Source: a virus. Taken from it: a DNA stretch of 43,169 nt. Below the pieces are notes generated by a model, which saw only the letters and a program-made list of their open reading frames with translations, had not been told where the DNA came from and did not search any database. Both the position numbers and the translations under genes were made by a program. Positions 1 through 43,169 of this stretch are shown here, piece by piece. Where the stretch lies: the IMG/VR virus record IMGVR_UViG_3300034355_001276, positions 1 to 43,169 of that record, one strand, 5' to 3'. Each line of letters starts with the position of its first letter. Position 1 is the first letter of the stretch.

Positions 1-1337
1 CACTGGCAACGGTCAATAGTAATGTTGGTTCTTTCGGTAGTGCTAGTTCAATTCCTGCTATTACTGTCAATGCTAAGGGTCAAGTAACTGCGGTTTCAAC
101 TAACAGTATCGGCAACGAATTAATTGCTATTCAATCGCTATCCGACACCCCAGGATTCCTAAAAAAAACAGGGGATGGGACTTATTCAATTGATATTAAT
201 TCCTATCTTTCATTGGCGGGTGGAACTTTAACAGGGGCATTGATCGCCACTTCTTTTTCTGGGGTTGGGACGGCATTAACAGCTTTAAATGCTTCAAATA
301 TCTCAACTGGAACCATCAACGCAGCCCGATTACCCGCAGCTTACCTCCCCCTGACTGGTGGGACTATCACAGGGGACTTGGTTTCAACTAGCGCAACGGT
401 ATCAACCTCTCCTACTACGGGTGCGATTCGTGGTGCTAGTTTAGGGGTTACGGGTGATGTCAATGCGTATACGGTATCAGCTAGTGAATTAACAGTTTCG
501 AGTATTTATCCGGCGATATGGCTTAACGAGAGCAAAGCCCCGACAAATAAAAAATTATGGTATTTGGTGGTGGATGGGGAGGCGCTCCAGTTTCAAACGA
601 GAGATGATAATGGTAATTACCTAGGGGGGCCTCTTACTGTTTCAAGGGCGGGTACTATTACCACAACAGATATGATTGTGTCTGCTGCAACACCTTCAAC
701 TTCTACCACTACAGGCGCGATTCGTGCAGCTAGTTTGGGGATTACGGGAGCGATTTTTGCTGGTTCGTTGAACGGGAATGGCTCCGGACTAACCAGTTTA
801 AATGCTTCTAATATTTCAACCGGAACCTTGAGTGCTGCCAGACTTCCCGACACATACCTTCCTTTGGCTGGTGGTATTGTAACGGGTGCTTTAAGGTTAC
901 GAAGTCTGGGGTATGCAGCTGCTATCGAAATCAGTAACCTTGGAAAAACAGAAGCAGGACTTAGCACCTCATACGTTCTCTATAATATGAAATCAACAGA
1001 TGCGGGAGGTCTTGGTCAGAATTGTTTTTCTATATATACCTATATCTCCAATGGCAACGTTAAATCAATTCCTTTTGTCATACTGGATAATGATAATGTC
1101 GGAATTGGTACTACTAGCCCATCGCAACAATTAGATGTTAATGGGTCGGCAAAAGCAACGTCTTTTGTTGTTGGGACTAATCAAGTTGTTTCCGCCCGAA
1201 GAACGGGATGGGCTGCCCCTACGGGAACCGCTACTCGCACAACTTTTGCAACTTCAACGGTAACTCTTCCACAATTAGCTGAAAGAGTAAAAGCGTTGAT
1301 TGATGATTTGACAACTCACGGATTAATAGGAGCATAA
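1..1337 (+). CDS. Phage tail fibre-like protein, 5' end outside the window
   Basis: The frame is open from base 3 to the stop at 1337 with no stop codon, so the gene begins upstream of the window; the TTG at 213 is not a convincing start. The protein is rich in Ser, Thr, Ala and Gly. A unit of the form NASNISTGT..AARLP..YLPL.GG..TG occurs twice (bases about 287-390 and 797-900), and ATSTSPTTGAIR-like segments also recur. Near the C terminus NVGIGTTSPSQQLDVNG matches the motif common just before the end of receptor-binding fibre proteins. This repeat style is typical of trimeric phage tail fibres or adhesins. The exact receptor role is inference. The next gene starts 2 bp after the stop. Confidence 0.85.
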   Translation, partial: LATVNSNVGSFGSASSIPAITVNAKGQVTAVSTNSIGNELIAIQSLSDTPGFLKKTGDGTYSIDINSYLSLAGGTLTGALIATSFSGVGTALTALNASNISTGTINAARLPAAYLPLTGGTITGDLVSTSATVSTSPTTGAIRGASLGVTGDVNAYTVSASELTVSSIYPAIWLNESKAPTNKKLWYLVVDGEALQFQTRDDNGNYLGGPLTVSRAGTITTTDMIVSAATPSTSTTTGAIRAASLGITGAIFAGSLNGNGSGLTSLNASNISTGTLSAARLPDTYLPLAGGIVTGALRLRSLGYAAAIEISNLGKTEAGLSTSYVLYNMKSTDAGGLGQNCFSIYTYISNGNVKSIPFVILDNDNVGIGTTSPSQQLDVNGSAKATSFVVGTNQVVSARRTGWAAPTGTATRTTFATSTVTLPQLAERVKALIDDLTTHGLIGA

Positions 1338-1339
1338 AA

Positions 1340-1654
1340 ATGAGTTACCAAGAGCATAGAATTGTCTATCGTCAACAGTTTGAAACTGCAAATCCTCAAA
1401 CTGGAATTGTTAATAGGGAATATATTGAAGCCTGTTATGTAATCGTCATGGTTGACGATGAAACGGGTCATACAATCCCAACGAATAAAAGCGGAATCAT
1501 TAGGATTCCGTTGGCTAAATATCCAGGGCTGCACGATGCTATTGAGGCTTTTGTCCCTATTTTCATTGATGCCTTTGAGAAGGAATATCAAGAAAAATTA
1601 GACGCGGAATTAGTCGTACTTGAAGCGATGAATAACGACCCGTTAGTACAATAA
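1340..1654 (+). CDS. Hypothetical protein following the tail fibre
   Basis: A 104-residue soluble, acidic protein that I do not recognise. The ATG follows the tail-fibre stop by 2 bp, with AGGAG just upstream inside the previous gene, so the two are probably translationally coupled. There is no signal peptide or membrane segment. The C-terminal half is predicted helical (EKEYQEKLDAELVVLEAM). Position suggests a fibre-assembly or virion accessory protein, but nothing in the sequence proves it. Confidence 0.7.
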   Translation: MSYQEHRIVYRQQFETANPQTGIVNREYIEACYVIVMVDDETGHTIPTNKSGIIRIPLAKYPGLHDAIEAFVPIFIDAFEKEYQEKLDAELVVLEAMNNDPLVQ

Positions 1655-1658
1655 CAAT

Positions 1659-1994
1659 ATGCCATTGACAATCGACAATTCTGGCTATATTCTCCTGCTA
1701 TTTTTTGCCGGACTAATTTCTATTGTTAATGGCATCTTCTTATTTTTTGATGATAGAAAATTAAATAAATACTTGAGTTCAACGCTATTGATTAACAGTG
1801 GTATAATGCTGATATTTGATAGTTTAAATAAATTTGGCTATCAAAAATTTGGATATATCAAGGTTTCGACTTTAGTTATTCAGGTTTTTATCAGTTTTCT
1901 ATCGTTGTTTTTGGTGTGGGAGCATTACTATGAACGGAACAAAAAACTCAAGGAAAGAAAGAGAAAAAAACAGGACTTTCCCGACGTTGATTGA
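1659..1994 (+). CDS. Small membrane protein, holin-like topology
   Basis: 111 residues with about three hydrophobic segments (around residues 9-30, 39-55 and 68-87) and a strongly basic C-terminal tail (ERNKKLKERKRKKQ). Several small hydrophobic segments plus a charged tail fit a phage holin, and the gene lies directly after tail-fibre genes, where lysis genes often sit. No endolysin is visible nearby, so the holin reading is only a suggestion. The last 65 bp overlap the start of the next gene. Confidence 0.65.
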   Translation: MPLTIDNSGYILLLFFAGLISIVNGIFLFFDDRKLNKYLSSTLLINSGIMLIFDSLNKFGYQKFGYIKVSTLVIQVFISFLSLFLVWEHYYERNKKLKERKRKKQDFPDVD

Positions 1995-2433
1995 ATACGA
2001 GAGATACAACAGTAAACCAGTTTTTAAGATTAAGTATGTCGGTCAGGCATTGTTTTTTAATCATCATTTCTTGGTGATGATTTTATTGGGGTTTTTTGGG
2101 GTGATATTTACCCCGCCAAAAACTTCCATTTATTTCGTAAACGAAAGCATCGACTTCCTGAACGCCTTTATGTTGGGGGTGGGGATTAGCGGTGTGATTT
2201 GTTGGGTATTTGTTTATAAGTTGAAAAAAAATCATTATGTTAGTTCTCCGGTTTGGGTGGCTTGCTATTTGCTATTGAATATCTGCCACATCCTTTCAGT
2301 TTTGTTTGTTCTCGGTTTTTTTGGAGCCATAGGAATTGAACAAAACGGGAATATTTCTGCTTTAATTTGCGGGAATTTTTTCTCAACTCTTGTGGGAATT
2401 GTGTTATCTATAAAGTATACCTATAAGTCCTAA
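1930..2433 (+). CDS. Membrane protein with about four transmembrane helices
   Basis: 167 residues. A basic N terminus is followed by about four hydrophobic segments (around residues 40-58, 75-95, 108-130 and 140-160). It overlaps the preceding membrane-protein gene by 65 bp in another frame and ends 1 bp before the next start, so it belongs to one operon. I do not recognise the family. A lysis or superinfection-exclusion role is possible from context only. Confidence 0.65.
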   Translation: MNGTKNSRKEREKNRTFPTLIEYERYNSKPVFKIKYVGQALFFNHHFLVMILLGFFGVIFTPPKTSIYFVNESIDFLNAFMLGVGISGVICWVFVYKLKKNHYVSSPVWVACYLLLNICHILSVLFVLGFFGAIGIEQNGNISALICGNFFSTLVGIVLSIKYTYKS

Positions 2434-2434
2434 T

Positions 2435-2839
2435 ATGTTGACCTTTCTTCAGATTACTACAACCACACCACCAGACCAAACCGTCCAAACTGTCTTGGGG
2501 TTCACTGGTATTTTATTGAGTGGTAGTAGCGTGATCGGGATTGCTATTAATCGAATTTTTGATATTAAAAATGCTAAAATAATTGTGGAACTTCAAGGGA
2601 AAATTAAGACTCTTGAAAGGGAGATTGAATACAGAGAAACCAATCTTCGCAAAATCGAAACCGAGAATATTAACTTAAAGGAAAAGTTAACCATATTACA
2701 AGAGCAGAGTAATTCAAGTATTAGTAATCAAATAGCTGAATTACAAGAAAAAAATCAGAAGTTGAATTTAGAATATAAAAAAGCTATTGCAGTTATTAAT
2801 AAGTTTAAAAAAAGTGTTAAACACCATCCTGACCAATAA
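2435..2839 (+). CDS. Membrane-anchored coiled-coil protein (spanin- or holin-accessory-like)
   Basis: 134 residues with one N-terminal hydrophobic segment (about residues 20-40). A long heptad-rich region (about 50-125: KIKTLEREIEYRETNLRKIE and following) is predicted to form a coiled coil. A single membrane anchor plus an extended coiled coil resembles phage spanins or Rz-like proteins, but many unrelated proteins share this shape. It directly follows two membrane proteins and is likely co-transcribed with them. Confidence 0.65.
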   Translation: MLTFLQITTTTPPDQTVQTVLGFTGILLSGSSVIGIAINRIFDIKNAKIIVELQGKIKTLEREIEYRETNLRKIETENINLKEKLTILQEQSNSSISNQIAELQEKNQKLNLEYKKAIAVINKFKKSVKHHPDQ

Positions 2840-2854
2840 AGAATCCTTTTTATT

Positions 2855-3070
2855 ATGAAAAATTCTACTATAATTAAGTTAATAGCACTCAACAGGGAGG
2901 TAACGGCATCTGAGGAGATTTTCACGATTAAGGAATTGAAGGATAAATACCCTAAACTTTGGCTAAATTCTAGGGGAGATTATCAAGTTTTTGTTAATTC
3001 GTGTATGGATAAATGGATTAGGGAACAGGTAGAATTAAAGTGGAACGTTGTTACTTTTGAGGTGGGATGA
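2855..3070 (+). CDS. Small hypothetical protein
   Basis: 71 residues, charged, no membrane segment, not recognised. The ATG at 2855 lies 15 bp after the preceding stop. The last 2 bases before its stop overlap the ribosome-binding region of the next gene (GGTGGG at 3061), suggesting coupling. No function can be assigned. Confidence 0.55.
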   Translation: MKNSTIIKLIALNREVTASEEIFTIKELKDKYPKLWLNSRGDYQVFVNSCMDKWIREQVELKWNVVTFEVG

Positions 3071-3071
3071 C

Positions 3072-3473
3072 ATGGATATTAGGTCGTTGCAAATGTTAAT
3101 AAGCGAATACGAGGATGTTACGGATTCACGGCATAAAATGAGATTAGCTAATCAGATGGACGACATTATAAAAAAAGATATCTGGGAACTTCAAGGGAAA
3201 ATTAGAGAGGAAATGATGTTGCGAATGCGAACAAGAACGGAACAATTAAATAATTTAATATCCCAAACAACAGGAGAGGGGACTCAATATGGTTATTGGT
3301 ATGTCGAATTCAGAAGTCGGTCTGGATGGTGGGCTGTTGCCGAGACCCGCGATAGTTTTACGGATAATGGAACATATCTCGGTCAGTGTTATGTTGATGC
3401 TGTAGAGTCAATTAAAGACCTGTTTCCAGAAAGAAAACCTTTGGTTTCGGCAATGATTGATTATGAAATATGA
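3072..3473 (+). CDS. Hypothetical protein with helical N-terminal half
   Basis: 133 residues from the ATG at 3072, chosen over an upstream non-ATG start because GGTGGG lies at a normal distance before it. The N-terminal half is highly charged and predicted helical. The C-terminal half is rich in Trp and Tyr (YGYWYVEFRSRSGWWAV). Not recognised. It is the last gene of the left rightward cluster. Confidence 0.6.
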   Translation: MDIRSLQMLISEYEDVTDSRHKMRLANQMDDIIKKDIWELQGKIREEMMLRMRTRTEQLNNLISQTTGEGTQYGYWYVEFRSRSGWWAVAETRDSFTDNGTYLGQCYVDAVESIKDLFPERKPLVSAMIDYEI

Positions 3474-3610
3474 TGTTATAATAATGATGCACACTGATTG
3501 AAATTGGACGATACTGACCCAGGAATCTTATTGATTATTGGGTTATTTTTATTGGTGAAGATATTGGGTTTGTATTATAATATAAATAGGTAATGGCAAT
3601 TAATATTATT

Positions 3611-3652
3611 ATGCTTAATCAAATTATTCACGGTGATTGTTTTGAAGTTTAG
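3611..3652 (+). pseudogene. 5' remnant of a DNA methyltransferase gene
   Basis: A 13-codon frame (MLNQIIHGDCFEV then TAG) preceded by an AT-rich promoter-like stretch (TATTATAATATAA around 3572-3585). This peptide matches the usual N terminus of N4/N6 DNA methyltransferases (xxQIIxGDCxEV, normally followed by a DPPY motif). Here it stops at once and runs into the leftward gene ending at 3649. A plus-strand frame at 4800-4922 could be the other end of the same gene. The match is by motif memory only. Confidence 0.4.
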
Positions 3653-4176
3653 CAAGTTATTCTCTGTTGGAAATCCTGAAAATTGATTTTTTTAGCTGTA
3701 TTAAAAATTTCATCAATAATATCTCCCATAGGAATCACTATCAATATGTACCAAGAAATATTCTTATTCTCCTTACTGGCTTTCTTGAGGCTTTTTGGCA
3801 TATTGTTGGCAAAATCAGACCAATCTTTCTGAGTCCAAAAAATATCATCGTTCATTGCGATCAATAATTTATCTTTTGAAATATCGGCATAACTGGCATT
3901 TTCCAAAAAGGTAATGAGTCTTTTTACCGTTGGCAATGGAACATCCTCTAGTCTTAATTCTCGAATAGCCTGAATCCCTAGCAATTGCCCATAGCTAAAT
4001 ATAACCGTTGGCTTGCCTCCAATTGCCCCGTACCGAGTGGGAATTATTAACTCCATCTTTTCCAGATAAGCAATCCGACTGGATGTGCAGTTAGTTAATT
4101 GAATTGTTTCTTGTCTTGTGAATCCTGTTATTTGCTGTATCACCGGACTCCATTGATTTGATAATCTCTTAACCAC
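3649..4176 (-). CDS. MerR-like helix-turn-helix regulator
   Basis: 175 residues. The N-terminal part (about residues 15-75: TRQETIQLTNCTSSRIAYLEKMELIIPTR split over helix, turn and wing) has the layout of a MerR-type winged helix: a helix-turn-helix, then an LxxxELI.P wing and a conserved RELRLEDVPL segment. The C-terminal part is unknown. It begins inside the last 37 bp of the exonuclease gene, so both are probably transcribed together from the promoter side near 4781. What it regulates cannot be told. Confidence 0.65.
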   Translation of the reverse strand: MVKRLSNQWSPVIQQITGFTRQETIQLTNCTSSRIAYLEKMELIIPTRYGAIGGKPTVIFSYGQLLGIQAIRELRLEDVPLPTVKRLITFLENASYADISKDKLLIAMNDDIFWTQKDWSDFANNMPKSLKKASKENKNISWYILIVIPMGDIIDEIFNTAKKINFQDFQQRITC

Positions 4177-4781
4177 AAATGGGCTTTTCTAACCCATCTG
4201 GCATCATCTAGGGCATTGTGTTCTATTCTGTCCTTTGGTATTTCTGGATTGCCAAGTTCATCACAGAGTTGTTTTATATCTCGGCAGTACATGGGAAACC
4301 CTTTTGGTAAATCCATCATAGTGCCGAACAGTTGACAGAAGGCAACCCAATCATAATCGGCATAATAAGCCCAAATTTCAGGTTGAGGTGTGTCTTTTTC
4401 TAGTATATATTCAACTTTAGTTTCTATATTTACAAAAGGAAGTTTCCAGTATTGTTTTTCGATCCAGTTTTTAGGGTTGGGAATGTAGAATGAGTGGCGA
4501 CAACCAAGGAATAAAGCAACATCTTCTTTAATTTGACTTTTAGGTTTCCATAGTTTTGATTTTTCCCACTTATCTGAAGATCCGTTTTCCCGTGGCGGTT
4601 GAGGGTGTTTTTCTGGTAGTTGAGTAATTACATTCTCTTTAACCCAAGGATGGGCTTTAGAAAAATCACAGTCTTCATTGATTGCATAATATTCTCTACC
4701 ATCAGCCGCGACAATCCCAATAGAAATTAAGTCAATGGTTTTTCCGTCTTCAATAAACTCGGTGTCAAAATAATATTCCAT
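4140..4781 (-). CDS. DEDDh-type 3'-5' exonuclease (Rv2179c-like exoribonuclease family)
   Basis: 213 residues from the ATG at 4781. A TTG 15 bp upstream is possible but less likely. The start YFDTEFIEDG carries the first acidic pair (D6, E8). IWAYYADYDWVAFCQLFG supplies the second site (D144), and EHNALDDARW the final His and Asp (H188, D193), which together form the DEDDh exonuclease core. Members of the family degrade RNA or DNA 3' to 5' with two metal ions. An extra segment of about 55 residues (60-115) is inserted relative to compact members. On the opposite strand a perfect -10 TATAAT equivalent lies just upstream (4804-4809). The substrate is unknown. Confidence 0.8.
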   Translation of the reverse strand: MEYYFDTEFIEDGKTIDLISIGIVAADGREYYAINEDCDFSKAHPWVKENVITQLPEKHPQPPRENGSSDKWEKSKLWKPKSQIKEDVALFLGCRHSFYIPNPKNWIEKQYWKLPFVNIETKVEYILEKDTPQPEIWAYYADYDWVAFCQLFGTMMDLPKGFPMYCRDIKQLCDELGNPEIPKDRIEHNALDDARWVRKAHLWLRDYQINGVR

Positions 4782-4799
4782 TGTGTTGTTACCCAATAA

Positions 4800-4922
4800 T
4801 CTGATTATATTGTATCACACGATCGCATCTCCCAACCCAGGGAATATTCAGAAACAGAGTTAGAAATCATGGAGTTAAAACAACCGGAATTTAAGCAATT
4901 AAGTTTGTTTGACGTGGCTTAA
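4800..4922 (+). pseudogene. 3' remnant of a rightward gene ending in a beta-clamp motif
   Basis: A plus-strand frame open from 4800 to the TAA at 4922 ends ..PEFKQLSLFDVA. QLSLF is the consensus bacterial beta-clamp-binding pentapeptide, common at the ends of DNA replication, repair and methylation enzymes. There is only an internal ATG (4869), and the frame is cut on the left by the exonuclease gene start. It may be the tail of the methyltransferase whose first codons remain at 3611. Alternatively it is a real 17-residue peptide from 4869. Confidence 0.35.
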
Positions 4923-4949
4923 TTAACAGACAAACTAATAAAATATTGA

Positions 4950-4999
4950 TATAATTAATAATAGAAATGCTCCTCGCGGTGTTCGTCGCACCCAGGAGC
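4950..4999 (+). promoter_or_regulatory. Promoter -10 and 5'-UTR stem-loop before 5029
   Basis: A perfect TATAAT (4950-4955) is followed by a 31-nt stem-loop (4969-4999; GCTCCT pairs with AGGAGC, with an inner GGTG/CACC stem). An AAGGA ribosome-binding site then precedes the ATG at 5029. The stem-loop would sit near the 5' end of the mRNA and could stabilise it or regulate translation. No convincing -35 box is present. Confidence 0.5.
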
Positions 5000-5028
5000 C
5001 GTAACCATTAATTAAGGAAATAGTCACA

Positions 5029-5550
5029 ATGACAATTAAATCACAACGGGCGACTATCGAATATGTAGAAGGAATTTCTGTTGATGGGTACATGATGCCC
5101 AATGGCGAGTTCCGAGTTGGGATGGTTGGGGCGAGTTTGGCTTTAGGGTATGCGGAAAACTGGCTATACCGACTTACTGATAAAAAAGGGAGAACACTCA
5201 AAGCCCTTCAGGGTATAGGTTATACCGGCTTACCGGTTGAGGCAGAACTAGATTCCATCAACGGCGGTGGCACAAAGGCAACGACGATCTCCCTCTCGGA
5301 CTGGCAACGGCTCAAGATTTACGCCGCGCAACAGGGCAAAATGAAAGCCGTGGCGTTGTTAGCTTATCAGTCCTTATCATCCGACGCGGATCTGTTTACG
5401 GATGCCTTCGCGCTCCCTAGATGGACTGTTGAACAAAAACGGGCGATGTACTGTGCCGAATTAGCTAAAAATATCAATTGGCTCGAAGAAGATAGACAGG
5501 AATGGCGAGTCATTGAGGAACAAGAGGCGTTTATATTGAGCATGAGCTAA
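5029..5550 (+). CDS. Cyanobacterial/phage hypothetical protein, antirepressor-like
   Basis: 173 residues. The N-terminal half (VEGISVDGYMMPNGEFRVGM...ASLALGYAENWLYRL) resembles a small cyanobacterial and phage family with a KilA/Bro-like 'MPNGEFR.....A....G' start. I recognise the style but not a named family with certainty. The C-terminal half is helical and charged. It has its own promoter and leader hairpin and a strong terminator after the stop, so it is monocistronic. A DNA-binding or antirepressor role is only a guess. Confidence 0.65.
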   Translation: MTIKSQRATIEYVEGISVDGYMMPNGEFRVGMVGASLALGYAENWLYRLTDKKGRTLKALQGIGYTGLPVEAELDSINGGGTKATTISLSDWQRLKIYAAQQGKMKAVALLAYQSLSSDADLFTDAFALPRWTVEQKRAMYCAELAKNINWLEEDRQEWRVIEEQEAFILSMS

Positions 5551-5587
5551 TCAAAAAATAAACCCTCTAAATATTTAGAGGGTTTAA
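5548..5587. terminator. Bidirectional terminator; left copy of a flanking direct repeat
   Basis: A perfect 13-bp inverted repeat (5560-5585; AAACCCTCTAAAT and its complement) lies between the convergent genes ending at 5550 and 5590. The whole 40-bp stretch, starting TAATCAAAAAATA, recurs almost unchanged at 8295-8334 in the same orientation. Confidence 0.85.
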
Positions 5588-5589
5588 AA

Positions 5590-5711
5590 TTATCTGTGTC
5601 TATATTTGTGGGTTTTTCTTTTCTTGCGTTCAGGATTATGCTCTCGGTGTTGTTTGCAATACCCTGAACGATTTTGAGGGGATAGAGATAGCCCACAAAT
5701 CTTGCAGTGCC
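5590..5711 (-). CDS. Small zinc-finger-like reading frame without its own ATG
   Basis: A minus-strand frame encodes ..CKICGLSL...SGYCKQH and a very basic tail, ending at 5590. The Cys-x2-Cys...Cys-x2-His spacing and the basic tail indicate a small zinc-binding nucleic-acid protein. No ATG, GTG or TTG gives a good start. Relative to the preceding gene it lies in the +1 frame, directly after a TCC-TAG. It could be reached by a +1 ribosomal frameshift, or it may be a gene that has lost its start. Confidence 0.4.
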
Positions 5712-6064
5712 TAGGAAGGAAACTGACCCTGGAGAATTTCCAGATCCTCCTTCGTATCATCAAAGCAATACTCCATCTTGAAAACTTCCTTATGGTAGTC
5801 GGTCAATTCCCCATAGCATATCGACTCACAAAATTTGACAGCATCTTCAAAACTCCATTCCCCCATTCGTTTTTCGCGGCTTCCCATTCTTTCGGATGTA
5901 TGCTCACGGACTGACGGCCCCCCATATCCCCCACTCGCTCCCGTCACAAAACAGGCGACGGAGTTGGCAAATGCACAATGATGTTGATTCGGTGCATCGG
6001 GGTGATTGGCTTTTCCTAATTCAAACGCTTGTTTTAAGATTTCCGAGTAATTGTCAATATTCAT
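5711..6064 (-). CDS. Hypothetical protein
   Basis: 117 residues from the ATG at 6064, which has AAAGGAAA upstream. Sequence features: an N-terminal helix (NYSEILKQAFELG), a Gly-rich central loop (GASGGYGGPSVREH) and an acidic C-terminal end. Not recognised. It is third in a leftward operon after the PcfJ-like gene and a 30-residue membrane peptide. Downstream in the +1 frame is a zinc-finger-like extension. Confidence 0.65.
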   Translation of the reverse strand: MNIDNYSEILKQAFELGKANHPDAPNQHHCAFANSVACFVTGASGGYGGPSVREHTSERMGSREKRMGEWSFEDAVKFCESICYGELTDYHKEVFKMEYCFDDTKEDLEILQGQFPS

Positions 6065-6077
6065 GGTGGTTTCCTTT

Positions 6078-6170
6078 TTAATTGAATTTGCGGAGTAAAT
6101 AGGCTGCGAGGATGCCACAGCCAGCACCTAACAGAGATTCGAGAACGATTGAAATGATTTGATTTGTCAT
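6078..6170 (-). CDS. 30-residue single-helix membrane peptide
   Basis: A small frame with GGAAAACTCC before the ATG at 6170 encodes a peptide with one clear hydrophobic helix (IVLESLLGAGCGILAAYLL) and a basic C-terminal RKFN. It starts 12 bp after the PcfJ-like gene and ends 14 bp before the next start, fitting tightly in the operon. Small Gly/Ala-rich helices of this kind often assemble in membranes. Its role is unknown. Confidence 0.6.
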   Translation of the reverse strand: MTNQIISIVLESLLGAGCGILAAYLLRKFN

Positions 6171-6181
6171 TGGAGTTTTCC

Positions 6182-8119
6182 TTATTTACAGAGGTTTGCT
6201 TGAGACAAGGCATCCAAGACGGAGCCTCGAAGTTCTTTAGGTGCGCTGTTGTTGCGATATCCATAGAACTGCTGACAAGCGTAGGAGTTGCCTGCTTTGA
6301 CCATTTCAACGGTATAGGTAACACGACCGTATTCTCGGATAGCCAAAATGATTGACCGACCGGAGTTAACAGCTTCCCCATAGCCGCCGACGCAGTGGGA
6401 TAACTGTTGACCCCATAGTTTTAACTGCGCGTTACAAGTTGGGATCTCAATCTCCCAAGAACCGTCAACAGAACACAGTCCTTGCACCCGTTGGAAGTCG
6501 GGGTTAACTTTTAGGGGGAAATCAGGGAGTCGGTTGACGTATTCCTTAGCTAACTGTTCATGAACGGATAACCAACAACGCACCCGCCCCAAGTTAGGAA
6601 CGCCACCGTTATCTTCTAATCGCTTGAACAAATAACCCGTGTCTCGGACTGTATTTGAGTCCACTGGATGAACCTCCCCACGGACTTTAAACTCAGTAGT
6701 TTGAATCATCCGCAAAGCTGCTTCTGGAGATAGTGATTTGAGGAATGCGATCGCATCCTCCTCAAACTCAATACAATTAGTCACGGTGAAATATTTTTGA
6801 AGTAAATCAGCATTGCCATGAGCCAACACCACCGCCCATTGACGGGCTTCGGGTTGGGACTGTTGAAAAGCCTTGAGAGTGGCTTTTCCTGACACTCCAA
6901 AAAGGTGTTTGCAGGCTTGCTGAGGGGAGAGATAATCAGCTAACCCCAATAGCAAACTGTCTTGATTGTCCCGACGATTTAAACAAGTCCAGGGCAGTGT
7001 TTGATAAGGGAGTTCTAACACTACTTCTAAAAGTGTTTGATAATATTTTTTGGTGTCTCGGTTGCCATTACCGTAAACCATAAACAAAGGTAATAGTTCA
7101 ACAAATGGCATCCGAGACAATTCTCGGAATTTTGCCCAAAAAGCTGCTGTCAATTCATGGCGGTTGTAAGTTTCCCCACGCCATGCGGACTTCCATCCTA
7201 GGGAGTGATAACCTTTCCATCCAGTGCTAACGCCTTGATTGATTTCCTCCCATGCCAATTTAGCCAAGAAACGGCTTTTAACTGGCATCCGTCCAATACG
7301 TTCGGCAATTCCTTTTGGTAGATCGCCACACCATTTCCATGCACGGGCGCAGTCTCGAAGCCGCCAAATATTGCCAACTCGTTCGGAGTTAACTTCAAAC
7401 GCATCGGCTTGAACTAATTGCTTTTTAACCCATAACGGGAGTTTATTGTAGTTTGGCGTTGTTGCGATCGCCAATACTTTCGCATGGTCAACCTGATAGC
7501 AACTACCCCATGACCTCTTGGAGTTCATTACCTCTTTGTAGAGGTTCAGAAATCGCTCGGCTTGCCAGTCAAAGCGGATGCCCAAACCTAACAACGTTCC
7601 GGTATCCACAGCAAAACGGATTTGTTCGCAGTCTTCCTCTTTTTCGCCTGTGTAACTGTTGACGTGACGAGATAGTGGTTCCCACCCATTAGTTGTTAAA
7701 ACTTTTTTATAACCCAAACCACAAAGGGCTAAATCTTCAGTTCGGGACTTTGCCCAACGCCGAAGCTCTTTGGTTGCAGCCCAATCTTTTCGGGTTTGTG
7801 TCATGTCAAATTGCTTGTCTTGCTTCTCGGCTTCTACTACCTGATAGGCGATAAACCGCGCCCCTCTCGACTTATCTTTAATTAATTGTTCAAAGATTTC
7901 AACATCAAAAGATTTTGACTCCCATCGAAAATTAGGTGCTGTAAAAAGTGATTGTATGTATTCGACTTCTTCCCACGTTAGTTCGCGGGTGTTGGTATTG
8001 AAGATGATTTCCAGTCGTCCGGATTCAAGAGCAACTCCTTCTTCAAAAAGAGCTTCTTCAAGGGTTTGACTGTTGCGGACTCGGACGGCTAATGGACAAC
8101 GCTTGCTATTCAGTGACAT
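6182..8119 (-). CDS. PcfJ-like protein
   Basis: 645 residues with a good ribosome-binding site (GAGAGGATC) before the ATG at 8119. The last 90 residues or so carry the PcfJ-type signature: QLSHCVGGYGEAV, then ILAIREYG, TYTVEM and QQFYGYRNN, with conserved His, Cys, Arg and Gln/Gly/Asn positions. PcfJ-like proteins occur on conjugative plasmids, phages and integrative elements. Their biochemical role is not firmly known, though a nucleic-acid-related function is suspected. The first 550 residues are Trp-rich and helical with no domain I recognise. The gene heads a leftward operon bracketed by two copies of a terminator repeat. Confidence 0.75.
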   Translation of the reverse strand: MSLNSKRCPLAVRVRNSQTLEEALFEEGVALESGRLEIIFNTNTRELTWEEVEYIQSLFTAPNFRWESKSFDVEIFEQLIKDKSRGARFIAYQVVEAEKQDKQFDMTQTRKDWAATKELRRWAKSRTEDLALCGLGYKKVLTTNGWEPLSRHVNSYTGEKEEDCEQIRFAVDTGTLLGLGIRFDWQAERFLNLYKEVMNSKRSWGSCYQVDHAKVLAIATTPNYNKLPLWVKKQLVQADAFEVNSERVGNIWRLRDCARAWKWCGDLPKGIAERIGRMPVKSRFLAKLAWEEINQGVSTGWKGYHSLGWKSAWRGETYNRHELTAAFWAKFRELSRMPFVELLPLFMVYGNGNRDTKKYYQTLLEVVLELPYQTLPWTCLNRRDNQDSLLLGLADYLSPQQACKHLFGVSGKATLKAFQQSQPEARQWAVVLAHGNADLLQKYFTVTNCIEFEEDAIAFLKSLSPEAALRMIQTTEFKVRGEVHPVDSNTVRDTGYLFKRLEDNGGVPNLGRVRCWLSVHEQLAKEYVNRLPDFPLKVNPDFQRVQGLCSVDGSWEIEIPTCNAQLKLWGQQLSHCVGGYGEAVNSGRSIILAIREYGRVTYTVEMVKAGNSYACQQFYGYRNNSAPKELRGSVLDALSQANLCK

Positions 8120-8249
8120 GGTAAGATCCTCTCAAGTGACTTGTTCACTGCAAGGGTGGAGTTAGACCGCGAAATCAGGACTCTGCCCTTGCCTTTTCTC
8201 TACATTAACCCCCACTTCTTAGAATGTCAAGCCATAACTTTAATTATTT

Positions 8250-8280
8250 TTGATTTTGTATCCCCCTGATACAAAATCAA
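8250..8280. promoter_or_regulatory. Perfect 13-bp inverted repeat upstream of the PcfJ-like operon
   Basis: TTGATTTTGTATC (8250-8262), a 5-base CCCCT loop, and the exact complement (8268-8280). It lies about 130 bp upstream of the PcfJ-like start. On the minus strand it could be a terminator-like stem or a dimeric repressor site. The 180 bp between 8120 and 8300 hold no other feature that I can support. Confidence 0.5.
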
Positions 8281-8294
8281 CATCCCTATCCCTA

Positions 8295-8334
8295 TAATCA
8301 AAAAATAACCCTCTAAAATATTTAGAGGGTTTAA
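8295..8334. terminator. Terminator hairpin; right copy of the flanking direct repeat
   Basis: AACCCTCTAAA (8307-8317) pairs with TTTAGAGGGTT (8321-8331). The stretch is nearly identical to 5548-5587, including the TAATCAAAAAATA lead-in, with single-base indels only. It separates the leftward PcfJ operon from the rightward nblA region. Confidence 0.75.
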
Positions 8335-8359
8335 TCCCATGAGTAAACATTAATAAAAA

Positions 8360-8575
8360 ATGAATTCACCAACAAAGGATGGATACGCATCCGCACTAAA
8401 AGAACTCTCCTCACTCCTTGGGGGTCAAATAGCCTATCACTTTCCTGATTATCAGGCAATATTAGAATACGCATTGGCAAATTAAATCCATTATCAGGAG
8501 CAATTGGCAACAGGTAAATCAAAAAAATATTTTGATTCTGTATTAAAGAGATATAAAAATCAAAATATTTTTTGA
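8360..8575 (+). pseudogene. Small helical protein gene interrupted by an in-frame TAA
   Basis: From the ATG at 8360, 41 codons (..GGQIAYHFPDYQAILEYALAN) run to a TAA at 8483. The same frame then continues with equally protein-like sequence (IHYQEQLATGKSKKYFDSV..) to a TGA at 8573. The simplest reading is one gene of about 71 codons broken by a single point mutation. A genuine 41-residue peptide is the alternative. Not recognised. Confidence 0.45.
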
Positions 8576-8581
8576 TATAAT
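8518..8581 (+). promoter_or_regulatory. nblA promoter with twin inverted-repeat operators
   Basis: Two copies of ATCAAAA-(4 to 5 nt)-TTTTGAT (8518-8536 and 8559-8576) have centres about 40 bp apart, roughly four helical turns. The second overlaps a perfect TATAAT -10 box (8576-8581). Binding of a dimeric repressor there would block the promoter. The nblA start follows at 8612. Confidence 0.5.
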
Positions 8582-8611
8582 CTATGTGTTGATATTCTTA
8601 TAACAACGGAA

Positions 8612-8776
8612 ATGGAACCAACACAGCTAACAATGGAGCAAGAATTTAAACTTGCGATAATTAAACGTAATGTCAATATATTGACACTGGAGGAAGCTAG
8701 AGAATATATAATTCAATTAGTACGGCAAGATATGATTAAAGATGATTTGATTAAAAATTGGATGAGGATGAAATGA
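8612..8776 (+). CDS. nblA: NblA, phycobilisome degradation protein
   Basis: 54 residues. The sequence LTMEQEFKLAIIKRNV, then LTLEEAREYIIQLVRQ and MIKDDLIKNW, follows the NblA pattern throughout: an N-terminal LtlEQeFkL, a central eeAqefL and a C-terminal RQmmvkdnlik. It has the family's normal size of 50-65 residues. NblA binds phycobiliproteins and delivers them to Clp protease, bleaching the cell. Freshwater cyanophages carry nblA, probably to free amino acids or adjust light capture during infection. Its stop overlaps the next start (ATGA), so it is coupled to thymidylate kinase. It has its own promoter with operator-like repeats. Confidence 0.93.
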   Translation: MEPTQLTMEQEFKLAIIKRNVNILTLEEAREYIIQLVRQDMIKDDLIKNWMRMK

Positions 8777-9369
8777 GTAAATTGATTGCTTTTGAAGGCA
8801 TTGACCGCAGTGGCAAAACAACCCAAATTAGAAAACTTTGCGACCATTTCACGGCGTTAAAGTTAAAGTTTTACATCACAAGAGAACCCTGTGATTATGA
8901 CGTTCGGTTTGAATTAAAGAATGGGCTTTTGACACCGGAGCAGCAGCTTAAATTAATCCTGAAGGATAGGATTAAACACAATCCCACGATTAGATATTTG
9001 TTAGAAGATTCTGATTTGGTATTGTGCGATCGATACACGGATTCAACTCTTGCTTATCAGGGGTATGGGCACGGGCTTAATTTAGATAATTTAAGGAAGC
9101 TAAATCACGAGGCGACGGGGGGAATTGATCCCGATATGGTGATTTTGTTCGATTGTCCTGTTGAGGTGGCGGTGCGCCGCGATCTCGACAAACCTCTGGA
9201 CAAGGTTGAAAGAGACTTACTTTTTTTAGATCGGGTTCGGTTTGGATATCTTGAATTGGCGAGGGAGAATAACTGGATTGTGATTAACGCAACGCAAACA
9301 ACTACCCGAATAACTCAGGAAATATCTGGCATTCTGATGGGGATTATTCCTGTCCCTGTGATTAGATAA
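8773..9369 (+). CDS. tmk: Thymidylate kinase (dTMP kinase)
   Basis: 198 residues from the ATG at 8773, which overlaps the nblA stop by 4 bp. The P-loop EGIDRSGKTTQ is at residues 8-18, REPCD in the DR[YH]-loop region, and CDRYTDSTLAYQGYG carries the substrate-binding motif. The LID region is short. The enzyme phosphorylates dTMP to dTDP, which raises dTTP supply for phage DNA synthesis. Length and motifs indicate an intact enzyme. A terminator follows at 9379. Linking nblA to a nucleotide-supply gene fits a host-takeover operon. Confidence 0.92.
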   Translation: MSKLIAFEGIDRSGKTTQIRKLCDHFTALKLKFYITREPCDYDVRFELKNGLLTPEQQLKLILKDRIKHNPTIRYLLEDSDLVLCDRYTDSTLAYQGYGHGLNLDNLRKLNHEATGGIDPDMVILFDCPVEVAVRRDLDKPLDKVERDLLFLDRVRFGYLELARENNWIVINATQTTTRITQEISGILMGIIPVPVIR

Positions 9370-9378
9370 ACAGCAAAA

Positions 9379-9410
9379 AACCAGGGGTTTATATTCCCTG
9401 GTTAGTTTTA
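9379..9410 (+). terminator. Terminator after tmk
   Basis: AACCAGGG (9379-9386) pairs with CCCTGGTT (9396-9403), followed by TAGTTTTA. It lies 10 bp after the tmk stop and faces the leftward gene ending at 9429. Confidence 0.8.
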
Positions 9411-9428
9411 AGTTGAATTAGAGGTCTT

Positions 9429-9587
9429 TTAATTCCATTCCTCTAACTCTAATTCTTCCCCTACAAAATCAGGGAATTGGGTATAAAACCTTGTCAAAGC
9501 CTCTAGTTCATTTAGGGCTTCGAGGTAATACCCTTGTCTGTTTGCCTTGTTGGGCGCAGTTTTGACCCGTGTAATGCGATAAATCAT
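9429..9587 (-). CDS. Small hypothetical protein with a strong ribosome-binding site
   Basis: 52 residues (MIYRITRVKTAPNKANRQGY then an acidic tail ending ELELEEW). A textbook CAGGAGGATATT precedes the ATG at 9587, which argues that the frame is real. It is 13 bp downstream of the gene ending at 9601, in the same direction. No family recognised. Confidence 0.65.
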   Translation of the reverse strand: MIYRITRVKTAPNKANRQGYYLEALNELEALTRFYTQFPDFVGEELELEEWN

Positions 9588-9600
9588 AATATCCTCCTGT

Positions 9601-9942
9601 TTAGTTGATAAAAATTTGCTTGTTGATTAGCAAAACGTTTTGAGCCGTCAACACAGGGGATTCATCCTTTTTAAACACAAATGAGTTGTATTTGTAGGGG
9701 TTGTAAGTAACAGCTTGATCACAGTTTTTCACTGTGTCAGTCAATGTTCCTACAACGCAAGCGTGGACGTTTTTACGCTGCTCTCGGATCACCCGTTGCC
9801 GTCCGGCTTCAGAAACTTTGAATGTAGCATTTATTAATTTAACTTCTGTTTCGTGGGCTATTACCCGCCCCTTATTTTCACCTTCAAGGGCGACTACCGA
9901 AAAACATCTCTTATGGAGATTGAAATAGACTTTAACTTTCAT
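9601..9942 (-). CDS. Conserved phage-type hypothetical protein
   Basis: 113 residues. The pattern KVYFNLHKRCFSV, then GRVIAH and KVSEAGRQRVIREQRKNVHA, is one I associate with small conserved proteins of many phages, of unknown function. It is soluble and basic. The leader upstream contains a stem-loop (9980-10007). It probably starts a two-gene leftward unit with the gene at 9429. Confidence 0.7.
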   Translation of the reverse strand: MKVKVYFNLHKRCFSVVALEGENKGRVIAHETEVKLINATFKVSEAGRQRVIREQRKNVHACVVGTLTDTVKNCDQAVTYNPYKYNSFVFKKDESPVLTAQNVLLINKQIFIN

Positions 9943-9979
9943 GGTATACTCCTAATTGACCTAAAATGATTGACTTGAG

Positions 9980-10007
9980 AGCAAGTAGGGCAGCCACCTT
10001 ACTTGCT
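9980..10007. promoter_or_regulatory. Stem-loop between 9942 and 10058
   Basis: AGCAAGTA (9980-9987) and TACTTGCT (10000-10007) form an 8-bp stem that can be extended by GG/CC with one bulge. It lies in the 115-bp gap between two leftward genes, either as the terminator of the integrase unit or as a leader element of the 9601-9942 gene. No U-tract follows, so a processing or leader role is as likely as termination. Confidence 0.45.
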
Positions 10008-10057
10008 TAACTTTTAACCTTCTGCACTTATAACTGTACCCCACTTATCCCAAAAGG

Positions 10058-10255
10058 TCAACCCCCTCCCCCGACTTTTTTGTAAAGAATTATATCGCCA
10101 CGGGTGATCGCCTCCAGAAATTCTGTCCATGCGGGTTCCGCCGACTCCTGCCTCCAATACCGATAACCCATGCCAACAACTAGGGCTTTCAACTTCTCCC
10201 TATCTTCTGGCTTGAGTCTAGCCTTAATCTCTTGTCTGTTTTCGTGGGGTCTCAT
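10058..10255 (-). CDS. Small basic protein downstream of the integrase
   Basis: 65 residues, charged, with a helix pair (QEIKARLKPEDREKLKALVV) and a central Trp/Tyr segment, ending in GGGG. It lies 51 bp downstream of the integrase stop in the same direction. Size and position would suit an excisionase or recombination directionality factor, but there is no diagnostic motif, so this is context only. Confidence 0.5.
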   Translation of the reverse strand: MRPHENRQEIKARLKPEDREKLKALVVGMGYRYWRQESAEPAWTEFLEAITRGDIILYKKVGGGG

Positions 10256-10306
10256 AAAAAAAATATCCTATATAACTATTCCCCAGTTTATAACAGATTA
10301 TGGAAT

Positions 10307-11443
10307 TTATTCGTCATCTGGGAGCAATACTGGTAAAGATGGTCGGTGGATCACGCTCCCAGCATAATTATTGTAAATAGTCTCAATTCTATTCCCTGCG
10401 AGTTCTGCCATTTCAGCAGGGCTTTTCCCTTGTGATAACCCGTGAGAAATTAGAGTATGGCGGCAGTTTCCGGGCTTGCGATATTCCACGCCAACCTTAG
10501 CTAAAACCTGTTTCCAAGCCCGATTCCTGAAGTTGTGGGAATCAATTGGCAATCCAGTCAAGGAGACAAAAACCGGAGCCTCCGGGTCGGGGTCAATCGG
10601 ACGGATTGCTTTGAGAATATTTTGAAGGCGTGAGGGTAGGGGGATTAAGCGATCACGATTAGTTTTAGTCGATTTCCGCTCACCGGATACCGTTAATTTA
10701 CAGGCTATTAGAACCTCTCCACAATCTTCTGAGAAATGTTTCCACTGGAGCCCGTTTGCTTCACCCGGGCGGCAACCTGTACCCAGTAAAAACTCAACGT
10801 AGGGGAGGTAATGGGAATAATATTGATCCGTTGCAAACCCTTCTAAAATCCGTTTTATTTCCTCAATTGAAAATGGCTTCAACCGTCGTTTTGGCGGAAC
10901 CTTGACCGATACTTCAGTCCAGGGATTATTCTCAACTAATTGACGCTTAATCCCCCACTCGTAAACAGCATTTAAGAATACAATTCTTTCCCTAACTGTG
11001 GCGGGTTCGTTGTGTTGTAGCAGCCAATCACGAAAGCCAAAAGCGGATTTTTCAGTCAGGCTATCATTACCAAAATATTGTTTAATCCTGGGCAAGAAAT
11101 GATTGTATTTATAAAGCGTTTCTGATTCAATTTGTTGCTGTTTGAAAATTAAATATTGCTCAATTAGCCCGACAACTGAAACCGTGACGGGTTTCAATTC
11201 TATTTCTGATTGCGGTTTGTATTTAATCAAGGAGCTATCGAAGTTTCCCGTGGCGCAGTCACCCTGAATCTGTAGCGCGAGTCTTTGAGCCACCATCTGA
11301 TTTAGGGGGTTATCCTCCAATCCTAAGCTCAAAAAATATCTTTTGCCCTGGTGACTCCAAACCAGCCGGAGCCACCCCACCCCCGCCGAACTGATGGTAG
11401 TTTTGACCTGTACGCTTCCCTTGGGTGCTTTCTTCTGAGTCAC
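10307..11443 (-). CDS. int: Tyrosine recombinase (phage integrase)
   Basis: 378 residues. A SAM-like N-terminal arm (about residues 85-180) is followed by the catalytic domain. Arg-I is R225 in GTGCRPGEAN, the beta-hairpin Lys is about K260, Arg-II is R328 in GNCRHTLISHG, and the nucleophile is Y360 in YNNYAG. Two usually conserved His positions differ: the first residue of the HxxR box is Gly (G325), and the His before the nucleophile is Asn (N351). Similar substitutions are tolerated in some families. A tRNA-Pro 3' half (11565-11608) lies 122 bp upstream, and three tandem 10-bp repeats (11470-11499) sit just ahead of the start, so gene and attachment site form one integration module. Confidence 0.92.
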   Translation of the reverse strand: MTQKKAPKGSVQVKTTISSAGVGWLRLVWSHQGKRYFLSLGLEDNPLNQMVAQRLALQIQGDCATGNFDSSLIKYKPQSEIELKPVTVSVVGLIEQYLIFKQQQIESETLYKYNHFLPRIKQYFGNDSLTEKSAFGFRDWLLQHNEPATVRERIVFLNAVYEWGIKRQLVENNPWTEVSVKVPPKRRLKPFSIEEIKRILEGFATDQYYSHYLPYVEFLLGTGCRPGEANGLQWKHFSEDCGEVLIACKLTVSGERKSTKTNRDRLIPLPSRLQNILKAIRPIDPDPEAPVFVSLTGLPIDSHNFRNRAWKQVLAKVGVEYRKPGNCRHTLISHGLSQGKSPAEMAELAGNRIETIYNNYAGSVIHRPSLPVLLPDDE

Positions 11444-11469
11444 AATTGATGATCAATAATCAGGCTAAT

Positions 11470-11499
11470 CTTGTCTAATTTTGTCTAATCTTGTCTAAT
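11470..11499. repeat. Three tandem 10-bp repeats upstream of int
   Basis: (C/T)TTGTCTAAT occurs three times in direct succession (11470-11479, 11480-11489, 11490-11499), 27 bp upstream of the integrase start and 65 bp from the tRNA-Pro segment. Direct repeats at this place are typical of integrase arm-type binding sites or of an excisionase site. They could also repress int transcription. Confidence 0.6.
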
Positions 11500-11525
11500 A
11501 GAAGATTATCAACCATCAGACGGGA

Positions 11526-11557
11526 AAAAGCCAGACCCTTTATAGAATCTGGCTTTT
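11526..11557 (-). terminator. Intrinsic terminator after the tRNA-Pro segment
   Basis: AAAAGCCAGA (11526-11535) pairs perfectly with TCTGGCTTTT (11548-11557). Read on the minus strand it ends in a T-run, 8 bp beyond the tRNA 3' end. The element therefore carries the tRNA 3' half plus a terminator, so a tRNA gene rebuilt by integration would remain properly terminated. Confidence 0.7.
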
Positions 11558-11564
11558 GCGTCTA

Positions 11565-11608
11565 TCGGAGCGACAGGATTTGAACCTGCGACCCCTACCA
11601 CCCCAAGG
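11565..11608 (-). other. attP-like site: 3' half of tRNA-Pro (GGG anticodon)
   Basis: Read on the minus strand, 44 bp match the cyanobacterial tRNA-Pro 3' half: an anticodon loop containing TTGGGGT (anticodon GGG), a variable region, the T-arm GGTTCAAATCC and the acceptor end CGCTCCGA. The 5' half of the tRNA is absent. A tRNA 3' fragment beside a tyrosine integrase is the classic phage attachment site. Genes of element type lie on both sides, so this looks like attP in the unintegrated or circular form, or a contig crossing the site, rather than a host tRNA gene. The core identity has not been checked against a host genome. Confidence 0.8.
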
Positions 11609-11685
11609 TATATTCAATGTAGTTAAACCCTTTCACTGTGGAGTTTTTGAGTGTTTAGGAAGTTGAGATCCCAATTGTTGATCAA

Positions 11686-12000
11686 TTAATCCCAATTTTT
11701 CAAGACTTCAGGGCAATCATCCCAACAGTTCCCCCAATCAGGTAACTCTTGATAGGTTTTATCTAGCTTAACCAAGACGGTTTGACCATTATCGGTGTAG
11801 TAGCCATAGCGGTCATTTTTCATATCAAATAAGACTCCGACCTGTTTACTGTTGCCAGTACCTATGACTTCCCAATCAACAACGTCAATACCAAAACCCA
11901 AAGCGTCAAATTCATCAACGCGATTTAATACCAATTCAATAGCTTCGGGTTCAAAATTATCGGTTTGAGATACCAAGTCTTTCAATGTTAGTGCGTTCAT
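11686..12000 (-). CDS. Hypothetical acidic protein
   Basis: 104 residues, acidic, ending in DWGNCWDDCPEVLKNWD. No membrane segment or known motif. It is the last of three small leftward genes (12599 to 11686) with close spacing. Function unknown. Confidence 0.65.
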   Translation of the reverse strand: MNALTLKDLVSQTDNFEPEAIELVLNRVDEFDALGFGIDVVDWEVIGTGNSKQVGVLFDMKNDRYGYYTDNGQTVLVKLDKTYQELPDWGNCWDDCPEVLKNWD

Positions 12001-12027
12001 GTTTTTTGTCCCAATGGTTTTAACTTC

Positions 12028-12321
12028 TTAATCAAAAGCCCCTGATTCCCAATATTGTTTCGCAGCTTCCCACTGTTCGGCGGTTGCCGCGATGTGAACC
12101 TGATGCCCAATATCTGCGAGCTTGCCTTTGTGATGATTGACGAGAACCCCATTCAAAGACACTCCCTCAACTTGTTTTAAGCCTAAGCTATTGATCAGGG
12201 CATCCATAGTTTCTAGGGTTTTTAACCCGAATCCGTGGGGGTCGTAGGATGTTCGGTTTTCTCCGGTACCGTCCGCCTTCCAGTAACGGGCGTGTAAAAG
12301 TTTTTGAGTCATAATAACCAT
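12028..12321 (-). CDS. Hypothetical protein
   Basis: 97 residues from the ATG at 12321, or 94 from a second ATG at 12312. The gene overlaps the end of the upstream gene by 13 bp. Sequence: basic start (MTQKLLHARYWKADG), then a mixed alpha/beta pattern with VHIAATAEQWEAAKQYWESG at the end. Not recognised. Confidence 0.65.
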   Translation of the reverse strand: MVIMTQKLLHARYWKADGTGENRTSYDPHGFGLKTLETMDALINSLGLKQVEGVSLNGVLVNHHKGKLADIGHQVHIAATAEQWEAAKQYWESGAFD

Positions 12322-12599
12322 CCAAACACTGACTTTCTGACTTGTAAGCGATGATTATTCCATTCTGAGGGCAATCCTTTGTAAATGCTTTGATAACGCT
12401 CTAAGGCTATCTCTGCGATTTCATATATCGCAGAAATAATTTTTGGATTGCCTCGCTTGTTTTCGGGGACGGTTTCTAATATCGCGCCCCCTAAAATAAA
12501 TTTATCATCCGAATCATTTAGCAATCCCATTTCCAGAGCTAACCAAGTAGCTTTAGGATTAGGCATAATTTTAATCAAATCAACCAATTTTTTATTCAT
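12309..12599 (-). CDS. Hypothetical protein
   Basis: 96 residues, mostly helical (IISAIYEIAEIALERYQSIY), soluble. First gene of a three-gene leftward unit overlapping the next start. No recognised domain. The 62 bp upstream hold no clear promoter. Confidence 0.65.
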   Translation of the reverse strand: MNKKLVDLIKIMPNPKATWLALEMGLLNDSDDKFILGGAILETVPENKRGNPKIISAIYEIAEIALERYQSIYKGLPSEWNNHRLQVRKSVFGWLL

Positions 12600-12661
12600 T
12601 TTTCCTACCTTTATATCGTTAACTTTTGCGCGGATTTAAGGCATCGCACCCAGCCCATAAA

Positions 12662-13273
12662 TTATCCATTGAAGCGTCTGTTTTGACTCTGTTGATTGCA
12701 ACAGGCGACGATCCCTGCTTTGTCAATCCTCAATAATCTGAGGATTGATTTTTTATCTTTCAGAATTTGTTTAAATTCCGACTGATCGGAATCGCTATAC
12801 CAAGGTTGGCATTCGTTAACCAAGGCAGCCAATTCCCTCAAAACCTTGGTCATATTTTCCCAAGATATTTTTTCGCAAAAATCGCGGTTTTCGATCCAGA
12901 ACTTGGCTGAAACTGCAATGCCTACCGCTTTCTTGATTTTGATTTCGCCACCTCCAGGTTCGCCACCCAGAGAAGAATAATATTCAGCAAAATCACGGCG
13001 GAGTTTATCCGCCCACTGAATTTGCTTTTCCGACCCCACAAGGGGAGGAAAAAACCAGTCAATTTTTTGTGGCATATCCCAAATAGTTAACTGCTTTGGA
13101 GTCTCCACAACCGCCACCGCTTTCAGGGCTTCTAACCGCCCCTCAAGAATAGTCAATTCAAAAGCCCACTTCCGAATTAGGCTTCGGACGCGGGGGAATT
13201 TTGCAATCAAATTATTTAATTGATTGATTCTTTTGGAAATTTCTTTAGCGGTGGAGATTGTGGAGTTTTTCAT
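12662..13273 (-). CDS. Hypothetical protein with EKQIQWA segment
   Basis: 203 residues from the ATG at 13273. The frame is open further upstream, but that part would overlap the divergent regulator at 13341 and lacks a ribosome-binding site. N-terminal helices (EISKRINQLNNLIAKF) are followed by a linker (KQLTIWDMP) and the segment LVGSEKQIQWADKLRRDF. The GSEKQIxWAexlR pattern recurs in uncharacterised plasmid and phage proteins. A C-terminal helical region follows. QLTIWD weakly resembles a clamp-binding motif. No function assigned. Confidence 0.65.
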   Translation of the reverse strand: MKNSTISTAKEISKRINQLNNLIAKFPRVRSLIRKWAFELTILEGRLEALKAVAVVETPKQLTIWDMPQKIDWFFPPLVGSEKQIQWADKLRRDFAEYYSSLGGEPGGGEIKIKKAVGIAVSAKFWIENRDFCEKISWENMTKVLRELAALVNECQPWYSDSDQSEFKQILKDKKSILRLLRIDKAGIVACCNQQSQNRRFNG

Positions 13274-13340
13274 ATTCAGCCCGATTTGGCGGCGACCCTG
13301 TAAATTTGTTATTCTTAAATCATATATAAAATTTAAAAAT

Positions 13341-13496
13341 ATGTCAAGGGGTAAATGGAAAAAAGCCGAGAAACGCCAAAAGGCTATTCTGGTAATGCTT
13401 TCAGAAGTCGAGAGGGAAAGGCTAGAGGCGATCGCATCCTCAAGAAATCTATCCCTCTCGGAATTGGTCAGATATTGGATCAACAATAATGGGTGA
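13341..13496 (+). CDS. Ribbon-helix-helix (CopG/Arc-type) regulator
   Basis: 51 residues. A basic N terminus (MSRGKWKKAEKRQKA) is followed by the beta-strand AILVMLSEVERERLEAIA and the helix SSRNLSLSELVRYWIN, the RHH layout. It is transcribed divergently from the gene starting at 13273 and stops 14 bp before the first, degenerate CRISPR repeat. Such proteins usually repress their own promoter and neighbours. Whether it controls the CRISPR array is unknown. Confidence 0.75.
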   Translation: MSRGKWKKAEKRQKAILVMLSEVERERLEAIASSRNLSLSELVRYWINNNG

Positions 13497-13510
13497 TCAT
13501 CCCATCTTGA

Positions 13511-14543
13511 GTATCAAATTAGTCAAGAAGCAAGACAATTGTTAACTGTTGATCCAATATCGAATAGTATCAAGTCAGTCAAGAACCAATACAATCATTA
13601 ACTTGTATAGTCCGAACTTTGGGGTAATTCGTTTGCTGCGAGGTATCAAGTCAGTCAAGAACCAATACAATCATTAACACAGCCCACGAATTAGCAGAAA
13701 AATTGGGGGGATTGTCGTATCAAGTCAGTCAAGAACCAATACAATCATTAACCTCCAAAACTTCCCCCCTAACCTTCTCAATTTCAGTTTGTATCAAGTC
13801 AGTCAAGAACCAATACAATCATTAACTTTTAGGCTCGGATTCTAATAGCTTGTATTTTCCATTGTATCAAGTCAGTCAAGAACCAATACAATCATTAACT
13901 CTGGGTAGAAGAACGGCAGAAATTAATAGATGAAGGTATCAAGTCAGTCAAGAACCAATACAATCATTAACTTGACTGGAAAGATTATCAAGATTGGGGA
14001 AGTTTGTATCAAGTCAGTCAAGAACCAATACAATCATTAACTCAATATCCCCAATTCAAATTTACCCCTGTTGACCGTATCAAGTCAGTCAAGAACCAAT
14101 ACAATCATTAACTCTAGGCACGTTATCTGATAAGACTACCTGACACAAGTATCAAGTCAGTCAAGAACCAATACAATCATTAACTGGTAGTGCAGCGTTC
14201 AATCCATCAGAAGCGTCTAGTATCAAGTCAGTCAAGAACCAATACAATCATTAACTATAACTTCAGCAGTAACGGGTGAAATATCAATATTGTATCAAGT
14301 CAGTCAAGAACCAATACAATCATTAACCGTTGTTCGGCTTTGTCCAGTTCCATAATTTCGCCGTATCAAGTCAGTCAAGAACCAATACAATCATTAACCT
14401 CACCTATTAACCAGAATAACAGATACTACCTGGCAATGTATCAAGTCAGTCAAGAACCAATACAATCATTAACCAAAATCCGAGTAATAGGATGAAATGA
14501 TCTCGGTGTATCAAGTCAGTCAAGAACCAATACAATCATTAAC
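13511..14543 (-). CRISPR. CRISPR array, 15 repeats and 14 spacers, next to iscB
   Basis: The 36-bp repeat reads on the plus strand GTATCAAGTCAGTCAAG... to ...CAATCATTAAC. Fourteen copies (13567 to 14543) appear identical; the leftmost (13511-13546) has six mismatches. Spacers from left to right are 20, 40, 38, 38, 37, 36, 34, 35, 36, 35, 36, 35, 39 and 34 nt. A degenerate repeat usually marks the leader-distal end, so I infer transcription on the minus strand from the iscB side, where the repeat begins GTTAATGATTG. The last repeat ends 15 bp from the iscB stop. No cas1, cas2 or interference genes are in the window. The 34-40 nt spacers resemble type I/III/V arrays more than the constant 30 nt of type II. 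I found no spacer matching elsewhere in the window by eye. Confidence 0.97.
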
Positions 14544-14558
14544 TGATTTGATAATAAA

Positions 14559-15857
14559 TTAACTAGAACTACTTACTAGCAATGGTTCGAGGCTTGAATA
14601 GGCATAACCATCTGATTTCTGAAGTAGGCTCAGGCATTTTGGGTGAACGTCCATCTTATCCAATGTAAAACTCGGACGTTGCCGGATCGCAATTCGACCA
14701 TAATGGGTTCCCTTATTCTTTCCAGATGGAATCACAGCCTTAACATAATCCCCTGTTTTATACCCTATAAAACTCTTAATTCTTGCTTTATGGCATTTAG
14801 GAAAGCCATACTTATCGGTTGTGACCCGTTGCCTTACCCCATGCCCTTTAGCTGATATTAATAAAGGTTTAACATCCTTAATAATCAGATTTTCGGGAGT
14901 AGAAGCACCAACGCAAGCCGCGTCAATCCAGTGAGCTTTAGGGAATTTTTGACGGCATCGGTTAAACTTAGTCCGTCCCCCCGTCCCAACTTCTACAGGT
15001 AAGCCAGTCTCCTTCAATCGTTTGTACAAGCACCACCGAGTAGAGTTAACGGCGGCTGCATCTTTGAGAGGGGCTTTAACCCGTTTCAGGATTTTATTAA
15101 GCAATTCCTTCTTTTTAGAAAGGAAATCTTTAATGTCCTTAGCACCCTTTTTTTGATTGCATTTATGGCAAGCGATCGCCAAATTAGAAACCCGATTACT
15201 CCCCCCTTTGGATCTGGGTATCAAGTGTTCAATCTCTAATCTGGTATCAACAGCGCCACAGTAAACGCATTGACGGTCAAACTTCTCCAAAAGGTATTCC
15301 CGAACTTCATACCCCGCTAACTCCCCTTGCTGATACTCGACACCGGAAACTTCTGGATTCTCCATAATTTGAGTGTCGAACCGTACCAATTCTTGAGATA
15401 TCGCAGAAATCGGAGCTAACTTTCTTAACCGATTAACCCAAGTGATCACATTTTCAACCCGTGACATTAGACTCGGAGCTAACCAACCCTTAACCCGTGT
15501 GCGATTAAGAAAACGGGGTTGGCGGTATCTGGTTTTTCTACCTCGGCGACCCCTTCTTAAACTGCGTCGGGATTCCAGTGCATTCTTGATCACCATGCCA
15601 CGATGTTGAATATCAGCACCCCAAACAACTTCACCCGTGCCGTCGTTTACCAAGGCAATGCCAGTAAATTTAGAGCCAGGATCTATCTTTAGCCTCAAGT
15701 CTTCAGTTGAAGATTTGACAGCATATTTTAGGATGATTGTAAAAGGTTGATGCCGAAAAACTGCGGCTTTCTTTTGAGTTAAAAGAATCCTAGCTTTTGC
15801 GGGTGAGATTGGATTTAATGGACGCTTTTCGGTATCCATCACAAAGACTTTAGACAT
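14559..15857 (-). CDS. iscB: IscB RNA-guided nuclease (RuvC plus HNH)
   Basis: 432 residues, within the family range. An N-terminal PLMP domain (residues 1-45, VFVMDTEKRPLNP, AAVFRHQPFTI) precedes RuvC-I with D59 (LRLKIDPGSKFTGIAL). An Arg-rich bridge helix follows (about 96-115, RRSLRRGRRGRKTRYRQPRF), then RuvC-II with E156 (SQELVRFD) and the HNH nuclease (C197-x2-C200, catalytic H211 in IEHLIPRSKGGS, C230-x2-C233). RuvC-III has H309 and D312 (KAHWIDAA), and a C-terminal target-motif-recognition part follows. All catalytic residues are present. IscB is the transposon-encoded ancestor of Cas9 and cuts DNA using an omega-RNA encoded just upstream. No TnpA transposase is in the window. The start overlaps the 3' end of the predicted omega-RNA, and the stop lies 15 bp from the CRISPR array. 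Confidence 0.96.
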   Translation of the reverse strand: MSKVFVMDTEKRPLNPISPAKARILLTQKKAAVFRHQPFTIILKYAVKSSTEDLRLKIDPGSKFTGIALVNDGTGEVVWGADIQHRGMVIKNALESRRSLRRGRRGRKTRYRQPRFLNRTRVKGWLAPSLMSRVENVITWVNRLRKLAPISAISQELVRFDTQIMENPEVSGVEYQQGELAGYEVREYLLEKFDRQCVYCGAVDTRLEIEHLIPRSKGGSNRVSNLAIACHKCNQKKGAKDIKDFLSKKKELLNKILKRVKAPLKDAAAVNSTRWCLYKRLKETGLPVEVGTGGRTKFNRCRQKFPKAHWIDAACVGASTPENLIIKDVKPLLISAKGHGVRQRVTTDKYGFPKCHKARIKSFIGYKTGDYVKAVIPSGKNKGTHYGRIAIRQRPSFTLDKMDVHPKCLSLLQKSDGYAYSSLEPLLVSSSS

Positions 15858-16110
15858 TTAAAAATAACTCTTTCGAGCCTCCGATAAATCGGGTAATGTG
15901 TGCCTCGTCAATGTTATTGGGCGGTACTATCTAAGTGACACTGACTTAATTGCTGTACATCTGTTTAATCACTTAGTTATAGAGCTTGGAACTGGCAACG
16001 CATCCCAAGGTATGAACTTAAACACTTCCCAATAACGTAGCTCAGTAAAGAGCTTAGACTGGTTAACTATTTACCAACAAACTACATTGGTAAATTTTGA
16101 TTCTTGACTG
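15858..16110 (-). ncRNA. Predicted omega-RNA (HEARO-type) for IscB, with 5' anti-repeat
   Basis: About 250 nt without a reading frame directly upstream of iscB, where IscB omega-RNAs (Rfam HEARO) are encoded. Visible structure, 5' to 3' on the minus strand: an anti-repeat-like segment (16097-16110); a hairpin TTTACCAA/TTGGTAAA (16070-16094); an AGCTC/GAGCT hairpin (16039-16054); a 9-bp long-range stem joining 16028-16036 with 15913-15921 (GTTATTGGG); a CCGA/TCGG hairpin (15881-15892); and CTC-GAAA-GAG with a GNRA loop (15868-15877), ending by the iscB start. The usual omega-RNA has a guide at its 5' end. Here that position holds CAGTCAAGAATCAA, complementary to the CRISPR repeat. Exact ends are predictions. 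Confidence 0.82.
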
Positions 16111-16115
16111 TTTTC

Positions 16116-16144
16116 ATTATACACAAATAACGTAAAAAAAACAA
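16116..16144 (-). promoter_or_regulatory. Promoter of the omega-RNA / iscB transcript
   Basis: On the minus strand, TTGTTT (-35, 16139-16144) is followed after exactly 17 bp by TATAAT (-10, 16116-16121). Transcription would start around 16108-16111, that is at or within a base or two of the anti-repeat. There is therefore no room for a normal variable guide ahead of it. Confidence 0.65.
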
Positions 16145-16168
16145 GTTTATTTGTGTATTTTTAAAAGG

Positions 16169-16612
16169 TCAAGAGCAAAAGCAATCGTCAACCTTACTAA
16201 TCTCGATATCAACGCACAAATCCTTGAGTCGCTCATAAGCCACCACCGGATCGGCTTCAAAATCAACCGGACTAGATCCGTCCATCGGCAAGTCTGACAC
16301 CGCCCCCAATGGCTCATAAGCCCTTGATTTATTATTCCAAAAAAATACTCGGTTAATATGTCGCTCTGCTGCTTCGGGGGTTTCCAAGAAACAATAGATC
16401 AACCCCGTAACAATTGCCTGCCGGACATCTGTTCTGAATCGCCGTTTGTCGAGTTTGATCGTCCACAATTCGGTCAGGAGTTCCTCGTCGGTGGCAGCAT
16501 CATACCAGAGACACTCACAAGAGAATGTGTGGAGGTCGTTGGCATGAATTTTTTGGGCGGGTTGAAATCCTTTTTTAGCGGGTTTGGTTTTGGCTTTAGT
16601 TAATGTTTTCAT
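16169..16612 (-). CDS. Hypothetical protein downstream of dcm
   Basis: 147 residues: a basic N-terminal tail (KTLTKAKTKPAKKG), then an alpha/beta region with C..WYDAATDEELLTELW and a C-terminal Cys pair (DDCFCS). It starts 2 bp after the dcm stop, so it is co-translated with it, and it is the last gene of the replication operon. No recognised domain. It ends 25 bp before the -35 box of the omega-RNA promoter. Confidence 0.65.
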   Translation of the reverse strand: MKTLTKAKTKPAKKGFQPAQKIHANDLHTFSCECLWYDAATDEELLTELWTIKLDKRRFRTDVRQAIVTGLIYCFLETPEAAERHINRVFFWNNKSRAYEPLGAVSDLPMDGSSPVDFEADPVVAYERLKDLCVDIEISKVDDCFCS

Positions 16613-16614
16613 GG

Positions 16615-17649
16615 TTAGTTAATTGATTTTAAGATTGCCAGACCTAATTCTTTAGCCAATAACGGAGGCACGGCGTTTCCTATTATTTGTTGGCTTAAAG
16701 TTTTGGATTCTGGGAATTGATAGGAGTCGGGGAAAGTCTGGAGCCGTGCCGTCGCTTTCTGACTAATTCGTTTAACTTGACTTCCCTCCATGATGTCCGC
16801 CCAGTGGGTATGCCGCCCCGATGCCATAGCTCGAATTGTTGGGCAGGGTTTGTCCGAGGGGGTTGGGAGGATATTTTTGATACAAGCGCCTGCACGGGGG
16901 ACTAATAAAACGGGTGAATGGTAGCCACTATGATCGGTTAATAGGGTAAAACTCGGATCGTTCCCATCTCTGGCCGTAGCTGGTTTATGTCGATTCTTAC
17001 TAATATCAATCAAGGCTTTTTCTGGCAAATAACCCAATTCATTCAGTCGCTTAATCTGCCAGTCTGCAAGCTCACAATCACTCATCTCAGGGATTAAATC
17101 ACTAATAGCTTGATACCATCCCTTTCTAGGCTTTGATTCGGGAAAATATGGGAGGGGTTCTGAGTTTTTGACCGCCCACATGATTAATCGTTTCCGGTTC
17201 TGTGGAACCCCATAATCCGCCGCGTCAAGAATCAACCAATGGTAGCGATATCCGTAGCGAATTAAGGATTGTAGAATCTTCTCGAATACAGGTGATTTTG
17301 AATATCCTGGGACGTTTTCTAAAACTACCCATTGAGGATCAATCGCTGCGATATAACTGCTACAGTACAGCCCCGCGTCCTTGTCTTTGTGATCACCTAA
17401 ATTACCCCGTCTAGCGTTTGAATACTGTTGGCACGGGGGACTCATCCAAAGCAGGTCAACATAGGGAAGACTGCGGGGGTTTATGTCTCCTGCGCAAGAA
17501 TTAAATACTTTGGTATTTGGGAAATTTAATCGTGCTACTTCTGCAATTTTAGGATCTCTTTCAATTCCCCATAAAGACTTAAACCCTGCGGCCTCTAACC
17601 CCAAATCTGCACCGCCACCGCCTGTAAATAATGTTGCAAATGTTAACAT
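16615..17649 (-). CDS. dcm: DNA (cytosine-5) methyltransferase
   Basis: 344 residues with the C5-methyltransferase motifs in order: FTGGGGADLGLEAAGF (I, AdoMet binding), PPCQQYS with catalytic C73 (IV), ENVPG (VI), PQNRKRLIMWA (VIII), a target-recognition region, then QKATARLQTFPDSY (IX) and QIIGNAVPPLLAKE (X). It transfers a methyl group from AdoMet to C5 of cytosine. No cognate restriction enzyme is adjacent, so it is probably a solitary phage methylase that protects against host restriction. It shares a base with the upstream gene's stop (17649). Confidence 0.93.
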   Translation of the reverse strand: MLTFATLFTGGGGADLGLEAAGFKSLWGIERDPKIAEVARLNFPNTKVFNSCAGDINPRSLPYVDLLWMSPPCQQYSNARRGNLGDHKDKDAGLYCSSYIAAIDPQWVVLENVPGYSKSPVFEKILQSLIRYGYRYHWLILDAADYGVPQNRKRLIMWAVKNSEPLPYFPESKPRKGWYQAISDLIPEMSDCELADWQIKRLNELGYLPEKALIDISKNRHKPATARDGNDPSFTLLTDHSGYHSPVLLVPRAGACIKNILPTPSDKPCPTIRAMASGRHTHWADIMEGSQVKRISQKATARLQTFPDSYQFPESKTLSQQIIGNAVPPLLAKELGLAILKSIN

Positions 17650-18227
17650 TAGAAATCCTCCTCAACAATCGTTAAGCCACAGCCGGGGAGTAATAAGTTA
17701 GGATCATTTGATGAACTTAAAACCACCATCCCAGAAGGTAAACACTCCCGAACAGTTAGAATCACATTGCCAAAATTCTTATCACTGGTGTGAACGCGAT
17801 CGCCTTCTTTAAAAGCATAATCACCCAACAATATTTGTTCCCCCATGACCATCCGAACAAATAACTTTATTTTGTCCGAGTCTAGGGATTCTCGGACTCC
17901 ACCCCATGCCCATTCAATTGTTATTTTATTTCTTCGACAATTAACAATCCGCCCAATATATCGAGGGTCGCTTTTAAGTTGAACAATATCTGTTTTTTTG
18001 AATGGGCTTGAATCGGAAACTTCCTCAAAATCTAGGGTTTCCGATCTATGTAAATTCCCTGTTTTTTCGTTAGTTATTTGACAGGTTTGTTTTATTGAAT
18101 TAAATCCCTCAACCCGCCAAGCTGTTCCCTTAATTAAATAGTTTGGGCGGTGTTTGTGAGGGTCAATTTCTACCCAGTCACCGACTTTTAAAAGTCTTTC
18201 AAATATCTTCTTGGTTGCTGCGGTCAT
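17649..18227 (-). CDS. Hypothetical beta-rich protein with KOW/SH3-like repeats
   Basis: 192 residues from the ATG at 18227; an open frame extends upstream but overlaps another gene. Several short segments of the same character recur: LKVGDWVEIDP, FKKTDIVQLKSDPRYIGRI and FKEGDRVHTSDKNFGNV. These look like repeated SH3/KOW-like beta-barrels, which often bind nucleic acid. That is inference from pattern. It lies between a winged-helix protein and Dcm in the replication operon. Confidence 0.65.
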   Translation of the reverse strand: MTAATKKIFERLLKVGDWVEIDPHKHRPNYLIKGTAWRVEGFNSIKQTCQITNEKTGNLHRSETLDFEEVSDSSPFKKTDIVQLKSDPRYIGRIVNCRRNKITIEWAWGGVRESLDSDKIKLFVRMVMGEQILLGDYAFKEGDRVHTSDKNFGNVILTVRECLPSGMVVLSSSNDPNLLLPGCGLTIVEEDF

Positions 18228-18235
18228 GACGTTAA

Positions 18236-18655
18236 TTAACCTCTGTATTTTCGGGTCGGTGTTTCTAATGCTTTCTTTAATGACCACCCCCGTTGAAGTC
18301 TTTGAGCAAAATATTGGAGGGTCATCGGGGGGTTTTGGTTTTTGTAAATCCATTCGACGGTATGTTGTCTTCCTCTGAAATAATAGGTTTTAAAAATGGG
18401 ATTAGGGGGGATGATTTTGTCTTTAATCTCCTGGATTCTTTCTTCTGACAGTGGTTCGATTTCGTATCTGCCATAAGTTAGTGGTTTAATGATTCCAAAC
18501 TTAAGAAACCGTTTTATTCGGGTATTTGCGTTTGGAATATTCAAATTAAACTTATCGCGCATTTCTTGAACTTTAAAGGAAGTTTTACCTTGTCTCTGTT
18601 GTTCGTAAAACCAATTGATAATACTTCCTAAGTCTTCCCAACCAAGTCTATCCAT
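18236..18655 (-). CDS. Winged-helix-like DNA-binding protein
   Basis: 139 residues. Residues about 10-70 (SIINWFYEQQRQGKTSF, then VQEMRDKFNL, NANTRIKRFLKFGIIKPL, YGRYEIEPL) have the helix-helix-wing order of a winged helix-turn-helix. The C-terminal part is basic and includes a second helical unit (LQYFAQRLQRGWSLKKAL), typical of small homing-type DNA-binding modules. Role in replication or operon regulation is unknown. Confidence 0.65.
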   Translation of the reverse strand: MDRLGWEDLGSIINWFYEQQRQGKTSFKVQEMRDKFNLNIPNANTRIKRFLKFGIIKPLTYGRYEIEPLSEERIQEIKDKIIPPNPIFKTYYFRGRQHTVEWIYKNQNPPMTLQYFAQRLQRGWSLKKALETPTRKYRG

Positions 18656-18661
18656 TAGTCG

Positions 18662-18940
18662 TCAGAGTTTAAAGGTTGTACCGAAAACTGTTACTTCCTT
18701 GTTTATTAGTAGTAACATTGCTATTGCTTTGGATAATTTAACAACGTTTTTCGCTGTTTCTTTGGTGTGAAAAAGAATGGTGTCACCTTTTTCGGAAACT
18801 ACCTGACCACACTCGCGCAACTCTTTGTTAAATCTGGATGTCCCTGGCTCGAGTTCGCGCAATTTTAATTCATAAAGTTGTAGTGGTACATGGAATTCAA
18901 GAAATGCAATCAACTCATCTCGTTTTGTTGAATTTTCCAT
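18662..18940 (-). CDS. Small hypothetical protein in the replication operon
   Basis: 92 residues, AGGAGAG before the ATG. Charged N-terminal half and a hydrophobic stretch near the C terminus (KAIAMLLLINKEVTVFG) that is probably core structure rather than a membrane helix. It sits directly after dnaB. Not recognised. Confidence 0.65.
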   Translation of the reverse strand: MENSTKRDELIAFLEFHVPLQLYELKLRELEPGTSRFNKELRECGQVVSEKGDTILFHTKETAKNVVKLSKAIAMLLLINKEVTVFGTTFKL

Positions 18941-18949
18941 TTAACTCTC

Positions 18950-20263
18950 CTAGTTAGACCTCGCTAAATTTTTAAATTGGGTAAATTGAGAATCAAATAA
19001 TAACTTGACCGTTCCGGTGGGGCCGTTGCGATGTTTGGCTAAAATTAACTCTGCAATTCCCTCGTCCGAAGTGTTGGGATTATAATAATCATCTCGATAG
19101 ATCATCATTACTAAGTCCGCGTCTTGTTCAATTGAGCCCGATTCTCTCAAGTCTGAAAGCATTGGGCGTTTATTGGTGCGCTGTTCGACGCTACGACTCA
19201 ACTGAGACAGGACAACTACAGGAACGTTTAAATCTTTTGCCATTCCCTTTAATCCCCGTGTAATTCTTGACAATTCTTGCACCCGATTATCACTTCCTCC
19301 GTCCATTAATTGCAGATAATCTATTAGGATTAATCCTAATTTTCCATCGTTTTCGGCTTGCAATTTTTGGGCTTTTTTCTTGATTTCGTTAACTGTTGGA
19401 TTCGAGGTGTCGTCAATAAAAATCGGTAATTCTGCTAAGGAACTAATTGCGGTTGTCAAAGGTTCCCATTCCTCTTGCTGAATGTTTCCCGAACGAATGC
19501 GGGTACTTTCAATTTTGGTTTCGCTCGATAATAGTCTTTGGACTAATTGACCTTTGGACATTTCTAAACTGAAGACCGCGACGGGTAACCCTTTTTTGGC
19601 AATGTTATATCCAAAATTTAAAGCCAAACTCGATTTGCCCATTGCAGGTCTTCCTGCCACAATAATTAAGTCGGTGTGTTGGAATCCTCCAGTCATGGCA
19701 TCGAGGTCATAAAATCCAGAGGGGACACCGGGGGGAATCTTGCTTTCGCTCCGGTCTTCAATTTCTTGAAAGGTATCAATTAAAGTTTCACCAATCGAAA
19801 CTAAATCCTGTTGTGATTTTGATTGGGAAATATTAGCAATTTGTTCCTCTGACTTTTGGAGAATTGTCTCTAAAGGTTGACTGGTATCTTCTGCCAATTC
19901 AATAATTTTATGGGCAGATTCAATTAGGTTTCTTCGAGTTTGCTTATCGGCAATTAACAGCCCGTATTGATCAATGTTAACTGCTGAAACTGTGCGGTCT
20001 AATAATTGGGTTAATCCTAATTGTCCCCCGGCTTTCTCAAGTAATTTCTGATCGGATAACCAGGTAGTGACGGTCATTAAATCCGTGGTTATTCCCTCGG
20101 AATGTAATGCTAAAGCTGCTTTGTAGATTGTTTGATGCGATCGCAGGGAAAAAGATTTAGCAGTTAGCGAGTCTGCAACTCGCCCCATAGCTTCGGGGTC
20201 TAAGAGAATCGCTCCCAAAACGGCTTGTTCTGCCTCAACGTTTTGCATGATTATTGTTTCCAT
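18950..20263 (-). CDS. dnaB: Replicative DNA helicase, DnaB-like
   Basis: 437 residues, full length for DnaB and with no intein. The N-terminal DnaB domain (QNVEAEQAVLGAILLDPEAM, residues 7-105) and a linker are followed by the RecA-like ATPase, with Walker A GRPAMGKSS (204-212, K210), SLEMSKGQL, Walker B LILIDYLQLM, and a conserved region with QLSRSVEQR and LRESGSIEQDADLV. The hexamer unwinds the phage fork 5' to 3'. Its ATG shares a base with the stop of the preceding gene, which probably encodes its loader. Carrying its own helicase makes element replication largely independent of host DnaB recruitment. Confidence 0.95.
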   Translation of the reverse strand: METIIMQNVEAEQAVLGAILLDPEAMGRVADSLTAKSFSLRSHQTIYKAALALHSEGITTDLMTVTTWLSDQKLLEKAGGQLGLTQLLDRTVSAVNIDQYGLLIADKQTRRNLIESAHKIIELAEDTSQPLETILQKSEEQIANISQSKSQQDLVSIGETLIDTFQEIEDRSESKIPPGVPSGFYDLDAMTGGFQHTDLIIVAGRPAMGKSSLALNFGYNIAKKGLPVAVFSLEMSKGQLVQRLLSSETKIESTRIRSGNIQQEEWEPLTTAISSLAELPIFIDDTSNPTVNEIKKKAQKLQAENDGKLGLILIDYLQLMDGGSDNRVQELSRITRGLKGMAKDLNVPVVVLSQLSRSVEQRTNKRPMLSDLRESGSIEQDADLVMMIYRDDYYNPNTSDEGIAELILAKHRNGPTGTVKLLFDSQFTQFKNLARSN

Positions 20264-20850
20264 TATTTCGCTCCATTTAAGTTTTTATTCATTTTTGTGG
20301 CGATCAGGTTATTTAGAAATTCCTGATTTTTTAACTTCTGTTCCTCTGAAATCTGTGGCTTGAGTCCATTGGGCTTGAACTCGATTTGCTCACGGGGGAT
20401 GACCTGCGTGGGACGCTCAAATTCTCGCGGGGCTTTTCGGTAGGCTTGCCAATGAGTCTTGAAATCGTTGCTCAGGTAGTTGAGTTGGGTACTTTCAATC
20501 GACCCAAGGTGAGACATCCCTCCGAGTTGAACGATTGCATATTGACTCGCATCGTCTAAATTATTCAACGGGAGGCGTTTAGCAAGCGATTCTAGGCATC
20601 TTGACCAACAGTTACTTACTAACTCACGTTCGGATTCTTTAACGAGGCTTACAAGCTCTTTTCCCGTGGGACACTTGCTAAGGTTGAAAATTGCCTCACG
20701 GATTGCAGTCTCAAATTCTTCAGCTGATAACTCCTGAGAGAGTTTGTCGAACCAAATTTCATATTTGAGTTCGGTGAAAATCGCGTCGGAAAAATTTTCT
20801 TTCAGGTTTTCAATTCCCTGATCAAAGATTTCATCGTTAAGCTCGGTCAT
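20263..20850 (-). CDS. Probable helicase loader or replisome accessory protein
   Basis: 195 residues, largely helical and acidic, with a conserved-looking centre (CPTGKELVSLVKESERELV...CWSRCLESLAKRL). It lies between the O-like initiator and DnaB and overlaps the dnaB start by one base, which is the usual place of a helicase loader (lambda P, DnaC or DnaI type). There is no AAA+ Walker motif, so a lambda P-like loader is the better model. The assignment rests on synteny. Confidence 0.6.
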   Translation of the reverse strand: MTELNDEIFDQGIENLKENFSDAIFTELKYEIWFDKLSQELSAEEFETAIREAIFNLSKCPTGKELVSLVKESERELVSNCWSRCLESLAKRLPLNNLDDASQYAIVQLGGMSHLGSIESTQLNYLSNDFKTHWQAYRKAPREFERPTQVIPREQIEFKPNGLKPQISEEQKLKNQEFLNNLIATKMNKNLNGAK

Positions 20851-20852
20851 GG

Positions 20853-22028
20853 TTAGGCTCCTTTTTGTTCGCGTTTGGCTCTCAGGATGGCGAGGCGTTC
20901 ATCCCTAGAAAGTTCGCTGATATTGCGGGTCTGGGTTGATTTGCCACCGCTAAACTTGGCTTTTGATTTCAACCACGACTCGGCATCGGCAAGGATTTTT
21001 AGTGGCTCGGATTTCCATTTCTGAGCAAGGGAAGATTTGGCATGGTTTGAATTACAGTCTTTGCCCCTGTAATGAGTGCATTTGCTTAATAGCCCCCTGT
21101 AATATTCCAAAAACTCAGGGTCGGGCGATCGCTCACCTCTCATGGCTCCGGTCGCCACAATTGCGTTCCAAGTTTTCATATTGTCTGCTGTTGCGTCCGT
21201 TGGTAGAAATCGAGGATCGGACTCGACGGCGGCGGAATGTCTGATCACCGGATTAAGATTTTGTTCAGGTCGGTGATTCTCTTTTTGACTTTGCTGTGTA
21301 GCAGAGTCCTCGGTAAGCTCTTTCCCCTGGTCTTCGTTTGAAATCAAAACGGCTTCGTTCTGAATCCCCCCCTCCTCCGATTCCCCTTGGGGGGTAAGGG
21401 GGGTATTTTCTGGAGTCTTTTCTGAAGTCTTTTCTGAAATATCTATATAAGGAATAGGAAATTGGGATTCACCACTCTGGTAAATTGGGATTCCCGATGA
21501 TGGTAAATTGGGATTTACCATATTCAGTAAATTGGGATTCCCGATTTCCTGTAGATTGGGATCTACCATTTGGGGTCTAGTTTTCCGTGGGCGAAAACCT
21601 ACTGATTTTTGCCTGGGTTCGATATCGGAAATTAGCTCATCTACCTTGCTGTGATTCCGAAAGTAGAAAGTTAACCCCGACCTCCGGTCAACGTAAGAAC
21701 AGTAGTAATTACAACCAAATTCCGATCCGCTAGATTTTGCTTCGTCATACTGGGTTTTGGAGTTGTAACGGACTCCAATCTTGTCAAACCCAGTCCTAAA
21801 TTCTTCTTTAGAAAAAGCGAGTTCCTCAACCCAACTATCCCCAATCTTGTAGTCCTGATGTCCGTTTTGAGGGGGTTCTAAAAACTTATAAAACCCGTCT
21901 GGATACTTTGCGAAACGATACTCAAGTTGCATCATAAGAATCGTGGCTACTACGCTCCCTGTTTGCTGTCTGAGTCCGGGGATATAGGGGACGGCTTCTG
22001 CAAAGGCGGCTAGAATAGATGGTTTCAT
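20853..22028 (-). CDS. O-like replication initiation protein containing the origin iterons
   Basis: 391 residues from the ATG at 22028, which overlaps the preceding stop by 4 bp. The N-terminal part (LRQQTGSVVATILMMQLEYRF..., SKEEFRTGFDKIGVRY, SGLTFYFRNHSKVDELI) resembles initiators of phage and plasmid origins. The middle is low complexity and translates the iteron DNA (repeated NPNL). The C-terminal part (YYRGLLSKCTHYRGKDC, SKAKFSGGK) is probably the contact to the loader. Lambda O has the same plan: DNA-binding N terminus, origin inside the gene, C terminus binding P. Naming it O-like is inference from architecture and operon order. Confidence 0.7.
   Translation of the reverse strand: MKPSILAAFAEAVPYIPGLRQQTGSVVATILMMQLEYRFAKYPDGFYKFLEPPQNGHQDYKIGDSWVEELAFSKEEFRTGFDKIGVRYNSKTQYDEAKSSGSEFGCNYYCSYVDRRSGLTFYFRNHSKVDELISDIEPRQKSVGFRPRKTRPQMVDPNLQEIGNPNLLNMVNPNLPSSGIPIYQSGESQFPIPYIDISEKTSEKTPENTPLTPQGESEEGGIQNEAVLISNEDQGKELTEDSATQQSQKENHRPEQNLNPVIRHSAAVESDPRFLPTDATADNMKTWNAIVATGAMRGERSPDPEFLEYYRGLLSKCTHYRGKDCNSNHAKSSLAQKWKSEPLKILADAESWLKSKAKFSGGKSTQTRNISELSRDERLAILRAKREQKGA
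21451..21571. repeat. Five iterons, probable replication origin inside the initiator gene
   Basis: Five copies of (G/T)TARATTGGGATYYMCC have their ATTGGGA cores at 21461, 21484, 21507, 21531 and 21555, spaced 23, 23, 24 and 24 bp. Because 23 bp is not a multiple of 3, the translated repeats fall in different frames (DPNL and NPNL, then IPIY and SQFP), so conservation acts on the DNA, not the protein. Just to the left is an AT-rich stretch with TTTTCTGAAGTC-type direct repeats (about 21408-21440), a plausible unwinding region. The layout matches lambdoid origins. Confidence 0.75.
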
Positions 22029-22303
22029 ACAGCCCCCACTTCCCACTTACTGGGATGAACTAAGGTATAGTTTTCCGTTTCGATATCACCGCTAATTAAA
22101 CCGAGCTTAATTAGCTCGCGCAACGCAAGCCTTGCCTGCGTTTTTCCAGACGCGCGTCGTCTGGAAAAACATTTCGCCGTTATCTGATCGACGGTTGGAA
22201 ACGCATCCTGTTGAATGACGTGGCAAATAATATTGAAATAAACTCTGAATGCTTCGGGCGACATTCCAATGTCATCCAATTCTTCTGAAATTGAAATCTT
22301 CAT
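22025..22303 (-). CDS. Winged-helix DNA-binding protein, first gene of the replication operon
   Basis: 92 residues. SPEAFRVYFNIICHVIQ, then FPTVDQITAKCFSRRRASGKTQARLALRELIKLGLIS in sections, and a final wing is a MarR/replication-type winged helix. It overlaps the initiator start by 4 bp (ATGA). Such a domain ahead of an O-like protein could help recognise the origin or autoregulate the operon. Within the gene, 22140-22170 is a perfect 13-bp inverted repeat. Confidence 0.7.
   Translation of the reverse strand: MKISISEELDDIGMSPEAFRVYFNIICHVIQQDAFPTVDQITAKCFSRRRASGKTQARLALRELIKLGLISGDIETENYTLVHPSKWEVGAV
22140..22170. promoter_or_regulatory. Perfect 13-bp inverted repeat inside a coding region
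   Basis: GTTTTTCCAGACG (22140-22152), a 5-base centre, and its exact complement (22158-22170) lie within the winged-helix gene. In RNA it would form a very stable hairpin. In DNA it could be a dimer-binding site. Its codons give KCFSRRRASGKTQ, so the sequence also has to satisfy a protein. Confidence 0.55.
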
Positions 22304-22745
22304 ATTTTCCTCAAAATTTTTAGGGAAAATGATGATCAGCTTCTTCGACCATCTCCCCGTTTGGGTTGCTCTTCCGACGGGGAATTTTCCCCGATTTTCT
22401 GCGAATCATCACAGAAAATTAATAAACAATTTATGACTGCAAAAATCGCAATCGCAATCGCTATCGCTATTTTTTTCATTTCATTATTTAGGAAACCAAA
22501 GGGAATGCTTGAATCTTCCCTCTGGTATTTAGGTGTTCTACAATCTGCCCGTTCAATTTCATCCCATAGGCATTTTTCCTTTCCGTGTTTTTCCCTTACG
22601 ATTTACAAAGCCGATCCAAGGCTTGTTGTTTCAGGGGGTGCAGGAATCTGGTGATTTGGTCTTGCCAGATTCCTACAATATTGCTATGTTAGAACAAAAA
22701 GGTAGTAATGTCAATACTATACCGAAAGATCAAGAAGAGGAGATT
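22304..22745. promoter_or_regulatory. Divergent control region between replication operon and repressor
   Basis: About 440 bp without a convincing gene. It holds a 16-bp palindrome CGGGGAATTTTCCCCG (22378-22393), an adjacent ATTTTCT/AGAAAAT inverted repeat (22395-22419), a run of (A)ATCGC hexamers (about 22443-22470), and AGGAATCTGG-13 nt-CCAGATTCCT (22642-22674). These are candidates for repressor operators or leader hairpins. A short plus-strand frame with an Ala/Ile-rich stretch arises from the hexamer run and has no ribosome-binding site; I do not annotate it as a gene. Confidence 0.5.
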
Positions 22746-23018
22746 ATGATTCCATATAACTGTATTGTCCAAATTGCTTGGGATAAGGACGTTGGGACTA
22801 GATTGCAAGATGTAAGAAATGCCAAAAACATATCGCAAAAAAAACTTGCAACCCTTACGGAGCCAACGGTTTCCTTTGACACAATCCTCAAATGGGAACA
22901 GGGAAAAGTTGCATCTGTTAGTCGTGAAAGATTGGATTTTGTTTTAAAGACCCTCGGTGCTGATATCCGAGACCTGTTCCCTACCGTGACAATCAAGTCC
23001 TTTAGTCAGAAGCGATGA
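22746..23018 (+). CDS. XRE/Cro-CI-type helix-turn-helix repressor
   Basis: 90 residues from the ATG at 22746, chosen because AAGAGGAG lies 3-10 bp upstream; an ATG at 22686 would add 20 residues. The core VGTRLQDVRNAKNISQKKLA, then TVSFDTILKWEQGK and RERLDFVLKTLGADIRDLF, is the five-helix HTH_XRE fold. It stands between the leftward replication operon and the rightward operon, next to a palindromic operator, so it is the likely lysogeny or copy-control switch protein. No peptidase or oligomerisation domain is attached. Confidence 0.85.
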   Translation: MIPYNCIVQIAWDKDVGTRLQDVRNAKNISQKKLATLTEPTVSFDTILKWEQGKVASVSRERLDFVLKTLGADIRDLFPTVTIKSFSQKR

Positions 23019-23126
23019 GAGTGATTGTCGATTGTAACCGCATAAGCTAAATGCCTTTCTGTACAAGCCTTGCCGCCAATACCTAAACTTCTTTTTGTGT
23101 AGTAACAAGAATTTTTCCGAAACCCC

Positions 23127-23155
23127 TTGACATAGTAATTAGATTACTATAAGAT
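23127..23155 (+). promoter_or_regulatory. Main rightward promoter with operator filling the spacer
   Basis: TTGACA (-35, 23127-23132) and TAAGAT (-10, 23150-23155) are separated by exactly 17 bp, and those 17 bp are a perfect palindrome, TAGTAAT-TAG-ATTACTA (23133-23149). A dimeric repressor bound there would exclude RNA polymerase. The nearby XRE protein is the obvious candidate. It drives the operon starting at 23238. Confidence 0.75.
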
Positions 23156-23174
23156 TGTAGGTACAAAGCCAAAA

Positions 23175-23211
23175 GCGGTCAGCACCCGACTACAACATCA
23201 GTGCCAACCGC
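23175..23211 (+). promoter_or_regulatory. 5'-UTR stem-loop of the rightward operon
   Basis: GCGGT/ACCGC and GCAC/GTGC stems are separated by a symmetrical CA/CA internal loop, with a 15-nt terminal loop. It would lie about 15-50 nt from the predicted mRNA start and 26 nt before the first ATG, so it may affect stability or translation. Confidence 0.45.
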
Positions 23212-23237
23212 CTTACGGGTCAAAACCCAACTAAACC

Positions 23238-23759
23238 ATGATAGCAACAACCGTCCAAACAAGTCAAGTTCAGACAGCGCCCGCCCCTCTGATTTCAGGG
23301 GAAATCATGGCGTTAGCACTAGACAAGACCATCGCTGCCCAAGTCATTGCTTGGGATACATTCGGACAAATCAATCCCACGCCCGAACAGATAACAGGTA
23401 TCTTTACCAATCACGACATCTTGAAATTTGTGTTAGCAGATGGTGGCGCGATTCTGATTGGTGCGGATCAGTTCTCATTCTATTGGGAGCTAATCTGTTC
23501 CCAAAAACGGGAATTAATCGACGCGAATCAACCAACTCAAGAAATGATTGTTTCCTTAGCAAAATCAAAAGGTACAGCCATCTATGAAACCGGCTGCAAA
23601 CTGGGCTATGTAGTGAACTACAAATCTGATTATTATGCGGTTTCTGAGATGTTGGTACACGGGAAAGGGTTTCAATATTCCCAATCCCGACATGGGAGTT
23701 TTCAGTTGGCTGTTGATGCTTTGGTTGAACAGTCTTGGGTTGACGAGGAGGTGGCGTAA
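23238..23759 (+). CDS. Hypothetical protein, first gene of the long rightward operon
   Basis: 173 residues, alpha/beta (LVLADGGAILIG-like hydrophobic strand: KFVLADGGAILIGADQF). The N-terminal 25 residues are low complexity. Not recognised. Being first behind a strong regulated promoter, it is probably an early-expressed protein. The next gene starts in an overlapping TAATG. Confidence 0.65.
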   Translation: MIATTVQTSQVQTAPAPLISGEIMALALDKTIAAQVIAWDTFGQINPTPEQITGIFTNHDILKFVLADGGAILIGADQFSFYWELICSQKRELIDANQPTQEMIVSLAKSKGTAIYETGCKLGYVVNYKSDYYAVSEMLVHGKGFQYSQSRHGSFQLAVDALVEQSWVDEEVA

Positions 23760-23962
23760 TGGATGTGGATGTTAAGCAGTTAGCTGAAGAATTTGCCAGA
23801 TTAATTCAAGAAAGGGATTCGATTCCTTTTCATAAACAGGAAACAAATGCCCGATGTGTGGAGATTGACGACAAGCTAATTCCTTTAGTCATCTCACAGG
23901 TTCCCCGTGGAACGATGAATGAGTTTAACGAATTAATTAATTCGATTCTTGGAGAAAACTAA
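23759..23962 (+). CDS. Small hypothetical protein
   Basis: 67 residues, acidic and helical, with ATG overlapping the upstream stop (TAATG). No recognised motif. Followed 1 bp later by the next start. Confidence 0.6.
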   Translation: MDVDVKQLAEEFARLIQERDSIPFHKQETNARCVEIDDKLIPLVISQVPRGTMNEFNELINSILGEN

Positions 23963-23963
23963 C

Positions 23964-24185
23964 ATGGACAGAAAAAATTTAGATAGAGCCTATGAGATTG
24001 GATCTGATCGTGGATCTAGTTTAAGTCTGGATTATTTCTCAAATCCAGAAGGGGACATTTTTATCAAGAACCCCAACAACTCAGGGGGAATTATTCTATT
24101 TGCCGATGGTAGCGACGGCTTCTTTCCCGAAATGCCGGATGACGACTTTTATCCTTTTGATATGTACAAAGAGCGTAATCAGTAA
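23964..24185 (+). CDS. Small acidic hypothetical protein
   Basis: 73 residues from the ATG at 23964, with GGAG upstream. Very acidic C terminus (EMPDDDFYPFDMYKERN). A strongly negative small protein could be a DNA mimic or binding partner, but nothing specific supports that. Not recognised. Confidence 0.6.
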   Translation: MDRKNLDRAYEIGSDRGSSLSLDYFSNPEGDIFIKNPNNSGGIILFADGSDGFFPEMPDDDFYPFDMYKERNQ

Positions 24186-24276
24186 TCGTTTTTCCCTTAC
24201 GCTTCATAGTGCGATTGTGAGGCGTTGGGGCGGTGCGATTAAGCCCGAATAAACCCACAGAAATCAAGTTAAAACA

Positions 24277-25125
24277 ATGACTTCAACTATTGACCATGTT
24301 GACCAAGATCAATTAATGCAAGTTCAACGCGATGAATTTGCATCCGAGGAATATTTAGACCCTAATGCACGGCTTCCCCGGATTCAAGCCTTACGCGGAG
24401 AAGACCCCAAACAGTGCGGGTATTTTATCGAAATTAACCAAGCCGCAAAAGCCGGATGGAATAATTTTGACAAAAAAGATTTAATTGAATATGTTTTTGC
24501 AAGCGGTGAGACTGAACAAGGTTTGTCGTTTAAAAAGATGCGGATGTTAGTGTGTCCTCGGACTCCGGTTTTGGCACTCAATAAAACTGCGACAAAAGAA
24601 CAGCAAACGAATGTTTTTGATGGATATTATAAAAAAAATATCCATAAAGCTAATAAAGACTTCACTAATTTTCAAGCGTTTGATGTATTTCTTTTGGATG
24701 CAAAAAACATTCCTCTGCACCAAATTCCCTTGAGCCTAAAACTTACTGGTGCTGCTCAAGCGACCTTTTCTGTTGAATGGGGAAAATTCATAACGGCAAT
24801 TACATCTTGTCATGCTATTGAAAACCAAATTCCTGCTAGTGAAAAAGCGATGACATTCAAGAGTTTATGCGTTTTTGCTTTTGAGGTTAAACGCGAGATG
24901 GCAGGCGATGAAACAAAATCCCCCGCTTGTAAAGTTGCAGGATTTGAAAACCCAACATTAGAAACCTGGAAAAACTATTTTGTTGGGTACAATGCACGGG
25001 CTAAAGAATTTACCTGGCAAGGGTTACAGCCTAAACGCCCATTGATCCAACCCGATCAAATTATGGCAGCATTACCCCCTGTTAGTGACTTAGAGGCATT
25101 GGCGGCTGCGGGTATTGATTTCTAA
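24277..25125 (+). CDS. DUF5895-like protein, possible ssDNA-binding or recombination factor
   Basis: 282 residues. The opening FASEEYLDPNARLPRIQALRG and CGYFI correspond to a cyanobacterial family I recall as DUF5895, which occurs on phages, plasmids and mobile elements. The central region (FTNFQAFDVFLLDA, PLSLKLTGAAQATFSVEWGKFI) is beta-rich. The C-terminal tail (AALPPVSDLEALAAAGIDF) is acidic and ends in Phe, as in ssDNA-binding proteins that recruit partners through their tail. The function is unproven. A stem-loop (25134-25152) follows the stop. Confidence 0.65.
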   Translation: MTSTIDHVDQDQLMQVQRDEFASEEYLDPNARLPRIQALRGEDPKQCGYFIEINQAAKAGWNNFDKKDLIEYVFASGETEQGLSFKKMRMLVCPRTPVLALNKTATKEQQTNVFDGYYKKNIHKANKDFTNFQAFDVFLLDAKNIPLHQIPLSLKLTGAAQATFSVEWGKFITAITSCHAIENQIPASEKAMTFKSLCVFAFEVKREMAGDETKSPACKVAGFENPTLETWKNYFVGYNARAKEFTWQGLQPKRPLIQPDQIMAALPPVSDLEALAAAGIDF

Positions 25126-25133
25126 ACAACTCC

Positions 25134-25152
25134 TGGGGGTGAAATTCCCCCA
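25134..25152 (+). promoter_or_regulatory. Intercistronic stem-loop, TGGGGG type
   Basis: TGGGGG (25134-25139) pairs with CCCCCA (25147-25152) around TGAAATT. A near copy lies at 33429-33450. There is no U-tract, so it is more likely an mRNA 3'-end or processing hairpin than a strong terminator. Confidence 0.5.
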
Positions 25153-25177
25153 ATTCAAAACTCTACAGCTATGACAT

Positions 25178-25426
25178 ATGAACGCATCAGAAGTCCGAAT
25201 AATAGCTTCAAATTACGACAAGGATTATTGCGCGATGCCAGAAGGTGTCGAACTTTGGGGAACAAGAGAGGGGGATTGGTGGTTAACGGGAACCGAGTGG
25301 TTTCTATTAAGAGAAAACACTGTTCTTTCTAGTCAATACCAACCGCCCTGCGACAACGAGAAAGAGGCAAAACGCCTACGAACTAAATGGATTAACGAGT
25401 TAATGAGAGCAGGAAAAGGGTTATGA
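25178..25426 (+). CDS. Small hypothetical protein
   Basis: 82 residues with several Trp (GVELWGTREGDWWLTGTEWF) and a basic C-terminal helix (KEAKRLRTKWINELM). It overlaps the ASCH gene by 4 bp (ATGA), indicating coupled translation. Not recognised. Confidence 0.6.
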   Translation: MNASEVRIIASNYDKDYCAMPEGVELWGTREGDWWLTGTEWFLLRENTVLSSQYQPPCDNEKEAKRLRTKWINELMRAGKGL

Positions 25427-25701
25427 CAATATTAACCTTAGCCATTAAGAAAAAGTGGTTTGACATGATAGCTTCCGGCGAAAAAAAGGAAGAATATCGA
25501 GAAATTAAGCCATACTATACAACCCGATTTCATAAGCCACTAACCCATATCCGATTTACCAACGGATACGGCAACAGCGTCCCCTCGATAACTGTTGAAT
25601 TGTTGGGAATCTCTAAGGGAATCCCCAAGCCTGAATGGAGCGAAGGAACAATTGAACAAGGGACAGAAGTTTATGTTTTATCACTTGGAGATGTATGCTA
25701 A
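25423..25701 (+). CDS. ASCH-domain protein
   Basis: 92 residues. It starts LTLAIKKKWFDMIASGEKKEEYREIKPYY, broken here as KKKWFDMIASGEKKEEYRE followed by RF and IRFTNGYG, the signature of the ASCH/PUA-like fold (K..f..i.sGeK..E.R). ASCH proteins bind RNA or modified nucleosides; some cleave N4-acetylcytidine. They are common in phages. It is intact and overlaps its neighbours on both sides. Confidence 0.82.
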   Translation: MTILTLAIKKKWFDMIASGEKKEEYREIKPYYTTRFHKPLTHIRFTNGYGNSVPSITVELLGISKGIPKPEWSEGTIEQGTEVYVLSLGDVC

Positions 25702-26129
25702 CACCACAATTACAGGTTTTAATAAATTTATTAAGTCAGGGAAGCAACCTGACATTAGAAGCCACAACAGGCATTTTAGACATAGAGATTGACACAAGTA
25801 TAGTATCGGACGTTACGTTTTTGTGTCACACGATCAAATCCGAAACATTAGAAAAGGTTGAAGACTTTTCTGATGAAGATGAAAAAATGTTTCAAGGTGA
25901 CATCGGTCTGCTCATTGGAGATGATGAAATGTATTTGTATTGGTATAGTCCAATTTCATCGAGATTTCCTAATTATTTCAACAACAATGGATCTTATTTA
26001 ATAAAACTTGAGGGAGGGACATTAAAACATTTTGGTCACGCATTGAAAAAGATGGGAGAGTACCATCAATCTTTGCGGGAAAATGAGCAGTTTCAAAATG
26101 ATGCTTATACCTATATTTCAGAGTGTTGA
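25695..26129 (+). CDS. Hypothetical acidic protein
   Basis: 144 residues, acidic, mixed alpha/beta (IGDDEMYLYWYSPISSRF). The first 7 bp overlap the ASCH gene. No motif recognised. It ends 13 bp before an unusually perfect ribosome-binding site. Confidence 0.6.
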   Translation: MLTPQLQVLINLLSQGSNLTLEATTGILDIEIDTSIVSDVTFLCHTIKSETLEKVEDFSDEDEKMFQGDIGLLIGDDEMYLYWYSPISSRFPNYFNNNGSYLIKLEGGTLKHFGHALKKMGEYHQSLRENEQFQNDAYTYISEC

Positions 26130-26142
26130 ATAAATTTAAGAC

Positions 26143-26236
26143 AGAAAGGAGGTGATGTCCAGACAAAGATCATTTAATTGTGTTTGTAAGTAAGAATCTC
26201 CTGGGGTGGAAAGCCCTCTAGTTACACCCTTTTTTT
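26143..26236 (+). promoter_or_regulatory. Leader-like element: full anti-16S sequence, mini-ORF, terminator
   Basis: AGAAAGGAGGTGAT (26143-26156) is a 14-nt complement to the usual bacterial 16S rRNA 3' tail. It runs into an ATG (26155) opening a 12-codon frame (MSRQRSFNCVCK). Then comes CTCCT (26198-26202), able to pair with AGGAG of the site, and a GGGTG/CACCC stem followed by seven T (26204-26236). Strong translation site, tiny ORF and terminator together resemble an attenuator ahead of the gene at 26265. Confidence 0.45.
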
Positions 26237-26264
26237 AACCCAATAACCATTAACCAGAAACCAG

Positions 26265-26618
26265 ATGTCAAGTACGAAGCGTTATTCTCCAGAAATTAGG
26301 AAAATAGCTTACGAAGCTATTAAGTCGGGCAAAAGCCTGACGGAGATATCTCGAAATCTTGGGATAGGGAGAGCCACGCTTTTCCAGTGGAAGCGAGTCG
26401 GGGAACTCCCTGCCGATTACGGTAGGGTCGCCCCATCATTCCGGTCAGCAAAAAAAACCTCACAACCGGAGGAAATTTATCAACAATTGTTTTGCAAATT
26501 GCCAACTCTAAATCAGGAGTTTGCAGAACACCTCATAGAACAGTATGAGGGGGGCATATTTTTTGCCATTGAATATGCCAAATTAACACTAAGACGAATA
26601 CAGAAAGGTAATGAGTAA
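26265..26618 (+). CDS. Helix-turn-helix protein (transposase-orfA / small-terminase-like)
   Basis: 117 residues. The N-terminal half (YSPEIRKIAYEAIKSGKSL then TEISRNLGIGRATLFQWKR) is a clear HTH of the IS3-orfA/Psq type, which is also used by phage small terminase subunits. The C-terminal half is helical (LNQEFAEHLIEQYEGG). No transposase orfB or large terminase is adjacent, so the specific role is open. Confidence 0.7.
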   Translation: MSSTKRYSPEIRKIAYEAIKSGKSLTEISRNLGIGRATLFQWKRVGELPADYGRVAPSFRSAKKTSQPEEIYQQLFCKLPTLNQEFAEHLIEQYEGGIFFAIEYAKLTLRRIQKGNE

Positions 26619-26802
26619 ACAGAAGGGCTACGCGATTTGGGAACTAGGAAAAGGCGTTATTATCGCGTCTTATCCGAGATTTAATCAAGCTCGGAAAAAG
26701 TGCGAGGAAATGAACAAATCTGGCACTGGTAGATACTATATCCAGGAAGATTGGGACGGAGTTCCCGTTTCAGTTATCACAAGAACAAGGGTTGAGTCAT
26801 GA
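26611..26802 (+). CDS. Small hypothetical protein
   Basis: 63 residues, basic, overlapping the previous gene by 8 bp and the next by 4 bp (ATGA). Pattern GYAIWELGKGVIIASYPRF then KSGTGRYYIQED suggests a small beta-alpha-beta fold. Not recognised. Confidence 0.55.
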   Translation: MSKQKGYAIWELGKGVIIASYPRFNQARKKCEEMNKSGTGRYYIQEDWDGVPVSVITRTRVES

Positions 26803-27089
26803 GAAAAACGATTGTAACCCATACTATTTATGGGCGCTGGAAAATAAAGGCAACAGTCCGTAAATGGTTAGCCGTTAACCGACTTGATGACGATTATTGG
26901 GGTGTCACTCACTTGGCATCGGGGCGATGTTTCCCAGGGTATTTTCACTCTAAAAAAGACGCGATCCTAGCGTCTAAAATAGCAAGGAGAATATTCCCCT
27001 ATCCATTCAAAAATAACGAACACTTAATGCCAACTCAAAACCAGTGGCTTCAAACCCTCTGGGATGCCAAGATTGCATTTACTAAATAG
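26799..27089 (+). CDS. Small basic hypothetical protein
   Basis: 96 residues, basic, Trp-rich (YGRWKIKATVRKWLAVNRL, GVTHLASGRCFPGYF). The ATG overlaps the upstream stop. Function unknown; a nucleic-acid contact is possible from charge only. Confidence 0.55.
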   Translation: MRKTIVTHTIYGRWKIKATVRKWLAVNRLDDDYWGVTHLASGRCFPGYFHSKKDAILASKIARRIFPYPFKNNEHLMPTQNQWLQTLWDAKIAFTK

Positions 27090-27099
27090 GAGGAAAACC

Positions 27100-27495
27100 A
27101 TGTTTGTGGGAGAGTATTCGCTAGGAAATGCAGAGGCGACGGAAGAAAATATTGTCCAATTCCCAGAGAAAAATATGGGGACAGTGATGAATGAACAGGG
27201 TAAATTAGTCCAATCTGTTTATAATTTGCAATCGGATTTAATAGCAGGGGGAATAAACAAATCTGTCTACATTCTCTATATGCTTCGTCTTCTTTATGGC
27301 TGCAATAAAGATTTAGAAGTTACACCAGAAAATCTAATCACAATACTTGACTGTTCTGGCGTAACTCCATTGGGGAAGGAAAAAGAAATTAAATTCGACG
27401 TGCAAGATGTTCAGGTTGAATTGGCAAAACTTTCTAAAAAAGGATTGTTGGAGATTAACGAGGTTCCTATTCAGTTAAGGATTCAAGGTTTATGA
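27100..27495 (+). CDS. Hypothetical protein with winged-helix-like C-terminal half
   Basis: 131 residues from the ATG at 27100, chosen because AGGAGGAAAA lies directly upstream. Residues about 45-130 (SVYILYMLRLLYG, VTPENLITILDC, VQVELAKLSKKGLLEIN) have a winged-helix pattern. Not assigned to a family. It overlaps the next gene by 4 bp. Confidence 0.6.
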   Translation: MFVGEYSLGNAEATEENIVQFPEKNMGTVMNEQGKLVQSVYNLQSDLIAGGINKSVYILYMLRLLYGCNKDLEVTPENLITILDCSGVTPLGKEKEIKFDVQDVQVELAKLSKKGLLEINEVPIQLRIQGL

Positions 27496-27752
27496 TTGCA
27501 GCCTACGAATTTGGCTCCAAGACGGAAGCCGCCCAACTCTTGGGACTGAGGAGTGCCGATTCCGTCAAACATTATCGTAAAAAATGGATTGACAAAATTC
27601 ATTATTACAAACGCCCTGGCGGGAATCGGGCGGGATATTTGTACAATTTGACGCTGATAAGAAATTGGATTCAGTGTCATGAAAATATCAATGATCCAAA
27701 CCACATTAGAGCGATGGCAATTTATAGGCGATCGCTAAACCCTAGAAAGTAA
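27492..27752 (+). CDS. Helix-turn-helix protein, excisionase-like
   Basis: 86 residues. YEFGSKTEAAQLLGLRSADSVKHY is a helix-turn-helix and the following basic strand (YKRPGGNRAGYLYN) a wing, as in MerR/Xis-type small proteins. It could be an excisionase but is far from the integrase. ATGA overlap with the upstream gene. Confidence 0.6.
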   Translation: MIAAYEFGSKTEAAQLLGLRSADSVKHYRKKWIDKIHYYKRPGGNRAGYLYNLTLIRNWIQCHENINDPNHIRAMAIYRRSLNPRK

Positions 27753-27760
27753 AGGACAGC

Positions 27761-27913
27761 ATGAATCTAATTAACTTATGGCGCGACGGGTCACATGACT
27801 ACAAGACTAACTTCAGACTATGGCGTAATATTATCCGCCACAGAAACCCAGCCAACTATCAATTAATCACGTTTTGGTATTGGCTTAACTATCCTAGTTC
27901 GGAGGGTAATTAA
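27761..27913 (+). CDS. Small Trp-rich protein
   Basis: 50 residues (MNLINLWRDGSHDYKTNF, then FRLWRNIIRHRN and FWYWLNYPSSEGN). AAAGGACAGC precedes the ATG, and the stop touches the next ATG (TAAATG), so it fits the operon exactly. Basic and aromatic, possibly membrane-surface or nucleic-acid associated. Not recognised. Confidence 0.6.
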   Translation: MNLINLWRDGSHDYKTNFRLWRNIIRHRNPANYQLITFWYWLNYPSSEGN

Positions 27914-28207
27914 ATGATTAAAGTTACTGGGTCTCGACGATTATACAATTGGCTGTCATCTGTTGAAAAACGAGGGTTTGATTCTCGGATGTTAAGAATA
28001 GAGGATCGTCGCAAATTAGAAAGTCAATTAATTGACCCCAATGACTGCCAATCAACGGGCGAACATTGGAACCAGGAAGACAAAAGGCAAGAATGTTACT
28101 TAATTGATCTTGAGAGTGACCGTGTTTTTTGCCTATATAGAACCTCTGCCAATCTATTTTGGGACTTGGATTGTGAGGTTGATTTTAGTCCCACACTTGT
28201 TAAGTAA
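27914..28207 (+). CDS. Small hypothetical protein
   Basis: 97 residues, charged, with a C-terminal beta-rich part (CYLIDLESDRVFCLYRT). ATG directly abuts the upstream stop; its own stop overlaps the next ATG by one base. Not recognised. Confidence 0.6.
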   Translation: MIKVTGSRRLYNWLSSVEKRGFDSRMLRIEDRRKLESQLIDPNDCQSTGEHWNQEDKRQECYLIDLESDRVFCLYRTSANLFWDLDCEVDFSPTLVK

Positions 28208-28539
28208 TGAAAAAATCAATGTCTTGGCGCGATTGTTCAATATCAAAGATTGCAAACTCCCTCCTTGAATATGAAGCACAATGCGCTTGCCTCGGTCAAG
28301 AAATTAACCCACAAGACGCACGGGAATATGTCAATGCGCGGTATCCATTCGGAGCCAGAGAATATTCCCCTTATAAAATCTGGCTTGAGGAATTGAAACT
28401 CGTTCCGAAATTTGTGGCTCTGAAACAACCATTCAGAACCTATCCCGACTGGCGAAACTGTGTCAACAGTCGTGGGGAATCGTGGAACAATCCAAAACGT
28501 AAAGCGGTTGCTAGTGAGGGTCAATTAAGTTTGTTTTAG
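28207..28539 (+). CDS. Hypothetical protein ending in a beta-clamp-binding motif
   Basis: 110 residues, basic. It ends exactly in ..EGQLSLF-stop; QLSLF is the consensus beta sliding clamp-binding pentapeptide and a C-terminal position is typical of clamp clients. The rest (LLEYEAQCACLGQEI, YVNARYPFGAREYSPYKIW) is conserved-looking but not assigned. The motif suggests action at the replication fork. Confidence 0.65.
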   Translation: MKKSMSWRDCSISKIANSLLEYEAQCACLGQEINPQDAREYVNARYPFGAREYSPYKIWLEELKLVPKFVALKQPFRTYPDWRNCVNSRGESWNNPKRKAVASEGQLSLF

Positions 28540-28770
28540 CTATTCATCCAAAATCCGATTGATTAACTCGTCTGAAGATATCCCCAAATCTTCAGACCTT
28601 TCTGCTAACATCCGACTAATCAAGTCTAGGTTAGCTTCGATCCTAGCCTGGAGAATATTGCCAGCCAATGCGGTCGGCGTGGTGCACTTCAGGAAAGCCC
28701 ATACCTTTAACCATTTCCGATGGAATTCCGGGAGCGTTGAGTTAATTCTGTTTTTCTTGTCGCTTGCCAT
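28540..28770 (-). CDS. Small ribbon-helix-helix-like protein on the opposite strand
   Basis: 76 residues: basic start (MASDKKNRINSTLPEFHRKWL), a helix, then ..LISRMLAERSEDLGISSDELINRILDE. The short polar strand plus two helices suggests an RHH-type repressor. It is the only leftward gene inside the long rightward operon and abuts the stop of the gene ending at 28539. It could regulate the downstream part of the operon. Confidence 0.6.
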   Translation of the reverse strand: MASDKKNRINSTLPEFHRKWLKVWAFLKCTTPTALAGNILQARIEANLDLISRMLAERSEDLGISSDELINRILDE

Positions 28771-28882
28771 ATTGTTCCATTATTGTTACTGTTCAGTGTA
28801 CAATATTTTAATCACGCTAAAAGAGGCGAGAAGGCTCCAACCCCTCTCACCTCAATCCCAACCCCACCTTAAAACAAGTCAA

Positions 28883-29152
28883 ATGAACATGGATAACTAT
28901 AGCGATGATGAATGGGATATCGACGAATATACCCCATCTCCAGAGGAGCTTAAAGACCTAATGAATCCCACTGCTTACAAACCCGAGTCTGTTGTTTGTG
29001 TAGAGTGTGGAAAAGAGATCCCGCCGAGTACCAGGTCATTCAGTATAGAGGCTGGACGGATTCATGAGAAATGCTATAAACCAAGCAACTTAATCCCATT
29101 GATCCCTATCGGTTGGGAAAGCATAGAAGCGTGGCGAAATTCACGAATTTAA
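28883..29152 (+). CDS. Small protein with a Cys-rich (zinc-ribbon-like) segment
   Basis: 89 residues from the ATG at 28883, or 87 from 28889. Very acidic N terminus (YSDDEWDIDEYTPSPEEL), then CVECGKEIPPS...RIHEKC, where Cys-x2-Cys and His-x2-Cys could bind zinc. Not recognised. A perfect 12-bp hairpin follows the stop. Confidence 0.6.
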   Translation: MNMDNYSDDEWDIDEYTPSPEELKDLMNPTAYKPESVVCVECGKEIPPSTRSFSIEAGRIHEKCYKPSNLIPLIPIGWESIEAWRNSRI

Positions 29153-29160
29153 ACTTAAAG

Positions 29161-29191
29161 GGGATTGATCGGATAACAGCCGATCAATCCC
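29161..29191 (+). promoter_or_regulatory. Perfect 12-bp intercistronic hairpin
   Basis: GGGATTGATCGG (29161-29172) and CCGATCAATCCC (29180-29191) with a 7-nt loop, 8 bp after a stop codon. No T-run follows, so it is more likely an mRNA-stabilising or processing structure than an intrinsic terminator. Confidence 0.55.
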
Positions 29192-29233
29192 ACCCACAAG
29201 TTCACGACTAAGCACAACTTGGAGGCTATTACA

Positions 29234-29434
29234 ATGGTATATCAAACATCAACCGAACTATCGGTTCAGGAATTTGTAAGCAAATACAATAAATCTATTG
29301 ATTGGATTTGCATTCAGACAGGAGCCGACCGGAGAACGGTTTTTAGACATCAAAACAACTCCAATAACAACGCTCCTAAATACGTTGTTTTCCGTCGTCA
29401 CCTATCTTTGTTAGCTCAAACAATGAGTAATTAG
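29234..29434 (+). CDS. Small helix-turn-helix protein
   Basis: 66 residues from the ATG at 29234 (GGAGG upstream). VQEFVSKYNKSIDWICIQTG followed by ADRRTVFRHQNN reads as a short helix-turn-helix. Not assigned. A terminator follows at 29469. Confidence 0.55.
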   Translation: MVYQTSTELSVQEFVSKYNKSIDWICIQTGADRRTVFRHQNNSNNNAPKYVVFRRHLSLLAQTMSN

Positions 29435-29468
29435 TGACAGAATGACATCCAGTGACGAAATGACATTG
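29433..29468 (+). repeat. Two imperfect 18-bp tandem repeats
   Basis: AGTGACAGAATGACATCC and AGTGACGAAATGACATTG lie head to tail between the HTH gene stop and the terminator. They could be binding sites for the adjacent small HTH protein, or incidental. Confidence 0.4.
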
Positions 29469-29490
29469 ACCCCCTCTCTGTAGGGGGTTT
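29469..29490 (+). terminator. Intrinsic terminator
   Basis: ACCCCCT (29469-29475) pairs with AGGGGGT (29482-29488), followed by TTATTGTTGTTGTT. It separates the 29234 gene from the next transcription unit. Confidence 0.65.
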
Positions 29491-29557
29491 ATTGTTGTTG
29501 TTAGTCAAGCGTTTCATTTCGCTTAACAAACAGAAACCAAACGATTTGTAATCATTT

Positions 29558-29815
29558 ATGCGGAGCGCAAGTATTGAGGAAATTACCCATTTTACCCGTG
29601 AGCAGGTAGCCGAGAGTTTAGGAGTTTCGGTTAATTATCTCCGAACCCTATGTCAAGACCTCCGAGGCGTTTTAAGCCCAGAGGAATTTGATTTTCAACC
29701 CAATGACGGCATGATTTCGGCTGATGCTGCAAGCAAGTTAATCGAGTACAAAAACAGGGCAAGAACTCGAACCCGTGAACGGATTTTAAACGACATTAAA
29801 TTAAGAGGACTATGA
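29558..29815 (+). CDS. MerR-like helix-turn-helix protein
   Basis: 85 residues. FTREQVAESLGVSVNYLRTL is a helix-turn-helix and the remainder (FDFQPNDGMISADAASKLIEY) resembles the following MerR-type wing and helix. It overlaps the next gene by 4 bp (ATGA), so the pair is co-translated. Confidence 0.65.
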   Translation: MRSASIEEITHFTREQVAESLGVSVNYLRTLCQDLRGVLSPEEFDFQPNDGMISADAASKLIEYKNRARTRTRERILNDIKLRGL

Positions 29816-30357
29816 CAGCACAAACTCAACAAAACTACGACCTTGACGCGATCGCCTCTGCGGTTAAAGTCAAACCAGAAAGAGCTAGATTAATCATTTC
29901 CTCTCTGGTAGAAAATTTCCATTTTGACGCAACAAATGTTCCTCAAAATGGGATGGTAGCGATTCTTTCCTCAATCATCGCGATACAACAAACTCACTCG
30001 TTATCTGTCTCCCAAGCTGTTGAAAAGTACGTTAAAGACCTGCAATCACAGCAAAAGAAAACGGGCGGAAAAGCCGAACACGCGGCTGGATCAATGGCTG
30101 AAACAATCGACAAAATGGCTGACAATCTAGCCGAACAAATAGCCCCCAAGGTTGTTGAACTGGCTGCGGAAAAACTACAGGATAAAGTCTTAGAACATTT
30201 TGCCCAAGGCTTTGAATTTGCAAAAGTAACAACCTGTTTCAATCAGGTGGGAATGATTATTGATGCCGAGATTCGAGAGGTCGAAAGAGCAGATCGATTT
30301 CAACTTACCGGAAGTGAAAACGTACTCGGTTACTTTGCATTGCCGGAGGGCAAATAA
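29812..30357 (+). CDS. Hypothetical helical protein
   Basis: 181 residues. An N-terminal HTH-like part (LDAIASAVKVKPERARLII) is followed by a long amphipathic Ala/Glu/Lys-rich helix region (about residues 95-145: ETIDKMADNLAEQIAPKVVE) likely to oligomerise. Coupled to the upstream MerR-like gene, so possibly a partner of it. Not recognised. Confidence 0.6.
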   Translation: MTAQTQQNYDLDAIASAVKVKPERARLIISSLVENFHFDATNVPQNGMVAILSSIIAIQQTHSLSVSQAVEKYVKDLQSQQKKTGGKAEHAAGSMAETIDKMADNLAEQIAPKVVELAAEKLQDKVLEHFAQGFEFAKVTTCFNQVGMIIDAEIREVERADRFQLTGSENVLGYFALPEGK

Positions 30358-30436
30358 ACCAATTAAAAAACAATATCCCGAAGTAGTTTTTCTTATGCAC
30401 GGAGGGATTTGTTAGTTCAATAATCAGGGTTTAATC

Positions 30437-30631
30437 ATGGTGTCATCTATCGTAAAAACAGCAAACAACATCAAGAAATCAATGATAAATACAATCATAC
30501 TCTTGATAATTGGAACAGGTATTGGTGGCGGGTTAGCCCTCTGGATGATTCAAGCAAATGCTAACGGGATTTGCAGTCTACTCTCTGCAAGAAACCAGTT
30601 TATTAATCTCATTGAAAAGGACTCAAAATGA
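30437..30631 (+). CDS. Single-pass small membrane protein
   Basis: 64 residues with one strong membrane segment containing a Gly cluster (IILLIIGTGIGGGLALWMI). It overlaps the next start by 4 bp. First gene of a membrane-protein module reaching to 36106. Confidence 0.65.
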   Translation: MVSSIVKTANNIKKSMINTIILLIIGTGIGGGLALWMIQANANGICSLLSARNQFINLIEKDSK

Positions 30632-31017
30632 TGGATACAATTCTTCTCCCGTTGGTTCACGACAACCTGTCATGTGGTACGGTGATTCCGGTAAAAAACA
30701 TGGCACAACTTGGCACAAGCCTTGTCTTGTGCTTGGTCACATCCGTGACAGGTCAAGCTATGGCATCTGAATTACCCCAAGGGTATACCTACCAAGATGC
30801 TTATTTGCAAACAGAAACCATGCCACAAAGTCCATGCCGAAACCGCAGAACTGTAACCCAAGAATACGAGTACACATTACCTCAAGAAACTCAAGAATAT
30901 GAACCACATCAGTATCAACAGAATCCAGAGATTGCAGAACGCGGATACGGTGATTCAGGATTACCAGGTTACAGATTCAACATCGGGAGTCAAAACACAA
31001 TCTTTAAGTTCTTCTGA
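30628..31017 (+). CDS. Probable secreted Gln/Tyr-rich protein
   Basis: 129 residues from the ATG at 30628. A second start at residue 25 (MAQLGTSLVLCLVTSVTGQA) would make a textbook signal peptide with cleavage after QAMA. The mature part is rich in Gln, Tyr and Glu (TQEYEYTLPQETQEYEPH), typical of disordered surface proteins. Function unknown. Confidence 0.6.
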   Translation: MMDTILLPLVHDNLSCGTVIPVKNMAQLGTSLVLCLVTSVTGQAMASELPQGYTYQDAYLQTETMPQSPCRNRRTVTQEYEYTLPQETQEYEPHQYQQNPEIAERGYGDSGLPGYRFNIGSQNTIFKFF

Positions 31018-31027
31018 GCTTAAACAG

Positions 31028-31303
31028 ATGAAAAAAAGAATCTTATCTCAGAAAGTTTGTTCTGATAAAGATTATGAAAAATTAGCATTAATCAACGAAC
31101 TATTAGGAGAGGATGAAACAATGAAAGACAATATCTTTGACAAATTAAAAGGTTGGCAGTGGTTAGTTTTAGGAATTGTTGGAGGCTTAGTTTTGCAAAA
31201 CTTTTTAGCAAGACCACAAATAAATCCTACTGCAATGCCTTCAGGTGCTTATTCTGTTCCTCAAGGAAATGCACCGACTGTTTACAACATCAGAAACGAT
31301 TAA
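31028..31303 (+). CDS. Small single-pass membrane protein
   Basis: 91 residues from the ATG at 31028; an ATG at 31121 with AGGAGAGGA upstream would give 60 residues and is a fair alternative. One membrane segment (WQWLVLGIVGGLVLQNFL) and a Pro/Asn-rich C-terminal tail. The same plan (one helix, Pro/Gln-rich tail) recurs in the genes at 31331 and 31945. Confidence 0.55.
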   Translation: MKKRILSQKVCSDKDYEKLALINELLGEDETMKDNIFDKLKGWQWLVLGIVGGLVLQNFLARPQINPTAMPSGAYSVPQGNAPTVYNIRND

Positions 31304-31330
31304 TTTTTTAATAATTAAAAGGAGAAAATC

Positions 31331-31582
31331 ATGAGTAAGCCAAAAATCGAAGTCAACTATTATGAAGCTCCTGGTCAAAACTACCAGCAACAACCTTTTA
31401 ATAATTGCCAACAACAACCCAATCAAAACATTAAATCTGGGGGTTGGTCTTCAGATATCTTGTGGATACCACTAGGATTTATATTTTTGATTTTTATATC
31501 TCCGATTGTTATGGGGGGTGCAAGGTATGTTGAACGTCCTAGTCAACCATCCCCACCTGTGATTATCAATAATCGAAACTGA
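31331..31582 (+). CDS. Small single-pass membrane protein
   Basis: 83 residues with AAGGAGAAAA before the ATG. A Gln/Asn-rich N-terminal half (NYQQQPFNNCQQQPNQN), one membrane segment (ILWIPLGFIFLIFISPIV) and a short tail. Not recognised. Confidence 0.65.
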   Translation: MSKPKIEVNYYEAPGQNYQQQPFNNCQQQPNQNIKSGGWSSDILWIPLGFIFLIFISPIVMGGARYVERPSQPSPPVIINNRN

Positions 31583-31630
31583 TGGTTTTTATTATTGATT
31601 TAAACAAGAATTGAAACATCACAGAAACCA

Positions 31631-31792
31631 ATGTGGAATTTTTACACACGCAAAGAAATGATGTTTTGGATAGTAGTTTGGTTCTTAACTTATTTTATTT
31701 GCCTAAAGAGAGGGGGTGCAGATATTACCGATAATCGCACCCCAGACAATACCGGAGCCTTTTGTCGAGCTTATATAGAGGGGGATTTGTGA
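31631..31792 (+). CDS. Small membrane protein
   Basis: 53 residues with one hydrophobic helix (MMFWIVVWFLTYFICL) and a polar tail. Its TGA overlaps the GTG start of the next frame (GTGA), as in compact operons. No ribosome-binding site stands out. Confidence 0.55.
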   Translation: MWNFYTRKEMMFWIVVWFLTYFICLKRGGADITDNRTPDNTGAFCRAYIEGDL

Positions 31793-31929
31793 TAACGATA
31801 AACCATAGATTTATTATCCAATGGATGATTTTTGGAATTTTTATTTACCTAACAATTCCCCCGTTAGTTGCAATCCATAACAACATTGTTTGTAACCGAT
31901 ATTATGAACAATTCAAAACGAACAGATAA
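31789..31929 (+). CDS. Small membrane protein with GTG start
   Basis: 46 residues starting at GTG 31789, overlapping the upstream stop by 4 bp. One hydrophobic segment (WMIFGIFIYLTIPPLVAI) and a basic end (YYEQFKTNR). Followed 15 bp later by the next ATG. Not recognised. Confidence 0.5.
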   Translation: MITINHRFIIQWMIFGIFIYLTIPPLVAIHNNIVCNRYYEQFKTNR

Positions 31930-31944
31930 ACAACAAAGGAAAAT

Positions 31945-32097
31945 ATGGAAAAAAACAAACAGAATTTAATTTGGGGTGGTATTGCGTTAGTTGCCTTGGC
32001 TTTTTTCCTCTATTCTGGAAAACTAAGTTTACCAAACCAACGCCAAACACAATCACCACAAAATCAAACACCGGGTTCGATAATTTTAGACTGGTAA
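31945..32097 (+). CDS. Small single-pass membrane protein
   Basis: 50 residues, AAAGGAAAAT before the ATG. Basic start, one membrane helix (LIWGGIALVALAFFLYSG), then a Gln/Pro-rich tail (NQRQTQSPQNQTPGS). It ends 4 bp before the rhomboid gene. Such an anchor is a possible rhomboid substrate, but this is untested. Confidence 0.6.
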   Translation: MEKNKQNLIWGGIALVALAFFLYSGKLSLPNQRQTQSPQNQTPGSIILDW

Positions 32098-32101
32098 ATC
32101 C

Positions 32102-32650
32102 ATGTTGAAAGATTTTAAGTGTGCAGCTACCTATCTGGGAATAATGTGGGCTTTAGAGATGTTTTTCCCCGGATTTGATTATTTTGGAATCAGACCAGGA
32201 GTGGAAGGTATAGGAATGTTGGGAATTATAACCTCGCCATTCCTACACGGAGATCCCCAACACTTGATAGGGAACACAGTCGGATATTTGCCATTGGCAA
32301 CTTTGACAATTTTCAAAGCCCCTGGAAAATTTAATTACAACTTTTGGCTGATTTCAATAATTGAAGGCTTTGGTGTTTGGTTCTTTGGTCAACCTGGTTC
32401 AAATCATATAGGAGCAAGCGGGGTGATATATGGATTTTTTGGATTTTGCCTTTTGTCAGCTATATTCCGGTTGGATTTCCCTAATTTGGTATGTGCAACA
32501 ATCACTTGGGTAATATTTCAAGGTTTAATCGGCGGAATGCTGCCATCGGTTGCGCAAGGGATTAGTTGGGAAGGTCATCTGGCAGGGTTTATTGGTGGTG
32601 CGATAGCGGGGTATTTAGATGCAAACAGTCAGAAATTGGAGACAAACTAA
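32102..32650 (+). CDS. Rhomboid-family intramembrane serine protease
   Basis: 182 residues with about six membrane segments. HLIGNT (H54, N58) lies in the second helix region, the catalytic serine S106 is in GASGVIYGFFGF, and the catalytic histidine H159 is in WEGHLAGFIGG. All three motifs are intact, so it should be active. Rhomboids cut single-pass membrane proteins within or next to the membrane. Here the gene sits among six small single-pass membrane-protein genes, which are natural candidates for substrates. A rhomboid on a phage-like element is unusual. Confidence 0.88.
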   Translation: MLKDFKCAATYLGIMWALEMFFPGFDYFGIRPGVEGIGMLGIITSPFLHGDPQHLIGNTVGYLPLATLTIFKAPGKFNYNFWLISIIEGFGVWFFGQPGSNHIGASGVIYGFFGFCLLSAIFRLDFPNLVCATITWVIFQGLIGGMLPSVAQGISWEGHLAGFIGGAIAGYLDANSQKLETN

Positions 32651-32917
32651 ATGTATTTACAACAATCTGAAACCCAGACCTCCCCCCAGATAACAGGGTT
32701 TCACGTTTTCAATTGGTCAATGGCTCTGTTGAGTTTATTGTTAGTTGGCTTGATAACTTCTGAAGTTGTCAGATTAACAAATAAACCAACAGAGGAATTT
32801 CAGAAGTTTGTAGCTGTAGCCAATCTTTCAGGGTATGAAAAATGCCTAAAAGCTAAAGGTGGTGAAGGTTGTAAAAAACAATTACTTAATGAGTGGAGTA
32901 AAATCAATGGCAACTAA
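32651..32917 (+). CDS. Single-pass membrane protein
   Basis: 88 residues; the ATG abuts the rhomboid stop (TAAATG). One membrane helix (WSMALLSLLLVGLITSEVV) and a soluble C-terminal part with two Cys (YEKCLKAKGGEGCKKQ) that could form a disulphide outside the cytoplasm. Possible rhomboid partner or substrate. Overlaps the next gene by 11 bp. Confidence 0.65.
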   Translation: MYLQQSETQTSPQITGFHVFNWSMALLSLLLVGLITSEVVRLTNKPTEEFQKFVAVANLSGYEKCLKAKGGEGCKKQLLNEWSKINGN

Positions 32918-33422
32918 ACTAGACGGGTTACGCAGTCGATTTTCAACCGGAAACATTATCAAAGAAGCTGGCACGGGTGCTAATTTCTCTAAAGTGATGA
33001 CCCCTACCGGAAAAGGTGATATCACCCCCTATACCCGTGAACGCAGCTATGCAGGAACCGATGATTTTGACCAACAATTCAACATTCCCGACCGAGTCAA
33101 CCCCTCCGAGAATGAGGCTAAGGGAGCTAAGATTATCGCCGAGAATGCGATTAAAGCAGCATCCAATAAAAAGATAATTGTTGAAGCTCAATTGAAGGTT
33201 GATAAAGCACGGACTGAATGGTACGAAGCTGACCAACAATATGTTAAAGGTGTGGCTGAAGGTTCTCTAAAACGCTTTACTGAAAAGTTGAATACTCAGA
33301 AACAACTTGACACTCAAGCTGTATATTTAATGCAAGCTGTTGGTAACTATGCTAACGAAAATGCGGGGGCTGTTGCGATGATGAAGCAGTTGGACAAAAT
33401 TGAAAACTCAATGAAACTGTAA
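32907..33422 (+). CDS. Hypothetical helical protein
   Basis: 171 residues from the ATG at 32907 (TGGAG upstream). A disordered first 70 residues are followed by a long helical, charged region (AIKAASNKKIIVEAQLKVDK, EGSLKRFTEKLNTQKQ) suggestive of a coiled coil. Soluble. Its position between membrane proteins and the ATPase suggests a structural part of the same assembly. Not recognised. Confidence 0.6.
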   Translation: MATKLDGLRSRFSTGNIIKEAGTGANFSKVMTPTGKGDITPYTRERSYAGTDDFDQQFNIPDRVNPSENEAKGAKIIAENAIKAASNKKIIVEAQLKVDKARTEWYEADQQYVKGVAEGSLKRFTEKLNTQKQLDTQAVYLMQAVGNYANENAGAVAMMKQLDKIENSMKL

Positions 33423-33428
33423 ATTTAT

Positions 33429-33450
33429 TTGGGGGTGAAACATCCCCCAA
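33429..33450 (+). promoter_or_regulatory. Intercistronic stem-loop, second copy of the TGGGGG type
   Basis: TTGGGGG (33429-33435) pairs with CCCCCAA (33444-33450) around TGAAACAT. It matches the hairpin at 25134-25152 in stem, in the TGAAA loop start and in the flanking AAT.CA.AAC, although the adjoining genes are unrelated. Confidence 0.5.
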
Positions 33451-33457
33451 TCAGAAC

Positions 33458-33808
33458 ATGAAACTATGGAAAGTCAAAAAGTTTTCAATCTTTGGAACAG
33501 GTTTATCTTGTTCCTTTTTACTGTCCCATTTCGCACTAACTTATCCAGAGGTTAGAGTGTTATCAATTTGTCTTTATCTGGGTTCAATTGTTGGCGGCGT
33601 GGCAGTTTATTTGTTATCAGAGAATCAACAATCAACCGATTCTGATGAGTTGATATTCGGTGCAATATCTTTATTGATTGGCATATTTTACGCTTTAGGA
33701 ATAGGACAATCTTGGATAGTCTTAAGATTATTATTGTGGATTTTATTATTAACAATAACGGTTTCATGTTGGATATTTTTCTCTCTACCTCAAGGAAACA
33801 ATGAATAA
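33458..33808 (+). CDS. Membrane protein with about four transmembrane helices
   Basis: 116 residues, hydrophobic segments around 12-28, 36-54, 66-84 and 88-108. It overlaps the ATPase gene by 8 bp, so it is probably a membrane partner of the ATPase. Not recognised. Confidence 0.65.
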   Translation: MKLWKVKKFSIFGTGLSCSFLLSHFALTYPEVRVLSICLYLGSIVGGVAVYLLSENQQSTDSDELIFGAISLLIGIFYALGIGQSWIVLRLLLWILLLTITVSCWIFFSLPQGNNE

Positions 33809-35693
33809 CACCCCTGAACATTTAAAAAATCCTCACCTGTCAACATGGTCAATAGGTCTAACCATTGCTGGCTGTAGTCTGGCAATTCTCTCACCTTTGG
33901 CAATCAACAAAAACCCACAATTAGGGATAGTTGGAACATCTGCTGGTGCGGTGTTATCTGTTGCGGGTTGGGTGATGGGGTGTCAGGCAGAAAAATCATC
34001 TAAGTTGCAAGCCAAATTAGAGGAACAAACCGAGGCTATATTCCTGCGGCGGTTGGGGATGGAATATGAGTTAGAAAAGTTTAGGGATATTAAATATTTA
34101 GACGAAAGCCAACAGGCGATCGCGCCAATCAAAAACCATAATCAAATATTGCCACCATCACCACCATCGCCACAAAACCAACCAGAAGATAATGAAAGGA
34201 ATCTTCGCCGGAATCAATTAATGGTTTTAGACCGAGAGATTTCTACAGAATATAATCAAGATAATTATAATATTCCTTCTGATGGATTGTCGTTCGTCCC
34301 CTGTGAAATTCCCTCTGATAATACCTTAAACTTTTATAATTGGGATAAATTAGCAGATGAATCTTCGGGAATATTGATCGGGGGAAATTCTGGGAGCGCA
34401 AAAACATCTCTAGGCGCTGGTTTCGTGATTGGTAAATTGACTCAACATAGACCCGCCGAAGTGATTGTTTTGGATATTCATGCTTCTAAGAATCCCATTT
34501 GGGAACAGATGGGATTTCCCAGAATTGAATCAGATGTTGAAACAATTTATCAGATTTTGTGCTGGTTGATTGAAGAAGTTGAAAACCGGAAAGAAAAAGA
34601 CGGGCATTCTATAATAATTTGTTTAGATGAGATTAACGACACGATGTCCGAGTTAGCACAATTAGATATTATCAAACCATTACAAAGCAAAGAAAAAAGA
34701 GTTAAGACCTTTACTTATGCGATTCGGAAACTTTCTAACGCCAGGAAATTTGATATTTGTTTAATCGGTTTTATGCAATCTCATAATACTGAAGCCATAG
34801 GGATTGATGGTAAGTTTAGAAATAATTTCCTTTTAATCCTCTGTGGCGCTAGTGCTAGGAATGAAATTCAAAATCTATGGAAGCACGACACCCATGAATT
34901 TCAATATATCCAAAATGCTCCCTATCCTGTTGTTGTTTGTGGATCAAATCAACATCAAATCGCCGAACATCCAACCCACAAACATCATGTTGAGTATAGG
35001 AAAAAAGGCAATGCCCCCGAAGGTTTATTGAATCCTAATTTTTTAAACAAACCCATAGACGTTAAGACGGTTTCACTCCCTAAGATTGAAAAAGATGTTC
35101 CTAGTGTACTGCAATCAATAAACCCATTAGATTGCAACACATGGCAATCTATTGATTATCCCAGTGGTTTACAGTGGCTACCACAACACGAAGCAGGGGT
35201 ATACTGTGTATTTGTTGACGGCTATCAAAATCCCCTCTATATAGGTCAATCTAAAGACCTTTGGAGGCGTTGGAATAATCGAGGTGATTGGGAACATCAC
35301 GTCAAGAAACATCTTGAATCTGTTGGTAATCTATCTGTGAAGGTTGCTTTTTATATTACAAAAGGTTGGGACGAGCAAAAGCGTTTAAGCCTTGAATCTG
35401 AATTACAAGCCAAATATAAACCTTCGTGGAATGGTACAGCCAATAAAGTATTGCCGGATAAAACACTTTCACCATCAGCTCAAGCGGTGTTTAATTTTAT
35501 CAAAGAAATATTTAAGGGTGAACCTATACCCGCCCGTGACTGTTACCGCAAGTCATCACTCAGAACTCAATTCGGTTTGAATGCTGAAAATACTGAGTTA
35601 ATATTTGATGAATTGCAAAATTTTGGTTTAGGTCAAAAACTAATCAAGGAAATTAATGGTTTCAGAAGTGTAAACTTTTTACCTGATATGTAG
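33801..35693 (+). CDS. HerA/FtsK-type membrane ATPase fused to a GIY-YIG nuclease
   Basis: 630 residues. Two N-terminal membrane segments (about 15-35 and 42-60) and a coiled, Pro-rich linker lead to a P-loop ATPase with Walker A GGNSGSAKTS (194-203, K201) and Walker B IIICLDEIND (271-280, D276/E277). This is the HerA-FtsK-VirD4 arrangement of DNA pumps and coupling proteins. The C-terminal part (about 465-545) is a GIY-YIG nuclease: GVYCVFVDG, PLYIGQSKDLWRRW and a Glu in LESELQAKY. A final winged-helix-like tail follows. Translocase plus nuclease in one membrane-anchored chain suggests DNA transfer, packaging or DNA-entry defence. The order of domains is seen; the role is inference. Confidence 0.85.
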   Translation: MNNTPEHLKNPHLSTWSIGLTIAGCSLAILSPLAINKNPQLGIVGTSAGAVLSVAGWVMGCQAEKSSKLQAKLEEQTEAIFLRRLGMEYELEKFRDIKYLDESQQAIAPIKNHNQILPPSPPSPQNQPEDNERNLRRNQLMVLDREISTEYNQDNYNIPSDGLSFVPCEIPSDNTLNFYNWDKLADESSGILIGGNSGSAKTSLGAGFVIGKLTQHRPAEVIVLDIHASKNPIWEQMGFPRIESDVETIYQILCWLIEEVENRKEKDGHSIIICLDEINDTMSELAQLDIIKPLQSKEKRVKTFTYAIRKLSNARKFDICLIGFMQSHNTEAIGIDGKFRNNFLLILCGASARNEIQNLWKHDTHEFQYIQNAPYPVVVCGSNQHQIAEHPTHKHHVEYRKKGNAPEGLLNPNFLNKPIDVKTVSLPKIEKDVPSVLQSINPLDCNTWQSIDYPSGLQWLPQHEAGVYCVFVDGYQNPLYIGQSKDLWRRWNNRGDWEHHVKKHLESVGNLSVKVAFYITKGWDEQKRLSLESELQAKYKPSWNGTANKVLPDKTLSPSAQAVFNFIKEIFKGEPIPARDCYRKSSLRTQFGLNAENTELIFDELQNFGLGQKLIKEINGFRSVNFLPDM

Positions 35694-35737
35694 TAAAATA
35701 ATGGTAAAATTACAATAAAACAAAACAAGAAAAAATA

Positions 35738-36106
35738 ATGAAAAAACTGTTTTTATCACTATTGACTGTTACATTATTGAGCATATCTTTTGCTAATTTA
35801 TGTTTAGCTAATGAAAATAGAACGATATTTAATCGTTCAGGAAATTATCTAGTTTTTATATCAAAAAACAAAAAAACACAATACATAATAAAAAATCCTT
35901 TAGATATACCTCAACAATTAAACATCACTTCAGATATCCCTTTTCGTGTTATTTGTAAAAAAGATTACGGTACAGACTATTGTTCAGGATATTTTGATAG
36001 AAGTTATCGAGTGATGAAACCAAATGAATCAATAATTGTCGAATTTTATGATTTATATGGTGGGATAAAAAATACATTAGCTATTTCTTTTTCCAATCTA
36101 AAATAA
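35738..36106 (+). CDS. Small secreted protein
   Basis: 122 residues with a clear signal peptide (MKKLFLSLLTVTLLSISFAN then LCLA, cleavage before NENRT). The mature part is beta-rich with two Cys (VICKKDYGTDYCSGYF), likely a disulphide, so it acts outside the cytoplasm. AT-rich codon use and upstream region compared with neighbours. No family recognised. Last gene of the membrane module. Confidence 0.65.
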   Translation: MKKLFLSLLTVTLLSISFANLCLANENRTIFNRSGNYLVFISKNKKTQYIIKNPLDIPQQLNITSDIPFRVICKKDYGTDYCSGYFDRSYRVMKPNESIIVEFYDLYGGIKNTLAISFSNLK

Positions 36107-36117
36107 TAAAAAATTAA

Positions 36118-36270
36118 AACTATTCCCCTATTGAGGATTGGAACATCACCCTAGAAGACTATAACGCCTCCAAACTAAACCAGCAAACCCGATGGTTGGC
36201 GTGGCGAGAGGGACTAACACCTGTTAACTCAGGAATGAAGAAAACCATAGATAACGAACAGGAGTCTTAA
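36118..36270 (+). pseudogene. Gene fragment lacking a start codon
   Basis: A frame open from 36118 to the TAA at 36268-36270 encodes plausible protein (IEDWNITLEDYNASKLNQ, TRWLAWREGLTPVNSG) with only a late ATG (36237). Its stop overlaps the next ATG (TAATG). Either the 5' end was lost or a rare start such as ATT is used. Not recognised. Confidence 0.4.
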
Positions 36271-36545
36271 TGGCAAAAGCAAAATTAAAATTAGATTATC
36301 CAGAGATCGCGGAATTAGTTGTTGAGACAGCAAAAAAGCGCGGGGGAAATCAACAATTAACTGATATTAACTGGGTAACAAAAGCCCTGTTTAAATATCA
36401 GAACGGCGCGATTCCTTTGACTGATACAGACTCGGATTGTGTTAGGATTGGAGAGGGACTAAGACCTCGTTACAAGTGGCAGGTAACGCGAGATCATATA
36501 GCTTTTGCGGATGCCAACAGTGCTAAGAAAGGATGGAAAACTTAG
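36270..36545 (+). CDS. Small hypothetical protein
   Basis: 91 residues, basic and soluble, beginning MAKAKLKLDYPEIAELVV. GNQQLTDINWVTKALFKYQNG looks like a small helical DNA-binding unit, but there is no firm match. Its 3' end lies in a 14-bp tandem repeat (36531-36558). Confidence 0.6.
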   Translation: MAKAKLKLDYPEIAELVVETAKKRGGNQQLTDINWVTKALFKYQNGAIPLTDTDSDCVRIGEGLRPRYKWQVTRDHIAFADANSAKKGWKT

Positions 36546-36546
36546 G

Positions 36547-36837
36547 ATGGAAAACTTAGGATGCCTACTCGATGAAGTGGAAAAAATATCAAGAGGGGTA
36601 AGCGATCGCCATTATTCTATCTTTAAATTCAGCACTCACTTTAAAGGTGCTTTTGGAACACCCGATAGATTAAGGCTTGAACTGCCACACCTTCCAGCTT
36701 TTGACACTTTAGAAAAATTACTAATCTGGATGGTTAGTGAACGGGTAAGTTTTTCGGATATTGAAACCGAGAATATTGAAGGTTTTAAAATTCATAATGG
36801 GATCTACCATGCGGAGGGAGATTTTATAGGTGACTAG
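36547..36837 (+). CDS. Small hypothetical protein
   Basis: 96 residues from the ATG at 36547, created within a 14-bp tandem duplication, so the next copy also offers an in-register GGATG. Soluble, mixed alpha/beta (THFKGAFGTPDRLRLELPHL). Overlaps the next GTG start by 8 bp. Not recognised. Confidence 0.55.
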   Translation: MENLGCLLDEVEKISRGVSDRHYSIFKFSTHFKGAFGTPDRLRLELPHLPAFDTLEKLLIWMVSERVSFSDIETENIEGFKIHNGIYHAEGDFIGD

Positions 36838-37150
36838 GGAACAGTTAGAATATATCTGGTTGGTTGATAGTTTGGTATTTTCCGAGACCGGAAAACATCT
36901 TGATAGCTTGACTAGAAAGATTCTCGAGGGAATATTAAACGACAATACTTATCCTGAGATTGCCAAAAATCTAAATTATGGATCTGCTTATATTGGCGAT
37001 AAAATCAGAATAATATTTAAAATTCTAAGCAGAAGACTTGGTGAAAAAATTGATAAATACAACTTCTCTTGGGCAATTGAAAGAATTTTAATATCTGACT
37101 ATAGCCCATCTGTTATCAACTATTTACAAACAACAACGGATAATGACTAA
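36830..37150 (+). CDS. Stand-alone vMAP-type N-terminal HTH domain protein
   Basis: 106 residues starting at GTG. The pattern VDSLVFSETGKHLDSLTRKIL, then NDNTYPEIAKNLNYGSAYIGD and LSRRLGEKIDKYNF, is the helix-turn-helix found at the N termini of many large cyanobacterial signalling and NTPase proteins (often called the vWA-MoxR-associated N-terminal HTH). Here it stands alone, so it may be a small DNA-binding protein or a decoy of host regulators. It overlaps the resolvase gene by 8 bp. Confidence 0.7.
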   Translation: MTREQLEYIWLVDSLVFSETGKHLDSLTRKILEGILNDNTYPEIAKNLNYGSAYIGDKIRIIFKILSRRLGEKIDKYNFSWAIERILISDYSPSVINYLQTTTDND

Positions 37151-37610
37151 AACATTTATCGGAATTGACCCCGGAGCGACGGGGGCAGTGTGTAGGATTT
37201 CTAATGGTGAGGTTAAATTTCTCGACTGTCCAGTGATTAAGATTAGTGGAAAGATACGCCCCAACCCGACATTAATGGCATCTGGACTGAAGGAAATGAT
37301 CACCATCAATACTCACCTAATTATTGAGAATGTTCATGCAATGCCCAAGCAAGGGGTATCTTCTACTTTTAACTTTGGGATGGGTTTTGGGATTTGGCTT
37401 GGGATTATTGCAACGCTAGGAATCCCGATGGAGTTTGTTACTCCCCAGGCATGGAAAAAGCACTACAGCCTAATAGGAAAAGATAAGAAAGCGTCAAGGG
37501 TGATGGCGTTGCAGATGTTTCCAGGTGAAACTAACAATCTTAAACTCGAAAAACATCACGGGAGGGCAGAGGCGTTATTATTGGCAGAATATTTAAGGCG
37601 GAGATATTGA
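37143..37610 (+). CDS. RuvC-like Holliday junction resolvase
   Basis: 155 residues, RNase H-like fold. FIGIDPGATGAV carries the first acidic residue (D9), LIIENVHAMP the second (E62), and the end KHHGRAEALLLAEYL the last acidic/His site (H138-H139, E143). The form is the compact phage-type RuvC-like enzyme that resolves branched DNA from replication and recombination before packaging. Key residues are present, with Glu in place of the commoner Asp at the last site. Confidence 0.88.
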   Translation: MTKTFIGIDPGATGAVCRISNGEVKFLDCPVIKISGKIRPNPTLMASGLKEMITINTHLIIENVHAMPKQGVSSTFNFGMGFGIWLGIIATLGIPMEFVTPQAWKKHYSLIGKDKKASRVMALQMFPGETNNLKLEKHHGRAEALLLAEYLRRRY

Positions 37611-37663
37611 GGGTTTGATTTGTACTATAATAGGAGTTAGCGCAGAGGACTAAATCAATAATT

Positions 37664-37861
37664 ATGAAATTATCGGCATACATAGTAGCCCCACCTTATC
37701 CCCCTATTCCTGTGGTGGTAATGACAAATAAAACAAGCCACTGTTTGAAAATTAGAAAGGGCGAGATAGGATCTCAGTGTCTTGATGGAGAGTCCATTCA
37801 CCTAATGGAAAATCGAGTTGCTCTCGAAAATCTTTTAACAGGAAAAACGATTACTTTATAG
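37664..37861 (+). CDS. Small hypothetical protein
   Basis: 65 residues, beta-rich, Pro-rich near the start (YIVAPPYPPIPVVVM). Not recognised. Stands alone with 53 bp upstream and 58 bp downstream gaps. Confidence 0.5.
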   Translation: MKLSAYIVAPPYPPIPVVVMTNKTSHCLKIRKGEIGSQCLDGESIHLMENRVALENLLTGKTITL

Positions 37862-37919
37862 GTTAAGTTTCAACAAATAAAAAGCACCCTAAATTAATGA
37901 TTGATAAAGGACAAAGCAA

Positions 37920-38132
37920 ATGAGAGATATTAAAATCTTTAACAAAGATGGTTTTCTGAATTTCGTGGAAGGCAAGTTAGCGTCTACAGGGGATTATAAA
38001 AAAGCAGATCGGTGTCAAGGATCTATCTTTGAAGCACTGAAACCAGGCTATTTGATTGAACTCCAAGATGGAGTATTTGTTTTAAATAAAGACCTGGATC
38101 TTCGGCGCGAGGTCAGTCGTGGCGATATATAA
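37920..38132 (+). CDS. Small hypothetical protein
   Basis: 70 residues, charged (IFEALKPGYLIELQDGVFVLNK). Followed by a strong bidirectional terminator. Not recognised. Confidence 0.55.
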   Translation: MRDIKIFNKDGFLNFVEGKLASTGDYKKADRCQGSIFEALKPGYLIELQDGVFVLNKDLDLRREVSRGDI

Positions 38133-38157
38133 CCAGTGATTAATAGCTAAAACTTTA

Positions 38158-38185
38158 AACCCCTGTAAATTAATTTACAGGGGTT
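38158..38185. terminator. Bidirectional terminator between convergent genes
   Basis: A perfect 28-bp palindrome (AACCCCTGTAAAT, TA, and complement) is followed by ATTTTTT on the plus strand. It lies between genes ending at 38132 (+) and 38191 (-). Confidence 0.85.
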
Positions 38186-38190
38186 ATTTT

Positions 38191-38742
38191 TTACCATTTG
38201 GAAGTCTGGCAAACAGTTCCCCAACCCTCAAAAATTTCCTCAAATCTTTGAGGTTGCAATCCAAAATAAAATAGAGTTTGGGAGAATCGGTTTTGGTTTT
38301 GTTTCTTCCCATCCTGCGCCCGTTTTGGGGAATAAAAAGTTAACCGAGTTGACGGTAGGCAGAAGCGATCGCACCGATTCAAAGCCTTTTTGTACCAAAC
38401 CGTACTGTTGTCGGTATTGGTTAACAAGAATGCTTCCGATTCAGTCTCGTTCAATGTTGCAATCAATTTATCAACAACCTTCTCAATAAATCCCGCGCTG
38501 TAGGGAGGGTTTAACCAGAGTGTTTTAGCCCGTCTCCAGTTCTGTTTAAATCCATCATCTTGAATTGTAAATATCTTTTGAGCTTTTACCGTTCGGTTGG
38601 CAAGTTCACAGCTAAAAGGGTCTAATTCAGGAAATCCATAAAACTCATGGACTAAATCAATCAAATCAGACGGGGTATAATTTTCGTTTGAATCAAGAAT
38701 TACGGGTTGTGTTTCAAATAGTGAAAGTTGTTGTATAATCAT
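38191..38742 (-). CDS. dam: Phage-type DNA N6-adenine methyltransferase (Dam family)
   Basis: 183 residues. YTPSDLIDLVHEFYGFPELD is followed by DPFSCELANR, the catalytic LNPPYSAGF (NPPY at 78-81) and a C-terminal QTLFYFG, as in the phage Dam family. It methylates adenine, usually in GATC; the site is not shown by the sequence. The N terminus MIIQQLSLFE carries a consensus beta-clamp-binding motif (residues 5-9), which would couple methylation to replication. With Dcm it makes two solitary methylases, probably against host restriction. Confidence 0.88.
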   Translation of the reverse strand: MIIQQLSLFETQPVILDSNENYTPSDLIDLVHEFYGFPELDPFSCELANRTVKAQKIFTIQDDGFKQNWRRAKTLWLNPPYSAGFIEKVVDKLIATLNETESEAFLLTNTDNSTVWYKKALNRCDRFCLPSTRLTFYSPKRAQDGKKQNQNRFSQTLFYFGLQPQRFEEIFEGWGTVCQTSKW

Positions 38743-38771
38743 TATGTTGTTGCTTTGTGTGTTTGCTTTTT

Positions 38772-38809
38772 AAAAGTATCTGAGATTCTCTACAAACTCA
38801 GATACTTTT
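38772..38809. promoter_or_regulatory. Perfect 13-bp hairpin between divergent genes
   Basis: AAAAGTATCTGAG (38772-38784) and its exact complement (38797-38809) lie between the Dam gene start (38742, leftward) and the gene at 38867 (rightward). On the plus strand a T-rich tail follows (TTTCTTT). In the 5' leader of either gene it could act as an attenuator; as DNA it could be an operator. Confidence 0.5.
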
Positions 38810-38866
38810 TCTTTATTATAAGGTATTTGTGTTAAAATAAATATTAACTTAGATGTTAGTAAAATT

Positions 38867-39139
38867 ATGAAATCAGAAAATAAGAAATGTGGTTTTGCTG
38901 CTATGAGCCCAGAAAAACGTCGGGAGGTTTCTAGCAAAGGGGGTAAAGCATCTCACGATAAAGGAACGCTTCATAAATTCACGCCAGACGAGTGTAGCGA
39001 TGGCGGGGCTTCCATATCACGAAACAAAGACTACATGACTGAGATAGGTCGTAAAGGTGGCAAGACATCTCGTGATAAAGGAACACTGTACAAGTTCACT
39101 TCTGAAGATTGCAGAAAAGCGTGGAAAAGATCAACATGA
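38867..39139 (+). CDS. KGG-repeat protein
   Basis: 90 residues with two similar units of about 28 residues: SSKGGKASHDKGTLHKFT and GRKGGKTSRDKGTLYKFT. The KGG motif occurs in stress-related bacterial proteins (GsiB-like) and in phage proteins, where it is very hydrophilic and basic. Function is not well defined; the motif may bind nucleic acid. Own promoter region upstream (TAAAAT at about 38833). Confidence 0.65.
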   Translation: MKSENKKCGFAAMSPEKRREVSSKGGKASHDKGTLHKFTPDECSDGGASISRNKDYMTEIGRKGGKTSRDKGTLYKFTSEDCRKAWKRST

Positions 39140-39170
39140 ACAAATTTAGATAAGAATTGAGGAAATAAAA

Positions 39171-39338
39171 GTGACAACAGAAACAGCACCAACGGAAATA
39201 GCTGCGCCGTCGATTGTAGGGTATTTACTCGACAATCAAGGGAAGACGATTAAGTGTAAAGTGACAATAAACTCAAAGGGATATATAGTTTTTTATCCCG
39301 TAGACGAGGAGTGCGATCGCAATACCAACAACGACTGA
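39171..39338 (+). CDS. Small hypothetical protein with GTG start
   Basis: 55 residues starting at GTG 39171 with GAGGAAAT upstream. Beta-rich (IVGYLLDNQGKTIKCKVTIN), soluble. Not recognised. Followed by a promoter-like TATAAT (about 39360) and a terminator-like hairpin. Confidence 0.55.
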   Translation: MTTETAPTEIAAPSIVGYLLDNQGKTIKCKVTINSKGYIVFYPVDEECDRNTNND

Positions 39339-39389
39339 TTATGTTAATGTTTTCGTGTTATAATAATACTGGTGGAAAGATTCTCCCTT

Positions 39390-39425
39390 AAAGCTACCCG
39401 GCATCCGCTTGGTGGCTTTTTGTTT
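39390..39425 (+). terminator. Intrinsic terminator before the virion-protein region
   Basis: AAAGCTACC (39390-39398) pairs with GGTGGCTTT (39411-39419, one G-U), followed by TTGTTTT. It separates the 39171 gene from the 39472 gene. Confidence 0.6.
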
Positions 39426-39471
39426 TATGGGTTTGGGTGTTAGAATATTATTGGAGAGATCAGAGGGAGAA

Positions 39472-40317
39472 ATGCCAACGACAACTGATTATGTTAGTTC
39501 GGTTTCGTTACTGCCAACAGTGGAATTTTTGGAGTTAGTAGCTAAGAAACAATGGGATTCAACCGTTAGTTATGGCCTAGGAATATCAACTATTGTCCCG
39601 ATGTTTCACTCCACAACCAACTCAGAATGGCTATGTTTAAACACTGAAGCCGAGTTTTTGAACTCACCCATAGGGACAGTATCAATTAAAAATCCCTTTG
39701 CCTATACCCGACCGGAATCGTCGCCCGTTTATGTTAGCTATAGTGATATTTCAATCCCATCTGCTAAGGCAAATAAAGCCAAATCACTCTATTTGTTCAG
39801 GATAGATGAAGATGGGATAAACGAAGTTATAACTGTTTCAAATTACGATAAGAAGGATCGGAATGTTACCACCGCACCGCCATTGGATTGCTTCTCTAGG
39901 GAGTGCATGACGTGGTTTAGTAGCAACGTTGATTGGTTTACGGGGTTTGGGGTTTCTTCTCAGTCTCTGGCTTCGTTTGTGGTAGATGACAATGGGATTA
40001 TATTAACTAAGTCTAGCGATATCTTATCGGGGGTAATTCCTGAATCGGTGACAACGGTTGACTATACAAATATTCAGGTTGTTAACACAGTCTCCACTTT
40101 TACCCCTTGGGTTTCTATTCAGTTATCAACAGGGGTTCAGTATATGGGTTCAGAAGATGATAAAGCCAATATTCTATTCTTGTACTCGGTAGACAAGGAT
40201 AATGATTCCTTGGTGGCTTTTGCTTACGGGTACACAACGCCACAAAAAAGCAGTTTATATTACGATAGAATAGAATCAGAAATCTATTTTGACTGTAACA
40301 AAACGATAATTATATGA
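39472..40317 (+). CDS. Probable virion-associated protein
   Basis: 281 residues from the ATG at 39472 (GGGAGAA upstream); a longer open frame lacks such a site. It is beta-rich, Ser/Thr-rich and lacks catalytic motifs (SLLPTVEFLELVAKKQW, VSIQLSTGVQYMG). It overlaps the next gene by 4 bp (ATGA). Composition and neighbours suggest a structural or tail-tip protein, but no family is recognised. Confidence 0.6.
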   Translation: MPTTTDYVSSVSLLPTVEFLELVAKKQWDSTVSYGLGISTIVPMFHSTTNSEWLCLNTEAEFLNSPIGTVSIKNPFAYTRPESSPVYVSYSDISIPSAKANKAKSLYLFRIDEDGINEVITVSNYDKKDRNVTTAPPLDCFSRECMTWFSSNVDWFTGFGVSSQSLASFVVDDNGIILTKSSDILSGVIPESVTTVDYTNIQVVNTVSTFTPWVSIQLSTGVQYMGSEDDKANILFLYSVDKDNDSLVAFAYGYTTPQKSSLYYDRIESEIYFDCNKTIII

Positions 40318-41555
40318 ATATTAATGGGACTTATAAGTTTAGAACAAGAGCCTATACGCAAGGGCATATAAAATTTTTGGTCGGATTTCAATTATATGCA
40401 AGTGGAGGAGAAGGGGAAAACTTATTTTTTGTGGGAATACCAGGAATGTCAGCTATCCCTATAAAGTTAAAATATCAAGACTTTAACTTCTTTGACGGAA
40501 CAATAGGAACATTGCTCAAGAACAGAGGGATAGATAGAATGAACTGGAATTTCTCGGTAGCAGGGGCGTTCAATAGTTCTTCATCTGAAGATACTAAGTT
40601 TTTGAATTACACGAATGGTAGTAATGATGATTTAAGTTTTTGTTTTGAAAAAACCGAGACTAGAATCACATCGGCAGGGCCGCCAGGAACATCTCAAGTA
40701 AACACTGATTATGTTATATCACTAGGAGACGGGTATTTTTGGGGGTCTGAAGCAGTTATTGCAGAAGAGTCTGTGCGTGGAATTAATATTGGTTGTCGGT
40801 TGTGGTATGGAGAGGAAAATCCACCTGTTATTTATAAATCTGTTCCTGAATTTGTTTATGCTTCACCAACTGTTTCCCCAGAGGGATATCGTTATTTCGA
40901 CAGACTTGTCGCACCAATAACCTATTCAATAAAAGAATCAATATCCTATGAACCTGTTTTTGGTAACGGTGATACTTATGGAGGAGATAGATCTCTTGTA
41001 GGGGTCAATCTTTTAAGAGGTGCAACACACGCATTTTTTACTAAGAAAATAACAAATTACGATCCAGGTTCAGAAGGGCGAGTTAGTAATGACGAAATAA
41101 TATTTGAGTTATACGATCTCGAATCAGGTAGTTCAACCGAAATAAATAGGTACTCATACCAAACAATCCCCTCTATCGAACGCAATTTTTTTAAATATCA
41201 CAGTGGTTATATTCTTGAGCATACTTTGCCAGAGGAAGTAATAAATCCAATGTCTACAAATATAGACTTGGAAAACTTAGAAAAATTTGCTTGGGCAATC
41301 AATAGCTCTGAATCATCAACATTTGTTAATAATAAAATATATTATATTGAACCAATTGAAGATCCTTCTAAGTTGCTAACAGAAGATGTTGTTTTGCAAT
41401 TAATAATAATAGACCTTGATGATATAAATAATTTTGTATTTAAAGAAATAAAAGTTACTCCCACTATACTACCTATTGACTCGATTAGTTTTCCTGTTTA
41501 TTACAAAAGACTTATTACGGGAGTTCAATATTATCCCCTACCTCACGAGGAATAA
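40314..41555 (+). CDS. Probable virion-associated protein
   Basis: 413 residues, beta-rich, aromatic and Asn/Ser-rich, without recognised motifs. Like its upstream neighbour it contains a TDYV segment, but no larger similarity is evident. Its last 41 bp overlap the 3' end of the opposite-strand hydrolase gene (41515), an unusually tight tail-to-tail junction. Confidence 0.6.
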   Translation: MNINGTYKFRTRAYTQGHIKFLVGFQLYASGGEGENLFFVGIPGMSAIPIKLKYQDFNFFDGTIGTLLKNRGIDRMNWNFSVAGAFNSSSSEDTKFLNYTNGSNDDLSFCFEKTETRITSAGPPGTSQVNTDYVISLGDGYFWGSEAVIAEESVRGINIGCRLWYGEENPPVIYKSVPEFVYASPTVSPEGYRYFDRLVAPITYSIKESISYEPVFGNGDTYGGDRSLVGVNLLRGATHAFFTKKITNYDPGSEGRVSNDEIIFELYDLESGSSTEINRYSYQTIPSIERNFFKYHSGYILEHTLPEEVINPMSTNIDLENLEKFAWAINSSESSTFVNNKIYYIEPIEDPSKLLTEDVVLQLIIIDLDDINNFVFKEIKVTPTILPIDSISFPVYYKRLITGVQYYPLPHEE

Positions 41556-42288
41556 ACAGCTTTAAACCATCAAAAGTAGGCATCCGTCGCCCAACCTCCG
41601 CATCCTCAGAGTATAACCACCAATTACAAAACGATTGGACTTGATGCTGTTCGGCTATTGATATCAACTCCGACCATAGCCCATTACAAATCGCTTTATC
41701 GGCAACGGATTTATACCATAAACTCGCCTCAATAAAATGCACGGGAACATCAAACATCTCAATAATTTTAGGTAATCTGGTTAGGATCACCGGAGCATTA
41801 TAGGTTTTCAAATGAGTTTGAATCCCTACCTCTACCGGAAAATCTTTGGCTAATTCGTGACAGATGTTAGCGATCGCATCCCATTTATTGAATAGGTGGG
41901 GTTTGAAATCTCCCAAAATTAATCGAGCTTTGGGGTTGGCAATATGCGCGACTTCACAATATCGCTTTAGGTTATCAAGTTTATAACCAGGATAGGCGAC
42001 ACCTAGATCGTCGGTAAATTCATTTGTTAATACCCATTCATTAATCTTAGGGAATTTTGCAACTCGTTTTTTAATCCATTGTTCTATCGTTTCACAACCG
42101 GAAAATGGACAGGGCTTTTGATGTTTATGCCCATAAAGGAATTGCGCTCGGATAATTTTATCTGGGAAGTCCAGAGGGTTTTTAGTCCCGTTCCGGTCAA
42201 CAAATAACTGCCAATGGTAGCCAATCACAACCCCGTCAAATAGCGTTAAGTCCAAAGGTTGTGAACTTCCACAGGTAAATTGAATCAT
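41515..42288 (-). CDS. GH10-like glycoside hydrolase (TIM barrel)
   Basis: 257 residues from the ATG at 42288, which overlaps the upstream stop (TAATG). The pattern fits a family 10-type barrel: EWVLTNEFTDDLG places the acid/base Glu at E90 (compare W.VvNE), VGIQTHLKTY matches GxGxQxH, and VHFIEASLWY places the nucleophile Glu at E187 (compare TE.D). In a phage it could cut host polysaccharide as a tail-associated depolymerase. It is shorter than free xylanases (about 300 residues or more). Substrate unknown. Its co-transcription with two virion-type genes supports a structural location. Confidence 0.7.
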   Translation of the reverse strand: MIQFTCGSSQPLDLTLFDGVVIGYHWQLFVDRNGTKNPLDFPDKIIRAQFLYGHKHQKPCPFSGCETIEQWIKKRVAKFPKINEWVLTNEFTDDLGVAYPGYKLDNLKRYCEVAHIANPKARLILGDFKPHLFNKWDAIANICHELAKDFPVEVGIQTHLKTYNAPVILTRLPKIIEMFDVPVHFIEASLWYKSVADKAICNGLWSELISIAEQHQVQSFCNWWLYSEDAEVGRRMPTFDGLKLFIPREVGDNIELP

Positions 42289-42770
42289 TAAGTAGCTCCC
42301 TCTCCTGCTACCCACCCCCCGTTAAAGGGACGATATAAAATCCCTGTCGAGGTATCTCGCCACGTCTCTCTCGCACTATTGGGGGTCTTGGAAACACTTG
42401 CCGGGGTGTTAGTGTGTACGCGCATTCTGGCATCTGTCTCAACCCATGCCGTGCCGTTGTAGATGTATGAGATGACTGAATCATAGTTATTGACCGCCCC
42501 ATTCTCTTGATATATCCAACGGGTTCCAATCGCAGCCGACCCCGTTGGCGTGGTAGTGGCGACAACCGTAGAATCTCTGGATATAAACCATCTACCTCCG
42601 CCCGTGGCAGTGTAGCAACTTTTACTATTTGCTGTTGAAGTCGTGTCGGTTTTAGCTAATGCTAACCAGGTTTTTTCGGCAGAAGCATAGAAGACAATTC
42701 CATCTTCTAAATCAGTAACACTTAAAGCCGTGATTGTGGCTATATTCGCCTTTGAACCCATCCAAACCAT
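42288..42770 (-). CDS. Probable tail or baseplate-associated protein
   Basis: 160 residues. SVTDLEDGIVFYASAEKTWLALAKTD followed by GGGRWFIS and GTRWIYQENGAVNNYD and PFNGGWV is the style of small phage tail proteins with repeated 'parameter/input' beta segments (W-xx-D..G). The gene overlaps the hydrolase start. Likely a tail-fibre-associated or hinge protein; no named family. Confidence 0.65.
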   Translation of the reverse strand: MVWMGSKANIATITALSVTDLEDGIVFYASAEKTWLALAKTDTTSTANSKSCYTATGGGRWFISRDSTVVATTTPTGSAAIGTRWIYQENGAVNNYDSVISYIYNGTAWVETDARMRVHTNTPASVSKTPNSARETWRDTSTGILYRPFNGGWVAGEGAT

Positions 42771-42774
42771 TATC

Positions 42775-43131
42775 TTAAATCTCCGCTATAGTTATATTCA
42801 ACAATACAGGAATAAAGTTAGGGATTGAACCGTTCCAATTTTCTAAAACTTCCGAGTTCCAACCATCGCTAGAATCCCATAATAAATTAACAGGAGCATC
42901 AGCAGCAAAAGCCTTAACCTCTGTTAATGCAGGAGTGAGTAACTTGGTTTGAAGTTGGAATGGAAAACCCCGATCTATCTTAGCATTTACCATAAAAGGT
43001 TTTAAGCTAAAATAGGCATCCGTTACAGAAAGATTGCTAACTATTCCCCCGATAATCATAGTATCAGTGGCAGCCGTGAATAGAAGTTTTTGCCCTTCTA
43101 TTCTTTGGTTTAGGTTCGTTGCGATCGCCAT
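42775..43131 (-). CDS. Probable virion structural protein
   Basis: 118 residues, beta-rich (TNLNQRIEGQKLLFTAATDT, IGGIVSNLSVTDAYFSL), starting at ATG 43131 within a HIP1 octamer. First gene of a leftward virion operon ending at 41515. It resembles small phage head-tail or tail proteins in composition only. Confidence 0.6.
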   Translation of the reverse strand: MAIATNLNQRIEGQKLLFTAATDTMIIGGIVSNLSVTDAYFSLKPFMVNAKIDRGFPFQLQTKLLTPALTEVKAFAADAPVNLLWDSSDGWNSEVLENWNGSIPNFIPVLLNITIAEI

Positions 43132-43169
43132 ATTTTGTTAGCATTTAGAACTGTTTATATTATATAATA

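What the first reader, a model, noticed from the sequence alone, without database searches (positions are those of the whole stretch)
13511..16144. IscB with a CRISPR array and an omega-RNA whose 5' end is an anti-repeat: a possible crRNA:tracrRNA-like system built on IscB
Seen: an intact iscB, a 15-repeat array 15 bp from its stop, and an upstream HEARO-like RNA region. Read as RNA on the minus strand, the repeat (numbered from GUUAAUGAUUG) pairs at nucleotides 14-27 with omega-RNA bases encoded by 16097-16110: 14 contiguous pairs, one G-U. A collinear three-block pairing is also possible: repeat 18-27 with 16101-16110 (10 bp), 7-17 with 16080-16090 (11 bp, four wobbles) and 1-6 with 16062-16067 (6 bp, one wobble). 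That polarity (spacer-proximal repeat next to the scaffold) is the one in Cas9 crRNA:tracrRNA. Known: IscB normally uses one omega-RNA with a built-in 5' guide, and a minority of iscB loci lie near CRISPR arrays. Inferred: here the omega-RNA may have become a trans-acting RNA that loads array-derived guides into IscB, on a phage-like element.
Basis: partly seen in the sequence, partly recalled or inferred. Interest (0 to 1): 0.95.

Follow-up and report, generated by a model that had tools for sequence, protein, structure and literature searches.

The report
Phage IscB with CRISPR-fed split guide
Viruses of the bloom-forming cyanobacterium Planktothrix carry IscB, the small ancestor of Cas9, next to a CRISPR memory bank whose entries match rival viruses and plasmids of the same host, and the sequence suggests that IscB borrows its targeting guides from that bank the way Cas9 does.

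Summary
The window, a Planktothrix PaV-LD-like phage record, has an intact iscB (432 aa), a HEARO/omega-RNA upstream (Rfam, 125 bits) and, 15 bp past the stop, a CRISPR array of 14 identical 36-nt repeats plus one degenerate repeat. At least six related phage types share the layout with largely different spacers. (1) 14 of 71 spacers match related phages or Planktothrix agardhii plasmids. Their 3' flank is NNGG in 10/14 and NNRR in 12/14, the side and kind of motif IscB reads. The allelic Cas12f-like arrays of sister phages instead show a 5' motif. (2) The omega-RNA has lost its guide-side P1 strand; the repeat's 5' end (GUUAAY) replaces it in trans, and repeat 14-27 pairs with a 5' anti-repeat. 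(3) 154 of 155 predicted pair cells hold across five repeat/omega-RNA variants, with two compensatory changes. Pairing energy alone is only modestly better than shuffles (z about -2; two loci near zero). No cas1 was found, and nothing has been shown by experiment. CRISPR-associated IscB is known; the trans (split) arrangement on a phage looks like a new variant of it.

The parts
16111..16172 (-). Leader/promoter region upstream of the anti-repeat. Two promoter candidates: TTGACC-17-TAAACT at 16172-16144, and a TATAAT at about 16119-16124.
   Evidence: One search found the first (9/12, no better than shuffles). The TATAAT is read directly from the sequence. In phages without iscB the same segment leads straight into the CRISPR array.
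16097..16110 (-). Anti-repeat (tracrRNA-like): 14 contiguous pairs with repeat nt 14-27
16069..16095 (-). P3-like hairpin of the omega-RNA (16085-16095 with 16069-16079), inside the junction
   Evidence: Cofold; compensatory A-U/G.U/G-C at its base
16062..16067 (-). 3' strand of helix P1 (GUUAAC); its 5' partner is missing in cis and can be supplied by repeat nt 1-6
   Evidence: Rfam alignments
15893..16108 (-). HEARO / omega-RNA scaffold
   Evidence: Rfam RF02033, 125.2 bits
14559..15857 (-). iscB, 432 aa, RRXRR + HNH
   Evidence: Pfam; homologous to OgeuIscB and other solved IscBs; invariant columns across relatives include D59, E156, H211, H309, D312
13567..14543 (-). CRISPR array: 14 identical 36-nt repeats (GTTAATGATTGTATTGGTTCTTGACTGACTTGATAC) with spacers of 34-40 nt
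13511..13546 (-). Degenerate terminal repeat (6 mismatches), preceded by a 20-nt spacer
14474..14507 (-). Spacer s004 (iscB-proximal): matches a PaV-LD-like phage 30/34, 3' flank ACGG
13679..13716 (-). Spacer s008: matches Planktothrix agardhii plasmids 37/38, 3' flank GGGG

Best explanation
It is a phage-borne adaptive weapon built on IscB. One transcription direction carries leader, omega-RNA, iscB and array. Array transcripts give crRNAs of the form spacer-GUUAAUGAUUGUAUUGGUUCUUGACUGACUUGAUAC. The repeat's first six bases take the place of the lost guide-side strand of omega-RNA helix P1, so the spacer sits where the omega-RNA guide normally sits. Repeat nt 14-27 pair with the anti-repeat at the 5' end of the omega-RNA. 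IscB loaded with this two-part RNA then finds targets with a 3' NNGG/NNRR motif and cuts competing phages and plasmids of Planktothrix. Shown by sequence: gene, scaffold, array, spacer diversity, spacer origins, 3' motif, loss of cis P1, conserved pairing potential. Inferred: transcription, processing, loading, cleavage, and spacer uptake by a machinery in trans (no cas1 found).
For: Layout and HEARO hit conserved in related phages with largely different spacers. Protospacers: 5 spacers match PaV-LD-like phages and 9 match Planktothrix plasmids, none for reversed-spacer controls; every plasmid record hit is P. agardhii out of 72,556 plasmid records. 3' flank GG at +3/+4 in 10/14, permutation p < 1/5000, binomial about 1e-11 uncorrected; RR in 12/14. 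The clearest exception, s033, is the spacer that matches its own phage. Internal control: the allelic Cas12f-like arrays show a 5' G-Y-Y flank instead. Cis P1 intact in six array-free HEAROs and broken in the array clade. Joint folds and pair counts. No Cas9 over cut-off in 62 related genomes; P. agardhii CRISPR types described are I-D and III with unrelated repeats (PMC9398003). OgeuIscB reads NNRR, and the Cas9 repeat:anti-repeat corresponds to IscB's guide-adaptor hairpin (PMC9640706).
Against: Binding energy beats shuffles only modestly (z about -2 to -2.5) and not clearly for the L016/L018 repeats (z about -0.4). Only two compensatory changes among five variants. In L022 the omega-RNA regains a cis P1 through a 15-nt copy of the repeat start. 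A promoter candidate lies far enough upstream to leave room for a cis guide. Sister phages keep leader and array without iscB. No transcript data.
Confidence: 0.75

Rival explanations
1. The array is an orphan array used by host class 1 Cas proteins (I-D or III), like a mini-array in other phages, and only happens to lie next to a conventional IscB.
For: No cas1 in the window or in 18 related phage records, so spacer uptake needs outside help; some sister phages keep the leader and array without iscB. Spacer lengths of 34-40 nt are usual for class 1 (own knowledge).
Against: The motif is 3' of the protospacer in repeat orientation and leaves two free bases (NNGG), whereas type I reads a 5' motif and type III none (own knowledge); P. 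agardhii repeats are unrelated; the repeat core is absent from 62 genomes of a related family; cis P1 of the omega-RNA is lost exactly where the array accompanies it.
Confidence: 0.1
2. IscB uses an ordinary cis omega-RNA whose guide lies upstream of 16108 and whose P1 is merely degenerate; the anti-repeat is a relic of an inverted repeat copy in the leader.
For: Rfam still aligns the segment as P1 with 4-5 of 8 pairs; the upstream promoter candidate allows a 5' extension; L022 shows a restored cis P1.
Against: The broken pairs include conserved pair 3, which pairs with the repeat; spacers carry an IscB-type 3' motif; the supposed guide would overlap a TATAAT-like element that is conserved between phages, and this reading leaves the array and its turnover unexplained.
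Confidence: 0.08
3. Array and anti-repeat act in regulation (for example antisense or self-limiting control of the operon or of resident genes) rather than in cutting.
For: One spacer (s033) matches its own phage perfectly; type V-U2 phage arrays have been proposed to regulate genes (PMC6293099).
Against: The self match lacks the NNGG/NNRR motif (CATA), as expected if self targets with a motif are lethal; the residues expected to be catalytic are conserved; 13 of the 14 matched spacers hit foreign elements.
Confidence: 0.07

Closest known systems
IscB-omegaRNA (OMEGA, HEARO RF02033)
   Same: Same protein family (RRXRR, HNH, about 430 aa) and same RNA scaffold upstream; NNRR-type 3' motif as in OgeuIscB (PMC9640706)
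   Different: Known omega-RNAs carry their single guide at their own 5' end with an intact P1; here P1's guide-side strand is missing and the guide appears to come from an array. [quoted passage not shown]
CRISPR-associated IscB (a minority of iscB loci in Altae-Tran 2021, from memory; 'CasIscB' in PMC13180657; Zhang 2025, cited in PMC12991159; neither the 2021 nor the 2025 paper could be read here)
   Same: IscB next to a CRISPR array
   Different: As recalled, and as seen here in L384 (54% identical IscB), the array sits upstream and its last repeat is the 5' end of the omega-RNA. In the window clade the array is downstream, the repeat is physically separate and an anti-repeat is present.
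Type II CRISPR-Cas9 (crRNA:tracrRNA)
   Same: Repeat:anti-repeat duplex, spacer 5' of repeat, 3' motif, array of memories
   Different: Effector is a 432-aa IscB using the full HEARO scaffold; no cas1 found
Cyanophage CL131 type V-U2 array (PMC6293099)
   Same: A cyanophage carrying a small RuvC-type effector beside a 36-nt-repeat array
   Different: Cas12/TnpB-like effector; here the allelic Cas12f-like system of sister phages plays that part and shows a 5' motif

Membership tests
IscB (OMEGA) | RuvC with RRXRR region and inserted HNH, about 400-500 aa | tested here: met
   Pfam RRXRR 8.8e-73 and HNH; phmmer to OgeuIscB 9e-29
IscB (OMEGA) | HEARO/omega-RNA upstream | tested here: met
   RF02033 125.2 bits
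IscB (OMEGA) | Guide and P1 5' strand in the same RNA | tested here: not met
   Cis P1 broken in the array-clade loci displayed except L022
CRISPR-associated IscB | CRISPR array adjacent to iscB | tested here: met
   spacer turnover between phages
CRISPR-associated IscB | Array contiguous with the omega-RNA (last repeat is its 5' end), as recalled for described cases | tested here: not met
   Array is downstream of iscB in the window clade; contiguous only in L384
Type II CRISPR-Cas | tracrRNA-like RNA with anti-repeat | tested here: met
   In silico only:
Type II CRISPR-Cas | 3' PAM next to protospacers | tested here: met
   NNGG 10/14, NNRR 12/14
Type II CRISPR-Cas | Cas9 with REC lobe | tested here: not met
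   432-aa protein aligned along IscB length
Type II CRISPR-Cas | cas1/cas2 adaptation genes | tested here: not met
   No Cas1 in the window or 18 related records; cas2 not searched; records may be incomplete
Type II CRISPR-Cas | RNase III processing of the duplex and dual-RNA loading | not testable with these tools
   Needs RNA-seq and pull-down

The most novel reading that the evidence does not exclude
A natural IscB has split its omega-RNA into a crRNA plus a tracrRNA-like scaffold and runs on a CRISPR memory, a step like the proposed IscB-to-Cas9 transition taken in a separate lineage. It is carried by phages that use it, and an interchangeable Cas12f-like CRISPR at the same place, against rival phages and plasmids of one host; one IscB spacer matches the rival's Cas12f-like gene.
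Probability: 0.7. Interest if true: 0.93.

Novelty: new variant of a known kind. Interest (0 to 1): 0.88.

Why it matters
How a single cis-guided omega-RNA became Cas9's two-RNA, array-fed system is inferred from distant relatives (PMC9581776). This locus looks like a present-day case of the same step with a compact IscB and its full scaffold, so the step becomes directly testable by swapping repeats and anti-repeats. It also supplies a naturally selected target motif for an IscB and a case of phages carrying exchangeable mini-CRISPR systems against competitors.

Tried and rejected
Middle pairing block (repeat 7-17 with 16080-16090): rejected as the main structure, because cofolding prefers the P3 hairpin there. 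Generality: 80 nearest bacterial IscB loci and about 65 further viral ones were scanned for arrays; only L384 has one joined to the omega-RNA, while L363 and L393 carry arrays of other types nearby. Spacer searches of reference phages gave only PaV-LD. An ad hoc cis-P1 count over all chromosomal relatives was unreliable and is not used. Promoter scan gave no site above chance.

Full report
Check of the observation. The window is an IMG/VR virus record of 43,169 bases. iscB lies at 14559-15857 on the minus strand (432 aa; RRXRR 8.8e-73, HNH). Rfam's HEARO model matches 15893-16108 with 125.2 bits. The array has 14 identical 36-nt repeats and one degenerate repeat, and ends 15 bp from the iscB stop. 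Read as minus-strand RNA the repeat is GUUAAUGAUUGUAUUGGUUCUUGACUGACUUGAUAC. The 14-bp anti-repeat at 16097-16110 is as described.

What carries it. Gene order (DnaB helicase, C5 methylase, locus, integrase) matches Planktothrix phage PaV-LD, which itself has no such array at that place. A search with the IscB protein gave 16 viral loci, about a dozen of them near-identical to the window protein (94-100%); pattern searches for the repeat added more. Several of these records are the same phage sequenced again, so I count distinct array types: window, L014 variant, L015, L016/L017, L018/L019/L023, L021, L022, plus the small L020. Spacers differ almost completely between most types while IscB stays 94-98% identical to the window protein across types; L016 and L018 share a core of spacers and differ at the iscB-proximal end, as expected for spacer gain there. 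There are 71 distinct spacers, mostly 34-40 nt.

Sister phages. Five records (L041, L042, L045, L050, L053) lack the omega-RNA and iscB; the leader segment ending AGTCAAGAATCAAGGTTTACCA runs directly into repeat-spacer-repeat. So the segment that contains the anti-repeat is also the array leader. L022 carries 15 nt of repeat start at exactly that junction in its omega-RNA, and the C-terminus of its iscB is encoded by the first repeat. In other sister phages (L187 and three more records) the same place holds a 557-aa Cas12f/V-U2-like protein (PADLOC Cas12u2 1.1e-106) with a different array.

Where spacers come from. Five spacers match PaV-LD-like phages and nine match Planktothrix agardhii plasmids; the nine are s008, s022, s029, s036, s037, s058, s062, s064 and s067. 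Every plasmid record hit is P. agardhii, out of 72,556 records. Reversed spacers gave nothing. Spacer s025 matches 36/37 inside the Cas12f-like gene of the rival phages.

The 3' motif. Aligning the 14 protospacers in repeat orientation, the 3' flank has G at +3 in 12, GG at +3/+4 in 10 and purine-purine in 12; the 5' flank has nothing comparable. Random positions in the same records never reached 10 in 5,000 trials. The exceptions for purine-purine are s033 (CATA), which is the one spacer that matches its own phage, and s028 (AAGT). Published OgeuIscB reads NNRR on the same side (PMC9640706). As an internal control, five clear protospacers of the allelic Cas12f-like arrays show a 5' flank G-Y-Y (GTT, GTT, GCT, GTC, GTT), the side that Cas12 reads. 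The motif side thus follows the neighbouring effector, which ties each array to its gene. The motif was found by inspection in a small set and a larger sample is needed.

The split guide RNA. Canonical HEARO RNAs without arrays (L024, L039, L316, L060, L096, L036) keep helix P1 with 6-7 of 8 pairs in cis. In the window, L015, L016 and L021 only 4-5 of 8 pairs remain and conserved pair 3 is a C-A clash; the two hairpins between the P1 strands are not recognisable either. The repeat starts GUUAAU or GUUAAC and pairs with the remaining P1 strand GUUAAC, putting the spacer where an omega-RNA guide sits. Joint folding of repeat and omega-RNA gives the 14-bp anti-repeat duplex and an 11-bp internal hairpin in the window, L015, L016, L018 and L021, and a similar form in L022; P1 itself appears in the full-length window fold and in L021 and L022. 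This resembles the HEARO topology of P1 enclosing two hairpins, with one hairpin opened into a repeat:anti-repeat duplex. Across five distinct repeat/omega-RNA pairs 154 of 155 pair cells hold; repeat 27 with its partner goes G-C, G.U, A-U, and the hairpin base goes A-U, G.U, G-C. Window and L021 repeats bind omega-RNAs of their own type better than each other's. Energies are modest: z about -2 to -2.5 for four loci and about -0.4 for L016 and L018.

Adaptation. No Cas1 in the window or in 18 related records. Uptake by host Cas1-Cas2 or by recombination is inference. P. agardhii is reported to have types I-D and III with unrelated repeats (PMC9398003), and no Cas9 passes the cut-off in 62 genomes of one related family.

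Comparison with the known. Literature places HEARO outside CRISPR (PMC9755519) and proposes that P1's strand became crRNA on the way to Cas9 (PMC9581776). CRISPR-associated IscBs exist ('CasIscB', PMC13180657; others from memory). In a distant viral locus found here, L384, the last repeat of an upstream array is the 5' end of the HEARO RNA. In the window clade the array is downstream and the omega-RNA lacks that strand. I therefore rate it a new variant of a known kind rather than a new category. Function is inferred from sequence only.

Noticed in passing
L187:14353-16026 and array about 16000-16680 (also L185, L186, L196, L197): Sister phages carry a Cas12f/V-U2-like protein with its own array at the place of iscB; its protospacers show a 5' G-Y-Y flank, and its gene is matched by IscB-array spacer s025.
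   Followed up: partly
L384:3600-3970: A 54% identical viral IscB whose upstream array shares its last repeat with the 5' end of the HEARO RNA (repeat GTCTAAG... pairs with GUUAGAC): an array contiguous with the omega-RNA.
   Followed up: partly
L018:7110-7880, L022:3940-4710: Small open reading frames sit between degenerate repeats at the far end of the array, like gene cassettes inside a CRISPR array; a repeat-like 28-nt piece also precedes thyX.
   Followed up: no
L316:2459-2670 (Planktothrix agardhii plasmid): A strong stand-alone HEARO RNA (151 bits) with no iscB annotated beside it.
   Followed up: no
L025:5001-5256; L176/L177: Deletion derivatives: iscB cut at residue 72-74 and joined exactly to a repeat's 5' end; leader plus a truncated omega-RNA with no iscB.
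   Followed up: no
window 13471-13485 and 13547-13561: Fifteen bases of the terminal 20-nt spacer are an exact inverted copy of the adjacent sequence outside the array, so that spacer may be self-derived.
   Followed up: no
L173, L178, L202, L204: Sites without iscB or array: the end of the 147-aa gene (GTTGACGATTGCTTTTGCTCTTGAC) itself looks like half a repeat joined to the array trailer.
   Followed up: no
L393:1780-2050: An IscB-bearing viral contig with a different, hairpin-type (type I-F-like) array just downstream.
   Followed up: no

What the first reader, a model, noticed from the sequence alone, without database searches (positions are those of the whole stretch)
16097..16144. Promoter geometry places the omega-RNA 5' end at the anti-repeat
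TTGTTT-17 bp-TATAAT on the minus strand predicts a start at about 16108-16111, and the anti-repeat begins at 16110. A normal omega-RNA would need 16-20 nt of guide 5' of its scaffold. Either the anti-repeat occupies the guide position, or CAGTCAAGAATCAA is itself a fixed guide aimed at the CRISPR repeat, which would make IscB target the array or related arrays.
Basis: partly seen in the sequence, partly recalled or inferred. Interest (0 to 1): 0.75.

Follow-up and report, generated by a model that had tools for sequence, protein, structure and literature searches.

The report
Phage IscB with a split guide RNA
A cyanobacterial virus carries a small Cas9-like enzyme whose guide RNA seems to be split in two: the fixed half begins with a sequence that pairs with the repeats of the virus's own CRISPR array, so the array can supply changeable guides, some of which match rival viruses.

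Summary
A perfect -10 box (weak -35) predicts a minus-strand start at A16109, and CAGTCAAGAATCAA (16097-16110) is the only place in 43 kb, on either strand, that could pair over 14 nt with the minus-strand CRISPR repeat. The spacing is fixed in all 8 sequence variants found. The reading changes: this is neither a missing guide nor a guide aimed at the repeat. It is the 3' strand of a stem whose 5' strand lies in the CRISPR repeat. Canonical HEARO RNA runs guide, P1 5' strand, hairpin A, hairpin B, P1 3' strand, core. Here it is cut open at hairpin A: the repeat carries P1 5' strand (GUUAAY) and half of A; the omega-RNA carries the rest. Nine of nine inspected canonical relatives keep P1 in cis; here it is broken in cis and intact in trans. 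A spacer therefore sits where the guide belongs. IscB is catalytically intact and under purifying selection; arrays turn over; five spacers match sibling Planktothrix phages (PaV-LD group). No cas1 was found. CRISPR-linked IscB is already known as a kind; this phage-borne, split form is a variant. No RNA data exist, so the mechanism is inferred.

The parts
16139..16144 (-). Weak -35 box TTGTTT
   Evidence: Sequence; 3/6 to consensus, spacer 17-22 among relatives
16116..16121 (-). -10 box TATAAT (TACAAT in the sister clade)
   Evidence: Sequence; conserved 6 nt from AGTCAAG in 8 variants
16097..16110 (-). Anti-repeat CAGTCAAGAATCAA = 3' strand of split hairpin A; predicted transcript start A16109
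   Evidence: 14/14 pairing with repeat nt 14-27, unique in window
16069..16095 (-). Hairpin B of the omega-RNA (stem containing UUUACCAA/UUGGUAAA)
   Evidence: Fold; closing pair A-U / G-U / G-C across clades
16062..16067 (-). P1 3' strand GUUAAC, unpaired in cis, pairs with repeat 5' end GUUAAY
   Evidence: 6/6 in trans in all clades; cis partner has mismatches
15893..16108 (-). HEARO omega-RNA scaffold
   Evidence: Rfam RF02033, 125.2 bits, E 1.2e-25
14559..15857 (-). iscB, 432 aa, RRXRR + HNH, RuvC and HNH residues present
   Evidence: Pfam; PDB IscB alignments; dN/dS 0.055 against L006
14544..14558 (-). 15-nt gap between iscB stop and first repeat (97-98 nt in L005, L006, L008, L011)
13511..14543 (-). 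CRISPR array: 14 identical 36-nt repeats and a degenerate distal one, 14 spacers; newest end beside iscB
14538..14543 (-). P1 5' strand GUUAAU in the first repeat (same in every intact repeat)
14517..14530 (-). Hairpin A 5' strand UUGGUUCUUGACUG in the first repeat
14474..14507 (-). Spacer 1, matches (4 mismatches) a protospacer in an iscB-less sibling phage (L065 contig)
16168..16192 (-). Truncated stand-alone repeat R0 at the end of the upstream gene, joined to the array leader

Best explanation
A phage-borne, CRISPR-guided IscB with a naturally split omega-RNA. From the promoter at 16116-16144 a minus-strand transcript starts at about 16109 and carries a guide-less, tracrRNA-like omega-RNA, then iscB, then (most likely) the array. 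Each crRNA is spacer + repeat. The first six repeat nucleotides (GUUAAY) form P1 with GUUAAC of the omega-RNA. Repeat nt 14-27 form hairpin A with the anti-repeat. Hairpin B and the HEARO core are in the omega-RNA. The spacer thus lies where a normal omega-RNA has its guide, and IscB cuts DNA that matches the spacer. The phage probably uses this against related phages competing for the same Planktothrix cell, with spacers acquired by host Cas1-Cas2. Shown by sequence: promoter and anti-repeat geometry, complementarity, P1 broken in cis and intact in trans, intact and selected IscB, array turnover, spacers matching sibling phages. Inferred: transcription, duplex formation and processing, cleavage, the source of adaptation, and the biological role.
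For: Unique 14/14 complementarity at the predicted start. Canonical controls keep P1 in cis with compensating changes: GUCAAC/GUUGAC, GUCAGU/ACUGAC, GUCAGC/GCUGAC, GUCAAU/AUUGAC, while here cis P1 is mismatched and repeat GUUAAY pairs 6/6. Joining repeat nt 1-27 to the omega-RNA 5' end folds exactly into P1 + A + B in three clades (local fold). Repeat and anti-repeat co-vary (CAG/CTG in the window, TAG/CTA in L011 and L012) and pair 13-14 of 14 everywhere. The omega-RNA core shows compensatory pairs. iscB dN/dS is 0.03-0.21. Arrays are co-directional and 15-98 nt after iscB, and newest spacers are at the iscB end. Spacers match sibling phages with 0, 1, 3, 4 and 5 mismatches. No Cas1 in 11 phage contigs; no such repeat in 388 genomes of the Arthrospira order or 61 of its family.
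Against: No RNA data. In the full-length fold, P1 of window and L006 is outcompeted by another helix (pair probability 0.02); only L011 shows it at 0.8. A 7-nt linker separates P1 and A in the repeat, against 1 nt in canonical HEARO. Shuffled repeats reach the duplex energy in 2% of cases. Some sibling phages keep leader and a two-repeat array without iscB, so the array may also serve host Cas proteins. L012 carries the repeat's first 17 nt inside its omega-RNA, restoring P1 in cis. One spacer matches its own phage exactly. Too few protospacers to show a TAM.
Confidence: 0.74

Rival explanations
1. The array is a phage mini-CRISPR read by host Cas proteins (as suggested for cyanophage N-1). 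The HEARO-iscB element merely landed between leader and first repeat and the anti-repeat is a leader feature.
For: Leader with the same anti-repeat runs straight into a short array in iscB-less siblings. No Cas1 in the phages. Phage arrays without cas genes are known (PMC6293099 on N-1).
Against: Repeat not found in 388 genomes of the Arthrospira order or 61 of its family. Does not explain why the omega-RNA lost its P1 5' strand while iscB and core stay under selection, nor why repeat 5' ends fit P1 3' strands. iscB-less arrays have 2 repeats, loci with full-length iscB 9-19 where the contig does not end.
Confidence: 0.13
2. Fixed-guide homing: the omega-RNA uses its leader (about AGUCAAGAAUCAAGGUUUACCA) as an ordinary guide and IscB cuts the empty leader-repeat junction of iscB-less siblings, spreading the element.
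For: L012 has exactly this layout: start, 22 nt, then GUUAAC pairing with the P1 3' strand. The matching junction exists in L064, L065, L072. Full, mini and empty sites are interleaved in the tree.
Against: Only L012 type has a cis P1; window, L005, L006, L008, L011 lack it and have hairpin B instead. It leaves long, changing arrays unexplained.
Confidence: 0.07
3. Fixed guide CAGTCAAGAATCAA aimed at the CRISPR repeat, so that IscB cuts arrays.
For: 13/14 identity to the plus strand of every intact array repeat in the window.
Against: Too short; a mismatch near the TAM side in the aligned array repeats; P1 has no 5' strand; would be self-destructive in its own genome; the G-U it needs is normal for RNA pairing.
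Confidence: 0.03
4. Ordinary omega-RNA with an upstream start and guide GUGUAUAAUGAAAACA; the anti-repeat match is chance.
For: Rfam aligns GUCAAG to the P1 5' strand; a promoter-like site at 16172-16144.
Against: P1 5' strand mismatched in cis in all these phages; no other target of that guide in 2.8 Mb; chance expectation of the anti-repeat near zero.
Confidence: 0.03

Closest known systems
IscB/HEARO OMEGA systems (RF02033; cyanobacterial plasmid IscBs, 58-62% identity)
   Same: RRXRR/HNH nuclease, HEARO core RNA upstream of iscB, same strand
   Different: No guide on the omega-RNA; P1 and hairpin A are completed by a CRISPR repeat; array attached
CRISPR-associated IscB (Altae-Tran et al. 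2021, from memory; Zhang et al. 2025 Nat Commun 16:10693, title only; neither held)
   Same: IscB next to a CRISPR array
   Different: Could not compare RNA layout. Here the system is in a phage, no cas1 was found, and intermediate and deleted states are visible
Type II CRISPR-Cas9 (crRNA + tracrRNA)
   Same: Spacer-repeat pairs with an anti-repeat at the 5' end of a trans RNA; RuvC + HNH effector
   Different: 432-aa IscB without a Cas9-sized protein, HEARO core RNA, no adaptation genes found
Cyanophage CL131 array with TnpB-like V-U2 effector; cyanophage N-1 array (PMC6293099)
   Same: Cyanophage-borne array with a transposon-derived nuclease or no cas genes
   Different: TnpB/Cas12 side, no tracrRNA found there; here IscB with an anti-repeat
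Phage Cas9 homologue with tracrRNA fitting host repeats (PMC10910872)
   Same: Phage RNA with an anti-repeat
   Different: That one has no own array and is proposed as an anti-CRISPR; here the anti-repeat fits the phage's own array

Membership tests
IscB / HEARO | RRXRR + HNH + split RuvC with catalytic residues | tested here: met
   Pfam PF14239 E 8.8e-73 and HNH; D, E, H, D positions aligned with solved IscB chains
IscB / HEARO | HEARO RNA directly upstream | tested here: met
   RF02033 125 bits
IscB / HEARO | Guide at the omega-RNA 5' end followed by cis P1 | tested here: not met
   Predicted start leaves no guide; P1 mismatched in cis
IscB / HEARO | IS200/IS605 TnpA partner | not tested
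   No dedicated TnpA search was run; neighbours scanned with Pfam gave no transposase
CRISPR-associated effector | Adjacent array of identical repeats with turning-over spacers | tested here: met
CRISPR-associated effector | Spacers match mobile DNA | tested here: met
   Five protospacers in sibling phages
Type II CRISPR-Cas | tracrRNA-type anti-repeat | tested here: met
   14/14 pairing
Type II CRISPR-Cas | cas1/cas2 adaptation genes | tested here: not met
   No PF01867 in 11 phage contigs, some of them fragments; Cas2 not searched
Type II CRISPR-Cas | Cas9-sized effector with REC lobe | tested here: not met
   432 aa
Dual-RNA guided nuclease | crRNA and omega-RNA bound together and needed for cleavage | not testable with these tools
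   Needs RNA sequencing and biochemistry

The most novel reading that the evidence does not exclude
A living intermediate of the IscB-to-Cas9 transition, replayed in a phage family: an omega-RNA split at its first hairpin, its guide-side half moved into a CRISPR repeat, with full, cis-restored, mini-array and empty states coexisting in Planktothrix phages that aim it at their siblings.
Probability: 0.6. Interest if true: 0.85.

Novelty: new variant of a known kind. Interest (0 to 1): 0.7.

Why it matters
How a single-RNA transposon nuclease became a two-RNA, array-guided one is a central question of Cas9 origins. This locus shows where the RNA can be split and which half goes into the repeat, and it offers natural variants (cis P1, split P1, no iscB) to test each step. 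It would also be an IscB used by phages against phages, and one of the smallest array-guided DNA cutters.

Tried and rejected
Anti-repeat as a guide to the repeat: rejected on length, TAM-side mismatch and missing P1. Upstream guide: no target found. Host origin of the repeat: not found in the genomes searched (one genome per species, sets overlap, so not exclusive). TAM from protospacers (3' flanks CATAAAA, GTGGTTA, AGGGAGT, ACGGAAT, AAGTAAA): too few, no motif called. Window spacers 1 and 2 as 24-mers in IMG/VR: only arrays found. A repeat-like stretch at 16157-16192 looked like chance inside an ORF but proved to be a real truncated repeat. The promoter scan itself is at chance level, so the promoter rests on conservation. 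Altae-Tran 2021 and Zhang 2025 are not held, so priority of the split layout could not be checked.

Full report
What is there. The window is an IMG/VR virus record related to Planktothrix phage PaV-LD (56% of the 12-kb stretch 8000-20300 covered at 91% identity). On the minus strand, in order: a promoter (16144-16116), a HEARO omega-RNA (RF02033, 125 bits), iscB (14559-15857) and a CRISPR array (13511-14543, 14 identical repeats and one degenerate distal copy). IscB has the RRXRR and HNH domains and aligns with solved IscB proteins over its RuvC and HNH motifs.

The observation. TATAAT ends 6 nt before A16109, and in all eight sequence variants of this region the distance from the -10 box to AGTCAAG is 6 nt. 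The -35 is weak and its spacing varies from 17 to 22, so the exact '17 bp' is not meaningful. The transcript should begin at A16109, the second base of the 14-nt anti-repeat. That 14-mer is the only one on either strand of the window, outside the array, that could pair without mismatch with the minus-strand repeat. Controls gave none. The energy of the whole duplex is less striking against shuffled repeats (21 of 1000 as good).

Structure. Canonical HEARO RNA is guide, P1 5' strand, hairpin A, hairpin B, P1 3' strand, core. In four relatives (L014, L018, L019, L028) and five cyanobacterial plasmid IscBs at 59-62% identity (L200-L204), P1 is formed in cis and its two strands change together. 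In the phage omega-RNAs the P1 3' strand is GUUAAC, and the local 5' sequence GUCAAGAA does not pair with it (mismatches at positions 3, 6 and 7). The first six nucleotides of the CRISPR repeat, GUUAAU or GUUAAC, pair with it completely in every clade. Repeat nt 14-27 pair with the anti-repeat, 14/14 in the window and 13-14/14 elsewhere. The first pair changes from C-G (window) to U-A (L011, L012) with both sides altered. When repeat nt 1-27 are joined to the omega-RNA 5' end, the local fold is exactly P1 (6 bp), A (14 bp), B (11 bp) in three clades. In the full-length fold P1 dominates only for L011, since another helix competes in the other two. Since each spacer directly precedes a repeat that begins GUUAAY, it occupies the guide position of a normal omega-RNA. 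The split therefore lies in the loop of hairpin A.

Selection. Between the window and L006, iscB shows 72 synonymous against 15 non-synonymous changes (dN/dS 0.055). The omega-RNA shows pair-preserving changes in hairpin B (A-U, G-U, G-C) and double changes in two core pairs, with two breaks in predicted pairs. Both protein and RNA are maintained.

Array. Loci L002, L003 and the window share the array; L004 has one more spacer; L006 and L008 share older spacers and differ at the iscB end. So spacers are gained near iscB. Among 68 spacers longer than 27 nt, five match sibling phage DNA outside arrays with 0, 1, 3, 4 and 5 mismatches. One of these, in L006 and L007, also matches its own genome exactly. 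The window's newest spacer matches an iscB-less sibling with 4 mismatches. No Cas1 was found in 11 phage contigs, so spacers are probably added by host proteins; that step is inference. The repeat was not found in 388 cyanobacterial genomes of the Arthrospira order nor in 61 of its family.

History. The gene just upstream of the locus was found in 43 viral loci. They show several states: leader + omega-RNA + iscB + array; leader joined directly to a two-repeat array (L064, L065, L072); a single stand-alone repeat (L131, L143, L145); and no repeat (L175, PaV-LD). In L012 the first 17 nt of the repeat are inside the omega-RNA and restore P1 in cis, and Rfam then starts its match at that GUUAAC. 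These states are interleaved in a tree of the upstream gene, so the locus is gained and lost often. The tree is based on a short gene and recombination is likely, so I do not order the states.

Reading. The best explanation is that the guide is supplied by the array through a split omega-RNA. A guide aimed at the repeat is unlikely. Two rivals remain. One is that host Cas proteins read the array and iscB is a passenger. The other is that at least the L012 type uses its leader as a fixed guide against iscB-less siblings. CRISPR-associated IscB is an existing kind (title of Zhang et al. 2025 seen in the reference list of PMC12991159; Altae-Tran et al. 2021 from memory), although one survey found HEARO systems not CRISPR-associated (PMC9755519). 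Cyanophages with arrays and a TnpB-type nuclease are known (PMC6293099). The phage setting, the visible split point and the sibling-phage targets make this a variant worth testing.

Noticed in passing
window 16168-16192 (-); L131, L145, L175: A stand-alone 36-nt repeat sits at the end of the upstream gene in iscB-less phages, flanked by TCAAG on both sides, while L175 and L176 have a single TCAAG and no repeat. It looks like an insertion with a 5-nt duplication.
   Followed up: partly
L008 and relatives, 2.6-3.2 kb after the iscB start; L163-L174: Solitary repeat-like units between small phage genes, some shortly before a start codon (GATGCACAAAAGAGGAGACTAATGG). Relics of arrays or regulatory sites.
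   Followed up: partly
L006/L007 spacer 2; window 10216-10252 (+) homologue: A recent spacer matches exactly its own phage genome at the start of a small conserved gene, so the system is either tolerant of self-match or regulatory.
   Followed up: partly
L012 / L160: Omega-RNA with 13 extra nt that restore P1 in cis, and an iscB whose last codons run into the first repeat: a natural single-RNA form or a recombinant.
   Followed up: partly
window 11557-11612 (-): Sequence like the 3' end of a tRNA gene (GGTTCAAATCC) just upstream of the integrase gene 10307-11443, while no whole tRNA is found. Possible attachment site.
   Followed up: no
L005 array: Two adjacent identical spacers (CAACTTAGAAAACTATCC...), a recent duplication of a spacer-repeat unit.
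   Followed up: no
window 6182-8119 (-): 645-aa protein with a C-terminal PcfJ-like domain of unknown role in the phage.
   Followed up: no
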